Below are positions 1 to 64,000 of a stretch of 64,000 bases of DNA, piece after piece (position 1 is the stretch's first letter; each line of letters opens with the position of its first letter). The DNA is from Bathymodiolus brooksi (taxonomy: Eukaryota > Mollusca > Bivalvia > Mytilida > Modiolidae), in contig OY804580.1 of assembly GCA_963680875.1 (NCBI GenBank), positions 94,083,353 through 94,147,352 on the forward strand. The letters are read 5' to 3'. The notes below the pieces were generated by a model. That model saw nothing but the letters and a program-made list of their open reading frames with translations. It had not been told where the DNA came from and made no database searches. The position numbers were made by a program, and so were the translations under genes.

Positions 1-323
1 CCTTAAAACTTCAGGTGGGTATCGGTGCGAATTACAAATTTTAACCAAAAAAAACTGGGTTACATATTAGTGTTAATCAACTCATTATAATGTACCTCAA
101 GTTTAGTTTTTATTCCAACCCATTTCAGTAAAAAAGGATCATTTTTAAGAAATTCCTTATTTTTAGTAATAGATGTTAAAGTGGCTATCTTAGATATAGG
201 TGGGGCTGCCAGTTACAATATTTAAAGAATAAAGAGTACCACCCAAGGACAATCTCTGCAAAGTTGGATTTGAACTTGGCCGATAGGCTTCAAAGGAGAT
301 GATAGCAAAGCTCACTTGGCATT
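1..323. other. Intergenic, nothing recognised
   Basis: AT-rich sequence. I see no gene, repeat or terminal structure I can name here. Confidence 0.4.
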
Positions 324-932
324 TCACAAGGTAAGCATTATTTCTGTAATTTGGGCAATATTAAAATTACCTCGACGTGTTGGACACTTTCCCAGTGCTT
401 GTCTGCTTTGTTCTGGTGTAATGTTATACCTCCTGGCATTTAGTATTTGTGTTTCAAAGCTACTGGTAGATTCACCAATAAACTGGTCCACACGACATGC
501 AATTTCAATACTTTCTTTGAAAAATGTGTTTCCTTCTTCTTCTGATAAACTAACTTGTGGTCGATTAATAACAGCGTTGCGGTTATTTCTCATTCTTTCC
601 ATATCATCTCCTTGGTTTATATTTGTGGGTAATGGTTTTTTCCCCCAATTCTCTGAAGGTGCATGGACTAAATTAAAACGTCGTATCAGTTTGCACAAAA
701 GTGATAGGTCCAACTTGTTAAATCCATCAGTGCTTAGTGTTGATATTAAAAGTTTTTCTGAATTATCAAGAGATTTCCTAAATTTATTATTTGGATCATT
801 GTCGATCATCCTCAAAACCATATTCGGCGGAAAGTCGTGTATCATTTTAATTGCCATCTGTGGATAAAATTGATGCGCCACAATCAAGCAAGAAACATGT
901 CGTTTAAAATCTGCTGACACTTCAGTAGCCAT
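324..932 (-). CDS. DZIP3-like HEPN domain protein (single-exon ORF)
   Basis: A 202-residue ORF. The middle resembles the DZIP3-type HEPN domain that is expanded in molluscs, where it is often fused to TIR, death or NACHT modules. Residues about 70-95 read STDGFNKLDLSLLCKLIRR, matching the 'F-D-x-T-L-L-x-x-L-L-R' helix. This is followed by a W/P turn (SENWGKKPLP), then GDDMERMRNNRNAVIN and a second helix with FIG. HEPN domains are helical and many are RNases using an R-x4-6-H motif. Here the expected His after RN is Asn (RNAVIN), so RNase activity is doubtful. The ORF starts at its own ATG and has no other domain, unlike multidomain host members. It may be one exon of a larger gene or a retrocopy. 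Family call is from motif memory. Confidence 0.5.
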   Translation of the reverse strand: MATEVSADFKRHVSCLIVAHQFYPQMAIKMIHDFPPNMVLRMIDNDPNNKFRKSLDNSEKLLISTLSTDGFNKLDLSLLCKLIRRFNLVHAPSENWGKKPLPTNINQGDDMERMRNNRNAVINRPQVSLSEEEGNTFFKESIEIACRVDQFIGESTSSFETQILNARRYNITPEQSRQALGKCPTRRGNFNIAQITEIMLTL

Positions 933-1236
933 GACTACTGTATTACTGTACTATTTAAATTACTAAATTATTATAATTTATGTATAAACAAGTCTTGACG
1001 TTTATTTCTACAAAATTTCGAATTTTTTTCTAGCTCGTTTTGAATTTACAAGAACTTTTTTGTTTATTTTGAAACTTCTTTACAGAAGGTGCAACTTCAT
1101 CAAAATATGTTTGATCTTTAACATTTGTGATATGCAAGACAAGTCCAACCATTCTGGAAAAAAAAAAAAAATCTGAATTCTAGGTAGTGTTATATAATAA
1201 CTTTCTGACATGATACAATAAATTAGATTTCGTCAA
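933..1236. other. Intergenic, nothing recognised
   Basis: AT-rich spacer upstream of the HEPN ORF with a short poly-A run near 1158. No confident promoter element or gene is visible. Confidence 0.4.
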
Positions 1237-1245
1237 TAATAAAAT

Positions 1246-1358
1246 CAATCTGATTAAAATTAGATCCCCGCACTTGCTCCCTATTTTCTATCGCGACGAC
1301 TACAAAACACCGATAGAAAATAGGGAGCAAGTGCGGAGATTTAATTTTAATTAGATTG
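1246..1358. mobile_element. 113-bp foldback MITE with 9-bp target duplication
   Basis: Two 48-nt arms (1246-1293 and 1311-1358) are inverted copies with about 45/48 identity around a 17-nt loop, so nearly the whole element folds on itself. It is flanked by an exact 9-bp direct repeat, TAATAAAAT, at 1237-1245 and 1359-1367. Target duplications of 9 bp are typical of Mutator-like transposons, so this is probably a non-autonomous Mutator-type MITE. It has no coding capacity. Confidence 0.75.
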
Positions 1359-1456
1359 TAATAAAATTATAATCTATTAACTCCAAGCAGGAATATAATT
1401 AATAATACTGAGCTATATATAAAAAAAAATACCAATGTTTCTGTTCACTCTAGCAA

Positions 1457-1660
1457 CCCTAATATTGTATTGCTAACCCTAAAGTTTTTATTGCTTACCC
1501 TAAAGTCTGTATTGCTGACACTTATATTGTATTGCTAACCCTAAAGTTTTTATTGCTTACCCTAGAGTTTTTATTTCTGACCCTAATATGTTATTGCTTA
1601 CCCTAAAGTTTTTATTGCTGACCCTAATACTTTATTGCTGACCCTAATGTTTGTATTGCC
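1457..1660 (+). repeat. Minisatellite, 20-21 bp unit, about 10 copies
   Basis: About ten imperfect units of the form CCCTAAagtttttATTGCTgA follow head to tail. Units alternate between 20 and 21 bp and vary in the middle. The embedded CCCTAA resembles a telomere repeat but is only six bases of each unit. Confidence 0.85.
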
Positions 1661-1816
1661 ATTTCTTGGACATGACCTGCTAAAGTCAGACCCTTGTCCA
1701 GTAAACCATAGGTAAAACATTTAGAACAGTTTTGCCCGCCTACATGTACATATCCTATATTTTTTTCTAGAATATTAGCAGAAACACACATAATGTTTTC
1801 ATTGGTTTAGCTTTAT

Positions 1817-2046
1817 GGTGTTTAATGCTATTTTCAACAATATTTCAGTTATATCGCTTCTGTCGGTTTTATTGGTGGAGGAAACCTGAGTACTTGACTG
1901 ACCTGTCGCAAGTCACTGACAAACTTTATCACATAAGGTTGTATCGAGTACACCTTGTCATGAACGGGGTTCGAACTCACAACTTAAGTGGTGATAGGCA
2001 CTGATTGCACAGGTAGTTGTAAATCCAACCGCCATACGATCATAAT
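1817..2046 (-). repeat. tRNA-derived SINE
   Basis: Read on the minus strand it starts near 2046 with a tRNA-like head: an A-box-like GTATGGCGGTTGG and a B box GAGTTCGAACCCC about 50 nt further on. A body containing GTGATAAAGTTTGTCAGTGAC follows, then a 3' tail with ATATAACTGAAATATTG and a TTAAACACC-like end near 1817. Copies with the same order occur at 12514-12790 and 14879-15122. Confidence 0.8.
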
Positions 2047-3820
2047 TGATTGAAACTCATGATGAGCATTTTGCAAGAAAATGCTTAAAAATAGGATGAT
2101 AAACAAGAAATTCAAATCCAGGAATTTGGCCCGTTCAGTTGAGTTTATCGTGAAAATATCACGACATTCTACTGGTATGAACATAATCTATTTCGAACAT
2201 TTAGTTTTGTCTATTCTGGCCATTAACAGAGAACAAAGCAGTGTGAGCATTAGTCCATTGTTGAAGACTGTTTGGCGTTCTCTATATAATATTTTGTATT
2301 TTGCTGTATTGTTGAATCTTTGTCTCATGGACATTTATTCCACATCTCAGTATTTTCCACTCATCACATATTTGTACACGTCGAGGGTATGTGCTAATCA
2401 ACTCCTCCATCCATTCTTCCTTCAAAGATTTATCAAAGTCAGTGTCCCAAATTCACCATTTAAAAACTTAAGGTTATTTGAAGGATTACTGCTATTAAAG
2501 TTTTGGTGAATGAAGAGTACGTGTAAATTTCTAGCCAATGACTTATTATACAAAGTACGGATATGTGGTAGATGCCAAAGAGACAATCGCCTACTCTTCA
2601 CCAATAAAACAATTTAGAAAGACCAAAAGAAAATTACTATTAAAGAACACTGTAAAAACTTCAACGAATGATGAGTATACTCATTCTACGCAGTCACCTC
2701 TAGAAAGCCCCAAATATATAAAAAAAAATATGTACAAAATCAAAACAAAAAAACGGCAGAGCATCTTATTAACAAATACAATAAATGAAACTAAAAGATG
2801 AAAATCAGACGGTGTAAAATCACTGGCCAACATTCACCTGACTTGGGACAAGCACATGAAATGTGACGGGGTTACATCAGTTACATGAGCACTCAACCCT
2901 CCCCCTGAATGCAGACCAGTGATAAAAAAATAAGAACAAATAAGACACAGTAAAAATCAGAACGAACCGGTGTCTAATACGAGACAAAACAAGAAACATA
3001 CAAGATCAACAACAGATTGAACAAGTTTAAACAAATTGAAAACGAGTAGGGTCTCACAACTGAATAATCGAATTTAACTGACAACTACATGTAGCTTAAG
3101 ACAAAAAGGTCCTCTGACAAAAAGCCATACTTTTTTCACACACATTAGTCGTGCTGTCTCTAATAAAAGCTTTAATATCACGAAATCACAAACCGCGAGG
3201 GGGAAAAAATACATGACTGTGCGATGCCTTGCATCTTAACAACGATTTATGTTTTAACCTTTAAAAAACCAAGTATAGGCCAAGGTGCTCCGAAATGTTA
3301 AGCGGCCTCTGCTCCGCATATCGGACATGCTGGGTTGTCCAATGTCACCCCAGTATAGAGTCTAATCCGAGAAATTCAACCACCGAACATGTCCATGCTC
3401 TATACTTTCTGTCTCATATCGGCTGTACAGTAACAATAAATCGCGTAAGAAAGTCCCCGAAAAGATGTCACTCCATTGGCTGAAAGCGACCTTGTGATAA
3501 TCAAAAATGCAATCGAAAGGAGTACTTTACAAAAAGTCTGCGAGTTTTTCAGACGGCAACAGTTCGGAATCTATTGACCCGACAACAGTCATATAAGTTT
3601 TATTATCAAGAATGCGAAAGTAGTAATTATATCAGTTGTTTAAAATTTCATATAGAAAAAAAATGTTGCGGTATAATAAATTTGGATAATCATTATAGTA
3701 TAAAACCGGGAACCCTTTAAGTCTTCTAAATTTGGATAATCAATATATTATAAACCCTCTTAGTCTTCATGCCATATTGATTTTTTCATTTTTTTTTCGT
3801 TACATTTTGTTTTGGAAAAA
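2047..3820. other. Intergenic, no gene recognised
   Basis: Short ORFs here have no recognisable motif. 3265-3490 is less AT-rich and contains two partly complementary blocks around 'agtatagagtc' and 'ctctatact', possibly a repeat I cannot name. Confidence 0.35.
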
Positions 3821-3918
3821 TTTCGTTTCGCTTCGTTTCGATCGGTTTCGTTTCGCTTTGTTTGATTTCGTTTCGTTTCATTTCGTTTCGCTGCGTTCCG
3901 TTTTTATTTCGTTTCGCA
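3821..3918. repeat. TTTCG-rich simple repeat
   Basis: Degenerate tandem pentamers TTTCG/CTTCG/TTTCA run for about 95 bp. The ORF covering them (S-F-R/F-V-S-like) is a by-product of the repeat. Confidence 0.85.
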
Positions 3919-4162
3919 CTTTACAGGTGCCTCAAAAATACACCTGAAATAAAAAATAAAAAAAAATAAAAATCTATCATCATGCAAAACATGGATGCCT
4001 TTGATCTACTGAATATTAATATGAAAATGCATAGTTCTTGCAAACAAAAAAAGTATTGTAAAGGATTTTCACAGGAGGAGGATTTTGTTGCAGAGAAATT
4101 CTCTCGGCAAATAATAAGAAATTCCCTCAAGGAAGATCATTATGGCTAGAACAAGTTACTTT

Positions 4163-4492
4163 TCGATGAGATGATATCTGTTTTATACTAGATCAACACA
4201 CCGAGTTTTATGTTTATTGTACTAACTCACTGAAACAACAGTCCGCAGGAAGCTACAGAAATGTTGCATCACTCGATGAGATGATATCTGTTTTATACTA
4301 GACCAACACACCGAGTTTGATGTTTATTGTACTAACTCACTGAAACAACAGTCCACAGGAAGCTACAGAAATGTTGCATCACTCAAGACATTAACCTGAC
4401 TACGAGTCATCGTGTCTTTATTCCTGAATGCTGCATGCTTAGTGAAGAAGCAGCAAATACACATTTTATTGGTAAATTGGGTTGACCCGACA
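4163..4492 (-). repeat. SINE body with internal 110-bp tandem duplication
   Basis: 4163-4272 and 4273-4382 are near-identical copies of one 110-bp block (CGATGAGATGATATCTG...GTTGCATCACT). Together with the sequence up to GGGTTGACCCGACAAG they match the body of the larger SINE at 7425-9003, including CTCACTGAAACAACAGTCC and AATGCTGCATGCTTAG. Head and tail are missing. Confidence 0.7.
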
Positions 4493-5904
4493 AGATCTAC
4501 GGCAATAAAGTCAAGCACGCTTACCATGACATCACAGAAGCAGAAATTCAACTATGGTAAACTTAGGATGCATAACTATTGCAACCAAACTTTATATGTA
4601 AAGGGGCCGTCGTAGTAGATTCTTACACAAGTCCATATTTGAGATCAGCTATATCTTCCTCACAGTATGAGTGACGTGTCGTCGTTATCGTATGGTAAAT
4701 TAGATTTATAACTACAAATGTACCTACATGTATGCAATGAGTGCAAAAAAAATGCCTCAAAATCGCAGTGCGTTCTAACCCATTAAACAATCATATACCA
4801 TGGGACTGACAATATCATTAAACAGAGTTTCAGTTCTACCTCCTCCTGTCCGAAATAATATTTTCTATGAAATTGAGACGTCGAGTACCACCGGATTATA
4901 CAACACCGGACTGGGTGCATAGTCTACAGGAGGGGGCAGGTCCCCGTTTTGGCGAAAAACCTTTAAAAGCGACGGAAAATTTGGGTTTGGGTCCCCCTAT
5001 TTGCCCCCTCTTTTGAGAAAGTCTGGATCCGCCCCCGGTCTACTTTGAAAAAAACATTATAGGTCCATATATCTTAGTTAATATTGCTTAATTTTTTTTA
5101 TTGAACTTCGTCCCAAGTTAGGTAACACCTATATTATCATATTAACTCTTCTGCAAGGTGTCCAGATATATGACACAACTAGGTAGAATACTGCTTTACT
5201 GATTTTATAATAACGACTGTCTGTCATTTTGCCTTGAAGTGATCAATTCTTTATAACTTGTAACCATACCCTCCATCTTTTGTCCTCTTTGGCTGGTTTT
5301 GGTTACAATTCAGTTGACTTTATAATTTAGTTAATTTTATGTATTGGAGGTGTCAATCAAACAAGACATATTTTAAGCAATCAATAAACTGTAAAATTTA
5401 TTTAGTGGTGTCACTCATTCACTAAACTGGCTTCATTGCATTCACTCAATGCAAATTACAATAGACGGATTGTGTCCGTGAGCGACATCATTTTTTAACT
5501 TTCCATAAAAGTAATAATTTTAGTACTATTTAAAGTGAATGACTCAATTCAAGAAGTGCATATTTGATTACATTTGGGATATATCTTGCATATTTTGCCG
5601 TAAAACATGTTCTGACTGTCATCAGTTATTTACATTCAATAAAGTCAAATGTGGGCACGGACAAATTGGATTACCTGCCCTTACCTTTTCCGTCCCTATC
5701 ATTAATTTAAACATTGAGATTAGCGTCTAAGGAACACATCCATGTAAAATGTCAGACGGTTTAACAGGTAGAACTCCCTCGTTGAACTGAGAAAGTGGTG
5801 ACCTACCAGGAGTGTGGAAGTCATTCAAAACGCACTGTGACTTTATGTTCCAAGGCCCATTGAAAAAGAAAAAAGCAAATTTCAAGATTTGGATATATAG
5901 ATAA
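4493..5904. other. Intergenic with a possible hAT-type end
   Basis: No gene recognised. 4914-5040 ends in GTCTGGATCCGCCCCCGGTC, resembling the right terminus of CAGGGGCGGATCCAG-type hAT elements (compare 23202). No left end or target duplication was found. Confidence 0.35.
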
Positions 5905-6475
5905 GTTGATAACAGAAAATAGTCCACAATTTGCTAGTGGAGAATTCGCAAAGTTTGCGAAATAATATGGATTTATTCATATTAAAACTAGTCCTCATTT
6001 TCCACAAGCAACTGGACAAGCGGAAAGATCTGTACAAACAGACAAGAACTTGATTAAGAAGAGTAAAGATCCGAACAAAGCATTGCTCGATTATAGGAAT
6101 ACACCGCTAGTAGGAATTGAACTATCACCAGCTCAACTACAAATAGGACGACGATTAAAATCAAGTCTACCAACATCATCCGCACTATTGGAACCAACAT
6201 TTGTCAACGGAAAGAAAGTGAAAAAAAACTGTTAAACAAATTAAAAGGCAACACAATCAGGAACACTATTTCAACAAACGTAGTGGAAAACCGTTGAAAG
6301 AACTCAAAAATAATGAAACAGTTATGATTGAACATAACAACCAGTTAACACCAGGAAAGGTTGTAAGAAAACATGGAACACCTCGATCGAACATTGTGGA
6401 AACTCTAGGAGGTAAACGCTTCAGAAGAAATCGAAAACATCTGAAAGGAAAAGCATTGTTTCAACCTGAAAATGA
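5905..6475 (+). pseudogene. Ty3/Gypsy integrase C-terminal remnant
   Basis: Broken reading frame of a Gypsy integrase. ENSPQFASGEF matches the core after the second catalytic Asp, which is itself not preserved. QATGQAERSVQT contains the catalytic Glu region (G-Q-A-E-R). KALLDYRNTPLVG and SPAQLQIGRRL are the usual downstream motifs. After stops near 6233 the frame resumes with a basic C-terminal segment (VMIEHNNQLTPGKVVRKHG) like the tail of K02A2.6-type pol proteins. At least two stops or shifts break it and no LTR is evident, so this is a dead fragment. Confidence 0.75.
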
Positions 6476-7101
6476 AATTGAACATAACAGTACCAATTTA
6501 AAAAAAAAAAACACTTGTAACCGAACAGGAAATCACAAATGAGCTGACTGACATAGCCGAAAATAGGATAAACGACAATCAACCAACTGAAGTTACTCAA
6601 TCTGTCCAAACTCAGAAAACACCTTTGAAACCAAAATCCACCGAAACAATTTGCAATACAAGATATGGAAGAGCCGTTAAGATGCTGACAAAATATAGTG
6701 ATTATGTATGTAATTCAATCAGTGTAAATTCAAATGGAAATGAAGTGTATGTGTAAAATGGAAAAAAGCTAGAATAGGAATAAATGTGTGAATAAAATTT
6801 AGTGAAGGCAAAAGTACAAATATATATTAGAAATGTTTATTTGAAGTGGAATCAGAAATTCAATCATATGTGAATTCAAATCAAATATATATATTTGGTG
6901 AAAAGTGTATTATCAGAAAGTATAAAGTGAAAATATTAATATGAAATGTGAAAATATATCAAAATAGTGAAAATGAAAATACCAGGAGTGAAAATCATAT
7001 TGATGTTGAAATAAGTGCATCTGAAAATATCAGTATTATAAAAGTGTTTTGTTGAGATAAAATAAGATCAAGTCAGTGTAAATCAAGTGTTGATAGTATA
7101 T
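6476..7101. other. A-rich spacer downstream of Gypsy remnant
   Basis: Low-complexity A-rich sequence with recurrent GTGAAAAT/AGTGAAAA words from 6730 to 7060. It could be retroelement 3' sequence, but I find no LTR boundary. Confidence 0.35.
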
Positions 7102-7314
7102 TGTGTTTAGTGGTGGAAGACGCCGGAGTACCCGGAGAGAACCACCGACCATGGGCAAACAACTGGAAACCTTTATCACTTGTGGCTGCGAGTCGTGTGC
7201 ACCCATTTTTGTAATTTACAAAGCCGGGCGCGAACCCACGCCGTATTGGTGATAAGCTTGTCTGAGTTGTTAGGTAATCCAACTTCCTAACTCATTGAGC
7301 CACCTGGGCCCTCC
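7102..7314 (-). repeat. tRNA-derived SINE, second head type
   Basis: On the minus strand the head near 7314 reads CAGGTGGCTCAATGAGTTAGG (A box) and then GTGGGTTCGCGCCCGG (B box), a good tRNA-like promoter pair. The body continues towards 7102 with sequence related to the other SINEs (GGTTCTCTCCGGGTACTCCG, on the minus strand). The conserved tail is truncated. Confidence 0.7.
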
Positions 7315-7666
7315 ATTGTTTATATGTTCAACGAACAGCGTCGTATAATAATATAAGAGAAAGTTTTAAAGGTACACAAAAGGGCAATCAAGGGTCGTAA
7401 ATTAAAGACGGAGAGTGAGTGAGTGATTGTTGTTTAACGCCAATTCAGCAATTTTTCAGTTATATAAAGACGAAAGCAAGTTAATTTTCAATGAGATGAT
7501 GATGAGTTCCGCTTTGTTCTAGACCAATACGCTGAGTTGTATTTTAATAGTGCTAGCTCACTGAAACAACAGTCCGCGGGAAGACATGTCGCTCCACTCG
7601 GACACATTATTCTGATTCCGAGCCAACCAGCATTGCTCTTTCTCCTTAATGCTGCATGCTTAGCGG

Positions 7667-8194
7667 CATCTTCGCTAGCCAAGGGTTACGATTCGGGTCC
7701 CCCTTCTCTTCACCCTTGGCGGATCTAGAATACATTTTGAAATTCGCGCGCAATGCCACCTGGTGGTTTATCGAAGTTGCGCCCCTTAGATAGTCGTCAT
7801 CGCCAGCCAATCAGAATCGTTTTGTTATACGTATGTTGGAGAGTTGAAAATGGCAGCGCCCAGTGAATAAAAACTTATTTGTGATAAATTTAATTTGGAA
7901 GCACTTACTGTCAACCAAGTGAAAGTTTCAAAGCTTTGGCAGACGGGAAAGATGCTTTCATTGGAACCAAAACGGGAAGTGGCAAATCGTTGTCATATGA
8001 GAGCATTCCGGTGCAATTTTTGTTTACATTTCGTGGATAACATGTGCTCCGTGTAAAACGTCTTCTGGTTGGATACGTGTACTGGTAGCCGTAACCAATG
8101 AAATATTAAAGCGCGAATCCTCAAAATGTATTCTAGATCTGCCAAGGGTGGGGAGAAGGGGGACCCGAATCGTAACCCTTGGCTAGCGAAGATG
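7667..8194. mobile_element. 528-bp Mutator-like MITE in a SINE
   Basis: Terminal inverted repeats of about 80 bp begin CATCTTCGCTAGCCAAGGG at both ends and are over 90% identical by eye. The flanks are an exact 9-bp direct repeat GCTTAGCGG (7658-7666 and 8195-8203). No transposase ORF is present. The 9-bp duplication and long inverted ends fit a non-autonomous Mutator-like element. Confidence 0.85.
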
Positions 8195-8259
8195 GCTTAG
8201 CGGAGAAGCGACAAATACCAATTTTAAAGTCTTTGGTCTGACCCGACCTGGGCTCAAGC

Positions 8260-8937
8260 CAGGGCACGAAATTAACGCTGGTCCGCTAGCCCGAGGCTAA
8301 TAAAATCAGCGTCGGGCTAGAAGAACTCTCTTAGAAGCTAGTCTGATGGGCTAGTTAAAATTTCCTATTGTCAATTATTGTTTCCACTTCATTAATTTTA
8401 ATGACATAATTGAAAATCATAATTAGTCATTCATATTACTGTGCACACAATTTACCTGTGGGGAATTCCCTCGATATCAATTAGATCCTACAGAGTGGTA
8501 TACGAATTTATCAAATTACTCTATAATCCGGGTAACTCAGTGAGCGTTCTTAACAACATAATCTAAGGTTCAAGAAACGTGGCGACACATTACCGGCGTA
8601 GAGCAACCAGCGAACAAATTAAATTAGATAATAATGAAAAAATTGGAGAGAAAAGGGACGTATGATCAGATCAAAAGAAAAAGAAAATTTCAAACAAGCT
8701 GGCAGAAAAACCGCAACTGGTTAGTTCACAACAGTGAAATAGACCGAATGACATGTTCAGTTTGCATACAGTATGCTTCTTCCGACAGGATGATGGTGAC
8801 GCTGGTGATGATGATGTTTCAAGTGATGACAATACTGACATTCTTTCTTCATTATAATTTTTTTCAAATAAAATAATTATTATATAATTTTTAGTAATTG
8901 TCCCCATGGCCCAATTTTTGCTTAAATTCTACCCCTG
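8260..8937 (+). mobile_element. hAT-type element in the same SINE
   Basis: Ends begin CAGGGCACGAAATT on the left and CAGGGGTAGAATTT on the right (inverted). The flanking 8-bp repeats are GCTCAAGC (8252-8259) and GCTCAAAC (8938-8945), one mismatch. An 8-bp duplication and CAGGG termini are hAT hallmarks. It contains the short zinc-finger-like ORF at 8634-8790 but no transposase core. Confidence 0.7.
8634..8790 (+). pseudogene. ZNF862/hAT-type N-terminal zinc-binding fragment
   Basis: The ORF starts MKKLERKGTYDQIKRKRKFQ and continues TSWQKNRNWLVHNSEID and RMTCSVCIQYASS. The pattern 'K-F-x-x-x-W ... W-L ... M-x-C-x-x-C' is the N-terminal zinc-binding module that precedes many hAT-derived transposases and ZNF862-like proteins. 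After the CxxC the frame degenerates into hydrophobic sequence, and the His/Cys partner ligands and catalytic domain are missing. It may be an exon of the parental hAT gene retained in a deletion derivative. Confidence 0.5.
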
Positions 8938-9003
8938 GCTCAAACCCACGATCTTCCCCACTCGAGGCCAGAACGCTAACCATTGTGCCACTGATGTGGT
9001 TTT

Positions 9004-10315
9004 AAAGACGGAGAAGAAAATACAATGGCCATAATAAGAATGACGAAAAAACTAACAATATTCTACAAAACATTAGTGCACAAAAATCTACAGATTGAGC
9101 AAACCGACTCCTTGTAAAACATCGGGGGCTATTAAAAACATGGATTATGTGTGGCGGGGGGGAAGTTCACAAAATTTTAGATGAATAAGAAAACAAATAA
9201 TATTGAGCAAATATAACGTTTAATGGCAAATGTTTAGTAAACAAAATTGGATAAAAAGTGGAATTATTTTTCTTACTGACGTTTTAGATGAATATGGTCT
9301 TAAAGAAGGACAGACTACATACTTTGACATGCATAACACAAACTTTATGTTTCACTCTTAATTATTTAGAGGTAAATAATTAAAAATGTTTAAATGAAAA
9401 CTTATTCACTTTATATTACCATGCAAATAATTGTTAAACAATAGAAAATAGTAAATGATAGTGACTGTCTGGTATGCAACGAAAAAGAAACATACTAAAT
9501 ATTTACTTTGATTGTAAATCTAACAAATCATAAATTTTAAGTACTATATAATTGTACTTAAAATGTAATGGGACACTTTGTCGTTTTCCATAAACGCCTT
9601 GTGTTCATGCACTGGATTCGAATGAAAATGTTGATAGAGAATTTACATCTGTATGGAAATCAAGAAACCCTAATGCACCATCTACACAAAAGGTGTAAAA
9701 AAGTTTACGAAAAAACTAACTTATAATTATATAAACATCTGGAAGTGGTACGTTTCAAGTTTCTTTTAAAATGAAATATATTAATGATAGTTAACTTGAC
9801 ACATGCTTACTATTGATACTTTTGATAATTAGTTATTATTTTACTGTACAATTTTATTATTTACACAGTGGATCAGTAATATATTTAATCTGGATTATAC
9901 ATCTACACAAAGGTAAAAACCACATGTGTTTGTTTCTATCTTGCCATGCTGACTTCTATTAATAACTGATAAGATAGATAAGCCCCTCCCACCGTTCCTT
10001 ATTAGCTATCCAACCAGATTTTTATCTAGGTCAGCCTTGGCCTTAAAAGATTGTGACGGGAATACATCGTTTTTGAAAAACTGCATTGTCGGCAATTCTA
10101 TTTAATCGTACTTATACATTTAATTTCCTCCTTTGTGCTTGGAGTACACTTTCACGCATGCGTGTAAATGTGAATTTTTTTCCTCGTGTTCTGTTCACAG
10201 GTGCTTGTGGACAGGACACAGTATCACCCCTTTTTACACCCTACCCCCCTTTTTTCAATTTTTTTTCATTTCCATGGCTTTGAAATATGTAAAACAGCAA
10301 TAATATGCCGTTTTC
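9004..10315. other. Intergenic, nothing recognised
   Basis: AT-rich DNA with scattered poly-A and poly-T runs. No gene, LTR or terminal-repeat pair was found. Confidence 0.35.
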
Positions 10316-10460
10316 TGATTGCATATATATATTGCATATATGTATATAGAGATGCCGTTTTCTGATTGCATCAGTCGACTGATATGTATATAGAGATGCC
10401 GTTTTCTGATTGCATCAGTCGACTGATATGTATTATAGCTCTCTATATACATATCAGTCA
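10316..10460. repeat. Short tandem and inverted repeat
   Basis: GCCGTTTTCTGATTGCAT recurs three times with about 48-57 bp spacing, the last two followed by the palindrome-like CAGTCGACTG and ATATGTATATAGAG. The array ends in an inverted copy (CTCTATATACATATCAGTC), so the tail can form a hairpin. Confidence 0.7.
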
Positions 10461-10568
10461 TATGTCACATTGACATAATACATTTAACAACAATGGTTGT
10501 CAATATGAATTTAATAAGAGATTCTGGTATCTCAATGATGGTTCATGATACGGAAGTTAGGAATATGT

Positions 10569-11331
10569 CAGGGGCGTAGCCAGAATAATAGAGAAGAGAA
10601 GTATAGACACAAGCTGCTTCGGGGGGGGGGGGGGGGTCCTAGGGCCGCTCAAATGTCTCCATGGGGCGAAGTTTATAACATTCATCAATTACCATATCCA
10701 AGTCGACAAGCACATGTCTGTGAAAAGTTGGACAGTCATTCATCGCCAATAGTCGACCTTACGCATGATTTCACGTGTCTAATTGCACTGAAAGATCTCT
10801 CATTTGTTGCCCGGCATTGTCAGTAAGATACAGACGATGCTGTATATAACCGGGTATTATATAAGTCACGGTTTGCTGCATGTATAGTGTCTAGTAGTCT
10901 CTCTGGCTTATCATCTACAAGAGCCTCTCTGATTTTCCACCGCTCAAGCACACCCACAAAATCTACTTCCCTTTGTAAGTCTGTCTGATATAGGGCATTG
11001 AACAACCTATCAACTATTTCAGGTGTTAGGTTTAGAAGACTTGCAGGGTTTAGATAACATGCCAAAAAACTCCCCTTATTGCTTACTACTCGCTTTGATA
11101 TCTTGTCCACTAAATGATCCAAGAAGACAAGGCATAGGAATATTTTCCAGTAGTCAGATGGGTTGTCTACAGGATAATACGCTCTGTACATTTATATTAT
11201 GCATTATAGATTTAATCATGGAACATGTATGCGTATTCCAGTGGGAAAGTGGAGCATTGATTTATAAAACAAAATTGTCAAATTTATGAATAGGCACGCG
11301 CCTACTTGAGCCTAACGTAGCTACGCCCCTG
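10569..11331 (-). mobile_element. hAT-type deletion derivative
   Basis: The left end is CAGGGGCGTAGCCAG and the right end, inverted, is CAGGGGCGTAGCTAC, a typical hAT terminal pair. It encloses a minus-strand transposase fragment. The flanks share only TATGT rather than a full 8-bp duplication, so the exact boundary or target duplication has decayed. A poly-G run lies at 10621-10636. Confidence 0.65.
10820..11191 (-). pseudogene. hAT transposase fragment
   Basis: 123 residues containing NPSDYWKIFLCLVFLDHLVD, matching the 'A-E-x-Y-W/Y-R-x-x-x-x-P-F-L-D-x-L' segment of ZMYM/52-kDa-repressor-like hAT transposases, followed by the usual helix-rich region with a DL...E...W pattern. The upstream catalytic Asp regions and the C-terminal dimerisation domain are absent. 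It lies inside the terminal repeats of the element at 10569-11331. Confidence 0.55.
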
Positions 11332-12513
11332 TATGTGGTGGTGGCTGTTCTTTAAGGGAGTTGCCTAGCCGCGTTCCAAGTGGCGGATAGGATATGCCAT
11401 CTCGATATGGTGGGGGGGGGGGGGGAGGTTATCAAACTGCTTGTTGACCATAGTAGGTCGTGTCGTGGGAGTGCCACGCTTCATGCATGTTAAAAGCTTC
11501 TTTTGTAGATTATGAAAAAGAGACGGCATATTGTAGCCGTGAATTAGGGACTGTTTGGCTCAGGAATAGCGACAGTACCCTCAACACAGACTGAGACGCT
11601 TGATTCGCGAATGAGGAGACGTGTTCAGGAACTGTACAGGATGCGAGGCGGTAATACTCGTTATTGATTGGCTGTATCATGAGTAGTAAATGTTGAAAAT
11701 TTATTAGTTTTTATTTTCCAACCAGATTAAACGTGTTTTTGTTGTGCATGTTTTCTTAACAGAGCTCCGAACTGAAACTTTTTTCATTTAATTTTTTGTT
11801 CACTTTTGCATACTCACTTTGAAAACAGCGAGCCATAGTACTTCCGGTTACTTATGTTTGAAAAAATACCTTATCTTTTTTGGGTGGTCTGGGTTATATT
11901 GTGTTCATCCATAAAAGGATTTGTTGTGTGCAACTGCAGGTTTGTTCGCACATTTGAGAAGAATATTCAAGTTTAGCTACACTGAAAAACTGGTGGTCCC
12001 TAACTTATGGTCAAGTGTATAGTATGTGTAATGTTCAAAATTATATCGTTCTTTGTAATAACGCTGTTCGCATGGTTATAATGTGAGGCTTGGAATTTTA
12101 CTCACATGTGAAAAACAGCTGGGATGACCGCATCATTTCACTAAGAGGGGTGCTAAGGTCCATACAACTACCGGTAGTTTAACACCGCCACTATTTATTG
12201 AAGCGCCTGCATCAAGCCCCTGAGCCTTCAAAGGGAGCGGTCACATATTAATTTTGTGTGTTATGCATGGGTATCGATTACGCCTCTTTCTACGATTTTT
12301 TTTTAATTTGGAACCCTTACGAAAGTGTAGTATTAAAAAAACTAAACAAAATATATGTGTCATGCACTGATTGCGTATGTTGGCGTTATTCTTATAAATG
12401 AGTTGCCATTTATCTCCAAATTATGATTATGATGAAACAATCGCGGTGCATTTTCCTTTGCGATACTTCCAACAAATAAAGGCTCAATATCGATTTTTAG
12501 TTTTTTAGTGTTG
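11332..12513. other. Intergenic, nothing recognised
   Basis: Contains a poly-G tract (11412-11427) but no recognisable gene or repeat structure. Confidence 0.35.
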
Positions 12514-12790
12514 TGGTGTGTTAACGACACTTTCCACAATATTTCAGTTATATCGTGGCGGTCAGTCTTGTTGGTGGGGGAAACCGGAGTGAGGGCCGTA
12601 GAAAACCACCTACATTTGCTACAGTATGTACCTGTCGCAAATCACTGATAAACTTTATCACATACTGTTGTATTGAGCACACCTCCCCATGAACGGGGTT
12701 CGATCTCACAATGTTAGAAATGATAGGCACTGATTGCACAGGTAGTTGTAAATCCAACTACCATACTATCACGACCATGCCGGCCCCTCT
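12514..12790 (-). repeat. tRNA-derived SINE
   Basis: Same order and sense as the copy at 1817-2046: minus-strand head with GTATGGTAGTTGG (A-box-like) and GAGATCGAACCCC (B box), the GATAAAGTTTATCAGTGA body, and a tail with ATATAACTGAAATATTG ending near 12514. Confidence 0.8.
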
Positions 12791-13204
12791 CAATTTCGAT
12801 AAGTAACGGATTGATTACTGTGCCCTCTTATCGACAATTGTTAATGTACGGTTTACTAATAAGAAGAAATTCCGTTATTATACAGCTTGTATTTCCTTAT
12901 AATTGTTTTGTACATTCCTTGTTAACATTAACAATTAATGCTAACAAGGAAGCTACAAAACTAGGAATTCCTAGTGGTCATATTTATATTGAAACATTTT
13001 CCATTCAACGAACCCCAACGGCCAATCCGAACAATATTCCAGATTTTCGTAATGTTATTCTATACGAGTTATCGTTCTTGCTTGTAGGTATTTTGGATTT
13101 CCGGTATTGAGAAATGGAAAGCAAATGTCACGCGTCCTGAACACTTCCAAAATCCAATCATAAAATCCGTTGGAAAAATACGCAAAATCCATATCCCTTT
13201 CACA
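12791..13204. repeat. Dispersed mollusc repeat fragments
   Basis: 12936-13060 contains AACAAGGAAGCTAC and related words also found at 31493. 13113-13198 (AAATGGAAAGCAAATGTCAC...CGCAAAATCCATATCCC) recurs at 22017-22103. Neither copy has clear ends. Confidence 0.5.
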
Positions 13205-13507
13205 TATTCAAGACCCATTTTGGGAAAGAGAAATATTTACAAATTAATAATTTTAAAATTCGAGTCTATATGTAAGATAAGAGTCGGTGCTCATTCATTA
13301 AATATTGAAACTGGCAGATATAAGAACATTATAAGATCAGAAAAAAAATGCACAAATTGTTCTAAGGGAGATATTGAAGATGAGAAACATTTTATTGTCG
13401 ACTGTCCCTTATATGAAAATATTAGAGTAAAATTTTTTGATAAAGTTATTGACTTATGTCCAAATTTTAGTTACATGGACACATCATCAAAGGACTGGGA
13501 GCTATAA
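13205..13507 (+). pseudogene. LINE reverse transcriptase C-terminal fragment
   Basis: The ORF includes HSLNIETGRYKNIIRSEKKC, then TNCSKGDIEDEKHFIVDCPL. This is the 'R-C-x-x-C ... E-D-E-x-H-F-x-x-x-C-x-x-Y' zinc-binding tail found after the reverse transcriptase in many metazoan LINEs. The frame ends at 13507. The endonuclease and polymerase parts are not present upstream, so this is a 5'-truncated insertion. Confidence 0.7.
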
Positions 13508-13892
13508 GGGCCAAAATCGGCCCCATCTCAGATGTCGATAAAATTTTCTCTAAAATGTATTCACAATATGTGCTTTTCAGAAATAAATACAGTTAGTTAA
13601 TATGTGTATCTAATTCCTCACAGCGGATCGACAAATCAGTTCAGGTAATGAAAAGCAGTGAATGTCATATTTTTCATTATACAGAACGTACGTATCATTG
13701 TATTATAATGCATATCATTAAAAAACAAAGCATAATAAAACTCAATAAACACAGCATACAGACCATGAAAAAAACATTCTGTCCAGCAAAAAAATCCCAG
13801 CCCACTAAGTATAATTAATCAAATATGTGCCTTATGTGAATTTCTTTTACACATCATAAACAGTTTTCAAAGATATCATACATATAAGCATA
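13508..13892. other. LINE 3' flank, nothing else recognised
   Basis: AT-rich sequence following the LINE fragment, possibly including its 3' UTR. No poly-A boundary is clear. Confidence 0.35.
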
Positions 13893-14180
13893 AGGGACCG
13901 ACCATTTAGCATGAAAAGAGGAGAGGGGGGCTTTAGTTTTACCCAGAGTAGCAAAACTTTTTTTGTGTGTAGTGCAGAATTTTTTTAATTTTTTCTGGAC
14001 ATATACCACCAAAATATTTTTTTCAGAATTTAACATTCTTTTTTTATACTAAAATCATGAATCAGAATATTTTTGTTTGCTCACTTTTGTAGTCAGAATA
14101 TTTTTTTTTCTCAAAATAGAGCATCAAAATATTTTTTTAGAAAAAACCATAGCCCCCTTCAGGTTTAATGGTTCGTCCCT
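13893..14180. mobile_element. Small DNA-transposon MITE, 288 bp
   Basis: Ends AGGGACCGACCATTTA and, inverted at the right, AGGGACGAACCATTAA match for about 16 bp with three differences. They continue into G-rich (GAGGGGGGCTTTAG) and partner (CTGAAGGGGGCTATGG) segments. The interior is T/A-rich with repeated AAAATATTTTTTT. The target duplication is not resolved. Confidence 0.6.
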
Positions 14181-14878
14181 AATGATCAAATTGAGGCACC
14201 AAGCTAAAATGTGTTAGGTTTTGTTACTGGCAATACATTTTAGGGACATATTTAACATTTTTTTGTTTTTTTCCAGGATGAGTATTTTCAATTGTTCTTG
14301 TTGGTTATTACTGGTCACAGTTTTATGTGCATTTCAAATGGACAACAGAAATTCTTCAAGGTACATGTAGTTAGCGAGTTTTAGTGATTATCAATCATAT
14401 ATTGTTCAAAAGATATTTAACACACTCCTTAAATTGATGATACACTGCACTTAATAAATGTGCATTTAAATTATTTAAATATTTTTTTACAATTAAATCA
14501 CTTTAAATTAAATCACAGAAGGGTTATATTACACTATATGGCATGGACATAACTTACTTCGCTAAGCTGGTTTAACTTGTGTCTAATCCATTTAGTCTAT
14601 CTAATTGGCAAATACATTATGTTTAAACTTACACACTGCGTCATATATTTTAAATGTTCTCCAGTACCACAAACGGTTATAAATGAAATAACAACGATAG
14701 TTAACAGTTAACAAAGGAATAACAGAGACAAATATGTTGTTAGGACACATTAGGGGTGGGGGTGATTTAGAAACAAATTGTGACATAATAATGATCTACT
14801 GGTGGTAGATAATATGATAGACATGTAATAAGACGTTTGTGAAGATGCAGACCTCATTTGTAATATGGATTAGGGTTA
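14181..14878. other. Intergenic, nothing recognised
   Basis: AT-rich; no coding or repeat structure beyond short poly-A and poly-T runs. Confidence 0.35.
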
Positions 14879-15122
14879 TGGTGTTCAATGTCACTTTCAA
14901 CAATATTTTCTTTATATCATGGGGGTCAGTTTTATTGGTGGAAGAAACCGGAGTCCTTGGAGAAAAGCACTGACCTGTCGCAAATCATTGACAATTTGTA
15001 TCACATAATGCTGTATAGAGTACACCTTGTAATGAGCGGGATTCGAACTCCCATCCTTTGTAATGATAGGCACTGATTGTATATGTAGTTGTACATCTAA
15101 CTACCATACGATCACGACCACA
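14879..15122 (-). repeat. tRNA-derived SINE
   Basis: Third well preserved member. Minus-strand head at GTATGGTAGTTAG, B-box-like GAGTTCGAATCCC, GATACAAATTGTCAATGA body, and a degenerate tail at GATATAAAGAAAATATTGTTG near 14905. Confidence 0.78.
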
Positions 15123-15131
15123 ACAGATCAC

Positions 15132-15620
15132 ATAAAAAGGATAACTTCGGTAATTGTGTAAATCAGTTAAGGTAGAACAACACACTATCTAGATAATATT
15201 GCATCATTAAAAGGAGAATTTCGGAAATTGCTTAAGCCAGTTATTGTAGCACAACACATCTATCTAGATAATATTGTGCTATAAAAAGGAGAACTTCGGT
15301 AATTGTGTAAGCCAGTTATGGTAGCACAACACATCTATCTAGATAATAATGCATTATAGAAAGGAAAACTTCGGTAATTGTGTAAGCCAGTTGTGGTAGC
15401 ACAACACAGCTATCTAGATAATAATGTGTTATAGAAAGGAGAACTTCGGTAATTGTGTAAGCCAGTTATGGTAGCACAACACAGCTATCTAGATAATAAT
15501 GCATTATAGAAAGGAAAACTTCGGTAATTGTGTAAGCCAGTTGTGGTAGCACAACACTACTATCTAGATAATATTGTGTTATAAAAAGGAGAACTTTGGT
15601 AAGTATGAAAGCCTCTTGTG
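15132..15620 (+). repeat. Minisatellite, about 74-75 bp unit, 7 copies
   Basis: Seven units carry AACTTCGGTAATTGTG, AAGCCAGTTATGGTAGCACA and TATCTAGATAATA in fixed order. Units are 85-95% alike by eye. The first and last are most diverged, as expected of an array edge. Confidence 0.9.
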
Positions 15621-15711
15621 GTAGAATAACACAGTTGTATAGAAAATAGTTGACTATTTCGTGCCTTATATTACTCAATAAATGAATAACAGAAAAATGA
15701 CGCTTTGATCG

Positions 15712-15862
15712 CAAACGTAGATAAATGTAGCCTAGAAATATACGATTAGATAGGTAGATGCAACCTAGAAACAAACAATTAGTTAGGTAGATGTAACCTA
15801 GAAACAAACGATTAGTTGCGTAGATGTAACACAGAAACTAACAATTAGTTATGTATTAATAA
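15712..15862. repeat. Minisatellite, about 39 bp unit, 4 copies
   Basis: Four units of GTAGATGTAACCTAGAAACA plus ACGATTAGTTAG. The minus-strand ORF over this region (GYIYL repeats) is a by-product. Confidence 0.85.
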
Positions 15863-18855
15863 ACGAATATTTAGGCTTGTATATATTGAAAACTTGTTAT
15901 GTAGAGAAAAGAAGCACACTAATATGACCATTTGCTGCAAATTCTAATGCATGTTTTATGTATTTACCTTTTTATATCATTCTCTCTATGAAATACATGA
16001 CTACAAATCCTTGGTCGATGCAAAAATATAGCTTACGTGACAATCAAGGACTATTTCACATGACAAGACAAACGCATACAATAAAGATCAAATCTAAAGG
16101 CCATCCTTTAATAAACGTGAACAAAAAGGTAGATTTTAAATCTTTGAATTTCAATAATCATCATGCAATCTGACACTTTACAGGTATGTTAATTGTCGTA
16201 ATATTATACTTATTTAATCTTTTTAAACAGAAGACAACAATTAGATTGTTAGAGAGGGTAGGTTAATTCATTATATACTAAGATCTGCCAGGTTAAAGTT
16301 TTGTAATTTCGTGACATTATAGATATATTCATCCCTCACTTTTTGGTACAATAAATGTAATGACTAATATTGGATTTAAAAGATTACAATATAGTCCTAA
16401 ATATCAGACATTTACAAGTATTCAAGTTTGGCGAAATATAAATGGATATAAATAAAAATCTAGAAGCTTAAATGAACATAGATAATAAAATTTCCGATGC
16501 CCTTTAAAACGGGATATATAACATCTCGAGACTGATAACGTATAATATCCGCCAATCCATGTTAAAACTCCCAACACATTCTGGCTTCCATGATTTATTT
16601 CTTAATTATTCAACATGGATTATATCCTCTCCTGCTGCTGTAGCGCTGCTTTACCATGTTATGCATTTGATTTAGTTCCTTTGACATTCTAATTACTGAG
16701 AATACTTTCCTCTCATGATTTAAGAAAATAAAAAGATCAACATTCGGTTATAAAAAGATTTAAAAAAAGCAATTTACAGAGCTCAGCATTGACGAGTTTC
16801 TGCAGTTGCTATAGATAATATTTGGTTACTAGGGACATTGTAAGGTTTAAAGAATTCTTATAATATATACTGGTTAGTGTTACTATCGTCCGCCATTACG
16901 AAAGTGTAACAATCGGTTGTTTGCACTAGTTACGATTAATCAGTATTCATAATTGGATTAGATAAACACGCTTCTGTTAATATTTTATGGCTTATTCCCG
17001 TGATTTTGGACGAATATTTCGAAATATGGATTATTGAATTGAACTTAAACGGTTATTGTTTAAATTGTTCAGAATCACAAAGTTCAGGACCAGGTCGGAC
17101 AAATCTATACGGTCATCAATATTATAAAAATTAAAGAATTAGCTAGTCAATTTGCCAGATGTGGGCTAACAGATCGATCTGTAGCTATTCAGATTTTAAC
17201 CTTGCTTATGTGGCAGAATTTCAATACAAAACGGGGTACGCAACAACAACAAAAAACGGTCGGTATGGAAACCCTTAACACACCTTTTTTACTAACGGTA
17301 TATGTTTTGTACAAAAGAACTAAGTCCCCTTCGAATATTGTCTTCACTTCACAAAGCCACAAAGTAGCATATTTTTATGATGTAGGGAGCACTTATGCAA
17401 TTGACAAAAAAATGAATCATTTGCACAATGATAGAGTAGCAAATATGTGGAGGAATAATGTTCCTACCGTATGCGGTAGAGGATAACATAGAAAGGAAAA
17501 AAACTGAGTTAAATGTTGTCTTAAATGAAAGTTTAAATACTATAAACAAAGGAAACGGGAACAAAGTGAGCAGTGTAGGAATTATTGTTTTTCATGTAGA
17601 AGCCGCATAAAATAATTAACAATTTACAAAGAGATAAATCTTGATTCTGTAAGAAGTAAAAATGAACGACATGATGTCCTGCAACAAAATTCGGCGATTT
17701 TTTTTTCTTTTAGTTTTTTGTCATTATAATTCAATTATATATATTTTTATCATTTTTAACCCTTTGTGGGAAGGGGGTAGAGTTTAACTGTCATATTGCA
17801 AATCAAATACATTTAAGAATCAACCCAATACATAAATTAATTTTTTGTGTTTTAGTGATATCTTTGCTATAACTTGTTATGCAATACACAGTTAACTATC
17901 AGTTAATATAATGATAGTTATCTTTCTACAATATGAATTTAACACCTTTGTTTCAAAATGACACGACTGTCTATTCCCCTAAGTGCCAAACCCAGGAAGC
18001 ATCGCATCGCTGTTGACACGGTCGACCTTCAGCAGACTACAAGTCTAGAAAGCGCTACCACTTCCTTAACACGTCAATATTAAATTTTAATTAATCTTCA
18101 AAAACATATGAAATTAAAGAATAAATCAATATAAAACTATGAAATCCTAGCAAAGAAATTTAAAAAAGAAGACAAATGGGGTGAAAAATGCCCGTCCGGT
18201 TCACGTATCTGAAACCTGGGAGCAAATAGTTATATTAGGTTCCTCATGAAACTTTTTTTCAGATAAAGAAATTCAGATATTCAGATGTTTTAATTTGATA
18301 AAACTTAAATTCCTTTTCATCTTCACTACAGATTCCTATAAAGAAATTGACCGACAAAAAGTTTTTATACAATGGCCAAAAGAAAAAGGACAATCACTGA
18401 TCTACAAAACACTACACAGAAAACTATCATTGACAAACTTTATCACATAGAAATCACATTAATATTATTACCAATTAAAAATAGTCAAGCGACTGTTGAT
18501 GAAAAATAAAATCCACACATGACTGTTGATGAAAATAAAATGTGCACATGATTGTTCATGAAAAAAAAATCAACATTATCTATAATACGACCCAGGTATT
18601 CACGTTTGATTTTTTTTATCAAAATCTCCAGAATGTTTGATGCCTTTATTTGAATGGCTTAAGATAAAGCTGAAATCGTAAAATTTGTATTTTTGCTTTT
18701 TCCAATTTTCGCAAAATTAGAGCCCATGCGAACAGTTTGACTAAAAATGGCAAAATTAACACCCCTTCGAAAATAACCACTTAAATAGTAGATTAATAAA
18801 TGTAGACATTTATGTTTGAGACAGAATATATTTTTAACATCATGTTGGGGGTCAG
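15863..18855. other. Intergenic, no gene recognised
   Basis: About 3 kb of AT-rich DNA. Short ORFs at 15958, 17202 and 17349 have no motif I recognise. 18420-18450 has a scrap of SINE body (GACAAACTTTATCACATA), and 18490-18560 a short tandem 'GACTGTTGATGAAAATAAAA' repeat. Confidence 0.4.
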
Positions 18856-19570
18856 TGAGTAATTGTTGTTTACGGCAATTTTTCAGCTATATGATTGGAA
18901 TGAATAACCAACTGACATTACCCGGAACTGAGAGGTTATTTTACTTTAAAATCACTTCTTCATAGTGGATTGAAACAAGTGATGTCACTCTTTACTTTGG
19001 GGAGTACAAGAGCAGTCCTTGTAGTGGCATTAGCCTACTCTTTTCCAGATGTCTTTAATGTGATCATGGCATTGATCTCCCCTTACACAAACCAGCCTTT
19101 TATTGTCCCCATCCAACGGACTAGCATCGTTTCTTGAGACCACCCTAGACAATGGCGTCAAGGTTGTCAAAAAGGTTATAACAAGTAAATTCAGGTTTCA
19201 TTGGATAGCAATATATGCATTGGGGTGTTTTCGCAATTTCAGCTGCACACCCGTTACTGTACAAAATTACCTTAAAGAGCCCTAACCCCCGTGAGACTAG
19301 TGAAAGTATGAATTTTAATGTTATTGATATAAAAAACAATTAACCTGAAAACTGTTTATATATTGATATCTGATGTCTTTTTTACATAAAAAAAATGTCA
19401 CAAAATTTATGGGCCACCATTATGCCATTTGGGCCAGTGACTAATATTTTACTGGCCCAAACAAAATTTTTCGGGACAGCCTTAAGCTGGCCTTCAGGCA
19501 CTGATATTACGACGAGAACAAGTTAATTTTCAATAAGATGAAGATGAGGTCCCAACACGCTTAGTTTTTT
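18856..19570 (-). repeat. Interrupted SINE copy
   Basis: 18856-18893 matches the SINE tail (minus ATATAGCTGAAAAATTGCCG...AACAAT). 19505-19570 matches the adjacent body (CGAGAACAAGTTAATTTTCA). The roughly 610 bp between ends with GGCCAGCTTAAGGCTGTCC-like sequence on the minus strand and is probably an inserted hAT-like element, but I could not find both ends. Confidence 0.5.
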
Positions 19571-20045
19571 TTTATATAATATATATATATATCTTAAAAA
19601 TGATATAGGGTGCATATTTTATATCGTAAAGACGAGCCACTGTGGTTGGAATCCGGAACAGAACAGTACATAAAATTCGCCAAGAATAATTAATGCATGT
19701 GCAATTGATCGAAATTATTTGATTCTAACCATTAATAAACGATTTTTACCATGAAAGTAGAAAATCACGATACAACAAAACTAGGAAACCAACATGAAAA
19801 TCTTTTAAAAAAGGAAATACAAAGAATGTGAACAAATATCAAACTTTGTTTAACAACGTACGTACACGTGTACTATAATTTCCTCATTCTACGGTTATTG
19901 TACGTATGCTATGCGTATTTACTATTAAATTACAAAATTATTGAAAATATTGATTTTTGCTCATGGAGAACATAAGAAAAAATTAATAAGAATGTATTCA
20001 ATCATCAGTTTATTTTATATTCGCATTCACAGTTAGTAACAGGTG
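19571..20045. other. Intergenic, nothing recognised
   Basis: AT-rich, with an ATATATAT run at 19578-19592. No gene is visible. Confidence 0.35.
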
Positions 20046-20054
20046 CCCGTGACC

Positions 20055-21172
20055 TAGTCCGAGATTCCTCTGTCGTTTAACGGCATTTATAAAGTTGCTG
20101 TAGCCGTTCAACGTCAGAGGGCAATACATACGGAAAACAGCGGATTTGCTTCTCCAACTCTGGGTCAGCACATTTCCACGTTTCGTGGCTCTCGAATTTT
20201 ATTTTCTATCAGAAACCCTTATATAAATAGCTTCACCAATCATTTTTCTATTCATTCATAACCACCTTACCCTCAGAAAGTGGTGCTACACTCCATTACA
20301 GCACGATTTTGCCTTAGATCCTATGATTCCGACATTTGTCTTCCATTTTTCAAACATTTGTCACGTGACTACGAGAAAACCACGATTACCGCAATGTATC
20401 ATGGGAGATGATTTGCATATAAACAAACAAACAAATATTTGTATTGCCAATCATACACGCCTGTTAAGGCAGAACAATTAACATAAAATTTAATACAGTT
20501 GATTATATTGATTGGTAATGATTTTAACAGCAATAGTGAATTACAGATAACCATAAAAAAAAATGATGTAGTATCTTGTCCAAAAAAGGGGGACGTAACA
20601 CATGCTCTTTCCGAAGCCCATTGGCAACACTCTGCCATTGAATCTTTTCTTTCCAACACATTCTGTATTATTTCCTTCTGCTCTGCTTTGATCTATAGAT
20701 GGACTGTTTGTCCTGTAGAATACGCTTAAATGTATGGTCTTCCATGTGATTTGAATGTTGTTTACGTATGCAAATAATGCTCAAATAATTTGGTGCGCTG
20801 AATTAAGTAGCTCCCATCATGCAATGCGTTACTGTTATCATTCAGTTAATATCGCGAGATCACGTTTGTAGATTCGAAAATGGAAGTCAAATGGCGGAAT
20901 AATAGGATCTAAGGCAAAATCGTGCTGTAATGGAGTGTAACACCACTTTCTGAGGGTAAGATGGTTTTGAATGAATAGAAAAATGATTGGTGAAACGATT
21001 TATATAAGGGTTTCTGATAGAAAATAAAATCCGATAGCCACGAAACGTGGAAATGTGCCGATCCTAGAGCTGGTGAGGCAAATCCGCTGTTTTCCGTATA
21101 TATTACCCTCTGACGTTGAACGGCTACAGCAACTTTATAAATGCCGTTAAACGACAGAGGAATCTCGGACTA
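20055..21172. mobile_element. Mutator-like element with about 290-bp terminal inverted repeats
   Basis: The left arm (20055 to about 20345) and right arm (about 20880 to 21172) are inverted copies starting TAGTCCGAGATTCCTCTGTC. They include CGTTTAACGGCATTTATAAA and the TCAGAAAGTGGTG/CACGATTTTGCC blocks, with only scattered differences. The element is flanked by an exact 9-bp repeat CCCGTGACC (20046-20054, 21173-21181). The 530-bp interior has no transposase. Very long inverted ends plus a 9-bp target duplication are characteristic of Mutator-like elements. Confidence 0.88.
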
Positions 21173-21181
21173 CCCGTGACC

Positions 21182-21447
21182 CAGATATGATTGCAACGTT
21201 CATTACGTTGTCCTTGTCTTATTTCAACGTAATGACGTGATCACTTTTGATTTCATATATTTTCACGAAACGATAGACTTTTCATTGACTAGTGTGACGT
21301 CATCGCACGTGCAAATATGGAAAATTGTTACCAAAATAGTAGTTGGGGTAAAGCTCTTATAAAATCAAGAAAAAACGAAAGCTATACGTTTCATTTATAA
21401 TTTGTCTATTTTTTAGGCCAATTTCTGCCCTTATCATACCTACTCCT
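21182..21447. other. Intergenic
   Basis: Contains TTTCAACGTAATGACGTGATCAC-like sequence but no recognised gene or repeat. Confidence 0.35.
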
Positions 21448-21585
21448 TTATCACCTAATGTTGTATCGAGTACACCTCGTCTGAGCTGGATTTGAATGCA
21501 TGTAATGTTAGTGGTGATAGGAACTGATTGCATAGGTAGATATAAATCCAACTACCATATGATTACGACCACGACGGCCCCGCAT
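21448..21585 (-). repeat. SINE head fragment
   Basis: Minus-strand tRNA-like head (CATATGGTAGTTGG, then GCATTCAAATCCAGC in place of the B box) and the first part of the body. Degenerate and truncated. Confidence 0.65.
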
Positions 21586-22989
21586 AATAAACGTTTCAAT
21601 AGCATATCTATAGATGTACATTTTTAAGACTATTTTGACCTATCAATATACGGATTCTGATTACCCCTTTGGTCACAGGCACTCGAATTCCGGACCCCCG
21701 GCCTTTTCCCTCATTTGGTCAGTCCCTCCTGCGATAGTATGGTATGGATCTTTGTCTGGAAGTATATCTTTGAGCCATTTATCCATATTTTACAACATTT
21801 TGTGTTACAACTCTCTCGTTCGATCTACTAACTTTTGTTTCTAGGTCTAGCTGCCGAGACACAAGTTTGTCACAGGAGCTACATTATTGCAGCTAATGAC
21901 CACCCACTTCCGGTAAGGAAATGACAAAATGTTACCTTGCTATTCAGCAACGAATATGCTGCATGCAATTCAAATGGAATATAAAAAAAAAAAAAGATTA
22001 CACAGTGATTACAGGGAAATGGAAAGCAAGTGTCACGCGTCCTAAACACTTCCAAAATCCAATCATAAAATGGGGGGGGGGGAAATACGCAAAATCCATA
22101 TCCCTAATAAGGTACACGCATAGAATATGATAGCCTTCTAAACGTCCAGTTAGTGAAATACAAATGAATCATTTTCATTAAAAAAATATATAACATTCTG
22201 CGACATCGTCAGAGATTTCGAAAAAAATTATTTTCCGAAAATCAAATTTATGTCTAAAATGCTTCCATCTTTAGTGTGGCCATCAAGGCTAATATCAGAT
22301 AATGTTTTCCATTTCTTTTCTGTTACCATTATTTATATGGCAGCTATCACATAATTAAATCAATTTTTTGTCTGAAATGATCAAAATACGCTTACCTTTG
22401 AAAGACTGAACTGTTATGGCAACGCACTATCCGATCTGGCGTGTCACAATTAAAGTATGACATCCAATGGGTTTTCCGTTGGATATTTATAATTATTGTG
22501 AAAATTCTCATTTCTACTACATTGTACTTTCAATTTAAGATTTCAGAAAATCTAACTCATTACTGGAAGGTAAAAACGAAAGTAGATCTTTGCAGTATTA
22601 TCATAGTAGAGAAAATACAAGAAGCTTTATTATTGTTTCTACGTGACTAATCTAAATTTTTGTGTCATATTTCAATTTTAATTTAGGTCTTTCAATTCAT
22701 AAAATAGAGATGAGACAAATACGTCTAGAAATAGACATTTAGAAAAGATGCAGAGTCGTTGGGGTCTGGGATAAGGGGCTATATTGCTCCTCCACACTGA
22801 AAAGTGTGGGAACTATATTGTTTGTGCCCATCCAACTTTTTTTCGTAAAATCTAAGAAAGAGCCAAAATGTTTAGCATGGAAGCAAAAAAAAAAACGTTT
22901 TTGTCCTGTCAACAGAGGGTGATATAAGTCACAGGCACTCGTTTCATATATATTTGTTTACTATCTACGTCTATCCATCGTTATAGTTG
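21586..22989. other. Intergenic with dispersed repeat at 22017-22103
   Basis: 22017-22103 is a second copy of the repeat at 13113-13198, interrupted by a poly-G run. No gene is recognised elsewhere. Confidence 0.4.
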
Positions 22990-23200
22990 GCAAGACTCCT
23001 TTTTCTTACGGTGAAAATCGGAAGGAACAGGTAGTCTTGACCAGATGTCGTATAGGTCATAGTAGACTTACTCATAGCTATTTGTTAAATAACGAGGAAC
23101 GACCGGAATGTATTCCGTGTAATTCTAATTTTTCATTAAAACATGTCTTGATTGATTGTGTGGATGTTGCCGATGTTCGGCAGACATTCAACAATGCCAA
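22990..23200 (+). pseudogene. LINE (I/Jockey-like) C-terminal fragment
   Basis: Reads GENRKEQVVLTRCRIGHSRL, then THSYLLNNEERPECIPC and SLKHVLIDC, with ADVRQTF after it. The order 'V-V-L-T-R-x-R-I-G-H-x-x-L-T-H-x-Y-L-L ... C-x-x-C ... H-x-L-x-x-C' is the C-terminal zinc module after RNase H in I-clade and related LINEs. It is cut at 23201 by the hAT-like element. No upstream RT is visible. Confidence 0.75.
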
Positions 23201-23201
23201 C

Positions 23202-23922
23202 CAGGGGCGGATCCAGGACTTGTGGTTAGGGGGCGTGAGTAGGCGAGGGGTCTGGGGACCGCTTAATGTACCCAGCGGGTCGTAGGCAGAGCCTTGGTAG
23301 GGGCCCAGGGGGGGGGGGCGAAGTCCCCCCCACCTCATAAGTTCTGGGGGTTTGAGGAATTGCAGACATTTAATTGAACGACAATTTTGAACCAACCACA
23401 CCATTTTTACCAGACCAAAAAACTTGACTTTGGGTCTTAATTTTGTCGGATAATTGTTAACAGTATGTTTTTGTCAGATTATAAGAACCTAAACTAACAC
23501 TTTTTTTGAACAACCGTGACGCGAATTGTTCAACTCATGACTGATCGATCACGATATTTTAACCCTTCAAAGAACTATTGGTTTAGTTTTAACGCATTCC
23601 TCATTTCACTAATTGGTCTGTACTTTCGGTGCTTATCCTTTCGGGTGGTTCTACTTAATACTGCCCGTCCGGATGGAGCTTTTCTTTTCGTCGTTTGATT
23701 CATTCATTGAAAACGTGATTCGACTGTTCTTGTTTTAAACATAGACAAACAAAAGCGAAAATTGTCAATACATCATGTGTAGGAATATTTTACTACAGGT
23801 CACGAGTTAACCATTCATGAAAAAGTTGTTTGCTGAACTACTTAATTAACGTTGTATAACATATGCTTTGCGAATTTTAGGGGGGCCGCACGCCCCGCAC
23901 GCCCCCTCTAAATCCGCCTCTG
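23202..23922. mobile_element. Non-autonomous hAT-like element in a LINE fragment
   Basis: Left end CAGGGGCGGATCCAGGAC; right end inverted CAGAGGCGGATTTAGAG. Both continue into a G-rich GGGGGCGTG block. There is no transposase. An 8-bp target duplication is not clear (ATGCCAAC versus CCTATCAC), so one flank may have been altered. Poly-G at 23309-23319. Confidence 0.65.
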
Positions 23923-23939
23923 CCTATCACATATACTAG

Positions 23940-24170
23940 AGATGACCGCACAATCTCCTGACTTGGTACAATTTCTTTAACGTGCAAAGGGTGTGACACC
24001 CATTTACCTCCCGGTGTCTTTATGTGGGGGTAATGTATTTGATTCACCCTAGCAAAAAGCAGTTGTATGTAACCACACAGCGGAGAAACCGTAGTACATT
24101 GTATGTCCTACTTGTAAACACGATGCATAGCTGAAATACTGCTAAAGTTGTCGTTAAACACCAAAACCTA
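23940..24170 (+). repeat. SINE 3' part
   Basis: Ends with ATAGCTGAAATACTGCTAAA and GTCGTTAAACACCAAAACC (24127-24168), the SINE tail in plus orientation. The upstream part resembles SINE body but no tRNA head is visible. Confidence 0.55.
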
Positions 24171-24956
24171 CTTGTAGATGTAATCCACCCAGTAGGTACA
24201 TACAATACATTTTTATAGCATTTGAATGGTTTTTGATACTTACCAGGTATATTCTAGTAAGATTTGTTTTTTTTAATAATATACTACTTTACTGTTTGAC
24301 TCGCCTGTTAACAAAACACCTTAGGTGCCCAGGTAAGCAAAAATAATCTAAGGTTCCCTGTTTTACAATAGATCTCTTATCCAGGGTTAATAGACATTTA
24401 CGGAAAGTGTAAGACTATGAATCCTAGTACGAATACGAGTACTACTTCGACAGGAAATATACAGGAATGGTCTCAAAAGAAATAAACAAAAACTTTTGAA
24501 GTCGTTGGATAATCTTGTTCTCGTAATTTTGAATTTTATATTGCGACAATCGTTGGTGACTTTGCATCATTTCGTTACTGCGCGTTATTTTTATGAATGG
24601 AATTTTCTCCTGGCCAGCTAAAGCGTATTAATCTTATTCTCTAGATTTCGATATATGGCTCTCCTTTCTATCGTTATCTTTAGGAATGATTTTATCCAAT
24701 CATAGGTCGTCAAATAAATACAACATCGTACAATAATGACCCCCTACACTCTAGACAACAGATCGCTAGGAAACCAGAATGTTTAAACTAAATCGCCTCA
24801 TATCTGAATACCGGATTAAAGTTGAACACGCAATATGTGAACTTAAATGTTACAAGGTGATGGAGGCATCCTCGAACAAAGCTTAAGAATTTAGTCAAAA
24901 TATGTGCAGGATTTGTTAATCGTCGAAAAACATTGTTCAACGATTAAATATATATC
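24171..24956. other. Intergenic, nothing recognised
   Basis: No gene recognised; immediately upstream of the LINE fragment and possibly part of its 5' sequence. Confidence 0.35.
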
Positions 24957-25770
24957 TTGTGCATAGCTATATGTTACCTGCCTCCGAATGAATCAAGTAG
25001 GCCTAATGAACAAGAAATGTTCTTTGAAAACCTATTACGGCAGGTTTATTGTAATCAAACGATTGGAAATATAGTGATTTGCGGCGATTTTAATTCTCGC
25101 TGTGGATATTATTCAGATTTCATAGAAGGTGTTGATGAAATAAGTCCTAGATCAGTAATCGACGTGAATGAAAATTATAACGGTGATCTCTTCATTAACT
25201 TCTTGACCGATATAAAAACCTATAACAACAACTGTGGTAAATCAAGATATAAGCCCTATTGGAATGACATTTTGCAAAACCAGTGGAACAAAGTATGTTC
25301 ACTCGAAAAAATGTGGTTAAAATCTACGGGTTCTAACAGTCAAAAGAAAACTCATAAAGAAAGCTATTGTTCCCAAAGGAAATCCTTTGACAGACTTAAT
25401 CGAAAATATAAACGTAAATACTTAATAGAAAAACAGAACAGTCTCGAAGAAAAACTGATGGCCTCAAATCAAAAAGACCTTTGGAAATCGATTGGAAAAC
25501 TCGGTATTTCTATTGAACGTAACCAAAGTATACCATGGTCAGTTATAGACAATGAAGGTACCGTACAAACTGATAAGAACGTAGTTCTAGGTCAATGAAA
25601 ATCAGACTTTGAACAACTTTTTTGCATAGATCAAATCACTCGTCCACCCGTTAACGATAATGACACATTTGCAAATCAACCAGATGTGACAGAACTGAAC
25701 GAACCGATTTCGGGAGAGGAAATTATTGTTGCCGTTGAACGGGTAAAGCTCCGCAAAGCCGCTGGACGGC
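24957..25770 (+). pseudogene. LINE endonuclease-linker fragment, internally deleted
   Basis: The start (ICYLPPNE, then IVICGDFNSRCGYYSDFIEG) matches the APE-type endonuclease of non-LTR retrotransposons, with the G-D-F-N motif intact. The C-terminal half of the endonuclease, including the S-D-H motif, is missing: the frame jumps to the basic linker (RKSFDRLNRKYKRKYLIEKQ, DLWKSIGKLGI). A stop at 25596 interrupts it. The next part, LNEPISGEEIIVAVERVKLR then KAAG, is the start of the reverse transcriptase. It stops where the THAP exon begins. Confidence 0.75.
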
Positions 25771-25773
25771 CAG

Positions 25774-27713
25774 CTGAGAAAAGCCTGGATCCATTACTGT
25801 CGACGATGGAATTTCGATCCAACATCAGGTCACAGATTGTGCTCCACCCACTTCACCCGTGACTGCTTTGAAAGGGATCCTTTGAGAATGATGGAACTTG
25901 GTGTTGATGGAACCTTCAAGCGACGACTGAAGCTAGATGCAACCCCAAATGTGCTCCTAGCATCACCTGACCCGGAGAAAAAAAATGGCGAAACTCCAGT
26001 TGTTCAACACCTACACATTCCCAGGGGAGCACTACAGAAGCGTCAAAAGGCCGAGGTATGTGATTTTTAACATTACAACATTACACATGTGCAAAGGCTA
26101 GTCGAGAAGATCGATAATAATTAATGATATTAGAGTGCAAGTCGTGGCTTAGAAGTACATGTAGGTCATCATGCTCCCCCCTTTTTGGCAGCTTACCACG
26201 ATCAGACGATCACGGGCGTATACATCAAGTTTTGCATGTTGTAATCCCGTTTAAATTTCATGCATAATATACAAGTGTTATAATTTATTTCCAGTTTCAT
26301 AAATTACTAGTATATACGTTCTCCACACATGTACAAATGTACGTACGGTCCAGATTCTGACCTTTACCAAATGTAAACAAATAACAATACTATTTTTAAC
26401 TCAGATTTGACAACTGAAAATACACCACTGTATGTTACAGTGCATATATAAAAAACAAAACAAATTCATATAAACATGATAAAGAAGAAAAATGAACAAG
26501 CAAACTCAAAGAAAAAAATACAAGTGTGAAATTGTTTACCAAACAGAAATGTGCAATGTATACAGATGTAACCTTTTGAACATGTAGCTTATAATATTGT
26601 TTATTTAGGTTTGCGAGTTGTTTCGAATGTGACACACATCAAAGGTACATTGTAGTCTAGAATCAGGTGGACTTAAAATGTATGAAAATCTGTACACATC
26701 TATTCTACTTGTGAACATTCATAAGAAAAAGTGTTTGCATCCAAAAGATGAAATGTGGTGGTTTTATTTTGTAACAAATCAAATGTAAATATTTGTATAT
26801 TTTTTTTCAAACTGATTTGATTTTTGCAGGTTAGGAATAGCTGCACTTCATTACAACGAGAACTGCAACAGAAACCAAGCAACAACTAAAGATGGACAGC
26901 AATGCTTCAACACCTGCTACCCAAAGAAGAGAATACATGCTGTTGCAAAACCTAGGATGACACCACCACCATCATTTGGTTAGTATACAGTCATACATCA
27001 GTAATTTGAGAACCACTCATTTCTCAATCCACTTTTTTCAATCCTGCATATTCTTTTATCAGTAACTAAACAATATGCATTTCTTGAAAAAAATTGTGCA
27101 GTCCCTGTGAGGTTTTACTGTACATGTATACTTCACACTGTAATGTAAAATTCATACCTTTTGACAAATTTAATTTTGTCAAACTTCCAGTTTCACCAAG
27201 ATGAAGAACAGCAATAAATATAAAAACCTTGTTCTTTTGCACTGATTTTCTTTTTTCTCACATGTATTATCCCCTGTCCTTCCTGTTTTCAGTTAAAATT
27301 TGTTAAAGCACCTTAACGGTTTATTTGATGTGTTGCAAGAATGAGCTATACATTTTTACTGACAATTTTTCATGCTTTTAACTAAAGTTTAATAATTCAA
27401 GGAAATATAGTCATGTAGGTACACAGTGTTGAGAAACAAATTAAAAATATCAACTCTACTAATATAAAGTTGCAATTGTGATATATGTCATTTACCAGAT
27501 TTTATAACTTTCTTTTTTATTGTAGTGTATGTGGCCCTGATCAAGCAGGCAGTAGTGAAAAGAATACGATCAGAGTGCAGTACCCACTTTAATGCCCTAG
27601 ATGATGTAAAAGTGCTCAACACTACCAATTCACCGTCTCTGACATCATCATTCACTATATTTGAGAAAGCAGACCTCATTCAGAGACATCGATCAAGATT
27701 TAGCAGACAATGA
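25774..27713 (+). CDS. THAP zinc-finger gene with conserved NENxNR module (3 or more exons, 5' end missing)
   Basis: Exon at 25774-26055: LRKAWIHYC, W, PTSGHRLCSTHFTRDCFERD and RRLKLDATPNV match the second half of a THAP DNA-binding finger (C-x-x-H-F, then L-K-x-D-A-x-P). The first half (C-x2-4-C) should be on an earlier exon that I cannot find. Donor GTATGT at 26056. Exon at 26830-26978 after TTTTTGCAG: AALHYNENCNRNQATTKDG and CFNTCYPKK. Donor GTTAGT. Exon at 27526-27713 after TTTTTTATTGTAG: VYVALIKQAVVKRI to the stop. The last junction keeps frame. The first needs an extra exon, and 26295-26338 (44 nt, AG/GT borders) would fit the phase. THAP proteins bind DNA and many derive from P-element transposases. 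The second module is conserved in my memory of invertebrate proteins but has no function I can state. Confidence 0.6.
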
Positions 27714-27839
27714 AAAGACTGTGAACATTAAAATTTAATTCTACATGTAAATTGTATATAATAATCTGCAGTGTATATAATTCACAGTTCATAGAAATAG
27801 TACATATTTCAAACAAATGTTACTCAAACAGTAGCATAT

Positions 27840-28817
27840 TTAAACCCACAATATTCTTCTGATGGAAAAGTCTCTTATTTTCTGAACAACACAAGCTGGT
27901 AAAATTTTCCTGTTATGACTTCCAAGTTTGTGCCAAATCCACTGTACGAAGCGTCTGTAAGCCATAAATCTGTATTGTCTGAAATAAAAAATTTTAGATT
28001 CAGTTTCACTTATTATAACAGTTTATAAAATAATTAATTAGAAGATTTTACAGTTTTTTAGCTTAAACATATTTTATTTGCTCAAATGTGCAAAACGGAT
28101 AAGACACAAGTTAAACAAACTTATGAAGTCTTCTCCTATATACAATAAGTTACAACATTATTTGATAGAGCATGCATGTATATAAATATTTCTTACATTA
28201 ATATGTGTAGATTGAACTAAAACAGAGAATGAAGAAAGGAATGAGAGAGAGGATTAGTGGTGGTGATGTGTGCGATTGTTGTTTTGGTGAACAACTAGAC
28301 AATAAGAAACCTTTCAGAGTATGATTCTAAACATTTTATATCTTCCTATATTCACAATTATTTGTATATTAAAAATATAACTGTTAATTTGTCCTGTAAA
28401 TAATTCTTCTGTATATCCAATAATAATTTATATAAAAACAAATTTATGAGTTTACATGACAAAGTCTTGTGTTGTAAGTTCTGTATGTTAATAAATATAA
28501 TTTGTATAAAGATACAAATTATTCATTGTAAACATACCTGTTTATAGTTATGCACATTTTACTAAAAAATAAAATGTTGAAATATGATTACATACTCATT
28601 TAATGGCTCGTTGTCATCAAAAGGACCAACATTTTACAAGAACTCATACATGCTGACGTGAAGAACTTGTCGGTTAAGGCAGTTGGAAATAAAAATGTCA
28701 CTGTCTGTAATACACTGCATGTCCTCTGATAGCATCTGGGAGTGGACTGCGGGCACTTCAACATAACAAATACATTCTTCTGGTGTTGTCATTGAGGAAC
28801 AATTGCCACATTCACAC
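27840..28817 (-). pseudogene. P2RX7_C-like gene, exons 2 and 3
   Basis: Exon 2 is 28596-28817 and exon 3 is 27840-27978, with a 617-bp GTATGT...TTTCAG intron. Exon 2 reads CECGNCSSMTTPEECICY, then CITDSDIFISNCLNRQVL. Exon 3 has YRFMAYRRFVQWIWHKLG and ILPACVVQKIRDFS. The order W-C-x-C-G-x-C, C-I-T, N-C-L, Y-R, I-P-x-C-V-V-x-x-I-R is that of the P2X7 receptor intracellular domain, which occurs as a stand-alone protein in many invertebrates. Its role there is unknown; in P2X7 it binds zinc and guanine nucleotides. Splice phases fit: GA|A, and TG|G making the expected Trp at the exon 1/2 junction. An in-frame TAA after MYEFL in exon 2 breaks the domain. It converges with the THAP gene 126 bp away. 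Confidence 0.72.
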
Positions 28818-28962
28818 CTAAAAAATAAGATACATTACTTACATATAAAGCAAGCATAACATGACAAAATATACACATGGGGTACATTTATAAAGTAAAT
28901 ACATATGGATATAAAGTAGACTGATGGGACTGACAGAGTGGTTCCAGAAACAGATGGTGTAA

Positions 28963-30025
28963 AGCTTATGAAGGGTTTTACTATGCAGTTGGGAAGAAAA
29001 AGAACGGATATAGAGCAAATGTCAATGAGAGAACATCCCATATCCAATGTGACTGGCTGATCAAAAACAGACATCTATAGGTGGCCACACCATCTTCAAC
29101 AACTGGGACACCCCACAAAATACAGCAAGCCCTAAATGACCCCCGACAAAAAACAAAGTGGATCAGTGGCCAAAATACTAGAACAATTTTTCAAATATGA
29201 TTGAAAACTGCCTCTAATCTAGAATGGAATTGAGAAGTAATTGATTCTTGTTGTCTCGAAAACATTTAAGTCAACATTTCGGGTAACTCGAAAACGTTTT
29301 CTGGATCTTCAACAGTAATTACTAAGCAAATTTACCCCTGATGAATACAATTACTGGCTGTGTACCCTATCTTGCCAGGTACCCATGCAAGGTGTTTCTG
29401 TCAACTTGAAAGTGCCAGTTAAAATGTTGTTCAACAGGTATTAAACTTCACAGGGAGCCACTTTACCAGAACTTTCTTTAAAATTTCTGAAAACTTTTTG
29501 TAGAAATGTACATAACATGCATAAATACAATGGTTAGTGTTGAGATTGGGTACTCAGCCAGTAGACCTGACAACTCAAAAGAAATGTACCAACTTGCAGA
29601 CTTGTTCAAGATATGCATAATATCCCAGTAATTGTATAAGCAAATATATAAAGTTGTGGATTTTCTGGAAAAGAGGTCAATGCTTGAGCTGTTGTGGATT
29701 GTGAATTATTTGTTTGCTGCTTCATTTGAGTGAAAATAATGTTAAAATTACTCAATTTTCTCTTTACCTGGCAAGACTCACACTATCAGTATCAATATGG
29801 CTGCAGCACTAACAAAAGTCAGATGGGCTTAGTCTTTCGTTTCTAATCTCTCCTGTTCGAAATGTGTCAGGGTTAATTTTATACATGTACGAAGTAGAAT
29901 CCTAAAAAAAGGGACATATGAGGCACTACGACAGTCATCTTTATTCGTAAATGGGGGGGAGGGGTAAGATATCATCAGTACAACCTGTTTACTTATATTA
30001 TTACAGTTTTTCGTTCAATCACGTG
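28963..30025 (-). repeat. Intron-1 repeat H1, left part (before Polinton)
   Basis: From AGCTTATGAAGGG to TTCAATCACGTG this matches 43017-44085, 47041-48120 and 51000-52080. It is the part of the host gene's intron 1 that was tandemly duplicated (about 1.2 kb unit). The Polinton splits this copy at CACGTG, and H1 continues at 42874-43016. Short ORFs inside are repeated along with it and show no protein motif. Confidence 0.8.
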
Positions 30026-30263
30026 AGTAGTATAGATGCACCATCCACCTCGCATTTGTGGGGGTGCTGTGTGGGGGTGCCGGAAGTGATCGCGTGCGCA
30101 GGCGCGACCGAAAGTTGCATCACCGGAAGTTGCGTCACCGGAAGTAGTGAACCGGAAATGAAAGGGAGATAATTTCCCCCCTTTTTTTATCCGATATTTC
30201 GCGCGTTTTTTTCCGGAACTCCTCTAGAGTCTAGGTACGAACAATGGAATTGTGAATCCAACC
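30026..30263 (+). repeat. Polinton left terminal inverted repeat
   Basis: Pairs with 42622-42873 in inverted orientation. Best conserved are GAAATGAAAGGGAGATAATT and GAACAATGGAATTGTGAAT. It is rich in CCGGAAGT/CCGGAAAT words (ETS-type cores). The two arms differ at many positions and by indels, unlike freshly copied ends. Confidence 0.88.
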
Positions 30264-31492
30264 TGTATCGAGTCACTATAGACCTATTACCCCCTATGTT
30301 AAACCATTTTTCCCTCCTGAATTGTGCAGTCAGCCGTTATTAATTGACTCAGTGGTATGTGTATGCAATATATGACTGCATTTTCTATGTTCTTTTGTTT
30401 GTTTGGTTTTTTCGTAAATAAAATGTTATTCATCATACGGGGCTTTACATTATAACAAAACCCCAAGTACATTTTCTAAGCTTTATTGATAAGACGATGC
30501 ACAAAAGTCTTGACTAATTACGGCTCTTCACTGGAACACCTGTCTCAATCGATAATGAAGTATTCCAAACCGGGTAAATTTACATAATTTTGTGTTGCTT
30601 AATGAAAGACCTCATTATTATTCTATTATTCTAAGTATTGTACCATTCATAGGGGTTTTAACACCGTGTTTTAATTACCAATAATAATGCATACTTTAAT
30701 ACAAATAATTACACACTGAATATATTACCAGACCACTGCAAAATTGTATGATTTTATAAGATGGATTTTTTATTACGGTCTATTAGGCAACCCTTAAATT
30801 TTATATTGGTTTTTTCTAAAGAGGCCCCGCGTTTAATTATGCATACGCGTGCCAGTGAAGTGGGTATTCGATGCGTGAAGTAATCAAAAGGAGATTAACC
30901 CCCAATGATCAGACAAGTTGAAACATGAATGTATTTACTACGTATGCCCTTAGGTGAACTTTAGGTGATTTAAATATAAACATAATACAGAAAAAAAAAA
31001 TCAATACCAAGTATTGCTAAATTGATTTCAACCGTACCCGACTGTTAAAATATGCAGATTATGTAGGGAAAACAACAGATATTTTTGTACCCGTGTGCTG
31101 TAACTATATTCTTTCGAAATCCAATAAGAATTTTTCTTTTGAAGAATTTAATTAGCGTTATATTTTTGACAAACTTTTCGTCTGCTAATTCTATTGATTT
31201 TATGTTATCGGATAACCAAGATATTTAAAATGTCCTTTCGTAAAAGTCGCGTGGCGTCTGCTGCATTCCTTACACGGTTTAGCTATATTTACTCTGGTGA
31301 AACCAAATGACGTTTATTTTACAGTTTTTGTCATTGTAACATGAACTTTTACTTATTTATTTTTGGTGTTCTACCATCTAGAGCACACTGAACGACAACT
31401 TAGTTATTAGTAGTAGTTTTGATATTATAGTATTATTTTTCACATCAGATATGTATAAATTTGAAATGTTAAGAATTTGAACTATATTTATA
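30264..31492. other. Polinton interior without genes; internal repeats
   Basis: 30660-30890 is repeated in part at 33805-34085 (ATTACCAATAATAA... and CCCCGCGTTTAA...GTGAAGTAAT). 30949-31140 is an inverted copy of about 38045-38255 (CCAAGTATTGCTAAATTGAT). Both look like duplicated non-coding or leader segments. No coding sequence is recognised. Confidence 0.55.
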
Positions 31493-31960
31493 ACAAGGAA
31501 GCTACTATGCCAAGAGTTTCCTATGGGTTGAGTTGAAGTTTTTCGCTCGCCACCATGACTCGGTTAACCCTTACGGAATATCTGTGTCACAAATGACCAC
31601 AGATATGTTCCACTTGTCGTAAGCACTTCCCGGTCCTTTCCTCATTAATGTGTATAACATTATTGCATAGAGCGGATATACTAAGTTGATATAACTTGTT
31701 TCTAATTGTGCATTTATGACAATAAATATATGTTTAAACTAAATTAATGGCTTATCGCCGAGTTCGTAGCTAAGGTAACACGATGGGTGCCACTAGGGGT
31801 GCAGAAACCGCTAACTCTTCCAGAGCACCCGAGTACACCCCAGGTTTTATTTAGATTTGTGTTACTCGATCTTTAGTTTTTCTGTTTATTCTTTTGTCAA
31901 TCGATGTTTGTCCATTTTTCTTTGCCCATTGTGATGTCTGTCCTTCGATTTTAATTGGTG
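31493..31960 (+). repeat. Dispersed bivalve-type repeat inside the Polinton
   Basis: Contains AACAAGGAAGCTAC, GTTAACCCTTACGGAATATC and CACGATGGGTGCCACTAGG in an order I recall from a very abundant repeat in mussel genomes. The superfamily is uncertain and the ends are not defined here. Confidence 0.45.
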
Positions 31961-32229
31961 AAACTTGATTCCAAATAGGTTTTTCCTTTTTTATCTGATA
32001 TACAGTTGTATAGGAATTTAATTTGTTGTCATTTAGCTGGGATTTCCTTATTTCTTCTGGTTCCCAGTTTTTTTCAAAATTTCAGAATTCATTAGAATAG
32101 GTTCAATTGAATGACTGATTACTGCCAGTAGTTACCCTGATTTGTTATAGGGGTTGTAGCGCATTTAGGTTCACTCTTCTCTTCTGTATTTCTCTCTTGA
32201 TGACGTAAGCAAACTTTACAAGGTCTCGG
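31961..32229. other. Polinton interior, nothing recognised
   Basis: Short AT-rich spacer between the dispersed repeat and the Gypsy fragment. Confidence 0.3.
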
Positions 32230-32756
32230 TGATAATGCATCTGCATTGTTGTGTTACCTACCTGGAGATGATGATAAAAGTCTGTTCACAGTCATCATTC
32301 CACTGAAATATTGACCCTTTTCACACAGCTTATGCAATGGTCTGGCTATGATTGCAAAGTTTGTTCACATATTTCCTGTAATAGGGCCAAAGACCAAGAA
32401 AGCCCCCCCCCCCCCCTCATTTGCTTAGGTGTTTTTGGTCTGGGCCAGTCTTGAACAGTTTTAACTTTATCAGGACCTGTACTAATTCCTTCTTCTGAGA
32501 CCACACCCTCCAAAAAAACTTAACATTAGTTTGAAAAAAAAAAAAAAATTAACTAGATGAAAGGTTCAATCACCCCCAAGTCAAGCATTCTAAGTATTTT
32601 CTCCTTTTCTGTTTGTCTCTTACCATATGGTAAGCGTCTGAGTGGTTGCCTTATTGGTACTGCACTCCCTGTATTGATTTTATGTTGTACCAAATCTGTA
32701 TGACCTAAATCACCTTTGGATTTTGAGAAAACAACATTTTGGTGTTTTGTTAACAA
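32230..32756 (-). pseudogene. Gypsy reverse-transcriptase fragment inside the Polinton
   Basis: The upstream part reads HKINTGSAVPIRQPLRRLPY, then KEKILRMLDLGVIEPFI, the start of a Ty3/Gypsy RT (H-x-I-x-T-G...P-I-R-Q...R-x-P...M-L-x-x-G-V-I-E-P). After a gap and frame changes, FLGLWPYYRKYVN and KGSIFQWNDDCEQTF match the thumb and connection region. The catalytic palm (Y/F-x-D-D) is missing. It is unrelated in detail to the Gypsy element at 52195. Confidence 0.7.
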
Positions 32757-33180
32757 TTTTGACGATGTGATTCGAGTTCTTTATACATTTTTCATGTTCA
32801 TTTAAATTTGTAATCACTATTTTGTCCTTTTATTGTGTTTTTGTGCATCCGTGTTCAATATGTTCGTCATACATTCGTTTTGTTTTTTGTTTTTGACGTT
32901 TACTTTTTTGAGGTTTCACTCGGATTTTCGTGCTTATTCAACATCTTAATTACTATTTTGTTGACTTGTTGGAGTTTTGTCATAGATGTTTACGTTAGTA
33001 TTCGATATTTTCATAATGTGTTTCATTCTGTGTGAGATTTTGTCGTTTACTTTTTTGATTCCTTCCTCCAATTTTCGTGTTTATTCAACATCTTAATCAC
33101 TATTTTTGTTGACTTGTTACAGCTTTGTCATAGATGTTTACGTTAATATGTGATATTTTCATAATGTGTTTCGTTTTGTC
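32757..33180. other. T-rich spacer with imperfect 180-bp duplication
   Basis: 32920-33025 and 33080-33185 repeat ATTCAACATCTTAAT...TTGTTGACTTGTT...CATAGATGTTTACGTTA. No gene. Confidence 0.5.
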
Positions 33181-33189
33181 TGAGATTTT

Positions 33190-33725
33190 TTCATTGGCGG
33201 AGGAGAAGGAGTATAGTCGTAGCCTGTTTCCTTCGGCGGCGCGGCTCCGCCACCACCCGCCGCTGCTGCTGCTGCTGCTGAAGATTTCTTTCACTAATTA
33301 TTCGCATTGTGGCTGCTGCTGCTGCTGCTGGTGATTTCTTTCACTAATTATTCGTATTGTGGCTGCTGCTGCTGCTGATTTCTTTCACTAATTATTCGTA
33401 TTGTGGCTGCTGCTGCTGCTGGCGATTTCTTTCACTAATTATTCGTATTGTTTTTGTTTTTGTTATATTTTTTCTTGAACTTTCACTAATTATTCGCATT
33501 GTTTTTTGTTTTTGTTATATTTTTTCTTGAACTTTCACTAATTATTCGTTTTGTTTTTGTTATATTTTTTCTTGAACTTTCACTAATTATTCGTTTTGTT
33601 TTTGTTATATTTTTTCTTAAACTTTCACTAATTATTCGTTTTGTGTTTGTTTTTGTTATATTTTTTCTTGAACTTTCACTAATTATTCGTTTTGTTTTTT
33701 GTTTTTGTTATATTTTTTTCTTGCA
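33190..33725. repeat. Compound tandem repeat with CTG runs
   Basis: TTTCACTAATTATTCG recurs at least ten times. In the first half it is joined to (GCT)n/(CTG)n runs (33260-33420), in the second half to TTTTTGTTATATTTTTTCTT. The two unit types share one core, so the array switched spacer sequence part-way. The hydrophobic ORF on the plus strand is a by-product. Confidence 0.88.
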
Positions 33726-34100
33726 CTTTCTATCTATAAGGACGTTTCTTGATTCCGTCCTCTAATTTTTTTATTTATTCAACATCTTAATCACTATTTT
33801 GTTGACCGTGTCTTAATTACCAATAATAACACACTGAATATATTACCATACCATAAAAATCAATCATGAACTTAAAAACTCATACTGTCTTTCTAAGATT
33901 ATAAAAGTCCCTCCCCTCCAATAATGGGTTGAAGGTCAATACACCTATGAAAAAAACATCTGTTCAATCTTCGTGTAAAACGCATTATAAGATGTATTTT
34001 AATTAAGGTCTATCGTGCAACATTATATTTATACTGGTTCCTAAAGAAGTCCCCGCGTTTAAGTATTCAATACGTGAAGTAATTATTAAACCTCCAAATC
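33726..34100. other. Polinton spacer downstream of ATPase
   Basis: Contains the second copy (33805-34085) of the internal repeat at 30660-30890. No gene. Confidence 0.5.
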
Positions 34101-35105
34101 TCAACAATTCCTATTATTTCCCTGGGGATACATTTGATGCGCCAAGGCCATGATCTGCGATACGTCTCTCGGGTTTTTGAAGACGACCATGTAATGGGCA
34201 TTGAGACTTATGGTTCTATGGTGTTTTCCTCGATGAAACAGATTCTGAACGATGTACATGACACTGATGTTTCTGTGGTGACTCTTCTTCGTAAACAGAG
34301 AAGCTACTCTTTGATCCGTTTCGTCCATGAGATCGTCTAGGATGATTAAATGTTTTTCTCTGGGGTCGAGGGTGTCCAGATCCGGCAATCCTTGGTGAAA
34401 GTCCACCCCATCTACGGTTCCGTATAAAGTCTGGTATTCTCCATAACACCACAAGATGCGATCCGGTATTGGGGTCATCATGTGTTTGATATTGTGTACG
34501 AATCTCCTGACAAAGACGGATTTTCCACTTCCGGTTGGTCCCGAGATTACACTGGTAAATGGATGGACCCACGGCATGAAATGATCGGGATCGTATCCGT
34601 CTGGAACGTAAAATGTGTAAGGATTGTTGGTTTTCAAAATATAATAGGGTTCTTCTTCATTACTCTGTGAGTATGGCTGCTGCGGTGGCGGAGGCTGTGG
34701 CGTATTTCCCTCTCTCAGCGGCGGCGGCGAAGGCTGTGGCGTATTTCCCTCTCTCAGCGGCGGCGGCGGCAGTTGTGGCGTATATCCCTCTCTCAGCAGC
34801 GGCGGCGGCAGTTGTGGCGTATATCCCTCTCTCAGCGGCGGAGGCGGCGTATATCTCTCTCTCAGCGGCGGCGTATATCCCTCTCTCAGCGGCGGATACG
34901 CATCACTGCTCTGTGGATACGGATGAGTTGTTCCATGCTTATTTCTTTTATGTCTCAACATGACATCTTTTCTCGAACATTTCAGTTTACATACGGGGCA
35001 TGTTGAAGACATCTCGTAAAACACGTCTTTCCTCTTTGACGGTTTGTATACGACTGACTGAATTAGGGTAGATGGGGGCATATTTATAACAAACAAATAA
35101 TACAT
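34101..35105 (-). CDS. Polinton FtsK/HerA-like packaging ATPase with C2H2 finger (C-terminus truncated)
   Basis: A 334-residue ORF. Residues about 35-60 form a C2H2 finger (CPVCKLKC...RHKRNKH). Residues 70-145 are Pro-rich with about six REGYTP/REGNTP repeats. The ATPase begins with HPFTSVISGPTGSGKSVFVR (Walker A GPTGSGKS); HLIILDDLMDE is Walker B. VMYIVQNLFHRGKHHRTISL with N-A-H-Y-M-V-V-F-K-N-P-R-D is the downstream sensor region of A32-type viral packaging ATPases. These motors pump viral DNA into capsids. The end (MYPQGNNRNC) stops about 50-60 residues before the usual end, so it is truncated. The initiator may be the first ATG or the Met at residue 9. It starts 14 bp after the PC4-like gene, typical compact Polinton spacing. 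Confidence 0.85.
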   Translation of the reverse strand: MYYLFVINMPPSTLIQSVVYKPSKRKDVFYEMSSTCPVCKLKCSRKDVMLRHKRNKHGTTHPYPQSSDAYPPLREGYTPPLRERYTPPPPLREGYTPQLPPPLLREGYTPQLPPPPLREGNTPQPSPPPLREGNTPQPPPPQQPYSQSNEEEPYYILKTNNPYTFYVPDGYDPDHFMPWVHPFTSVISGPTGSGKSVFVRRFVHNIKHMMTPIPDRILWCYGEYQTLYGTVDGVDFHQGLPDLDTLDPREKHLIILDDLMDETDQRVASLFTKKSHHRNISVMYIVQNLFHRGKHHRTISLNAHYMVVFKNPRDVSQIMALAHQMYPQGNNRNC

Positions 35106-35119
35106 TTCTAACTTTTATT

Positions 35120-35725
35120 TTACAAGTCTGTTCTATACAAGGGAACTAACTGTCTCAGTTCTGGCTCTCTTTCTTCCAACAATGGGATGATCTGTTTCAG
35201 TTCTTTCCATTCTCCAAAGTGTAAAGCCACACCTCTCTTGGTAGGACGGTAGGTCCATTCATCGGCGGGGATAAAGTGCTTTCTGATGTGAACGAAGGGA
35301 AACGGTGCCTTGATCGTCACGAAAACGTCGTTTCCGATATAGTATCGCCACTCTACTGGTTCTTTTTCTATGACTCTGGTAAGCAAATCGTCTATGACGT
35401 CCGACATGTTGCACAGGGCTTTCCATTGATCCAAATGTAAGCTCACTCCTTCTTTCGTAGGGACTGTGGCATCTTTCCAGAATCGTAAGTCTACTCTCTT
35501 GGATCCGTTCCATTCTGTTAACTCCAAGTATATGTTTTCTCCCAGGGCTCGTTTGAGTGGCTGAATGTCGACCATCTGCAAGATGTCTTCTATTTGTGCG
35601 GTATCGGGCGTCTGTGAGCCGTTTTGTGTCGGTGGCATCTCTACGATATCAATTATCTGCGTGGTTTTAGGCTGCTGTTCTGTCATCTGAACGCCTTTGG
35701 CTCTTTTACCTTTTTGACTTGGCAT
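35120..35725 (-). CDS. Tandem PC4-like (p15 coactivator fold) protein
   Basis: 201 residues. After a charged N-terminal tail (about 60 residues) there are two similar domains. Domain 1 contains GENIYLELTEWNGSKRVDLR, F-W-K-D, then TKEGVSLHLDQWKAL. Domain 2 contains IGNDVFVTIKA, FVHIRKHF, then TKRGVALHFGEWKEL. The order 'V-x-I-R-x-(F/Y)-x...P-T-x-x-G-(V/I)-x-L-x-x-x-x-W-x-x-L' is that of PC4, a single-stranded-DNA-binding fold of eukaryotic coactivator p15 and some viral proteins. Similar domains form the C-terminal half of the protein at 37133-37909, so the two genes are probably paralogous. A replication or late-transcription role is inference. Its neighbour downstream is the packaging ATPase. 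Confidence 0.6.
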   Translation of the reverse strand: MPSQKGKRAKGVQMTEQQPKTTQIIDIVEMPPTQNGSQTPDTAQIEDILQMVDIQPLKRALGENIYLELTEWNGSKRVDLRFWKDATVPTKEGVSLHLDQWKALCNMSDVIDDLLTRVIEKEPVEWRYYIGNDVFVTIKAPFPFVHIRKHFIPADEWTYRPTKRGVALHFGEWKELKQIIPLLEEREPELRQLVPLYRTDL

Positions 35726-35908
35726 GTTGCGGGTTCCAGCCAGTAAATGACGCAGAGTTCTAGTTACATCATCTTATATCCAATAATAATAACGACGTAT
35801 CTGATTGGTCGATTTCTTTCGTAACGTCGTATTTGATTGGACAGTCATTCTGTGTTTCGATTGGCCAGTTGTTTATGAAATGGAGCTTTCTGATTGGTTC
35901 CTTTTCCT
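35726..35908. other. Spacer between PC4-like and Bcl-2-like ORFs
   Basis: Contains three spaced copies of TCTGATTGGT/TTTGATTGGA-like words (inverted CCAAT boxes) at about 35799, 35833 and 35889. This suggests a promoter for the PC4-like gene downstream on the minus strand. Confidence 0.5.
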
Positions 35909-36130
35909 CTATTCTGATTGGTGGATGAGCGATCGATTGAAGTATTCGTATTCTGTCCCTTTAAGAACGGCATGGTAAATGTCCCAAAACTTCCATGCAC
36001 CGGTGGGGTACTGTTGCCCCATTTGACTCGTGAAGGCAAATAACACTAGCACTCGACCCATGTTGATAACACCGTCATTGAACATGGTAGACACAATCCT
36101 TCTATACGTCTGTACTCTATCGTTGTTCAT
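35909..36130 (-). CDS. Bcl-2-like fragment with BH1 motif (partial)
   Basis: 73 residues from ATG at 36130. Residues 9-32 read TYRRIVSTMFNDGVINMGRV then LVLFAFTSQM, matching the BH1 region of Bcl-2 proteins (F-x-D-G-x-x-N-W-G-R-V-x-x-L-x-x-F) except that the Trp is Met. BH1 lines the groove that binds BH3 helices. The helices before BH1 and a clear BH2 are missing. The frame is open upstream back to an AG at 36144 (HSDMNNDRV...), so an earlier exon may exist or may have been lost. A Bcl-2-like inhibitor beside a CARD protein would fit apoptosis control, but a 73-residue product may not fold. I cannot tell a remnant from one exon. Confidence 0.5.
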   Translation of the reverse strand: MNNDRVQTYRRIVSTMFNDGVINMGRVLVLFAFTSQMGQQYPTGAWKFWDIYHAVLKGTEYEYFNRSLIHQSE

Positions 36131-36423
36131 GTCTGAATGATATCTATTTGCCCTTTTTTTCTGTTTTCATAGGCTTTTTGACCACGCCATTGTTTTAAAC
36201 TTGACGTGACCGTTGTGTTGTCCCTGTGGGGCTCATACTCTGTGTTTTAATGTGCTGTCCCTGTGGGGCTCATACTCTGTACTTTAATGTGCTGTCCTTT
36301 GTTGTATGTGTATGTTGTTGTCCTTTGATTTTGATTACCCCTTTGGTATTGTCAAACTCTTCTTCTGTGTGATCGGTTTTCAAGATAAGATCAAATAATG
36401 TCCGTCTAGACACCTCATCTTTG
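36131..36423. other. Polinton spacer; short duplication
   Basis: GTTGTCCCTGTGGGGCTCAT then ACTCTGT is repeated at 36213 and 36252. Upstream exons of the Bcl-2-like ORF might be here, but none is convincing. Confidence 0.4.
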
Positions 36424-36705
36424 AAATACGTTTGTCAGTGACTTTGCGTTAGGTCGATAGTTTCCTCCACCACGATATAACTGAAAGTGGCGTTCAACAC
36501 CAAGTAAAATAGTTGACCACGATATAACTGAAAGTAGCGTTCAACACCAAATAAAATATTTGACCTCGATATAACTGAAAGTAGCGTTCAACACCAAATG
36601 AAATGTTTGATCACGATATAACTGAAAGTAGCGTTCAACACCAAATACAATCTTTGATCACGATATAACTGAAAGTAGCGTTCAACACCAAATACAATCT
36701 TTGAT
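36424..36705 (+). repeat. SINE tail amplified into five tandem copies
   Basis: It begins as a normal SINE 3' part (GTTTGTCAGTGAC, TTTCCTCCACCACG). The tail unit CGATATAACTGAAAGTAGCG plus TTCAACACCAAATAAAAT is then repeated five times with a period of about 47 bp. It is in plus orientation inside the Polinton. Confidence 0.88.
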
Positions 36706-37132
36706 CATCCATATAAAAGACCCAACACCGTTATACAATTTCAATTATTTAATGAATACAAATATATACAACAATGATTTTTTTTAAAGAAAATCAATTT
36801 AAATGAAAATCAACGAGGTTATTGACCTCAATTTAACTATTTTTTCCTTTATATTCAACTAGAACTTTACAGGTAAACATTTTTTTAAAAACTATTTACA
36901 CAATTTAAAATCTTAAACAGTCTATTATTTACAGTTTATATATCACGGATTTAAATATCTAACGGGATTGTAGACACAAAGTAGTATTGAACTGCCGATC
37001 CTTTGTTTGTACTGTTAATCTAATACAATATGTGTCATTTCTAGCGTCCTTTCCATTATATTGCGTTTTGTCCTTTATGATATGTTCTCCAAATACTAAT
37101 GTCACTTTTGTCGGAATGTGCCAGAGATACGC
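36706..37132. other. Polinton spacer downstream of CARD-PC4 gene
   Basis: AT-rich; holds the 3' flank of the CARD-PC4 gene. AATAAA-like signals lie on the minus strand but none is distinctive. Confidence 0.4.
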
Positions 37133-37909
37133 CTAGTCGAAATCGGGTCCGTTGGGATTACATTCACCACAATATATAGCTCCCTCTACGTTTTGGTGGG
37201 ACATGTAACAAGGAAGGGTCGTATTCAGATCGGGAATGAGATCCAGTAATTCCCTGGCTACGTCCTTCAGTTTATCGAATTGTTCGAATGTTAGAGACAG
37301 TCCCTGGGGTGTGGGGTACATCTTATTGTCGATGGGAGAGCACCAGCGATATCTTATATCTACACAACAGTCAGTTGTATCGTTATTATCCACAGTCAGG
37401 TACACGTTTCCACCCAAATGTTCTATCACGCTAGAATATCTGTTATTTCTTATTTGTTCGACCGCTTCGTCCACGTCTTCCAAATACGTTTCAAACATTT
37501 TCCAACGAATCAAGGGGAAATACATTTCTATTGCGCCTTGTTTAAGAGTGATTTCTTCTTTTTCTGCCTTCAGATACACTTCTCCACCCAGATGAAAACT
37601 GGAATGTTCTGGGAAGCACACTGCCATGTCTTCTTTTTCTGGGCCGGTTAGCACCGATACCAACTCGTTCTTGTGACGGGCCAACAGAGCATAGCAGAAA
37701 GCGTGAAACGCGTTCGGTCCCCTTCTGGGCAATAATTCTAAGAGAGCCCTAGTCGTTCCTTTTTGGGTAGGTTGTCGAGCAATGAATTCTCGCTGCTCCT
37801 CGTTTACTATCTGTTGTTGACGGAGTTCGTCCAATATGTCATCAACCGGGGTTTCATTCACCAACAACACGTAATTTTTGGTTAGAGCGAGTTTGTGTTC
37901 GGATTGCAT
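37133..37909 (-). CDS. CARD fused to PC4-like domains (Polinton cargo)
   Basis: 258 residues if translation starts at the ATG at 37907-37909, directly preceded by a splice-acceptor-like TTTATGCTTACAG; an open frame extends 16 codons further. Residues about 1-90 form a caspase-2/CRADD-type CARD: LALTKNYVLLVNE, ILDELRQQQIVNEEQREFI, then LLELLPRRGPNAFHAFCYAL. The G-P-x-A-F-x-A-F-C-x-A-L motif is nearly that of caspase-2. Two PC4-like modules follow: HLGGEVYLKAEKEEI...FPLIRWKMF and HLGGNVYLTVDNND...VDIRYRW...PTPQGLSLTFEQFDKL. The C-terminus has a short C-Y-M...C-G-E-C cluster. CARDs pair with partner CARDs in caspase and inflammasome complexes, so a virus-like element encoding one may block or redirect host death signalling; this is inference. 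No internal stop. Confidence 0.72.
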   Translation of the reverse strand: MQSEHKLALTKNYVLLVNETPVDDILDELRQQQIVNEEQREFIARQPTQKGTTRALLELLPRRGPNAFHAFCYALLARHKNELVSVLTGPEKEDMAVCFPEHSSFHLGGEVYLKAEKEEITLKQGAIEMYFPLIRWKMFETYLEDVDEAVEQIRNNRYSSVIEHLGGNVYLTVDNNDTTDCCVDIRYRWCSPIDNKMYPTPQGLSLTFEQFDKLKDVARELLDLIPDLNTTLPCYMSHQNVEGAIYCGECNPNGPDFD

Positions 37910-38044
37910 CTGTAAGCATAAAGTATAATACAGGTGTAAAGGTATTCGAAAATCCAATTAATATATTGACTTACCTTATGAAAGCCAATTGTTAAAATGT
38001 TTATATTTGATAATAATAAAAAAAAAATGCTACTTATTTCAACA

Positions 38045-39338
38045 TAAAGTTCTAAACAGGAATTTTCTATAAATAAGTCCCACCAAATATTTCGAATATA
38101 GTTACAGCACACGTATACAAAACAATATGTTGTTTTTTCACATAATCTGCATATATTAACATTGGAGTCTGATACGGTTGAAATCAATTTAGCAATACTT
38201 GGTATCGATTTTTTTGTGTGTATTATGTCTATACTTTAAATCACCTAGAGTTCATCGGAGTGTAGATTATGAAAACGTAAATTTACTTTTTATGGTTTGT
38301 CTATGAATAATCTTAATGTATCCATCTTCGTTGAATCTGAAACACAATGGATATTTAATAAGACCACCTGCTCTATTTTACGCGAAAAAGCACTGAATGA
38401 AATTAATAAGACTATATACCACCTGCCTAGATACAAATGCTTTACATTAAATCACTGAATTCTTTTAAAATTATAACAATATGTAATCAAAATAAATTCA
38501 TACTAAAAGTGAAAAAAAAACTGTAGCAAAGATAAAAGAAAATATTAAAAAAAGTTTTGTTTGGTTTTGAAATCGATGAAGCGTTGTAGCACGCGACTAC
38601 CCCATCGACTAATAACTTTTTTGCAGTGTGAAGAAAATACATGAATGCATCCTTTTGAACAGCACCTGTCTTCAAAAATCGATTGATGCAATTAAAATTT
38701 GAAAATCCTTTGTGCTGATAACTATTTGTTAAAACGACAAACTATAACCATTTTGATAATGAATATTTCATGAGAATTATTCAAAAAGAAAATAAATCGG
38801 CTTACCTGTACCTTGAAATAAATGTTCCGTGATCACACACACTGCGTTGTACAAATCAAACTGTATTTCTGAAATAAAAAGAAAATAGTGGATGATAAAT
38901 ATCCAAGTTTAAACATTGGATGACAAATATGTATAACGTAGACAAGGAATAGTCAACAACATGTCGACAAAAAATGACGCAAAGTTTATCAAATGTAAAA
39001 ACAGATGAAACGTTAATTCTAATCTGTGAAGAAAGTTACGCATTAAAACATATCCTTTTTCAACCTTAATATTAAAACTTTCTATCAAACAAAATCGAAT
39101 AAGAACTGACATCAATAATAACTCGGACTTGAATTCTTTTAAATTCTGAAAAATTCATACTAAAAAAAAAAAAAAAACACGTTACCTTTTAGCAATATGT
39201 AAATTTTCCTCGTTTTATTTAATCTATTCTTGTATTCTGAAAAGGAACGGGTTAAGATACTTTAAAGTAAATTGATTAAAACGTGTAAACGGGAAACATG
39301 TCACAACACGTTCATCATACTATTGATTTTTTCATGAA
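38045..39338. repeat. Polinton internal direct repeat R1 and leader
   Basis: 38323-39338 repeats at 41347-42398 with high identity (same order of ACGATGG-like, GAAGCGTTGTAGCACGCGAC and CCTTGAAATAAATGTTCC words). On the minus strand R1 lies before the CARD-PC4 gene and R2 before the PolB gene, so each may supply a promoter and 5' leader. Both contain TTTCAG|ATTCAACGAAG-ATG, an acceptor followed by a start codon. 38045-38255 is also the inverted partner of 30949-31140. Confidence 0.75.
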
Positions 39339-41353
39339 TTTCTTCAAATATCATTCCATATCTTGGCACCAGTAAGCGAAAAGCTTTTTCGCTGATATCT
39401 GTTAAATGCTGCAAACAGGACTCTACCGTCTCACTGGTATCACCTTCCGTAACAAAGCAGATGGGCTCGGTATAGGTAGGAACGTTGGAACATACAGACA
39501 CGCTGAGTAGTACATGATGACTGGTCCACTCCAACTTCTCGGATCGTCTCTTTTCTGTGGGCTGTAACATCACCTCAATGTCATAGGTAGCTCTATACGG
39601 GTAATACCGGTCTTCTTCTGGGACGTCGATGCCTTCGTCTTTTAACCGGTCGAAAACGGTCTGTGTTGTATGGTACACGCCACCAGGATACTTGTAGATA
39701 ACATCTCCGGTACAGGTCCGTTCATGTCTGTGCAGCATCCCAACATGTTTCCACAACCGGTCACATTTCGAACACAGGTAGCTATGACTGTATGACCTCA
39801 GGTCTTTAATGTAGCTGAAGTGCTGTTCGTACAGGTTCAAATTCATGGTGTCGTCGTACTTGTAGGGAGAACGTCGTACCAACCGAGCTGCGATGTCACC
39901 AGCTTCTGTTTCTTGTAAGTCATACACATACACGTTCAAGCTAAATACCTGCTCCAATACCACCAAATCATCCAATGTCACACCCTTGAAGTCTGCAGGG
40001 GTCATGTCTTGTTGTTGTAGACACTGTCTGTAATAGGTCTTGGCTGGGGTTTCTAAATCTTGGACATCTACAACCCCACGATGTACTGCTAAAGAACGGA
40101 AAAAGCAGAGATTGTCTGTGTAGGCACCATGGGATCCACCAACTAAAGCAACGACAGCTTTGTTTTTCAAAATATGGTCTGGAAGAACGACTCTGGCACC
40201 AATCGGGTGGTCAAACAGCTTGTTGACATAAAACGTCACATTGGTCAGGAGGTGCACCACCCATTTGGTGTCAGGACGTTGTTGGCGAATATACTCTAAC
40301 ATGTCATGTCGGCTCAACTCCTCTAGAAACCTCTCCAAGTCTTCTTCTGTTCTGATGAGGTGTGGAGCATCAAAAAATCTGGAGTTATTCTGGCTGGAGT
40401 GGTAGTACCGTAATTCTCCAGTTTCCACGTTTCTCAAAATAAAACCAAACGACAGCTTGATCTTAAAGGCTGTGGTCTGCTGTCTAAAGATCCGGCGTAC
40501 CATCACTGGAAAAGTGGACGCTGTCATATCATGCAAGGCAAAATTATACCTGTCTTGAACACGATTGCCGGTCACCTCCTCTGTACGGATGGTATTCCAG
40601 TGTCTTAAATATAGGATACGGGTCACCGGGTCTTCTGGTAATATATTAGGTTCAACGGACGGACTGTTGGAAGACTGGGGACTGTGACTTCGTGGTTGCT
40701 TTGGAGGACTATTGGATGGTCCAGGGGATGGGGGTCTCTTCATCACTTCAGGTCTTTGTTGGAGAGCCCGGTGACGGAGCATGTTTTCCCTTCTATTAAA
40801 ATATTGACCACAAACGGGACAGGTAATCGTGTAGTCGTGGGATTCCTCGTGGCGTTTCTTAGCATCGGGACGTCTGAATTCTTTTCCGCAGATGTTACAG
40901 GGATAGGTCTGCGAAGAATCTACATGGGTTTTCATGTGGCGGGTGAGACTGCGTTTCTCCGTAAACTGTTTCCCACATTTGTCACACACGTACTTCTGAA
41001 ACGATACAATAGAAACATATGCTATGTTTGGGTAAAAAGTTATTATGTTATTCCTGTTTTGAGATTTTATTGTCTCTTTTGTTTGTGTGATGCATATATA
41101 TATTTAGTGGAATGGCTCCTTCTTTAGTTTGTGTGTTTCTTGTCTCGTGTATCTAAATACGTAGTATCGATTCCCCTCCGGAGCCTCGGTATTTCATTAA
41201 TCATGATAGTAATGCTGAATTCGTAGGTATCGATTCCCCTCTAGAGCCTCGTTATTTTTTCATACTATATTTAATAGTTATGTTTCATTTATCAAACCCA
41301 ATGATTCAAATGTAAACACATAATTAAAAAACACTTACGTTGCTTTTATCCAT
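39301..41353 (-). CDS. Polinton protein-primed DNA polymerase B, N-terminal part only
   Basis: Two exons: 41339-41353 (MDKSN, donor GTAAGT) and 39301-40995 (after TTTCAG), in frame. The N-terminus has three C2H2 fingers (CDKCGKQF...H; CNICGKEF...H; CPVCGQYF...H) and a Pro/Ser linker. A conserved domain with ALVGGSHGAYTDNLCFFRSL and VFSLNVYVYDL follows; the C...V-Y pattern recalls OTU-like thiol proteases seen in some Polinton polymerases. Then comes a further zinc cluster (CSKCDRLW...H...C). YRATYDIEVML is the Exo I motif (D-x-E) of family B proofreading exonucleases. The ORF stops about 100 residues later (SMMNVL), so the rest of the exonuclease and all polymerase motifs are missing. The last 12 codons recur at 42361-42398 in repeat R2. 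Confidence 0.82.
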
Positions 41354-42621
41354 CTTCGTTGAATCTGAAACACAATGGATATTTAATAAGACCACCTGCT
41401 CTACTTTACGTGAAAAAGCACTGAATGAAATTAATAAGACTATATACCACCTGCCTATATTATAAAATGGATACAAATGCTTTGCATTAAATCACTGAAT
41501 TCTTTTAAAATTATAACAATATGTAGTAAAAAATAAATTCATACTAAAAGTAAAAAAAGAAAAAAACTGGCAAAGATAAAAGAAAATATTAAAAAAGTTT
41601 TGTTTGGGTTTTGAAATCGATGAAGCGTTGTAGCACGCGACTACCCCCATCGACTAATACCTTTTTGCCTAGTGTGAAGAAAATACATGAATGCATCCTT
41701 TGTTTGGGTTTAGAGGCAGTCAACAATGAACAGCACCTGTCTTCGAAAATCGATTGATGCCATTAAAATTTGAAAATCCTTTGTGCTGATAACTATTTGT
41801 TAAAACGACAAACTATAACCATTTGATAAATAAATCGGCTTACCTGTACCTTGAAATAAATGTTCCGTGATCACACACACACTGCGTTGTATAACAAAAC
41901 TGTATTTCTGAAATAAAAAGAAAATAGTGGATGATAAATATCCAAGTTTAAAAATTGGATGACAAATATGTATAACGTAGACAAGGAATAGTCAACAACA
42001 TGTCGACAAAAAATGACGCAAAGTTTATTAAATGTAAAAACAGATGAAACGTTAATTTTAATCTGTGAAGAAAATCCTCAGTTCCGACCAGAACCTTTAA
42101 GTTACGCATTAAAACATATCCTTTTTTCAACCTTAATATTAAAACTTTCTATCAAACAAAATCGAATAAGAACTGACATTAATAATAAATCGGACTTGAA
42201 TTCTTTTAAATTCTGAAAAATTCATACTAAAAAAAACAAAAAAACACGTTACCTTTTAGCAATATGTAAATGTTCCTCGTTTTCTTCAATCTATTCTTTG
42301 TATTCTGAAAAGGGTTAAGATACTTTAAAGTAAATTGATTAAAACGTGTAAACGGGAAACATGTCACAACACGTTCATCATACTATTGATTTTTTCATAA
42401 AATGTTTTCTGAATTAAAAATCAACTACATGAATTAATTTGATTAAAATATTATAATAGGGTTGAGATGCTTACCTTTGTTCGAATATAAATTTTCCACA
42501 AGATAAACACGTCCTGTCAATATCAAAGCTGGAGTAGAAATGATTTTTTCAAAAAGACGAGCGTACAATGGAAGGCCGACGATTGGTTGGTTTTGAATTC
42601 GAAGCAAGAAGGAGTACGATT
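41354..42621. repeat. Polinton internal direct repeat R2
   Basis: 41347-42398 is the second copy of R1. It ends with a copy of the last codons of the PolB ORF, so an upstream PolB-like copy was probably deleted. 42399-42621 is unique AT-rich spacer before the right terminal repeat. Confidence 0.75.
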
Positions 42622-42873
42622 GGTTGAATTCACAATTCCATTGTTCGCACCTAGAATCTAGAGGAGTTCCGGGAAAAACGCGGGAAATACCGGGTAAAAA
42701 AACGCGGGAAATTATCTCCCTTTCATTTCCGGTTCACGATTTCCGGTGACGCAACTTCCGGTGACGTCATATCCGGTGATTCAACTTCCGGTCGCACCTG
42801 CGCACGCGAGCACTTCCGGCACCACCTCACTGCACCACTTCAAATGCGGTTTGAGCTGTGCTTATATACTACT
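42622..42873 (-). repeat. Polinton right terminal inverted repeat
   Basis: Inverted partner of 30026-30263. Contains several ACTTCCGG words (inverted CCGGAAGT) and a TGACGTCA palindrome (42757-42764) that is absent from the left arm. It ends TATACTACT before CACGTG. Confidence 0.88.
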
Positions 42874-42922
42874 CACGTGGGTTTTTTTTTCAAATAAATT
42901 CAACAAATAAACAAAACCTCAC

Positions 42923-43016
42923 CTTTTGACAAGTCTGTCTTGAGCTGGCCTTGGGAACTTTCGTCGATATCGGAGTCTTCTGATGTTGAATGTTCTCTTT
43001 CCTGTTGACTTTCATC
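42923..43016 (-). pseudogene. Duplicated exon-1 segment of the P2RX7_C-like gene (H1 copies)
   Basis: Encodes DESQQEREHSTSEDSDIDES then QGQLKTDLSK up to a GTGAGG donor at 42917-42922. It matches the genuine exon 1 up to DESSQ and then diverges with a net indel, so the phase does not give the W-C-x-C-G junction. It joins intron sequence AGCTTATG directly at 43017, the breakpoint of the 1.2-kb duplication. Near-identical copies lie at about 46948-47041 and 50907-51000. Confidence 0.75.
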
Positions 43017-44211
43017 AGCTTATGAAGGGTTTTACTATACTGTTGGGAAGTAAAGGAACAGATATGGAGCAAATGTCAATGAGAGAACATCCAATCTCCG
43101 AATTGACTGGCTGATCAAAAATAGACATATAGGTGGCCACACCATCTTCAACAAGCGGGACACCCCACAAAATACAGCAAGCCCTAAATGACCCCCAACA
43201 AAAAACAAAGTGGATCAGTGGCCAAAATACTAGAAAAAAAATTCAAACATGATTGAATACTGCCTCTAATCTAGAATGGAATTGAGAAGTAATTGATTCT
43301 TGTTGTCTCGAATACATTTAAGTCAACATTTCAGGTAACTCGAAAAAGTTTTCTGGATCTTCAACAGTAATTACTATGCAAATTTACCCCTGATGAATAC
43401 AATTACCAGCTGTGTATCCTATCCTGCCAGGTACCCATGCAAGATGTTTCTGTCAACTTGAAAGTGCCAGTAAAAACATTTCATTGTTTGAAATCAACAG
43501 GGAGCCACTTTACTCAGAACTTTCTTTAAAATTTCTGAAAACTTTTTGTAGAAATGTACGTAACATGCATAAATACAATGGTTAGTGTTGAGATTGGGTA
43601 CTCAGCCAGTAGACCTGACAACTCAAAAGAAATGTACCAACTTGCAGACTTGTTCAAGATATGCATAATATCAGTAATAGTATAAGCAAATATATAAAGT
43701 TGTGGGTTTTCTGGAAAAGAGGTTAATGCTTGAGCTGTTGTGGATTGTGGATTATTTGTTTGCTGCTTCATTTGAGTGAAAATAATGTTAAAATTACTCA
43801 ATGTTCTCTTTACCTGGGGGTCCTCTTTATATGGCAAGACTCACACTATCAGTATCAATATGGCTGTAGCACTAACAAATGTCAGATGGGCTTAAAAGTC
43901 TTAAAAATCTCTCCTGTTCGAAATGTGTCAGGGTTCATTTAATACATGTGCGAAGTAGAAAAAAAAGGGGACATATGAGACACTACGACAGTCATCTTTA
44001 TTCGTTAAAACTTTCGTAAATTGGGGGGGGGGGGGTTAAGATATCATCGTCAGTACAACCTGTTGACTTATGTTATTTCAGTTTTTCGTTCAATCCTGTT
44101 TTTTTTTTAAATTGTTTACAAATAAACAAAACCTCACCAGTCGGTGTTGACTAGTCTGTCCTGAGCTTGGGAACTTTCGTCGATATCGGAGTCTTCTGAT
44201 GTTGAATGTTC
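43017..44211 (-). repeat. Host repeat unit H2, first copy, with exon-1 piece
   Basis: Second 1.2-kb copy of the intron-1/exon-1 segment. 44138-44211 encodes the 3' part of exon 1 (HSTSEDSDIDESSQAQDRLV then NTD-W) with a GTGAGG donor at 44132-44137. It is cut by LTR A at 44212. Further H2 copies lie at about 47042-48235 and 51001-52194. None of the short ORFs in it is supported by motifs. Confidence 0.8.
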
Positions 44212-44398
44212 TGTAGTGAGTCGTGGGGGATGGGGGCCGAGGAGTTCTGAAAGGCACCCATGATGCACCACAAACTGACCACGCTTGCCATAACGAGATA
44301 TACCACAGAACAACCTAGAAGTGAAAAACCAAGAGACGTAAAAATCATCCGACTGAAATAGTGCAAGCTAGTAATAGTAAGTAGTGCTAATTACTATA
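44212..44398 (+). mobile_element. Gypsy 5' LTR, copy A
   Basis: 187 bp, TGTAGTGAGTCGTGGGG to TAATTACTATA, followed one base later by the primer-binding site TGGCGCTGCGACTAC. Almost identical to the LTRs at 48236, 52195 and 63190. Confidence 0.88.
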
Positions 44399-46843
44399 TT
44401 GGCGCTGCGACTACCTACAAGTCGAATCCTATTCGCGAGAAAGGTTATTAAATTAACCAAAAGCGATTTTTAAGTAAAATCACAACTCCGCCATTTAATT
44501 TGATTTTTTTTAGGGGGCAATTTTTTTTTCTTTGGTTTCAGTTTTGCCTGGCTAATAGGACCTGGTATTTTCAGGGGAAATTGTCCGTTAGGAAATTTTA
44601 AGGGAAGATATGCAGGTAGGATTGGCAGAAAAAATTGGAAATCTTTAAATTTTTTGCCCGTTCAATGAAGTACCCCTTTCCCACCCACGTGTAGACCCCA
44701 CGTGTAAATTTTTTTGTTTTTTTGTTTTGTTCTAATGTTGTAGGGCTGATAGGACCTGGTGTTTTCAGGGGAAATTGTCCGTTAGGAAATTTCAAGGGAA
44801 GATACGCAGGTAGGATTGGCAGACAAAATTGGAAATCTTTAAATTTGTTGCCCGTTCAAAGAAGTACCCCTTTCCCACCCACGTGTATACCCCACCACGT
44901 GTTTAAGCAAGCACGTGTATTCCCCAAATGTGAACCCCAAACCGGAAGCAGCTTGTTTCTAGAAGCCATCTTTAAATAAAAGCTGGTTAAAGATAAGTTG
45001 GAAGTCCGGTGTCCCCAATAAATTTATTTTTTTTGTTTGACATTATCGATTTTAAACAAAAGTAGACAAAAGCCTCCCAGTGTAAAAATCTGGTCCACTT
45101 AAAAATTGTACATACACGCATACACCAGAATAAAGAGCCACGTGGTTTTGTTGTTTATTTTTTATTAACAATGCCGCGTGTTTTCATTAACAATTGTTCC
45201 ATCGAGGAGCTGATGTCAGTACCAGGGATAGGGGCGAAGGGGGCCGATGAAATTTTGGAATTAAGGGAGGCAAAGGGTGATCTGGAACTGGATGATCTAA
45301 ATCAGGTTCCATATCTTAGGATAACACAACCGTTACTGGATTGTTTGGATTTTACCTCTTTTGAAAATAAAGAAGGAGTGGGATCCCTGTATGATCGGCA
45401 TAGAGAAAGGGTTAGGAGCGTTGACAAGTTAATAGGGAAGTGGGATGGGACAGGACAGGGCCAAGTTAAAGGAAGGGGGAAGGATATGGGTTCATTTGAT
45501 AAAGTCCCGTTAACAGGGGGAAAATCATATTATAATAAACAGGAAGGGGATTGGTGGCAACAGGCCAATTTACCCGACAGATTGAATGATGATTATAGTG
45601 AGATGGAAAGTACTTTCATGGAAAGACAAACCCCAGGGGGAGTTAAATATACATCAGCTCCGGGACAATATCCGCGCCATCAGTTCGTCGAACGCGACCG
45701 GACGATTTGAATTGGGATTCGAGCATCGATGAGAGGGATCGGGCGTATATGCAAAACGTGCATATAAGAGACTCGGATATTCGTGCGGATTATGCGTTCC
45801 CTAGAGAACCAGGCCTTTTTCATAGTGGGGTTTTAGCCGGTGGGGGAGGGGGGGGGTCTGAAGTAAGAGTGCCAAACATACGAACTGTAGCCACGGCTAA
45901 TAGAGAAAGCGTTTGGCAAGACAGGGGGGCCGCTATTCCCCTCCGAGGAACACCGGAGGGGGGTGGAGCAGGGAAAATACTAACCCCTTGATGAGGGAGA
46001 GTAGAGGTAGAACAAGACATACCCTAGGAAGGGAAAATGAAGTCCCTAGAATAGTTCAACGTAGAGATGAGTATGATAGGGAGAGGGAAAGGGGACAATA
46101 CCGCCCAAGTGGGGAAGACATTGGAAGCCCAGGAGGAAGAAACCCATCTATTCCTAGGTTATAGAGTAGTGGGAACAGGCCTGGGTGTCCCCCCAGAAGA
46201 GAACCCGAAAATCCTAGCGATTATGCAAGAAGGGAGGAGTATGAAGGGGAGAGAGGTCAAAGGGGAAGGGGGAAGAGTGTTTGTTTGCCGATGTCCTTAA
46301 AGTTTGATGGTAAATCAAATTTGAAAGCATTCTATGCAAAATTTTCCCGTTATGCGGAAGTTAGTTAGTGGACAGAAGGGGAATGCAGGGACCAGTTATG
46401 CTGGTGCCTGGATGGGAAAGCAAGTGAATACTATGCCCTCCTGGTTGAGCGAAACCAGGAAATGGTATATATGGACCTAATACGGAAACTAGAAAAAAGG
46501 TTTGGTTTCCGAGAACTCCCCGAAACGGCCCAGGTCCAACTTAATAATGCCCGTCAGACTCCGGATGAACTCCTGGAGGACTGGGCGGATCGGGTCTTAT
46601 CCCTAGCCACTAGGGCATTTAGAGATTTGCTTGAAACTCACATGTATCAACAAGCAGTGGTGAGGCTATGCCAAGGGGCAGCGGATAAAGAGGCCGGGAG
46701 TTATGCCTCTAATATCCGACCTAAAAACATAGAGGAGGCTATTGGTAAAATGAGGTGGTTCCAACATAATTATCAGGCTATATTTGGGACCACCCTTGGG
46801 CGTAATCCTCGAAGGGAGGTGAAACAAGTATCCCCAGGGCCTC
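44399..46843 (+). mobile_element. Truncated Gypsy 5' half, tandem copy 1
   Basis: Leader, ORF1 (45171-45710) and the gag capsid region (last frame 46462-46842), ending abruptly at CCAGGGCCTC within gag and joined to host repeat sequence GATATCATCAGTAC. ORF1 carries the helix-hairpin-helix motif. This copy has about 56 nt (45805-45860, with a poly-G run) absent from copies 2 and 3. It shares the frameshift near 45705 and the TAG in gag (46366) with the other copies, so those breaks predate the tandem duplication. Confidence 0.85.
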
Positions 46844-48235
46844 CAGGATATCATCAGTACAACCTGTTGACTTATATTATTACAGTTTTTCGTTCAATCA
46901 CGTGGGTTTTTTTTTCAAATAAATTCAACAAATAAACAAAACCTCACCTTTTGACAAGTCTTTCTTGAGCTGGCCTTGGGAACTTTCGTCGATATCGGAG
47001 TCTTCTGATGTTGAATGTTCTCTTTCCTGTTGACTTTCATCAGCTTATGAAGGGTTTTACTATACTGTTGGGAAGTAAAGGAACAGATATGGAGCAAATG
47101 TCAATGAGAGAACATCCCATCTCCGAATTGACTGGCTGATCAAAAATAGACATATAGGTGGCCACACCATCTTCAACAAGCGGGACACCCCACAAAATAC
47201 AGCAAGCCCTAAATGACCCCCAACAAAAAACAAAGTGGATCAGTGGCCAAAATACTAGAAAAAAAATTCAAATATGATTGAATACTGCCTCTAATCTAGA
47301 ATGGAATTGAGAAGTAATTGATTCTTGTTGTCTCGAATACATTTAAGTCAACATTTCAGGTAACTCGAAAAAGTTTTCTGGATCTTCAACAGTAATTACT
47401 ATGCAAATTTACCCCTGATGAATACAATTACCAGCTGTGTATCCTATCCTGCCAGGTACCCATGCAAGATGTTTCTGTCAACTTGAAAGTGCCAGTAAAA
47501 ACATTTCATTGTTTGAAATCAACAGGGAGCCACTTTACTCAGAACTTTCTTTAAAATTTCTGAAAACTTTTTGTAGAAATGTACGTAACATGCATAAATA
47601 CAATGGTTAGTGTTGAGATTGGGTTCTCAGCCAGTAGACCTGACAACTCAAAAGAAATGTACCAACTTGCAGACTTGTTCAAGATATGCATAATATCAGT
47701 AATAGTATAAGCAAATATATAAAGTTGTGGGTTTTCTGGAAAAGAGGTTAATGCTTGAGCTGTTGTGGATTGTGGATTATTTGTTTGCTGCTTCATTTGA
47801 GTGAAAATAATGTTAAAATTACTCAATTTTCTCTTTACCTGGGGGTCCTCTTTACATGGCAAGACTCACACTATCAGTATCAATATGGCTGTAGCACTAA
47901 CAAATGTCAGATGGGCTTAAAAGTCTTAAAAATCTCTCCTGTTCGAAATGTGTCAGGGTTCATTTAATACATGTGCGAAGTAGAAAAAAAAGGGGACATA
48001 TGAGACACTACGACAGTCATCTTTATTCGTTAAAACTTTCGTAAATTTGGGGTGGGGGGTTAAGATATCATCGTCAGTACAACCTGTTGACTTATGTTAT
48101 TTCAGTTTTTCGTTCAATCCTGTTTTTTTTTAATATTGTTTACAAATAAACAAAACCTCACCAGTCGGTGTTGACTAGTCTGTCCTGAGCTTGGGAACTT
48201 TCGTCGATATCGGAGTCTTCTGATGTTGAATGTTC

Positions 48236-48422
48236 TGTAGTGAGTCGTGGGGGATGGGGGCCGAGGAGTTCTGAAAGGCACCCATGATGCACCACAAACT
48301 GACCACGCTTGCCATAACGAGATATACCACAGAACAACCTAGAAGTGAAAAACCAAGAGACGTAAAAATCATCCGACTGAAATAGTGCAAGCTAGTAATA
48401 GTAAGTAGTGCTAATTACTATA
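48236..48422 (+). mobile_element. Gypsy 5' LTR, copy B
   Basis: 187-bp LTR identical by eye to copies A and C over most of its length, with the same primer-binding site after one base. Confidence 0.88.
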
Positions 48423-49189
48423 TTGGCGCTGCGACTACAAGTCGAATCCTATTCGCGAGAAAGGTTATTAAATTAACCAAAAGCGATTTTTAATTAAAAT
48501 CACAACTCCGCCATTTAATTTGATTTTTTTTAGGGGGCAATTTTTTTTTCTTTGGTTTCAGTTTTGCCTGGCTAATAGGACCTGGTATTTTCAGGGGAAA
48601 TTGTCCGTTAGGAAATTTTAAGGGAAGATATGCAGGTAGGATTGGCAGACAAAATTGGAAATCTTTAAATTTTTTGCCCGTTCAATGAAGTACCCCTTTC
48701 CCACCCACGTGTAGACCCCACGTGTAAATTATTATTTTTTTTTTTTTTGTTCTAATGTTGTAGGGCTGATAGGACCTGGTGTTTTCAGGGGAAATTGTCC
48801 GTTAGGAAATTTCAAGGGAAGATACGCAGGTAGGATTGGCAGACAAAATTGGAAATCTTTAAATTTGTTGCCCGTTCAAAGAAGTACCCCTTTCCACCCA
48901 CGTGTATACCCCACCACGTGTTTAAGCAAGCATGTGTATTCCCCAAATGTGAACCCCAAACCGGAAGCAGCTTGTTTCTAGAAGCCATCTTTAAATAAAA
49001 GCTGGTTAAAGATAAGTTGGAAGTCCGGTGTCCCCAATATATTTATTTTTTTTGTTTGACATTATCGATTTTAAACAAAAGTAGACAAAAGCGTCCCAGT
49101 GTAAAAATCTGGTCCACTTAAAAATTGTACATACACGCATACACCAGAATAAAGAGCCACGTGGTTTTGTTGTTTATTTTTTATTAACA

Positions 49190-49729
49190 ATGCCGCGTGT
49201 TTTCATTAACAATTGTTCCATCGAGGAGCTGATGTCAGTACCAGGGATAGGGGCGAAGGGGGCCGATGAAATTTTGGAATTAAGGGAGGCAAAGGGTGAT
49301 CTGGAACTGGATGATCTAAATCAGGTTCCATATCTTAGGATAACACAACCGTTACTGGATTGTTTGGATTTTACCTCTTTTGAAAATAAAGAAGGAGTGG
49401 GATCCCTGTATGATCGGCATAGAGAAAGGGTTAGGAGCGTTGACAAGTTAATAGGGAAGTGGGATGGGACAGGACAGGGCCAAGTTAAAGGAAGGGGGAA
49501 GGATATGGGTTCATTTGATAAAGTCCCGTTAACAGGGGGAAAATCATATTATAATAAAAAGGAAGGGGATTGGTGGCAACAGGCCAATTTACCCGACAGA
49601 TTGAATGATGATTATAGTGAGATGGAAAGTACTTTCATGGAAAGACAAACCCCAGGGGGAGTTAAATATACATCAGCTCCGGGACAATATCCGCGCCATC
49701 AGTTCGTCGAACGCGACGGGACGATTTGA
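49190..49729 (+). pseudogene. Gypsy ORF1 (HhH protein), copy B
   Basis: Same 179-residue frame as the copies at 45171 and 53150, with Q125 changed to K in NKKEGDWW and D-R to D-G near the end. A partial gag frame follows (50421-50802), closed by the junction to host sequence. The element is cut before pol, so this is a dead duplicate. Confidence 0.8.
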
Positions 49730-50803
49730 ATTGGGATTCGAGCAGCGATGAGAGGGATCGGGCGTATTTGCAAAACGTGCATATAAGAGACTCGGATATT
49801 CGTGCGGATTATGCGTTCCCTAGTAAGAGTGCCAAACATACGAACTGTAGCCACGGCTAATAGAGAAAGCGTTTGGCAAGACAGGGGGGTCGCTATTCCC
49901 ATCCGAGGAACACCGGAGGGGGTGGAGCAGGGAAAATACTAACCCCTTGATGAGGGAGAGTAGAGGTAGAACAAGACATACCCTAGGAAGGGAAAATGAA
50001 GTCCCTAGAATAGTTCAACGTAGAGATGAGTATGATAGGGAGAGGGAAAGGGGACAATACCGCCCAAGTGGGGAAGACATTGAAGGCCCAGGAGGAAGAA
50101 ACCCATCTATTCCTAGGTTACAGAGTAGTGGGAACAGGCCTGGGTGTCCCCCCAGAAGAGAACCCGAAAATCCTAGCGGTTATGCAAGAAGGGAGGAGTA
50201 TGAGGGGGAGAGAGGTCAAAGGGGAAGGGGGAAGAGTGTTAGTTTGCCGATGTCCTTAAAGTTTGATGGTAAATCAAATTTGAAAGCATTCTATGCTAAA
50301 TTTTCCCGTTATGCGGAAGTTAGTTAGTGGACAGAAGGGGAATGCAGGGACCAGTTATGCTGTTGCCTGGATGGGAAAGCAAGTGAATACTATGCCCTCC
50401 TGGTTGAGCGAAACCAGGAAATGGTATATATGGACCTAATACGGAAACTAGAAAAAAGGTTTGGTTTCCGAGAACTCCCCGAAACGGCCCAGGTCCAACT
50501 TAATAATGCCCGTCAGACTCCGGATGAACTCCTGGAGGACTGGGCGGATCGGGTCTTATCCCTAGCCACTAGGGCATTTAGAGATTTACCTGAAACTCAC
50601 ATGTATCAACAAGCAGTGGTGAGGCTATGCCAAGGGGCAGCGCATAAAGAGGCCGGGAGTTATGCCTCTAATATCCGACCTAAAAACATAGAGGAGGCTA
50701 TTGGTAAAATGAGGTGGTTCCAACATAATTATCAGGCTATATTTGGGACCACCCTTGGGCGTAATCCTCGAAGGGAGGTGAAACAAGTATCCCCAGGGCC
50801 TCC

Positions 50804-52194
50804 AGGATATCATCAGTACAACCTGTTGACTTATATTATTACAGTTTTTCGTTCAATCACGTGGGTTTTTTTTTCAAATAAATTCAACAAATAAACAAAA
50901 CCTCACCTTTTGACAAGTCTTTCTTGAGCTGGCCTTGGGAACTTTCGTCGATATCGGAGTCTTCTGATGTTGAATGTTCTCTTTCCTGTTGACTTTCATC
51001 AGCTTATGAAGGGTTTTACTATACTGTTGGGAAGTAAAGGAACAGATATGGAGCAAATGTCAATGAGAGAACATCCCATCTCCGAATTGACTGGCTGATC
51101 AAAAATAGACATATAGGTGGCCACACCATCTTCAACAAGCGGGACACCCCACAAAATACAGCAAGCCCTAAATGACCCCCAACAAAAAACAAAGTGGATC
51201 AGTGGCCAAAATACTAGAAAAAAAATTCAAATATGATTGAATACTGCCTCTAATCTAGAATGGAATTGAGAAGTAATTGATTCTTGTTGTCTCGAATACA
51301 TTTAAGTCAACATTTCAGGTAACTCGAAAAAGTTTTCTGGATCTTCAACAGTAATTACTATGCAAATTTACCCCTGATGAATACAATTACCAGCTGTGTA
51401 TCCTATCCTGCCAGGTACCCATGCAAGATGTTTCTGTCAACTTGAAAGTGCCAGTAAAAACATTTCATTGTTTGAAATCAACAGGGAGCCACTTTACTCA
51501 GAACTTTCTTTAAAATTTCTGAAAACTTTTTGTAGAAATGTACGTAACATGCATAAATACAATGGTTAGTGTTGAGATTGGGTACTCAGCCAGTAGACCT
51601 GACAACTCAAAAGAAATGTACCAACTTGCAGACTTGTTCAAGATATGCATAATATCAGTAATAGTATAAGCAAATATATAAAGTTGTGGGTTTTCTGGAA
51701 AAGAGGTTAATGCTTGAGCTGTTGTGGATCGTGGATTATTTGTTTGCTGCTTCATTTGAGTGAAAATAATGTTAAAATTACTCAATTTTCTCTTTACCTG
51801 GGGGTCCTCTTTACATGGCAAGACTCACACTATCAGTATCAATATGGCTGTAGCACTAACAAATGTCAGATGGGCTTAAAAGTCTTAAAAATCTCTCCTG
51901 TTCGAAATGTGTCAGGGTTCATTTAATACATGTGCGAAGTAGAAAAAAAAGGGGACATATGAGACACTACGACAGTCATCTTTATTCGTTAAAACTTTCG
52001 TAAATTTGGGGTGGGGGGTTAAGATATCATCGTCAGTACAACCTGTTGACTTATGTTATTTCAGTTTTTCGTTCAATCCTGTTTTTTTTTAATATTGTTT
52101 ACAAATAAACAAAACCTCACCAGTCGGTGTTGACTAGTCTGTCCTGAGCTTGGGAACTTTCGTCGATATCGGAGTCTTCTGATGTTGAATGTTC
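50804..52194 (-). repeat. Host repeat H1 part and H2, third copy
   Basis: Has the uninterrupted CACGTG target at 50858-50863. 52121-52194 is the exon-1 3' piece directly next to the full-length Gypsy element: codons HSTSEDSDIDESSQAQDRLV then NTD plus TG, and donor GTGAGG at 52115-52120. With 63377-63482 it makes the complete original exon 1. Confidence 0.8.
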
Positions 52195-52381
52195 TGTAGT
52201 GAGTCGTGGGGGATGGGGGCCGAGGAGTTCTGAAAGGCACCCATGATGCACCACAAACTGACCACGCTTGCCATAACGAGATATACCACAGAACAACCTA
52301 GAAGTGAAAAACCAAGAGACGTAAAAATCATCCGACTGAAATAGTGCAAGCTAGTAATAGTAAGTAGTGCTAATTACTATA
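52195..52381 (+). mobile_element. Gypsy 5' LTR, copy C (of the full element)
   Basis: 187 bp, TGTAGTGAG...ATTACTATA. Very short for a Gypsy LTR. The single T/C difference from the 3' LTR indicates recent insertion or gene conversion. Confidence 0.9.
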
Positions 52382-52382
52382 T

Positions 52383-52397
52383 TGGCGCTGCGACTAC
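52383..52397 (+). promoter_or_regulatory. Primer-binding site
   Basis: TGGCGCTGCGACTAC, starting with the TGG that pairs with a tRNA CCA end, one base after the LTR. The first ten bases resemble the 3' end of a tRNA-Ser, but the tRNA identity is a guess. Confidence 0.65.
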
Positions 52398-53149
52398 AAG
52401 TCGAATCCTATTCGCGAGAAAGGTTATTAAATTAACCAAAAGCGATTTTTAAGTAAAATCACAACTCCGCCATTTAATTAGATTTTTTTTAGGGGGCAAT
52501 TTTTTTTTCTTTGGTTTCAGTTTTGCCTGGCTAATAGGACCTGGTATTTTCAGGGGAAATTGTCCGTTAGGAAATTTTAAGGGAAGATATGCAGGTAGGA
52601 TTGGCAGAAAAAATTGGAAATCTTTAAATTTTTTGCCCGTTCAATGAAGTACCCCTTTCCCACCCACGTGTAGACCCCACGTGTAAATTTTTGTTTTTTT
52701 TTGTTTTGTTCTAATGTTGTAGGGCTGATAGGACCTGGTGTTTTCAGGGGAAATTGTCCGTTAGGAAATTTCAAGGGAAGATACGCAGGTAGGATTGGCA
52801 GACAAAATTGGAAATCTTTAAATTTGTTGCCCGTTCAAAGAAGTACCCCTTTCCCACCCACGTGTATACCCCACCACGTGTTTAAGCAAGCACGTGTATT
52901 CCCCAAATGTGAACCCCAAACCGGAAGCAGCTTGTTTCTAGAAGCCATCTTTAAATAAAAGCTGGTTAAAGATAAGTTGGAAGTCCGGTGTCCCCAATAA
53001 ATTTATTTTTTTTGTTTGACATTATCGATTTTAAACAAAAGTAGACAAAAGCCTCCCAGTGTAAAAATCTGGTCCACTTAAAAATTGTACATACACGCAT
53101 ACACCAGAATAAAGAGCCACGTGGTTTTGTTGTTTATTTTTTATTAACA
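52398..53149 (+). repeat. Gypsy leader with 195-bp tandem duplication
   Basis: ATAGGACCTGGT(A/G)TTTTCAGG...CCCGTTCAA(T/A)GAAGTACCCC occurs at about 52526 and 52721. The same duplication is in all three copies. Short ORFs here are by-products. TTAACA-ATG (53150) starts ORF1. Confidence 0.8.
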
Positions 53150-53689
53150 ATGCCGCGTGTTTTCATTAACAATTGTTCCATCGAGGAGCTGATGTCAGTA
53201 CCAGGGATAGGGGCGAAGGGGGCCGATGAAATTTTGGAATTAAGGGAGGCAAAGGGTGATCTGGAACTGGATGATCTAAATCAGGTTCCATATCTTAGGA
53301 TAACACAACCGTTACTGGATTGTTTGGATTTTACCTCTTTTGAAAATAAAGAAGGAGTGGGATCCCTGTATGATCGGCATAGAGAAAGGGTTAGGAGCGT
53401 TGACAAGTTAATAGGGAAGTGGGATGGGACAGGACAGGGCCAAGTTAAAGGAAGGGGGAAGGATATGGGTTCATTTGATAAAGTCCCGTTAACAGGGGGA
53501 AAATCATATTATAATAAACAGGAAGGGGATTGGTGGCAACAGGCCAATTTACCCGACAGATTGAATGATGATTATAGTGAGATGGAAAGTACTTTCATGG
53601 AAAGACAAACCCCAGGGGGAGTTAAATATACATCAGCTCCGGGACAATATCCGCGCCATCAGTTCGTCGAACGCGACCGGACGATTTGA
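53150..53689 (+). CDS. Gypsy ORF1: N-terminal helix-hairpin-helix protein
   Basis: 179 residues from ATGCCGCGTG. Residues 4-55 read VFINNCSIEELMSVPGIGAK then GADEILELREAKG and LDDLNQVPYL. This is a ComEA/PsbU-type helix-hairpin-helix (I-N-x-A/C-x-x-E-E-L-x-x-x-P-G-I-G), a sequence-independent DNA-binding fold. The rest is Gly/Asp/Arg-rich and disordered-looking, like a matrix or linker region. It ends at TGA 53687-53689. A reading frame starting at 53686 continues the same style (DSSIDERDRAY), so it was probably the N-terminus of gag before a one-base change. An HhH at the gag N-terminus is unusual. The three copies are almost identical. Confidence 0.72.
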   Translation: MPRVFINNCSIEELMSVPGIGAKGADEILELREAKGDLELDDLNQVPYLRITQPLLDCLDFTSFENKEGVGSLYDRHRERVRSVDKLIGKWDGTGQGQVKGRGKDMGSFDKVPLTGGKSYYNKQEGDWWQQANLPDRLNDDYSEMESTFMERQTPGGVKYTSAPGQYPRHQFVERDRTI

Positions 53690-55115
53690 ATTGGGATTCG
53701 AGCATCGATGAGAGGGATCGGGCGTATATGCAAAACGTGCATATAAGAGACTCGGATATTCGTGCGGATTATGCGTTCCCTAGTAAGAGTGCTAATAGAG
53801 AAAGCGTTTGGCAAGACAGGGGGGTCGCTATTCCCCTCCGAGGAACACCGGAGGGGGGTGGAGCAGGGAAAATACTAACCCCTTGATGAGGGAGAGTAGA
53901 GGTAGAACAAGACATACCCTAGGAAGGGAAAATGAAGTCCCTAGAATAGTTCAACGTAGAGATGAGTATGATAGGGAGAGGGAAAGGGGACAATACCGCC
54001 CAAGTGGGGAAGACATTGAAAGCCCAGGAGGAAGAAACCCATCTATTCCTAGGTTACAGAGTAGTGGGAACAGGCCTGGGTGTCCCCCCAGAAGAGAACC
54101 CGAAAATCCTAGCGGTTATGCAAGAAGGGAGGAGTATGAGGGGGAGAGAGGTCAAAGGGGAAGGGGGAAGAGTGTTAGTTTGCCGATGTCCTTAAAGTTT
54201 GATGGTAAATAAAATTTGAAAGCATTCTATGCTAAATTTTCCCGTTATGCGGAAGTTAGTTAGTGGACAGAAGGGGAATGCAGGGACCAGTTATGCTGGT
54301 GCCTGGATGGGAAAGCAAGTGAATACGATGCCCTCCTGGTTGAGCGAAACCAGGAAATGGTATATATGGACCTAATACGGAAACTAGAAAAAAGGTTTGG
54401 TTTCCGAGAACTCCCCGAAACGGCCCAGGTCCAATTTAATAATGCCCGTCAGACTCCGGATGAACTCCTGGAGGACTGGGCGGATCGGGTTTTATCCCTA
54501 GCCACTAGGGCATTTAGAGATTTACCTGAAACTCACATGTATCAACAAGCAGTGGTGAGGCTATGCCAAGGGGCAGCGGATAAAGAGGCCGGGAGTTATG
54601 CCTCTAATATCCGACCTAAAAACATAGAGGAGGCTATTGGTAAAATGAGGTGGTTCCAACATAATTATCAGGCTATATTTGGGACCACCCTTGGGCGTAA
54701 TCCTCGAAGGGAGGTGAAACAAGTATCTCCAGGGCCTCACTACGGGGTAGAGGCCAGGGTGTGCGCAATAGGGACTGATCGGGTTATAGATAAGAGTTTG
54801 GAGAAAAAAATGGGAGAAGTACTGTCGGCACAGGGGAAAGAAATGAGTGAGATAAAGTCCAACATAGCGGCAATTTCCACTCAAATGGCAGCCATTATGG
54901 AGGAGGTGAAGAGAAATCGAATAGATAGGTATAGAGCACAATCACGAAGTCCATCCCCCAGAAAGGGGGATAAACAGGGATGCTTCCACTGTGGGGCCAT
55001 TGGACACTTCAAGAGGGAGTGCCCAAGGTTGTGGTCTCCGACAGGGGTGAAACGAGTGTCATTTCAGGAAAATAAGGAGGCTTTAAACTCCAAAGGGGCA
55101 ACTCGCCAGACTTGA
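53686..55115 (+). pseudogene. Gypsy gag: capsid and zinc knuckle
   Basis: Frames from 53686 and 53808 give an Arg-rich linker (RERERGQYRPSGED). The capsid region has SLKFDGK, NLKAFYAKFSRYAEV, then LIRKLEKRFGFREL, TPDELLEDWADRVLSLA and RQVVRLC-type helices, matching the retrotransposon gag capsid. Near the end CFHCGAIGHFKREC is a C-x2-C-x4-H-x4-C zinc knuckle. Two stops lie in the capsid: TAA at 54210-54212 (this copy only) and a TAG near 54259 shared by all three copies. The end overlaps pol by four bases in the -1 frame, the usual layout for frameshift expression of Gypsy pol. Confidence 0.82.
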
Positions 55116-55972
55116 GCCAACCCCTTATCGCCAATATACATGGTCTCAAAGAAGTAAAAGAGGGGGGAGAAGTAGATATGGAGGAAAAGAATCAGCAGGA
55201 TAGGCTCCTAGGGGTAAATCCGGAGGGACGGGTAAAATTTGAAGGTGCGAGTCAGGGGTACGAGTTCTCAAGTGAGGAGTCAGAAGGGGAGGAAAACAAT
55301 AGGGAAGTAGAAGACGACCCTCCGGATTCTAGTAGTCCGGAGGGACGGGTCAAATCTGAAGGTGCGAGTCGGGGGTATGAGTTCTCAAGTGAGGAGTCGG
55401 AAGGGGAGGAAAACAATAGGGAAGTCAAGGACAACCCTCTGGATTCTATTAGTCCGGAGGGACGGGTCAAATGTGAAGGTGAGAATCAGGGGTATGAGTC
55501 AGTAGGGAAGGAAAACAATAGGGATAAGAGGGACACGGACGAGTCCATAGAGGAGGAGGAAAAGGGGGTAGAGGATAATATAGGGAATTGTGTTACGGAT
55601 GAGGAAGAGGACGGAGCAGTAACGGTGCTCAAGCTGTCCAATGGGGTAATGTTTAGGGTCCCAGTAGAGGTACAAGGCATGCAGTTACAAGCTGTAGTAG
55701 ATACAGCAGCACAGGTAACACTGGTGTCCGAGGAATTCTACAAATCATTGGACCCTGCCCGACCAATCCGTAAGGATGTGGTTATGAACACCGCAGGGAA
55801 GGGAATGCAGATGAATGGGTATATTGCTGGCCCTTTTCAGGTAGTCCTAGGGACACATCTATTCGCAGTAGAAATCTACGTGGTCCCAATAGAGGAGGAT
55901 ATGTTACTGGGTTTAGACTTTTTAGAGGCTAATGGGGTGTCCCTACATCTCAAAAAAAGGAACTACAGATAG
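55112..55972 (+). pseudogene. Gypsy pol N-terminus: repeat linker and aspartic protease
   Basis: Residues 1-130 are an acidic linker with three tandem units of about 39 residues (SPEGRVKxEGAxxGYEFSSE). The retropepsin follows: VPVEVQGMQLQAVVDTAAQV then TLVSEEFY. The catalytic D-T-A is present and the second conserved region (EDMLLGLDFLEANGVSLHL) is intact. The frame then shifts near 55965 into the RT frame. The protease itself has no stop. Acidic repeats between nucleocapsid and protease are not standard and may be dispensable. Confidence 0.8.
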
Positions 55973-55989
55973 CAGGGGATGTTATATCC

Positions 55990-57760
55990 ATGAGTTTGGG
56001 AACAGGGAGTCCGTTAGTCAATGAGAAAGAGACGGGGGTGTTCCTAGCAAAGGGGTGTAAGGTACCGCCTAATTCAGTCATGAGAGTGGGGGCACAGCTG
56101 AGTGAGTCTATGGCAGGGGAGTATATAGTAAAGGCAGCCACAAAGGGTGAGATACTAATACCTCGGACATTGCACAATGGGGGTGATAATCCAGTGCTTT
56201 GTTTGATTAACCTATCCGATCACTATGTAGAAGTAGGAAAGGGGGAAGTATTGGCCTATGCCGAGGAGGTGTGTTCGAACGTGGAGCCCATCGGAATACA
56301 AAAAGTAGAGGTTGCGGAACAGGAGGGTCCAGAGAATGGAAAAAGGGAAATTCCCGAGCATTTGATTAATCTCTTTGATAAATGCAAAGGGGAGCTGAAT
56401 GAGCAGGAGCAGACACAGTTTAGTGAGTTATTATGCGGGTTTGAAGATGTGTTTGCTAAAAGTGAGTTTGACTTAGGGAAATTTAATACAATCCAGCATG
56501 GGATTGATACTGGGACCAATCGCCCAGTTAAACAAAAAATCAGGCGTACCCCATTAGGGCTTGCAGGAGAAGAAGAGGCCCAATTAAAGAAAATGTTGAG
56601 TGCGGGGGTGATCCGGCCATCAGTGTCTGAGTGTGCATCGGCTCCGGTTCTTATCAGGAAACGATGTGGGTCAGTACGGTGGTGTGTGGATTACAGGGCC
56701 TTAAATGCTCTCACCATTAAGGATGTGTTCCCATTGCCCCTAGTGGACGAGTGTCTTGACACTTTAGCCGGGAATGTATGGTATTCCAAACTGGATGCCA
56801 ATTCAGCATATTGGCAGGTGAAAATCAAACCTGAAGACTGCTCCAAAACGGCATTTATTACTAAATACGGGTTGTTTGAGTTCGCTAGAATGGCTTTTGG
56901 GTTATGTAACTCACCAGCCACTTATACGAGAGTCATCAACCTGATGCTGAGGATTTGAATTGGAAAGTGGTTCTGGCTTTCCTGGACGATATCGTGGTCC
57001 TGGGGAAGGATTTCGAGGGGCACTTGGCCAACCTACGGGCTGTATTGGTTAGGTTTAGGGAGTATGGGCTAAAATTGAAGCCCAAAAAATGTGAACTGTT
57101 TCAAAAGGAAGTGGAGTTCCTGGGTAGAGTAGTGGGACCTAGAGGAATATACATTGGGCCAGGATATATCAAAGAAAAAAAAAAAACTGGCCAAGGCCTA
57201 AGAATAAAAAGGAGGTGGAGAGGTTTTTGGGGTTCACCAATTACCATAGAGCCTTTATTGAAGAATATACTCAAATGGCGTTTCCCCTTCAGGCCCTAAC
57301 AGGGAAACGTACATATCAATGGGGAGATGAACAGGAAAAGGCGTTTGATGAGTTGAGGAATGCAATGGTGAGAGCACCAGTTCTAGCCCTGCTAATGCGA
57401 CTGATCCCTTTATACTGGATACGGATGCATCCGATAAATCGGTGGGGGCTGAATTGATTCAAATACAAGAGGGAGAAGAGAGGGCAGTAGCGTACGGGAG
57501 TCTTACCTTGACTCCGGAGCAACAAAAATACTGCACCACTCGAAAGGAATTATTATCAATTATTAGGTTCTCTCGACAGCTTAGGCATTACTTGCTGGGT
57601 AGGCATTTTACGGTCAGGACAGACCATAATAATCTGACCTGGCTGATGAATTTTAAGGAGCCACAGGGGCAACTGGCTAGATGGTTAGAAGAACTTAGTC
57701 AGTTCAATATGTAAATCCAGCATAGGCCTGGGAAGAAACATACGAATGCAGATGCCTTGT
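55990..57760 (+). pseudogene. Gypsy reverse transcriptase and RNase H
   Basis: RT: IQHGIDTGTNRPVKQKIRR (start), MLSAGVIRPSVS, VRWCVDYRALNALT, then YSKLDANSAYWQVKI with catalytic Asp. After a one-base shift near 56953, VLAFLDDIVVLGK carries the F-L-D-D active site. FLGFTNYHRAFIEEY is the connection. RNase H: FILDTDASDKSVGAEL-type sequence at 57410-57455 (across a shift), RKELLSIIRFSRQLRHYLLG and TDHNNLTWLMNF. A TAA at 57712-57714 interrupts before HRPGKKHTNADALSR. A poly-A run at 57175-57186 marks another shift. All catalytic motifs are visible but the frame is broken at least four times. Confidence 0.88.
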
Positions 57761-57803
57761 CAAGGATCCCTGGGGGGAACCATGTTCAGACTTCAATCTA
57801 AGA

Positions 57804-59250
57804 GTGAAATTACAGGATTTGCCATGTTGGGGGTGTCCCTACTGTACTAGGGCCCATTTAAACTGGTCCGGTTTTGACCAGGATGTAGATGACGTGGTTC
57901 CCTTGGCAAATAAACCTTGGGGTCAACCCGTGAGTGAGGGTCAAGACCAGGAGGAAAAAGAAATGGGACCTAGGGTGGCGGAGATCTGGGTCTCTACGGG
58001 GGAAGCGGGAAATAGACTTAGATGGGAAAGTATCAAGGGAGTCCAAATAGTTCGAGAGGCAGAGGGCATTAGTTTTCAAGGCCCAGGTGAGGACGAAATG
58101 AAGGAACAGCAACGGGTGGACCCCGAATTAGCCTGGGTGGTCAAGTGGAGGGAGACAGGGGAGGAGCCCACTGAAGGAGAATTGTTTATAGGGGACTCTA
58201 GAAGCAAATATTATTGGATAAACAGGGAAGTTTTTGTCTTGGAAAAAGGGGTCCTGTGGAGAGAAGGGGATGAGGGGAAGTCAGCAAGGAGGGTGGTCCC
58301 AAAGATGTACAGGGAACAAATTGTGAAGCTTTGTCACGATCCCCCCTTAGCTGGACATCAGGGCATAGAAAGGACAATCGAGAAAGTGAAGTCTAGGTAT
58401 TATTGGAGGGGGATAAGTAAAGATGTGTCGGCTTACGTGAAAGGGTGTATGGAGTGTAACCAAAATAAGAAGGCAACGGTCTCAGCTAGACACCCAATGT
58501 TATCCTATCATTCAGGATCGCCAATGGAACGGGTCCATTTAGACTTGAATCAGTTCTTTTCTAGATTTGGGTGCCCATTCCAAGTATTCACTGATCAGGG
58601 GAGGAATTTTGAGTCTTCTTTGTTCAGGGAAATGTGTGAATTACTTCACATACATAAATCGAGAACTACCCCTTACCGTCCCTCGGCGAACGGACAAGTA
58701 GAGCGATGCAATCGTACACTGATGGCGGCGGTGCGGTGTTTCATTGGAAAAAATTAGCGAAGCTGGGATCAATACTTACCGCAGTTGGCAGGGGCATTAA
58801 GGTCCTCTGTAAATAGAAGCACAGGGTACACACCCAATATGATGATGTTGGGTAGGGAGATTGGGTTGCCTGCGGAACTAATGTTCGGGAGTCCGGGGAA
58901 CACCGGACAGCCCGAAGGGGACCAATACGTAGGGGAGTTGCAAACAGCTATTGAAGGGGCCCACAGGGTAGCTAGGGAAACTCTCAAACAATCCCAAAAA
59001 CGAATGAAGAGAGATTATGATGTCAAGGTGAGTGTCAAGGAGTTAAAACTGGGGGATTTGGTGTATCAGTTGGACACTGCTACTGTTAAGTGAAAAACTC
59101 GAAAATTGAGTCCCTCGTGGAAAGGCTTCGGAGTGGTAATTGAAAAGTTGACCTCCTATCTCTATTAAATAAAGTTAAAGCGGGTGATAATCACCGCTAA
59201 CCACGATAGGTTGAAGTTATGTCAAGACCGCGAGGTTCCAGGGTGGGCCC
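57804..59250 (+). pseudogene. Gypsy integrase, core domain partly deleted
   Basis: The zinc domain is present: LCHDPPLAGHQGIERT and YYWRGISKDVSAYVKGCMEC. The core starts ERVHLDL and jumps directly to NQFFSRFGCPFQVFTDQG, so roughly 50 residues after the first catalytic Asp are missing. The second Asp (FTDQGRNF) and the Glu (NGQVERCNRTL) are there. A TAG at 58755-58757 and a TGA at 59091-59093 interrupt the C-terminal half (VNRSTGYTPNMMMLGREIGL). LSPSWKGFGVVIEKLTSYLY is a GPY/F-like module. The core deletion makes this integrase inactive, so recent movement needed an enzyme supplied in trans or the lesion is younger than insertion. Confidence 0.85.
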
Positions 59251-59312
59251 AAGAACTGAGTCAACAAATCATTAAGGGGACAGGATATACCAAGGAGAAG
59301 GGGGCGTCAAAG

Positions 59313-59508
59313 ATCAACGGGGGAATTTATTGTGTGTTAAAAGCCATACACTGGGGAGTTCATGATCAGGTGCGATGAGTGCAAAGAATGGTATCATGGT
59401 GAATATGTAAGGGTAACACAGGAAGAGGCAGAGGCCATGGGAGATTTTGTCTGCTCGGGGTGTCAGACATCCCCGGGAGAAGGTATAGTGCAGTGGGGGA
59501 AGTATTAG
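59313..59508 (+). pseudogene. PHD finger at the C-terminus of Gypsy pol
   Basis: In the frame starting at 59362: MIRCDECKEWYHGEYVRVTQ, EEAEAMGDFVCSGCQ. This is the second half of a PHD finger (C-D-x-C-x-x-W-Y/F-H...W/F-V/Y-C-x-x-C). The first half lies just upstream in the integrase frame as IYCV followed by a two-base deletion, after which K-P-Y-T-G-E-type sequence can be read. It follows the GPY/F-like module directly, where other Gypsy elements carry a chromodomain. PHD fingers read histone H3 tails, so it may target integration; this is inference. It ends TAG at 59508. Confidence 0.75.
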
Positions 59509-59653
59509 GGGCTCTGGGGGGAGGGGGCATAATGACAGTGTTTCGGGAGAAGAGGGGAAGGCCAGGTATGCCCATAGGGCATATAATTCTGACCTGCCTG
59601 GCGCAGGGTGGCTATAAGCCCCCGTGTCAGGTGGATTATTTAATCTCTTTCAG
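59509..59653 (+). promoter_or_regulatory. Spacer ending in a splice acceptor before ORF3
   Basis: TTATTTAATCTCTTTCAG ends at 59653, immediately before ATG 59654. A pyrimidine tract and AG directly in front of the start codon suggest ORF3 is translated from a spliced RNA, as retroviral and errantivirus env genes are. Confidence 0.55.
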
Positions 59654-60749
59654 ATGTCACAACAGGAAGAAGATGTGTTGTCGCTGGAGGATAGCGGGAG
59701 CGAGTGCTTTGATACAGCGGAGGCAGGCTCATCAGCTGATGAGATGGAAGACTGCCTGTCCGCTGTATCAGAGGGGGTGGCGGTGGCAGAGGTCACGGGC
59801 CCACCCAGTAGTAAGGTACCGGCAGGGGCGGAGGCCCCGGGTAGTGAGGGGATGATCGATTCTCCGGGCCGTACGGTCCGGAGATAGAAGAATAAAGGAA
59901 GGAGCCGATATGGGCCTGGCCGGCTAGAGCGCCGTAAGCGGCAGGCCCTAAGTTCCAGGGGGTCTGTACAAGGGGAAACCGGAGAGGAACCGGAGTCATC
60001 AGGGAGCTCCTCCGGTGAGAGGTGTCCTATGGAGGGGTGTGGGGAGTGGGTCACTGACCTCAGGGGGCACTGTGTACAGGCACATATTCCTGGGGTTTTC
60101 CGGGATTTGGGGTGCACGGGGGAGGATATTGGGAGGGTCAGAGCGTCTGCATTGCAGACGATCCTGAGAGTCCTTGGGGGATAAGGGGGGGCCTATTTGG
60201 TTATGTGGCAGGGCTACTGAGTACCATCGGGTGCCTGGAGGGCCATAATGTGAAGCCGGTGGAGGTGGCGGTTATGAGGGAAGTGTGTAGGGTAAGGGGA
60301 TGGGAGATTCCTTCGGAATTCTCCTTGAACCCCCCTAACTCTCCAGCTGTTTTGATACACTGGAGAGCCCTCATAGAGCTATTGGGGCTCATGCCTGCCC
60401 CAAGAAGAGAAGCATTATGTAGCCTCCGGTTCCCGGTGGTCAGTAGTCGGGGGTCTGGAAGTTCAGGGGAACCTCCGGTTGTAAAGCCGGAGGAACCCAT
60501 GGACTGGTCCCATGAGGGGATGGGCAGTGGAGGTTCAGTGGGGAGGGTACCCGCTGAGGGGTAGAGAGGACCATCACAAGTCTCGGCGACGAGAGCTGGT
60601 TGGTTTCCTGTACCTCGGCCAGTGCCTCTCTTCAGTTTGAAGCCAGTGCCGTCTCCTCATCTGGTCGGTTGGAGTAGGGGTGCCCCTCAGCCAGTGGCTG
60701 GAGGGTGTAGGGAAGAGGACAGCCAGGTTAGGAGAGAATCTCCGGTCCT
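59654..60749 (+). pseudogene. Gypsy ORF3 N-terminal half: acidic region, C2H2 finger, helical domain
   Basis: Starts MSQQEEDVLSLEDSGSE, an acidic Ser-rich region. After a TAG (59885-59887) in the same frame comes a basic stretch (GRLERRKRQ) and a finger CPMEGCGEWVTDLRGHCVQA with H (C-x4-C-x-n-H-x4-H). A shift near 60180 leads to a helical region with IPSEFSLNPPNSPAVLIHWR then ALIELLGLMP, a stretch I recall next to TatD domains in other invertebrate repeat proteins. A TAG at 60562-60564 interrupts the linker to the TatD domain. No signal peptide or membrane segment is seen, so this is not an envelope gene. Confidence 0.6.
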
Positions 60750-61586
60750 GATTCCGGATGCTATGGATTCACATATGCATCTGGACAGGTCTCTCCGGAG
60801 GCTGAGAATGGACCCCCGTATGGGGATCCAGGAACTCCTGGCTAGGCGTCCAAGGCCCGCCTCTAATCAGGAGATCAACGTGGTGGGGGTGTGTTGGTCT
60901 ACTGTGACCCTAAGACGTGGCCTGAAGACCCAGAGAGGCTAAATCTCCCCGAGGGATGGTTTATAGCAGTGGGAGTTCACCCCAAGTACGCATTGGATTT
61001 TGGCGATTATTATTTTGATCGCCTATCCAAGCTGTTGGATTCTCCGGCTGTGACCGCCTTGGGGGAGGTGGGGATTGATTGTAGTGAAGGAGCAAAGCCC
61101 TTCGGAATACAATCGAGTACTTTGAAGTGGATGTTGGGGCTGGCTCGGCCGTATATGCCTCTGGTGTTTCACATCCGGGCCTCGGGGGATAGCCCCCAGG
61201 CAACGGATGCGTTATACCGGGAGGTATTGGGCCTGACGCTGGACAAAGTCCCCAACACCCTGCAAAGTATTCATCTCCATTGTTTCAATGGGGATGAGGC
61301 CACATTTAAACTCTGGGCGGACGCCTACCCTTGAACCTACTTTGGGTTCTCGAGTATGGTGAAGGGGTTTGGCGACCGACAGAGACGGGGGCTCAAAGCC
61401 GTACCAGGGAACAGGCTCCTCTTGGAGTCTGACTCTCCTCATCTCCCCGATGTGGCCGGTTCCATCAACCACCCGGCTCATTTGTTCAGGGTGGCGGAGG
61501 AGGTCGCTCGGGTGAGGGGTCAGTCTCCTTTGGATATCCTGCGGGCAGGTATTGCCAATGGGCAGGCTTTGTACCGGAGGAAGTAG
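60750..61586 (+). pseudogene. TatD-family metal-dependent nuclease domain in the Gypsy env position
   Basis: TatD enzymes are TIM-barrel metal-dependent DNases. All ligand motifs are present in order: DAMDSHMHLD (H-x-H), AVGVHPKYA, TALGEVGIDCS (Glu), MPLVFHIRASGDS (His), SIHLHCFNGD (His), LLLESDSPHLPD (Asp). The end (PLDILRAGIANGQALYRR) matches the last helix of the family. The length, about 275 residues, is normal. A frameshift near 60885 and a TGA at 61332-61334 break it. A two-ORF copy with every active-site residue intact suggests the source element encoded a working nuclease until recently. A role in processing cDNA or integration intermediates is inference. Confidence 0.85.
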
Positions 61587-61871
61587 TGAGATTGGCCCAA
61601 AGGGGAGAGTTTCAGATGACAGAGAGAGGAGTAGGTGTTCGATGGTGACAGGTAGTGTATGGGGGAACATGGCTACATATTTTTGGGGACTCCTTGGGGT
61701 TGACGGTTGTATTCAAGTGTTCGATGGTAACAGGTGGTGTATGGGGAAACATGGATATATATTTTTGGGGACTCCTTGGGGTTGATGGTTGTATTCAAAT
61801 GTTTGGAGGTGTGAGGACATGACTGCTGCTTTGTGTTTTTCCATTATTTGCCTATCATATTTAGTTCCAAG
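61587..61871 (+). repeat. Gypsy 3' UTR: 82-bp tandem duplication
   Basis: GTGTTCGATGGT(G/A)ACAGGT...GGGGACTCCTTGGGGTTGA occurs twice in tandem (about 61636-61717 and 61718-61799). Confidence 0.8.
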
Positions 61872-62312
61872 TGGTGAGATTTGTTCTGCTAAATATTTCA
61901 CCTTTGGTTGGTCCAGTGGTTAGATTTGTTCTGCTAAATATTTCACCTTTGGTTGGTCCAGTGGTGAGATTTGTTCTGCTAAATATTTCACCTTTGGTTG
62001 GTCCAGTGGTGAGATTTGTTCTGCTAAATATTTCACCTTTGGTTGGTCCAGTGGTGAGATTTGTTCTGCTAAATATTTCACCTTTGGTTGGTCCAGTGTT
62101 GGGATTGGTTCGGCCCAATATTTCACCTCTGGTGGGTTCAGTGGTGAGATTTGTTCTGTTTAATATTTCACCTCTTGTGGGTTCATTGGTGAGCTTGGTT
62201 CTGCATCTTAAACCGGTGTGATATTGTCCAACTGTTCTGCATCTTAAACCTGTGCGATAGTATCCAACTTTTCTGCATCCTAAGCCTAGGTGATATTGTC
62301 CTACTTTTCTGC
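61872..62312 (+). repeat. Gypsy 3' UTR minisatellites
   Basis: Seven to eight 45-bp units (GTGGTGAGATTTGTTCTGCT plus AAATATTTCACCTTTGGTTG) to about 62210, the first five nearly identical. Then three 37-bp units (GTGTGATATTGTCCAACTGT...GCATCTTAAACC) follow. Because 45 is divisible by three, ORFs read through on both strands, but they are by-products. Confidence 0.9.
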
Positions 62313-63189
62313 AGCATGTCCTTTGTTTGTCCTCACTCTCCTTTCACCATACAACGACTTGTCTTTTGGGCAGGGGTCCTCGGCAGAGGGTCATTTGTGG
62401 GGGTGTTTCCTTGGGGAAGTCGAGTCGGGTCTTTAAATGGATCTCTGGGTTGGTCCAACCATGGCAGTGATGTATTTGTTCTTCAACGGTTCTTGGGCAT
62501 CCTTTTGAAGAAAAATGGCCGCCATTGTCTTTAGGGACAAAAGTCTACGCTCCCCGTCTTCATTTGGTCATGGAGACTGGGAGGTAGATATATGGATGAT
62601 GTCCAACTTTTCTTGTGTTTGGGGGCAGAAATCTGCTCTTGGTCTTCATTGTTTGTCTGTTTGTTATTGTTTGATTTTTCAGTGGCCTATTTCCTTTTTG
62701 TCCTTCCCCCTTATTCCTCCATTCGACAGTTTGTCCTTTGGATGGGGGTCTCCGCTCTTCGTTCCTGGCATGGTCTTGGGGAAAGTTTTTTCTGGGAAAA
62801 TGGGTCTCTTGCGGGGATCTACTTATCATAAAAAGTATATTGGGTCTCTGAACTGATTTACTCATTAAAAAAAAAATAATAAAAAATAATGGGGGGAAGG
62901 GATGTTGTGGATAAGGTGGAGAAGGGGGATATCGAAGTGGATGGTTGGTGCGTTGTGGGTATGGGGAGTGTCACAGGGTCGGGTGTGGAGCATGCACAGT
63001 TTGCTGGTCTTGTGATTCCTGGGGACGCGGTCCCATGGATATCGAAAGCTTAGGTCTTGTGGAGGCTTTGACCGCCTCTTGTGAGCCCTAGGGTGATTTT
63101 TGGATTTGTTATTACATCCAGGGTGGCCCTTTGTTTTTGGGGGTTACTCAGTGGCTGACCAGGGACCTTTAAAATAAAACGGGGAGGAG
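62313..63189 (+). other. Gypsy 3' UTR with diverged duplication and polypurine tract
   Basis: 62316-62520 and 62690-62870 are diverged copies (TTTGTCC...CAACGACTTGTCTTTTGGGC versus CGACAGTTTGTCCTTTGGAT). It ends AAAATAAAACGGGGAGGAG at the 3' LTR, a polypurine tract for plus-strand priming. No coding motif is recognised. Confidence 0.65.
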
Positions 63190-63376
63190 TGTAGTGAGTC
63201 GTGGGGGATGGGGGCCGAGGAGTTCCGAAAGGCACCCATGATGCACCACAAACTGACCACGCTTGCCATAACGAGATATACCACAGAACAACCTAGAAGT
63301 GAAAAACCAAGAGACGTAAAAATCATCCGACTGAAATAGTGCAAGCTAGTAATAGTAAGTAGTGCTAATTACTATA
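63190..63376 (+). mobile_element. Gypsy 3' LTR, copy D
   Basis: 187 bp, one substitution relative to the 5' LTR at 52195 (GAGTTCCG versus GAGTTCTG). Followed by GTTC, the target duplication. Confidence 0.9.
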
Positions 63377-63482
63377 GTTCTCTTTCCTGTTGACTTTCAT
63401 CATTGCATAATGGCTCGAACTGATACGACTGGATGTCTAAATCACCAACATGATCGGAGATATTGCTGTCATCACTGTCCAT
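63377..63482 (-). pseudogene. P2RX7_C-like gene, exon 1, 5' part with start codon
   Basis: From ATG at 63480-63482: MDSDDSNISDHVGDLDIQSY, QFEPLCNDESQQERE, then the LTR boundary. The frame continues across the Gypsy insertion at 52190 downwards (HSTSEDSDIDESSQ) to the donor. The last two bases TG plus the first base of exon 2 give the Trp of the expected W-C-x-C-G motif. An acidic Ser-rich N-terminus with I-Q-x-Y-x-F-E-P is what stand-alone P2RX7_C proteins show. About 34 kb now separate this start from exon 2 (28817). Confidence 0.75.
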
Positions 63483-63640
63483 GATATTTATCGGCTGTTT
63501 ACTGTCTCACTTCGATCGCTCAACTGATCGTTTATCATGGAAGCCATCCTTTGGCGCATGTGACGTCACGTAATCACGTGACCACTTAGCTCATTAAAAT
63601 GTATAGGTCAGAGATCGCGACGATTTAAAAAGGTAATAAT
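63483..63640 (-). promoter_or_regulatory. Probable promoter of the P2RX7_C-like gene
   Basis: Upstream of the start codon lie TGACGTCA (63561-63568, a CRE palindrome) and CACGTG (63575-63580, an E-box) with little AT bias. No TATA box is clear. Also present is GATCGCTCAACTGATCG, a short inverted repeat. Promoter role is inferred from position. Confidence 0.5.
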
Positions 63641-63693
63641 CAATAAAATGGGCGTCCTAGGGGGTTATTTTCAATTAAGACAATGTTTATAGT

Positions 63694-64000
63694 TTATTTA
63701 ATGACCAAATCAAACAAAATTGAGAAATTTATTTTTTGTGTCATTAGTCCTTTGATCCTTAGATCTTCTTGAATGTTCGATTCTTTACAAAGGTGACATC
63801 TTCCATTGGATAGGTTCATTTTTCTAAGTCTACTTTCGGTGTAAATAATGTTATGGTTGCATTTCCATTGGAATTCTTTAATTTTATTACTGATGTCCAG
63901 TCTTTTTAGATTATTCCAAATTTTTGGCCAGTGAAATTCTTCATTATAAACATAATTCCATTTATCTTGACATTTTGGTATTGATTTTTTATTCAATATT
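63694..64000 (-). pseudogene. LINE zf-RVT C-terminal fragment, runs off the window edge
   Basis: Minus-strand frame with IKEFQWKCNHNIIYTESRLR, KMNLSNGRCHLCKESNIQED. The pattern 'K-I-K-x-F-x-W-K-x-x-H-x-I-I-x-T...L...C-x-x-C...E' is the zf-RVT domain that follows the reverse transcriptase in L1/Tx1-type LINEs. The distal His/Cys part is lost after SNIQED. The upstream RT would lie beyond 64000. Confidence 0.75.

What the first reader, a model, noticed from the sequence alone, without database searches (positions are those of the whole stretch)
59313..61586. Gypsy retrotransposon with a PHD finger on pol and a TatD nuclease in the env position
Directly after the integrase GPY/F-like module lies a PHD finger, then a splice acceptor abutting the ATG of an ORF with C2H2 finger and a TatD domain whose six metal-site motifs are all present. 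The position between integrase and 3' LTR is where env sits in infectious Gypsy elements. A nuclease there implies a new function in reverse transcription or integration. Placement within the LTRs is direct evidence that it is element-encoded.
Basis: partly seen in the sequence, partly recalled or inferred. Interest (0 to 1): 0.92.

Follow-up and report, generated by a model that had tools for sequence, protein, structure and literature searches.

The report
Retrotransposon carrying its own TatD nuclease
A large family of jumping genes in this animal genome carries, where its infectious relatives keep an envelope gene, a conserved gene for a DNA-cutting enzyme of the TatD family, which points to a nuclease step of its own in how these elements copy or insert themselves.

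Summary
Real, and not confined to this copy. The window holds a Ty3/Gypsy element with 187-nt LTRs (52195-52381, 63190-63376; one mismatch) and a 4-nt target duplication. After the integrase come a PHD finger and then a C2H2 finger plus TatD nuclease region, before the 3' LTR. This copy is broken (stops and frame shifts in pol, PHD and TatD). In the same 2.0-Gb genome a TatD piece has 123 match rows, seven in open frames of 651 aa. All 20 stretches examined (chosen, not random) have pol upstream on the same strand; 19 have PHD between. LTR pairs with target duplications enclose TatD in three of four further elements tested. TatD is under purifying selection (dN/dS 0.14-0.21 in 7 of 8 comparisons), keeps its six metal ligands in 18 of 21 rows, and diverges in step with reverse transcriptase (r = 0.97, 14 rows). 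Named relatives are bivalve and brachiopod. A PHD-less lineage exists too. PHD itself is common in this pol clade (97 of 120 listed relatives). Best reading: an element-encoded class II TatD nuclease, probably made from a spliced RNA, acting on the element's nucleic acids. Activity and splicing are inferred. Closest precedent: DEDDy-exonuclease ORF3 of bdelloid rotifer elements.

The parts
52191..52194 (.). target site duplication GTTC, left copy
   Evidence: read; matches 63377-63380; uninterrupted target seen near 42985 and 50965
52195..52381 (+). 5' LTR, 187 nt
   Evidence: family D3, 99% to 63190-63376
52382..52400 (+). primer-binding-site position (TTGGCGCTGCGACTACAAG)
   Evidence: directly after 5' LTR; same letters after the 5' LTR of the C1 element, L029; matching tRNA not sought
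53150..55112 (+). gag: helix-hairpin-helix at N-terminus (53159-53293), capsid-like part, CCHC zinc knuckle (54978-55025); not one open frame
   Evidence: PF12836 33.6 bits; zf-CCHC over cut-off and PNMA just under it
55076..59090 (+). pol: protease, reverse transcriptase, RNase H, integrase (H2C2, part of the core, C-terminal module), broken in several frames
   Evidence: one open piece searched
59326..59463 (+). PHD finger at the C-terminus of pol, frame-shifted and with one Cys-to-Tyr in this copy
   Evidence: PF00628 33.2 bits for 59341-59505; frames
59639..59653 (+). putative splice acceptor (pyrimidine-rich run and CAG) abutting the ATG
59654..61586 (+). TatD region (env position): acidic N-part, C2H2 finger (60023-60085), middle domain, TatD nuclease domain (about 60760-61583); interrupted by stops and frame changes
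   Evidence: domain layout from relatives
61635..62249 (+). tandem repeats between TatD and 3' LTR (82 nt x2; 45-nt unit)
63176..63189 (+). polypurine tract AAAACGGGGAGGAG
   Evidence: purine-rich run also directly before the 3' LTR in three other elements
63190..63376 (+). 3' LTR, 187 nt
63377..63380 (.). target site duplication GTTC, right copy

Best explanation
A Ty3/Gypsy LTR retrotransposon lineage has gained, and kept through long divergence, a separate gene between pol and the 3' LTR. It encodes a C2H2-finger protein with a class II (HxH) TatD metal-dependent nuclease domain. Shown: position inside the LTRs, repetition in many copies and several divergent lineages, conserved catalytic residues, purifying selection, divergence in step with pol. 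Inferred: the protein is made from a spliced subgenomic RNA, as env is, because a 3' splice-site-like sequence sits just before its ATG and in the window's family its frame is separate from pol. Inferred: it acts as a nuclease on the element's own nucleic acids in the nucleus or particle. The likeliest job is processing or repair of the cDNA: trimming 3' ends, incising abasic sites, or clearing RNA from RNA:DNA hybrids before integration, with the PHD on integrase steering insertion to H3K4me3 chromatin. I put about 0.95 on 'element-encoded, selected TatD nuclease gene' and about 0.4 on this job.
Against: No activity, transcript or protein data. Splicing is weakly supported: donor-like sites in the leader score no better than 7.8-8.4, in one family the best donor-like site lies inside gag (10.1), and neither donors nor acceptors were tested against chance. 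One comparison (L015) gave dN/dS 0.54, and two near-identical copies 0.63 on very few changes. The TatD domain evolves faster than RT between lineages (distance 0.58-0.79 against 0.36-0.53 among five representatives), so its role may be less constrained. Two of 21 rows changed a metal ligand; both are copies with broken pol. The 20 stretches were chosen for long frames and diversity. A host-directed role would look the same in sequence.
Confidence: 0.55

Rival explanations
1. The TatD protein is aimed at the host: it degrades host nucleic acids that restrain the element (small RNAs, antiviral intermediates, R-loops at its own promoter) or counters host DNA damage signalling, rather than serving cDNA synthesis.
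For: Separate gene in the accessory position; fast divergence relative to RT, as in conflict genes; TATDN2 described as a structure-specific RNase on R-loops and expressed in germ cells (PMC12709183 passages).
Against: Purifying rather than positive selection within the family; no host target known; conserved pairing with pol over deep divergence fits a core role as well.
Confidence: 0.25
2. The TatD domain has become a nucleic-acid-binding or structural part (chaperone, particle or transport role, perhaps env-like) with no catalysis.
For: C2H2 finger and conserved middle domain in nine aligned relatives; enzymatic ORF3s have been suggested to substitute for env (PMC5408684 passages).
Against: All six metal ligands kept in 18 of 21 rows across copies as low as 28-41% identical to the window piece; no clear membrane segment: highest 19-residue hydropathy mean 0.75-1.67 in 17 proteins, 4 of 17 at or above the customary 1.6 (recalled), those four peaks lying in the middle domain or TatD core.
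Confidence: 0.12
3. Passenger: a host TatD gene was captured once by chance and is carried neutrally.
For: The window copy is broken; TE gene capture is common (recalled).
Against: dN/dS far below 1, open 651-aa frames in seven copies, several divergent lineages, divergence in step with pol.
Confidence: 0.03
4. Each lineage captured TatD independently from the host.
For: A PHD-less lineage (L033/L034) also carries a TatD ORF.
Against: The same C2H2 finger and middle domain precede TatD in nine divergent relatives, and TatD and pol distances correlate at 0.94-0.97.
Confidence: 0.1

Closest known systems
Bdelloid rotifer LTR retrotransposons Vesta and Juno with DEDDy-exonuclease ORF3 (PMC5408684, abstract and passages seen)
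   Same: LTR retrotransposon with an enzyme, a nuclease, as third ORF in the env position; ORF3s said to be expressed from spliced messages; catalytic residues reported intact
   Different: Other fold and family (RNase D-like DEDDy), other host phylum; that paper reports no significant departure from neutrality, whereas here dN/dS is 0.14-0.21 in 7 of 8 comparisons
Errantivirus / env-bearing Gypsy elements (recalled)
   Same: Third gene between integrase and 3' LTR behind a splice-acceptor-like site
   Different: The gene encodes a TatD nuclease with C2H2 finger and no clear membrane segment, not a membrane glycoprotein
TATDN2 and other class II (HxH) TatD nucleases: E. coli YcfH, YjjV; human TATDN3
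   Same: TatD fold, HxH plus E, H, H, D ligands; long N-terminal extension as described for TATDN2
   Different: Encoded by a retrotransposon; extension with C2H2 finger and a conserved middle domain that has no Pfam match
Ginger1 DNA transposons (PMC2836005, passages seen)
   Same: Gypsy-type integrase with extra C-terminal domains, PHD in one family
   Different: DNA transposon; Ulp1/OTU rather than TatD; PHD on the transposase
Chromoviruses (chromodomain on Gypsy integrase; titles and abstract starts seen)
   Same: Histone-reader-type module at the end of integrase
   Different: PHD instead of chromodomain; no TatD ORF known to me (recalled)

Membership tests
Ty3/Gypsy LTR retrotransposon | Paired LTRs with short target duplication | tested here: met
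   other elements (3 of 4)
Ty3/Gypsy LTR retrotransposon | Order protease - RT - RNase H - integrase | tested here: met
   Pfam on an intact frame, L010; window pieces
Ty3/Gypsy LTR retrotransposon | Primer binding site matching a tRNA, and polypurine tract | tested here: inconclusive
   polypurine run seen; tRNA match not tested
TatD nuclease family (PF01026) | Profile score above gathering cut-off | tested here: met
   51.9 and 40.4 bits against 27 for two window pieces; 106 bits in L010
TatD nuclease family (PF01026) | Class II HxH plus E, H, H, D metal ligands | tested here: met
   window row complete, and 18 of 21 rows in all; class definition from PMC10085689 passages
TatD nuclease family (PF01026) | TatD barrel fold | tested here: met
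TatD nuclease family (PF01026) | Exonuclease / AP endonuclease activity | not testable with these tools
   needs enzyme assay
TATDN2 subgroup | Groups with TATDN2 in a tree of TatD proteins | not tested
   no TATDN2 sequence at hand; one relative is named TATDN2 by a source (P0167)
env-bearing Gypsy elements (errantiviruses) | Membrane glycoprotein ORF3 | tested here: inconclusive
   no clear membrane segment by hydropathy in 17 TatD-ORF proteins, 4 of 17 marginal; no dedicated predictor run
Bdelloid DEDDy ORF3 elements | DEDDy exonuclease domain in ORF3 | tested here: not met
   Pfam finds PF01026 alone in the L010 ORF, P0021, P0013 and P0008
PHD finger family (PF00628) | C4HC3 zinc ligands and profile score | tested here: met
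   intact in L010, 39.4 bits; window copy over cut-off but with one Cys changed

The most novel reading that the evidence does not exclude
A lophotrochozoan Gypsy lineage has an obligatory accessory nuclease: a TatD enzyme needed to finish or repair its cDNA (abasic-site incision, 3'-end trimming or RNA removal) before an integrase with a histone-reading PHD inserts it. That would be a step not known to me in any retrovirus-like element, and the first TatD nuclease of a retroelement as far as the searches named in Tried and rejected show.
Probability: 0.35. Interest if true: 0.8.

Novelty: new variant of a known kind. Interest (0 to 1): 0.63.

Why it matters
Retroviruses and LTR elements rely on RT, RNase H, integrase and host repair to finish their cDNA. 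A conserved, selected nuclease of the DNA-repair type carried by the element itself would mean that one of these host steps has been taken in-house, or that a host defence acting on cDNA or RNA has to be countered. It also extends the short list of enzymes in the env position, and gives a multi-copy, recently amplified family in which the question can be tested by biochemistry and RNA sequencing.

Tried and rejected
Considered and rejected: TatD as a host gene hit by an LTR insertion, or as contamination (20 of 20 examined stretches have pol beside it); neutral passenger; chance resemblance. The PHD as a unique feature was rejected: 97 of 120 listed pol relatives have it at the C-terminus by a motif search, 23 do not; by the Pfam column, read by eye, 99 of 120 do. 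The 120 are the best listed of 590 hits.

Led nowhere: the search for related loci with alignments A1 and A2 gave no usable stretch; single-protein scans of genome contigs and viral contigs found no relative. The viral structure library gave no match at E 1e-3. The fold search covers only the TatD part, so the fold of the finger and middle domain is open. A genome-wide adjacency count of integrase-PHD against TatD, and a count of LTRs, were asked for and never answered. For the L024 element no LTR pair was found. Ten paper searches were made; six of them held TatD or TATDN2 as a term. No listing named TatD in an LTR element. The two listed papers with both TatD-like words and retroelement words that I opened (PMC5408686, PMC7545183; passages) use the word for a TATDN2 retrocopy and for a wheat gene name. 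Other listed papers were judged by title and abstract start only, apart from those cited elsewhere in this report and PMC3286476 and PMC10294476 (passages; nothing on TatD or PHD in elements); subscription papers and Repbase entries could not be searched. No tree with host TATDN1-3 was possible. Of the 123 rows, some copies give two or more rows and the weakest rows may be host TatD exons, so copies were not counted.

Full report
What is in the window. A Ty3/Gypsy element runs from 52195 to 63376. Its LTRs are 187 nt with one mismatch. It is flanked by GTTC on both sides, and the uninterrupted target sequence occurs elsewhere in the window. A primer-binding-site position and a polypurine tract are in place. 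The order is gag with an N-terminal helix-hairpin-helix and a zinc knuckle, protease, RT, RNase H, integrase, PHD finger, then the TatD region, tandem repeats and the 3' LTR. The TatD pieces score 51.9 and 40.4 bits against a cut-off of 27.

Not a single accident. In the assembly that holds the window (2.0 Gb, 136 contigs) the TatD piece has 123 match rows. The tool calls such counts lower bounds; on the other side, some copies give several rows and the weakest rows may be host TatD exons. Seven rows have an open frame of 651 aa without stops. The Pfam TatD profile gives 150 scored matches, among them further open frames of about 650 aa that the window's own piece did not find. I fetched stretches round 20 of the 123 matches, chosen for long frames and for diversity, so they are not a random sample. 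All 20 have pol upstream on the same strand, 19 have a PHD between pol and TatD, and the exception is L027. The window's LTR is recognised downstream of TatD in 10 of the 20. For four elements I fetched the 5' side; three gave an LTR pair with a 4-nt target duplication around TatD (180 nt at 100%, 289 nt at 99%, 287 nt at 96%), the fourth gave none. One more lineage (L033, L034) has integrase and an intact TatD domain but no PHD match, so TatD is not tied to the PHD.

Selection. Against one open frame, the TatD domain of eight diverged family copies (the window among them) has dN/dS 0.14-0.21 in seven and 0.54 in one (L015). The N-terminal part of the ORF has 0.17-0.38 in the same eight, RT 0.08-0.26 in seven and integrase 0.06-0.33 in eight. 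Two near-identical copies have too few changes to judge (0.63 in the TatD domain), and between lineages synonymous sites are saturated, so no ratio is given there. The six metal ligands are complete in 18 of 21 rows; two copies with broken pol have one substitution each, and one row is not covered at HxH. TatD distances follow RT (r = 0.97) and integrase (r = 0.94) over 14 rows; the permutation p of 0.0001 ignores relatedness within groups. The trees show the same deep groups, with long branches for L027 and L028 in the TatD tree.

Other hosts. Two protein searches returned 29 and 33 relatives (two proteins occur in both; the second search scored only the 7994 candidates sharing most words). 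Sources name Mercenaria, Ruditapes, Mactra, Pecten, Mytilus and the brachiopod Lingula; most rows carry no name. Nine aligned relatives share a C2H2 finger and middle domain before TatD. One relative, P0028, holds a retroviral-type protease (28.0 bits, just under the 28.2 cut-off) with TatD. A pol-PHD protein (P0067) and a TatD protein (P0165) come from contigs of the same length, 2098719, probably one contig; adjacency was not seen. Flanks in other species could not be read.

Expression. In three intact family copies (L009, L010, L017) the pol frame and the TatD frame are separate, and TTTCAG abuts the TatD ATG. In three other lineages (L021 group, L028, L033) a YAG lies 2-39 nt before the first TatD ATG with no ATG between; in L025, a member of the L021 group with another start, it lies 7 nt before. 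L019, L020 and L027 were not looked at. In the L021 group the TatD ATG lies inside the end of pol. Donor-like sites: two CAGGTAGGA in the leader of the window's family (score 8.4), one of 8.2 in L032, none above 7.8 in L030; in L029 the best site (10.1) lies further down, inside gag. Neither signal was tested against chance. Splicing is therefore plausible but unproven.

Known or new. PHD at the end of pol is common in this clade (97 of 120 listed relatives by motif). Enzymatic third ORFs, including a DEDDy exonuclease, are known from bdelloid rotifers (PMC5408684, abstract and passages). TatD in an LTR element was not seen in the listings of ten searches of the held library, six of which held TatD or TATDN2 as a term (call numbers in Tried and rejected). 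I file it as a new variant of a known kind: an LTR element with a captured enzyme ORF, here with an enzyme of another family and with clear evidence of selection.

Noticed in passing
42873-45804, 46898-49823, 50857-53783: A unit of about 4 kb (target flank, 5' LTR, leader, start of gag) is repeated three times head to tail at about 99% identity: tandem duplication or assembly artefact.
   Followed up: partly
53150-53293: Helix-hairpin-helix motif (PF12836) at the N-terminus of gag; also in P0147, an intact gag-pol with PHD.
   Followed up: partly
61635-62249: 45-nt and 82-nt tandem repeats between TatD and 3' LTR.
   Followed up: no
L033, L034 (G000:C16:43676720-43681020): A TatD-bearing Gypsy lineage without a PHD match.
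   Followed up: partly
G000 contigs C101 and C125: The best PF01026 match (239 bits, 262 aa) lies on two high-numbered contigs, perhaps bacterial sequence in the assembly.
   Followed up: no
P0074, P0107, P0115, P0137, P0160: Proteins filed under Candidatus Thiodiazotropha genomes are Gypsy pol or TatD-ORF proteins, probably clam host DNA in symbiont bins.
   Followed up: no
P0017: TatD fragment with a PF03184 (DDE_1) domain, probably a transposon inserted in a TatD element.
   Followed up: no
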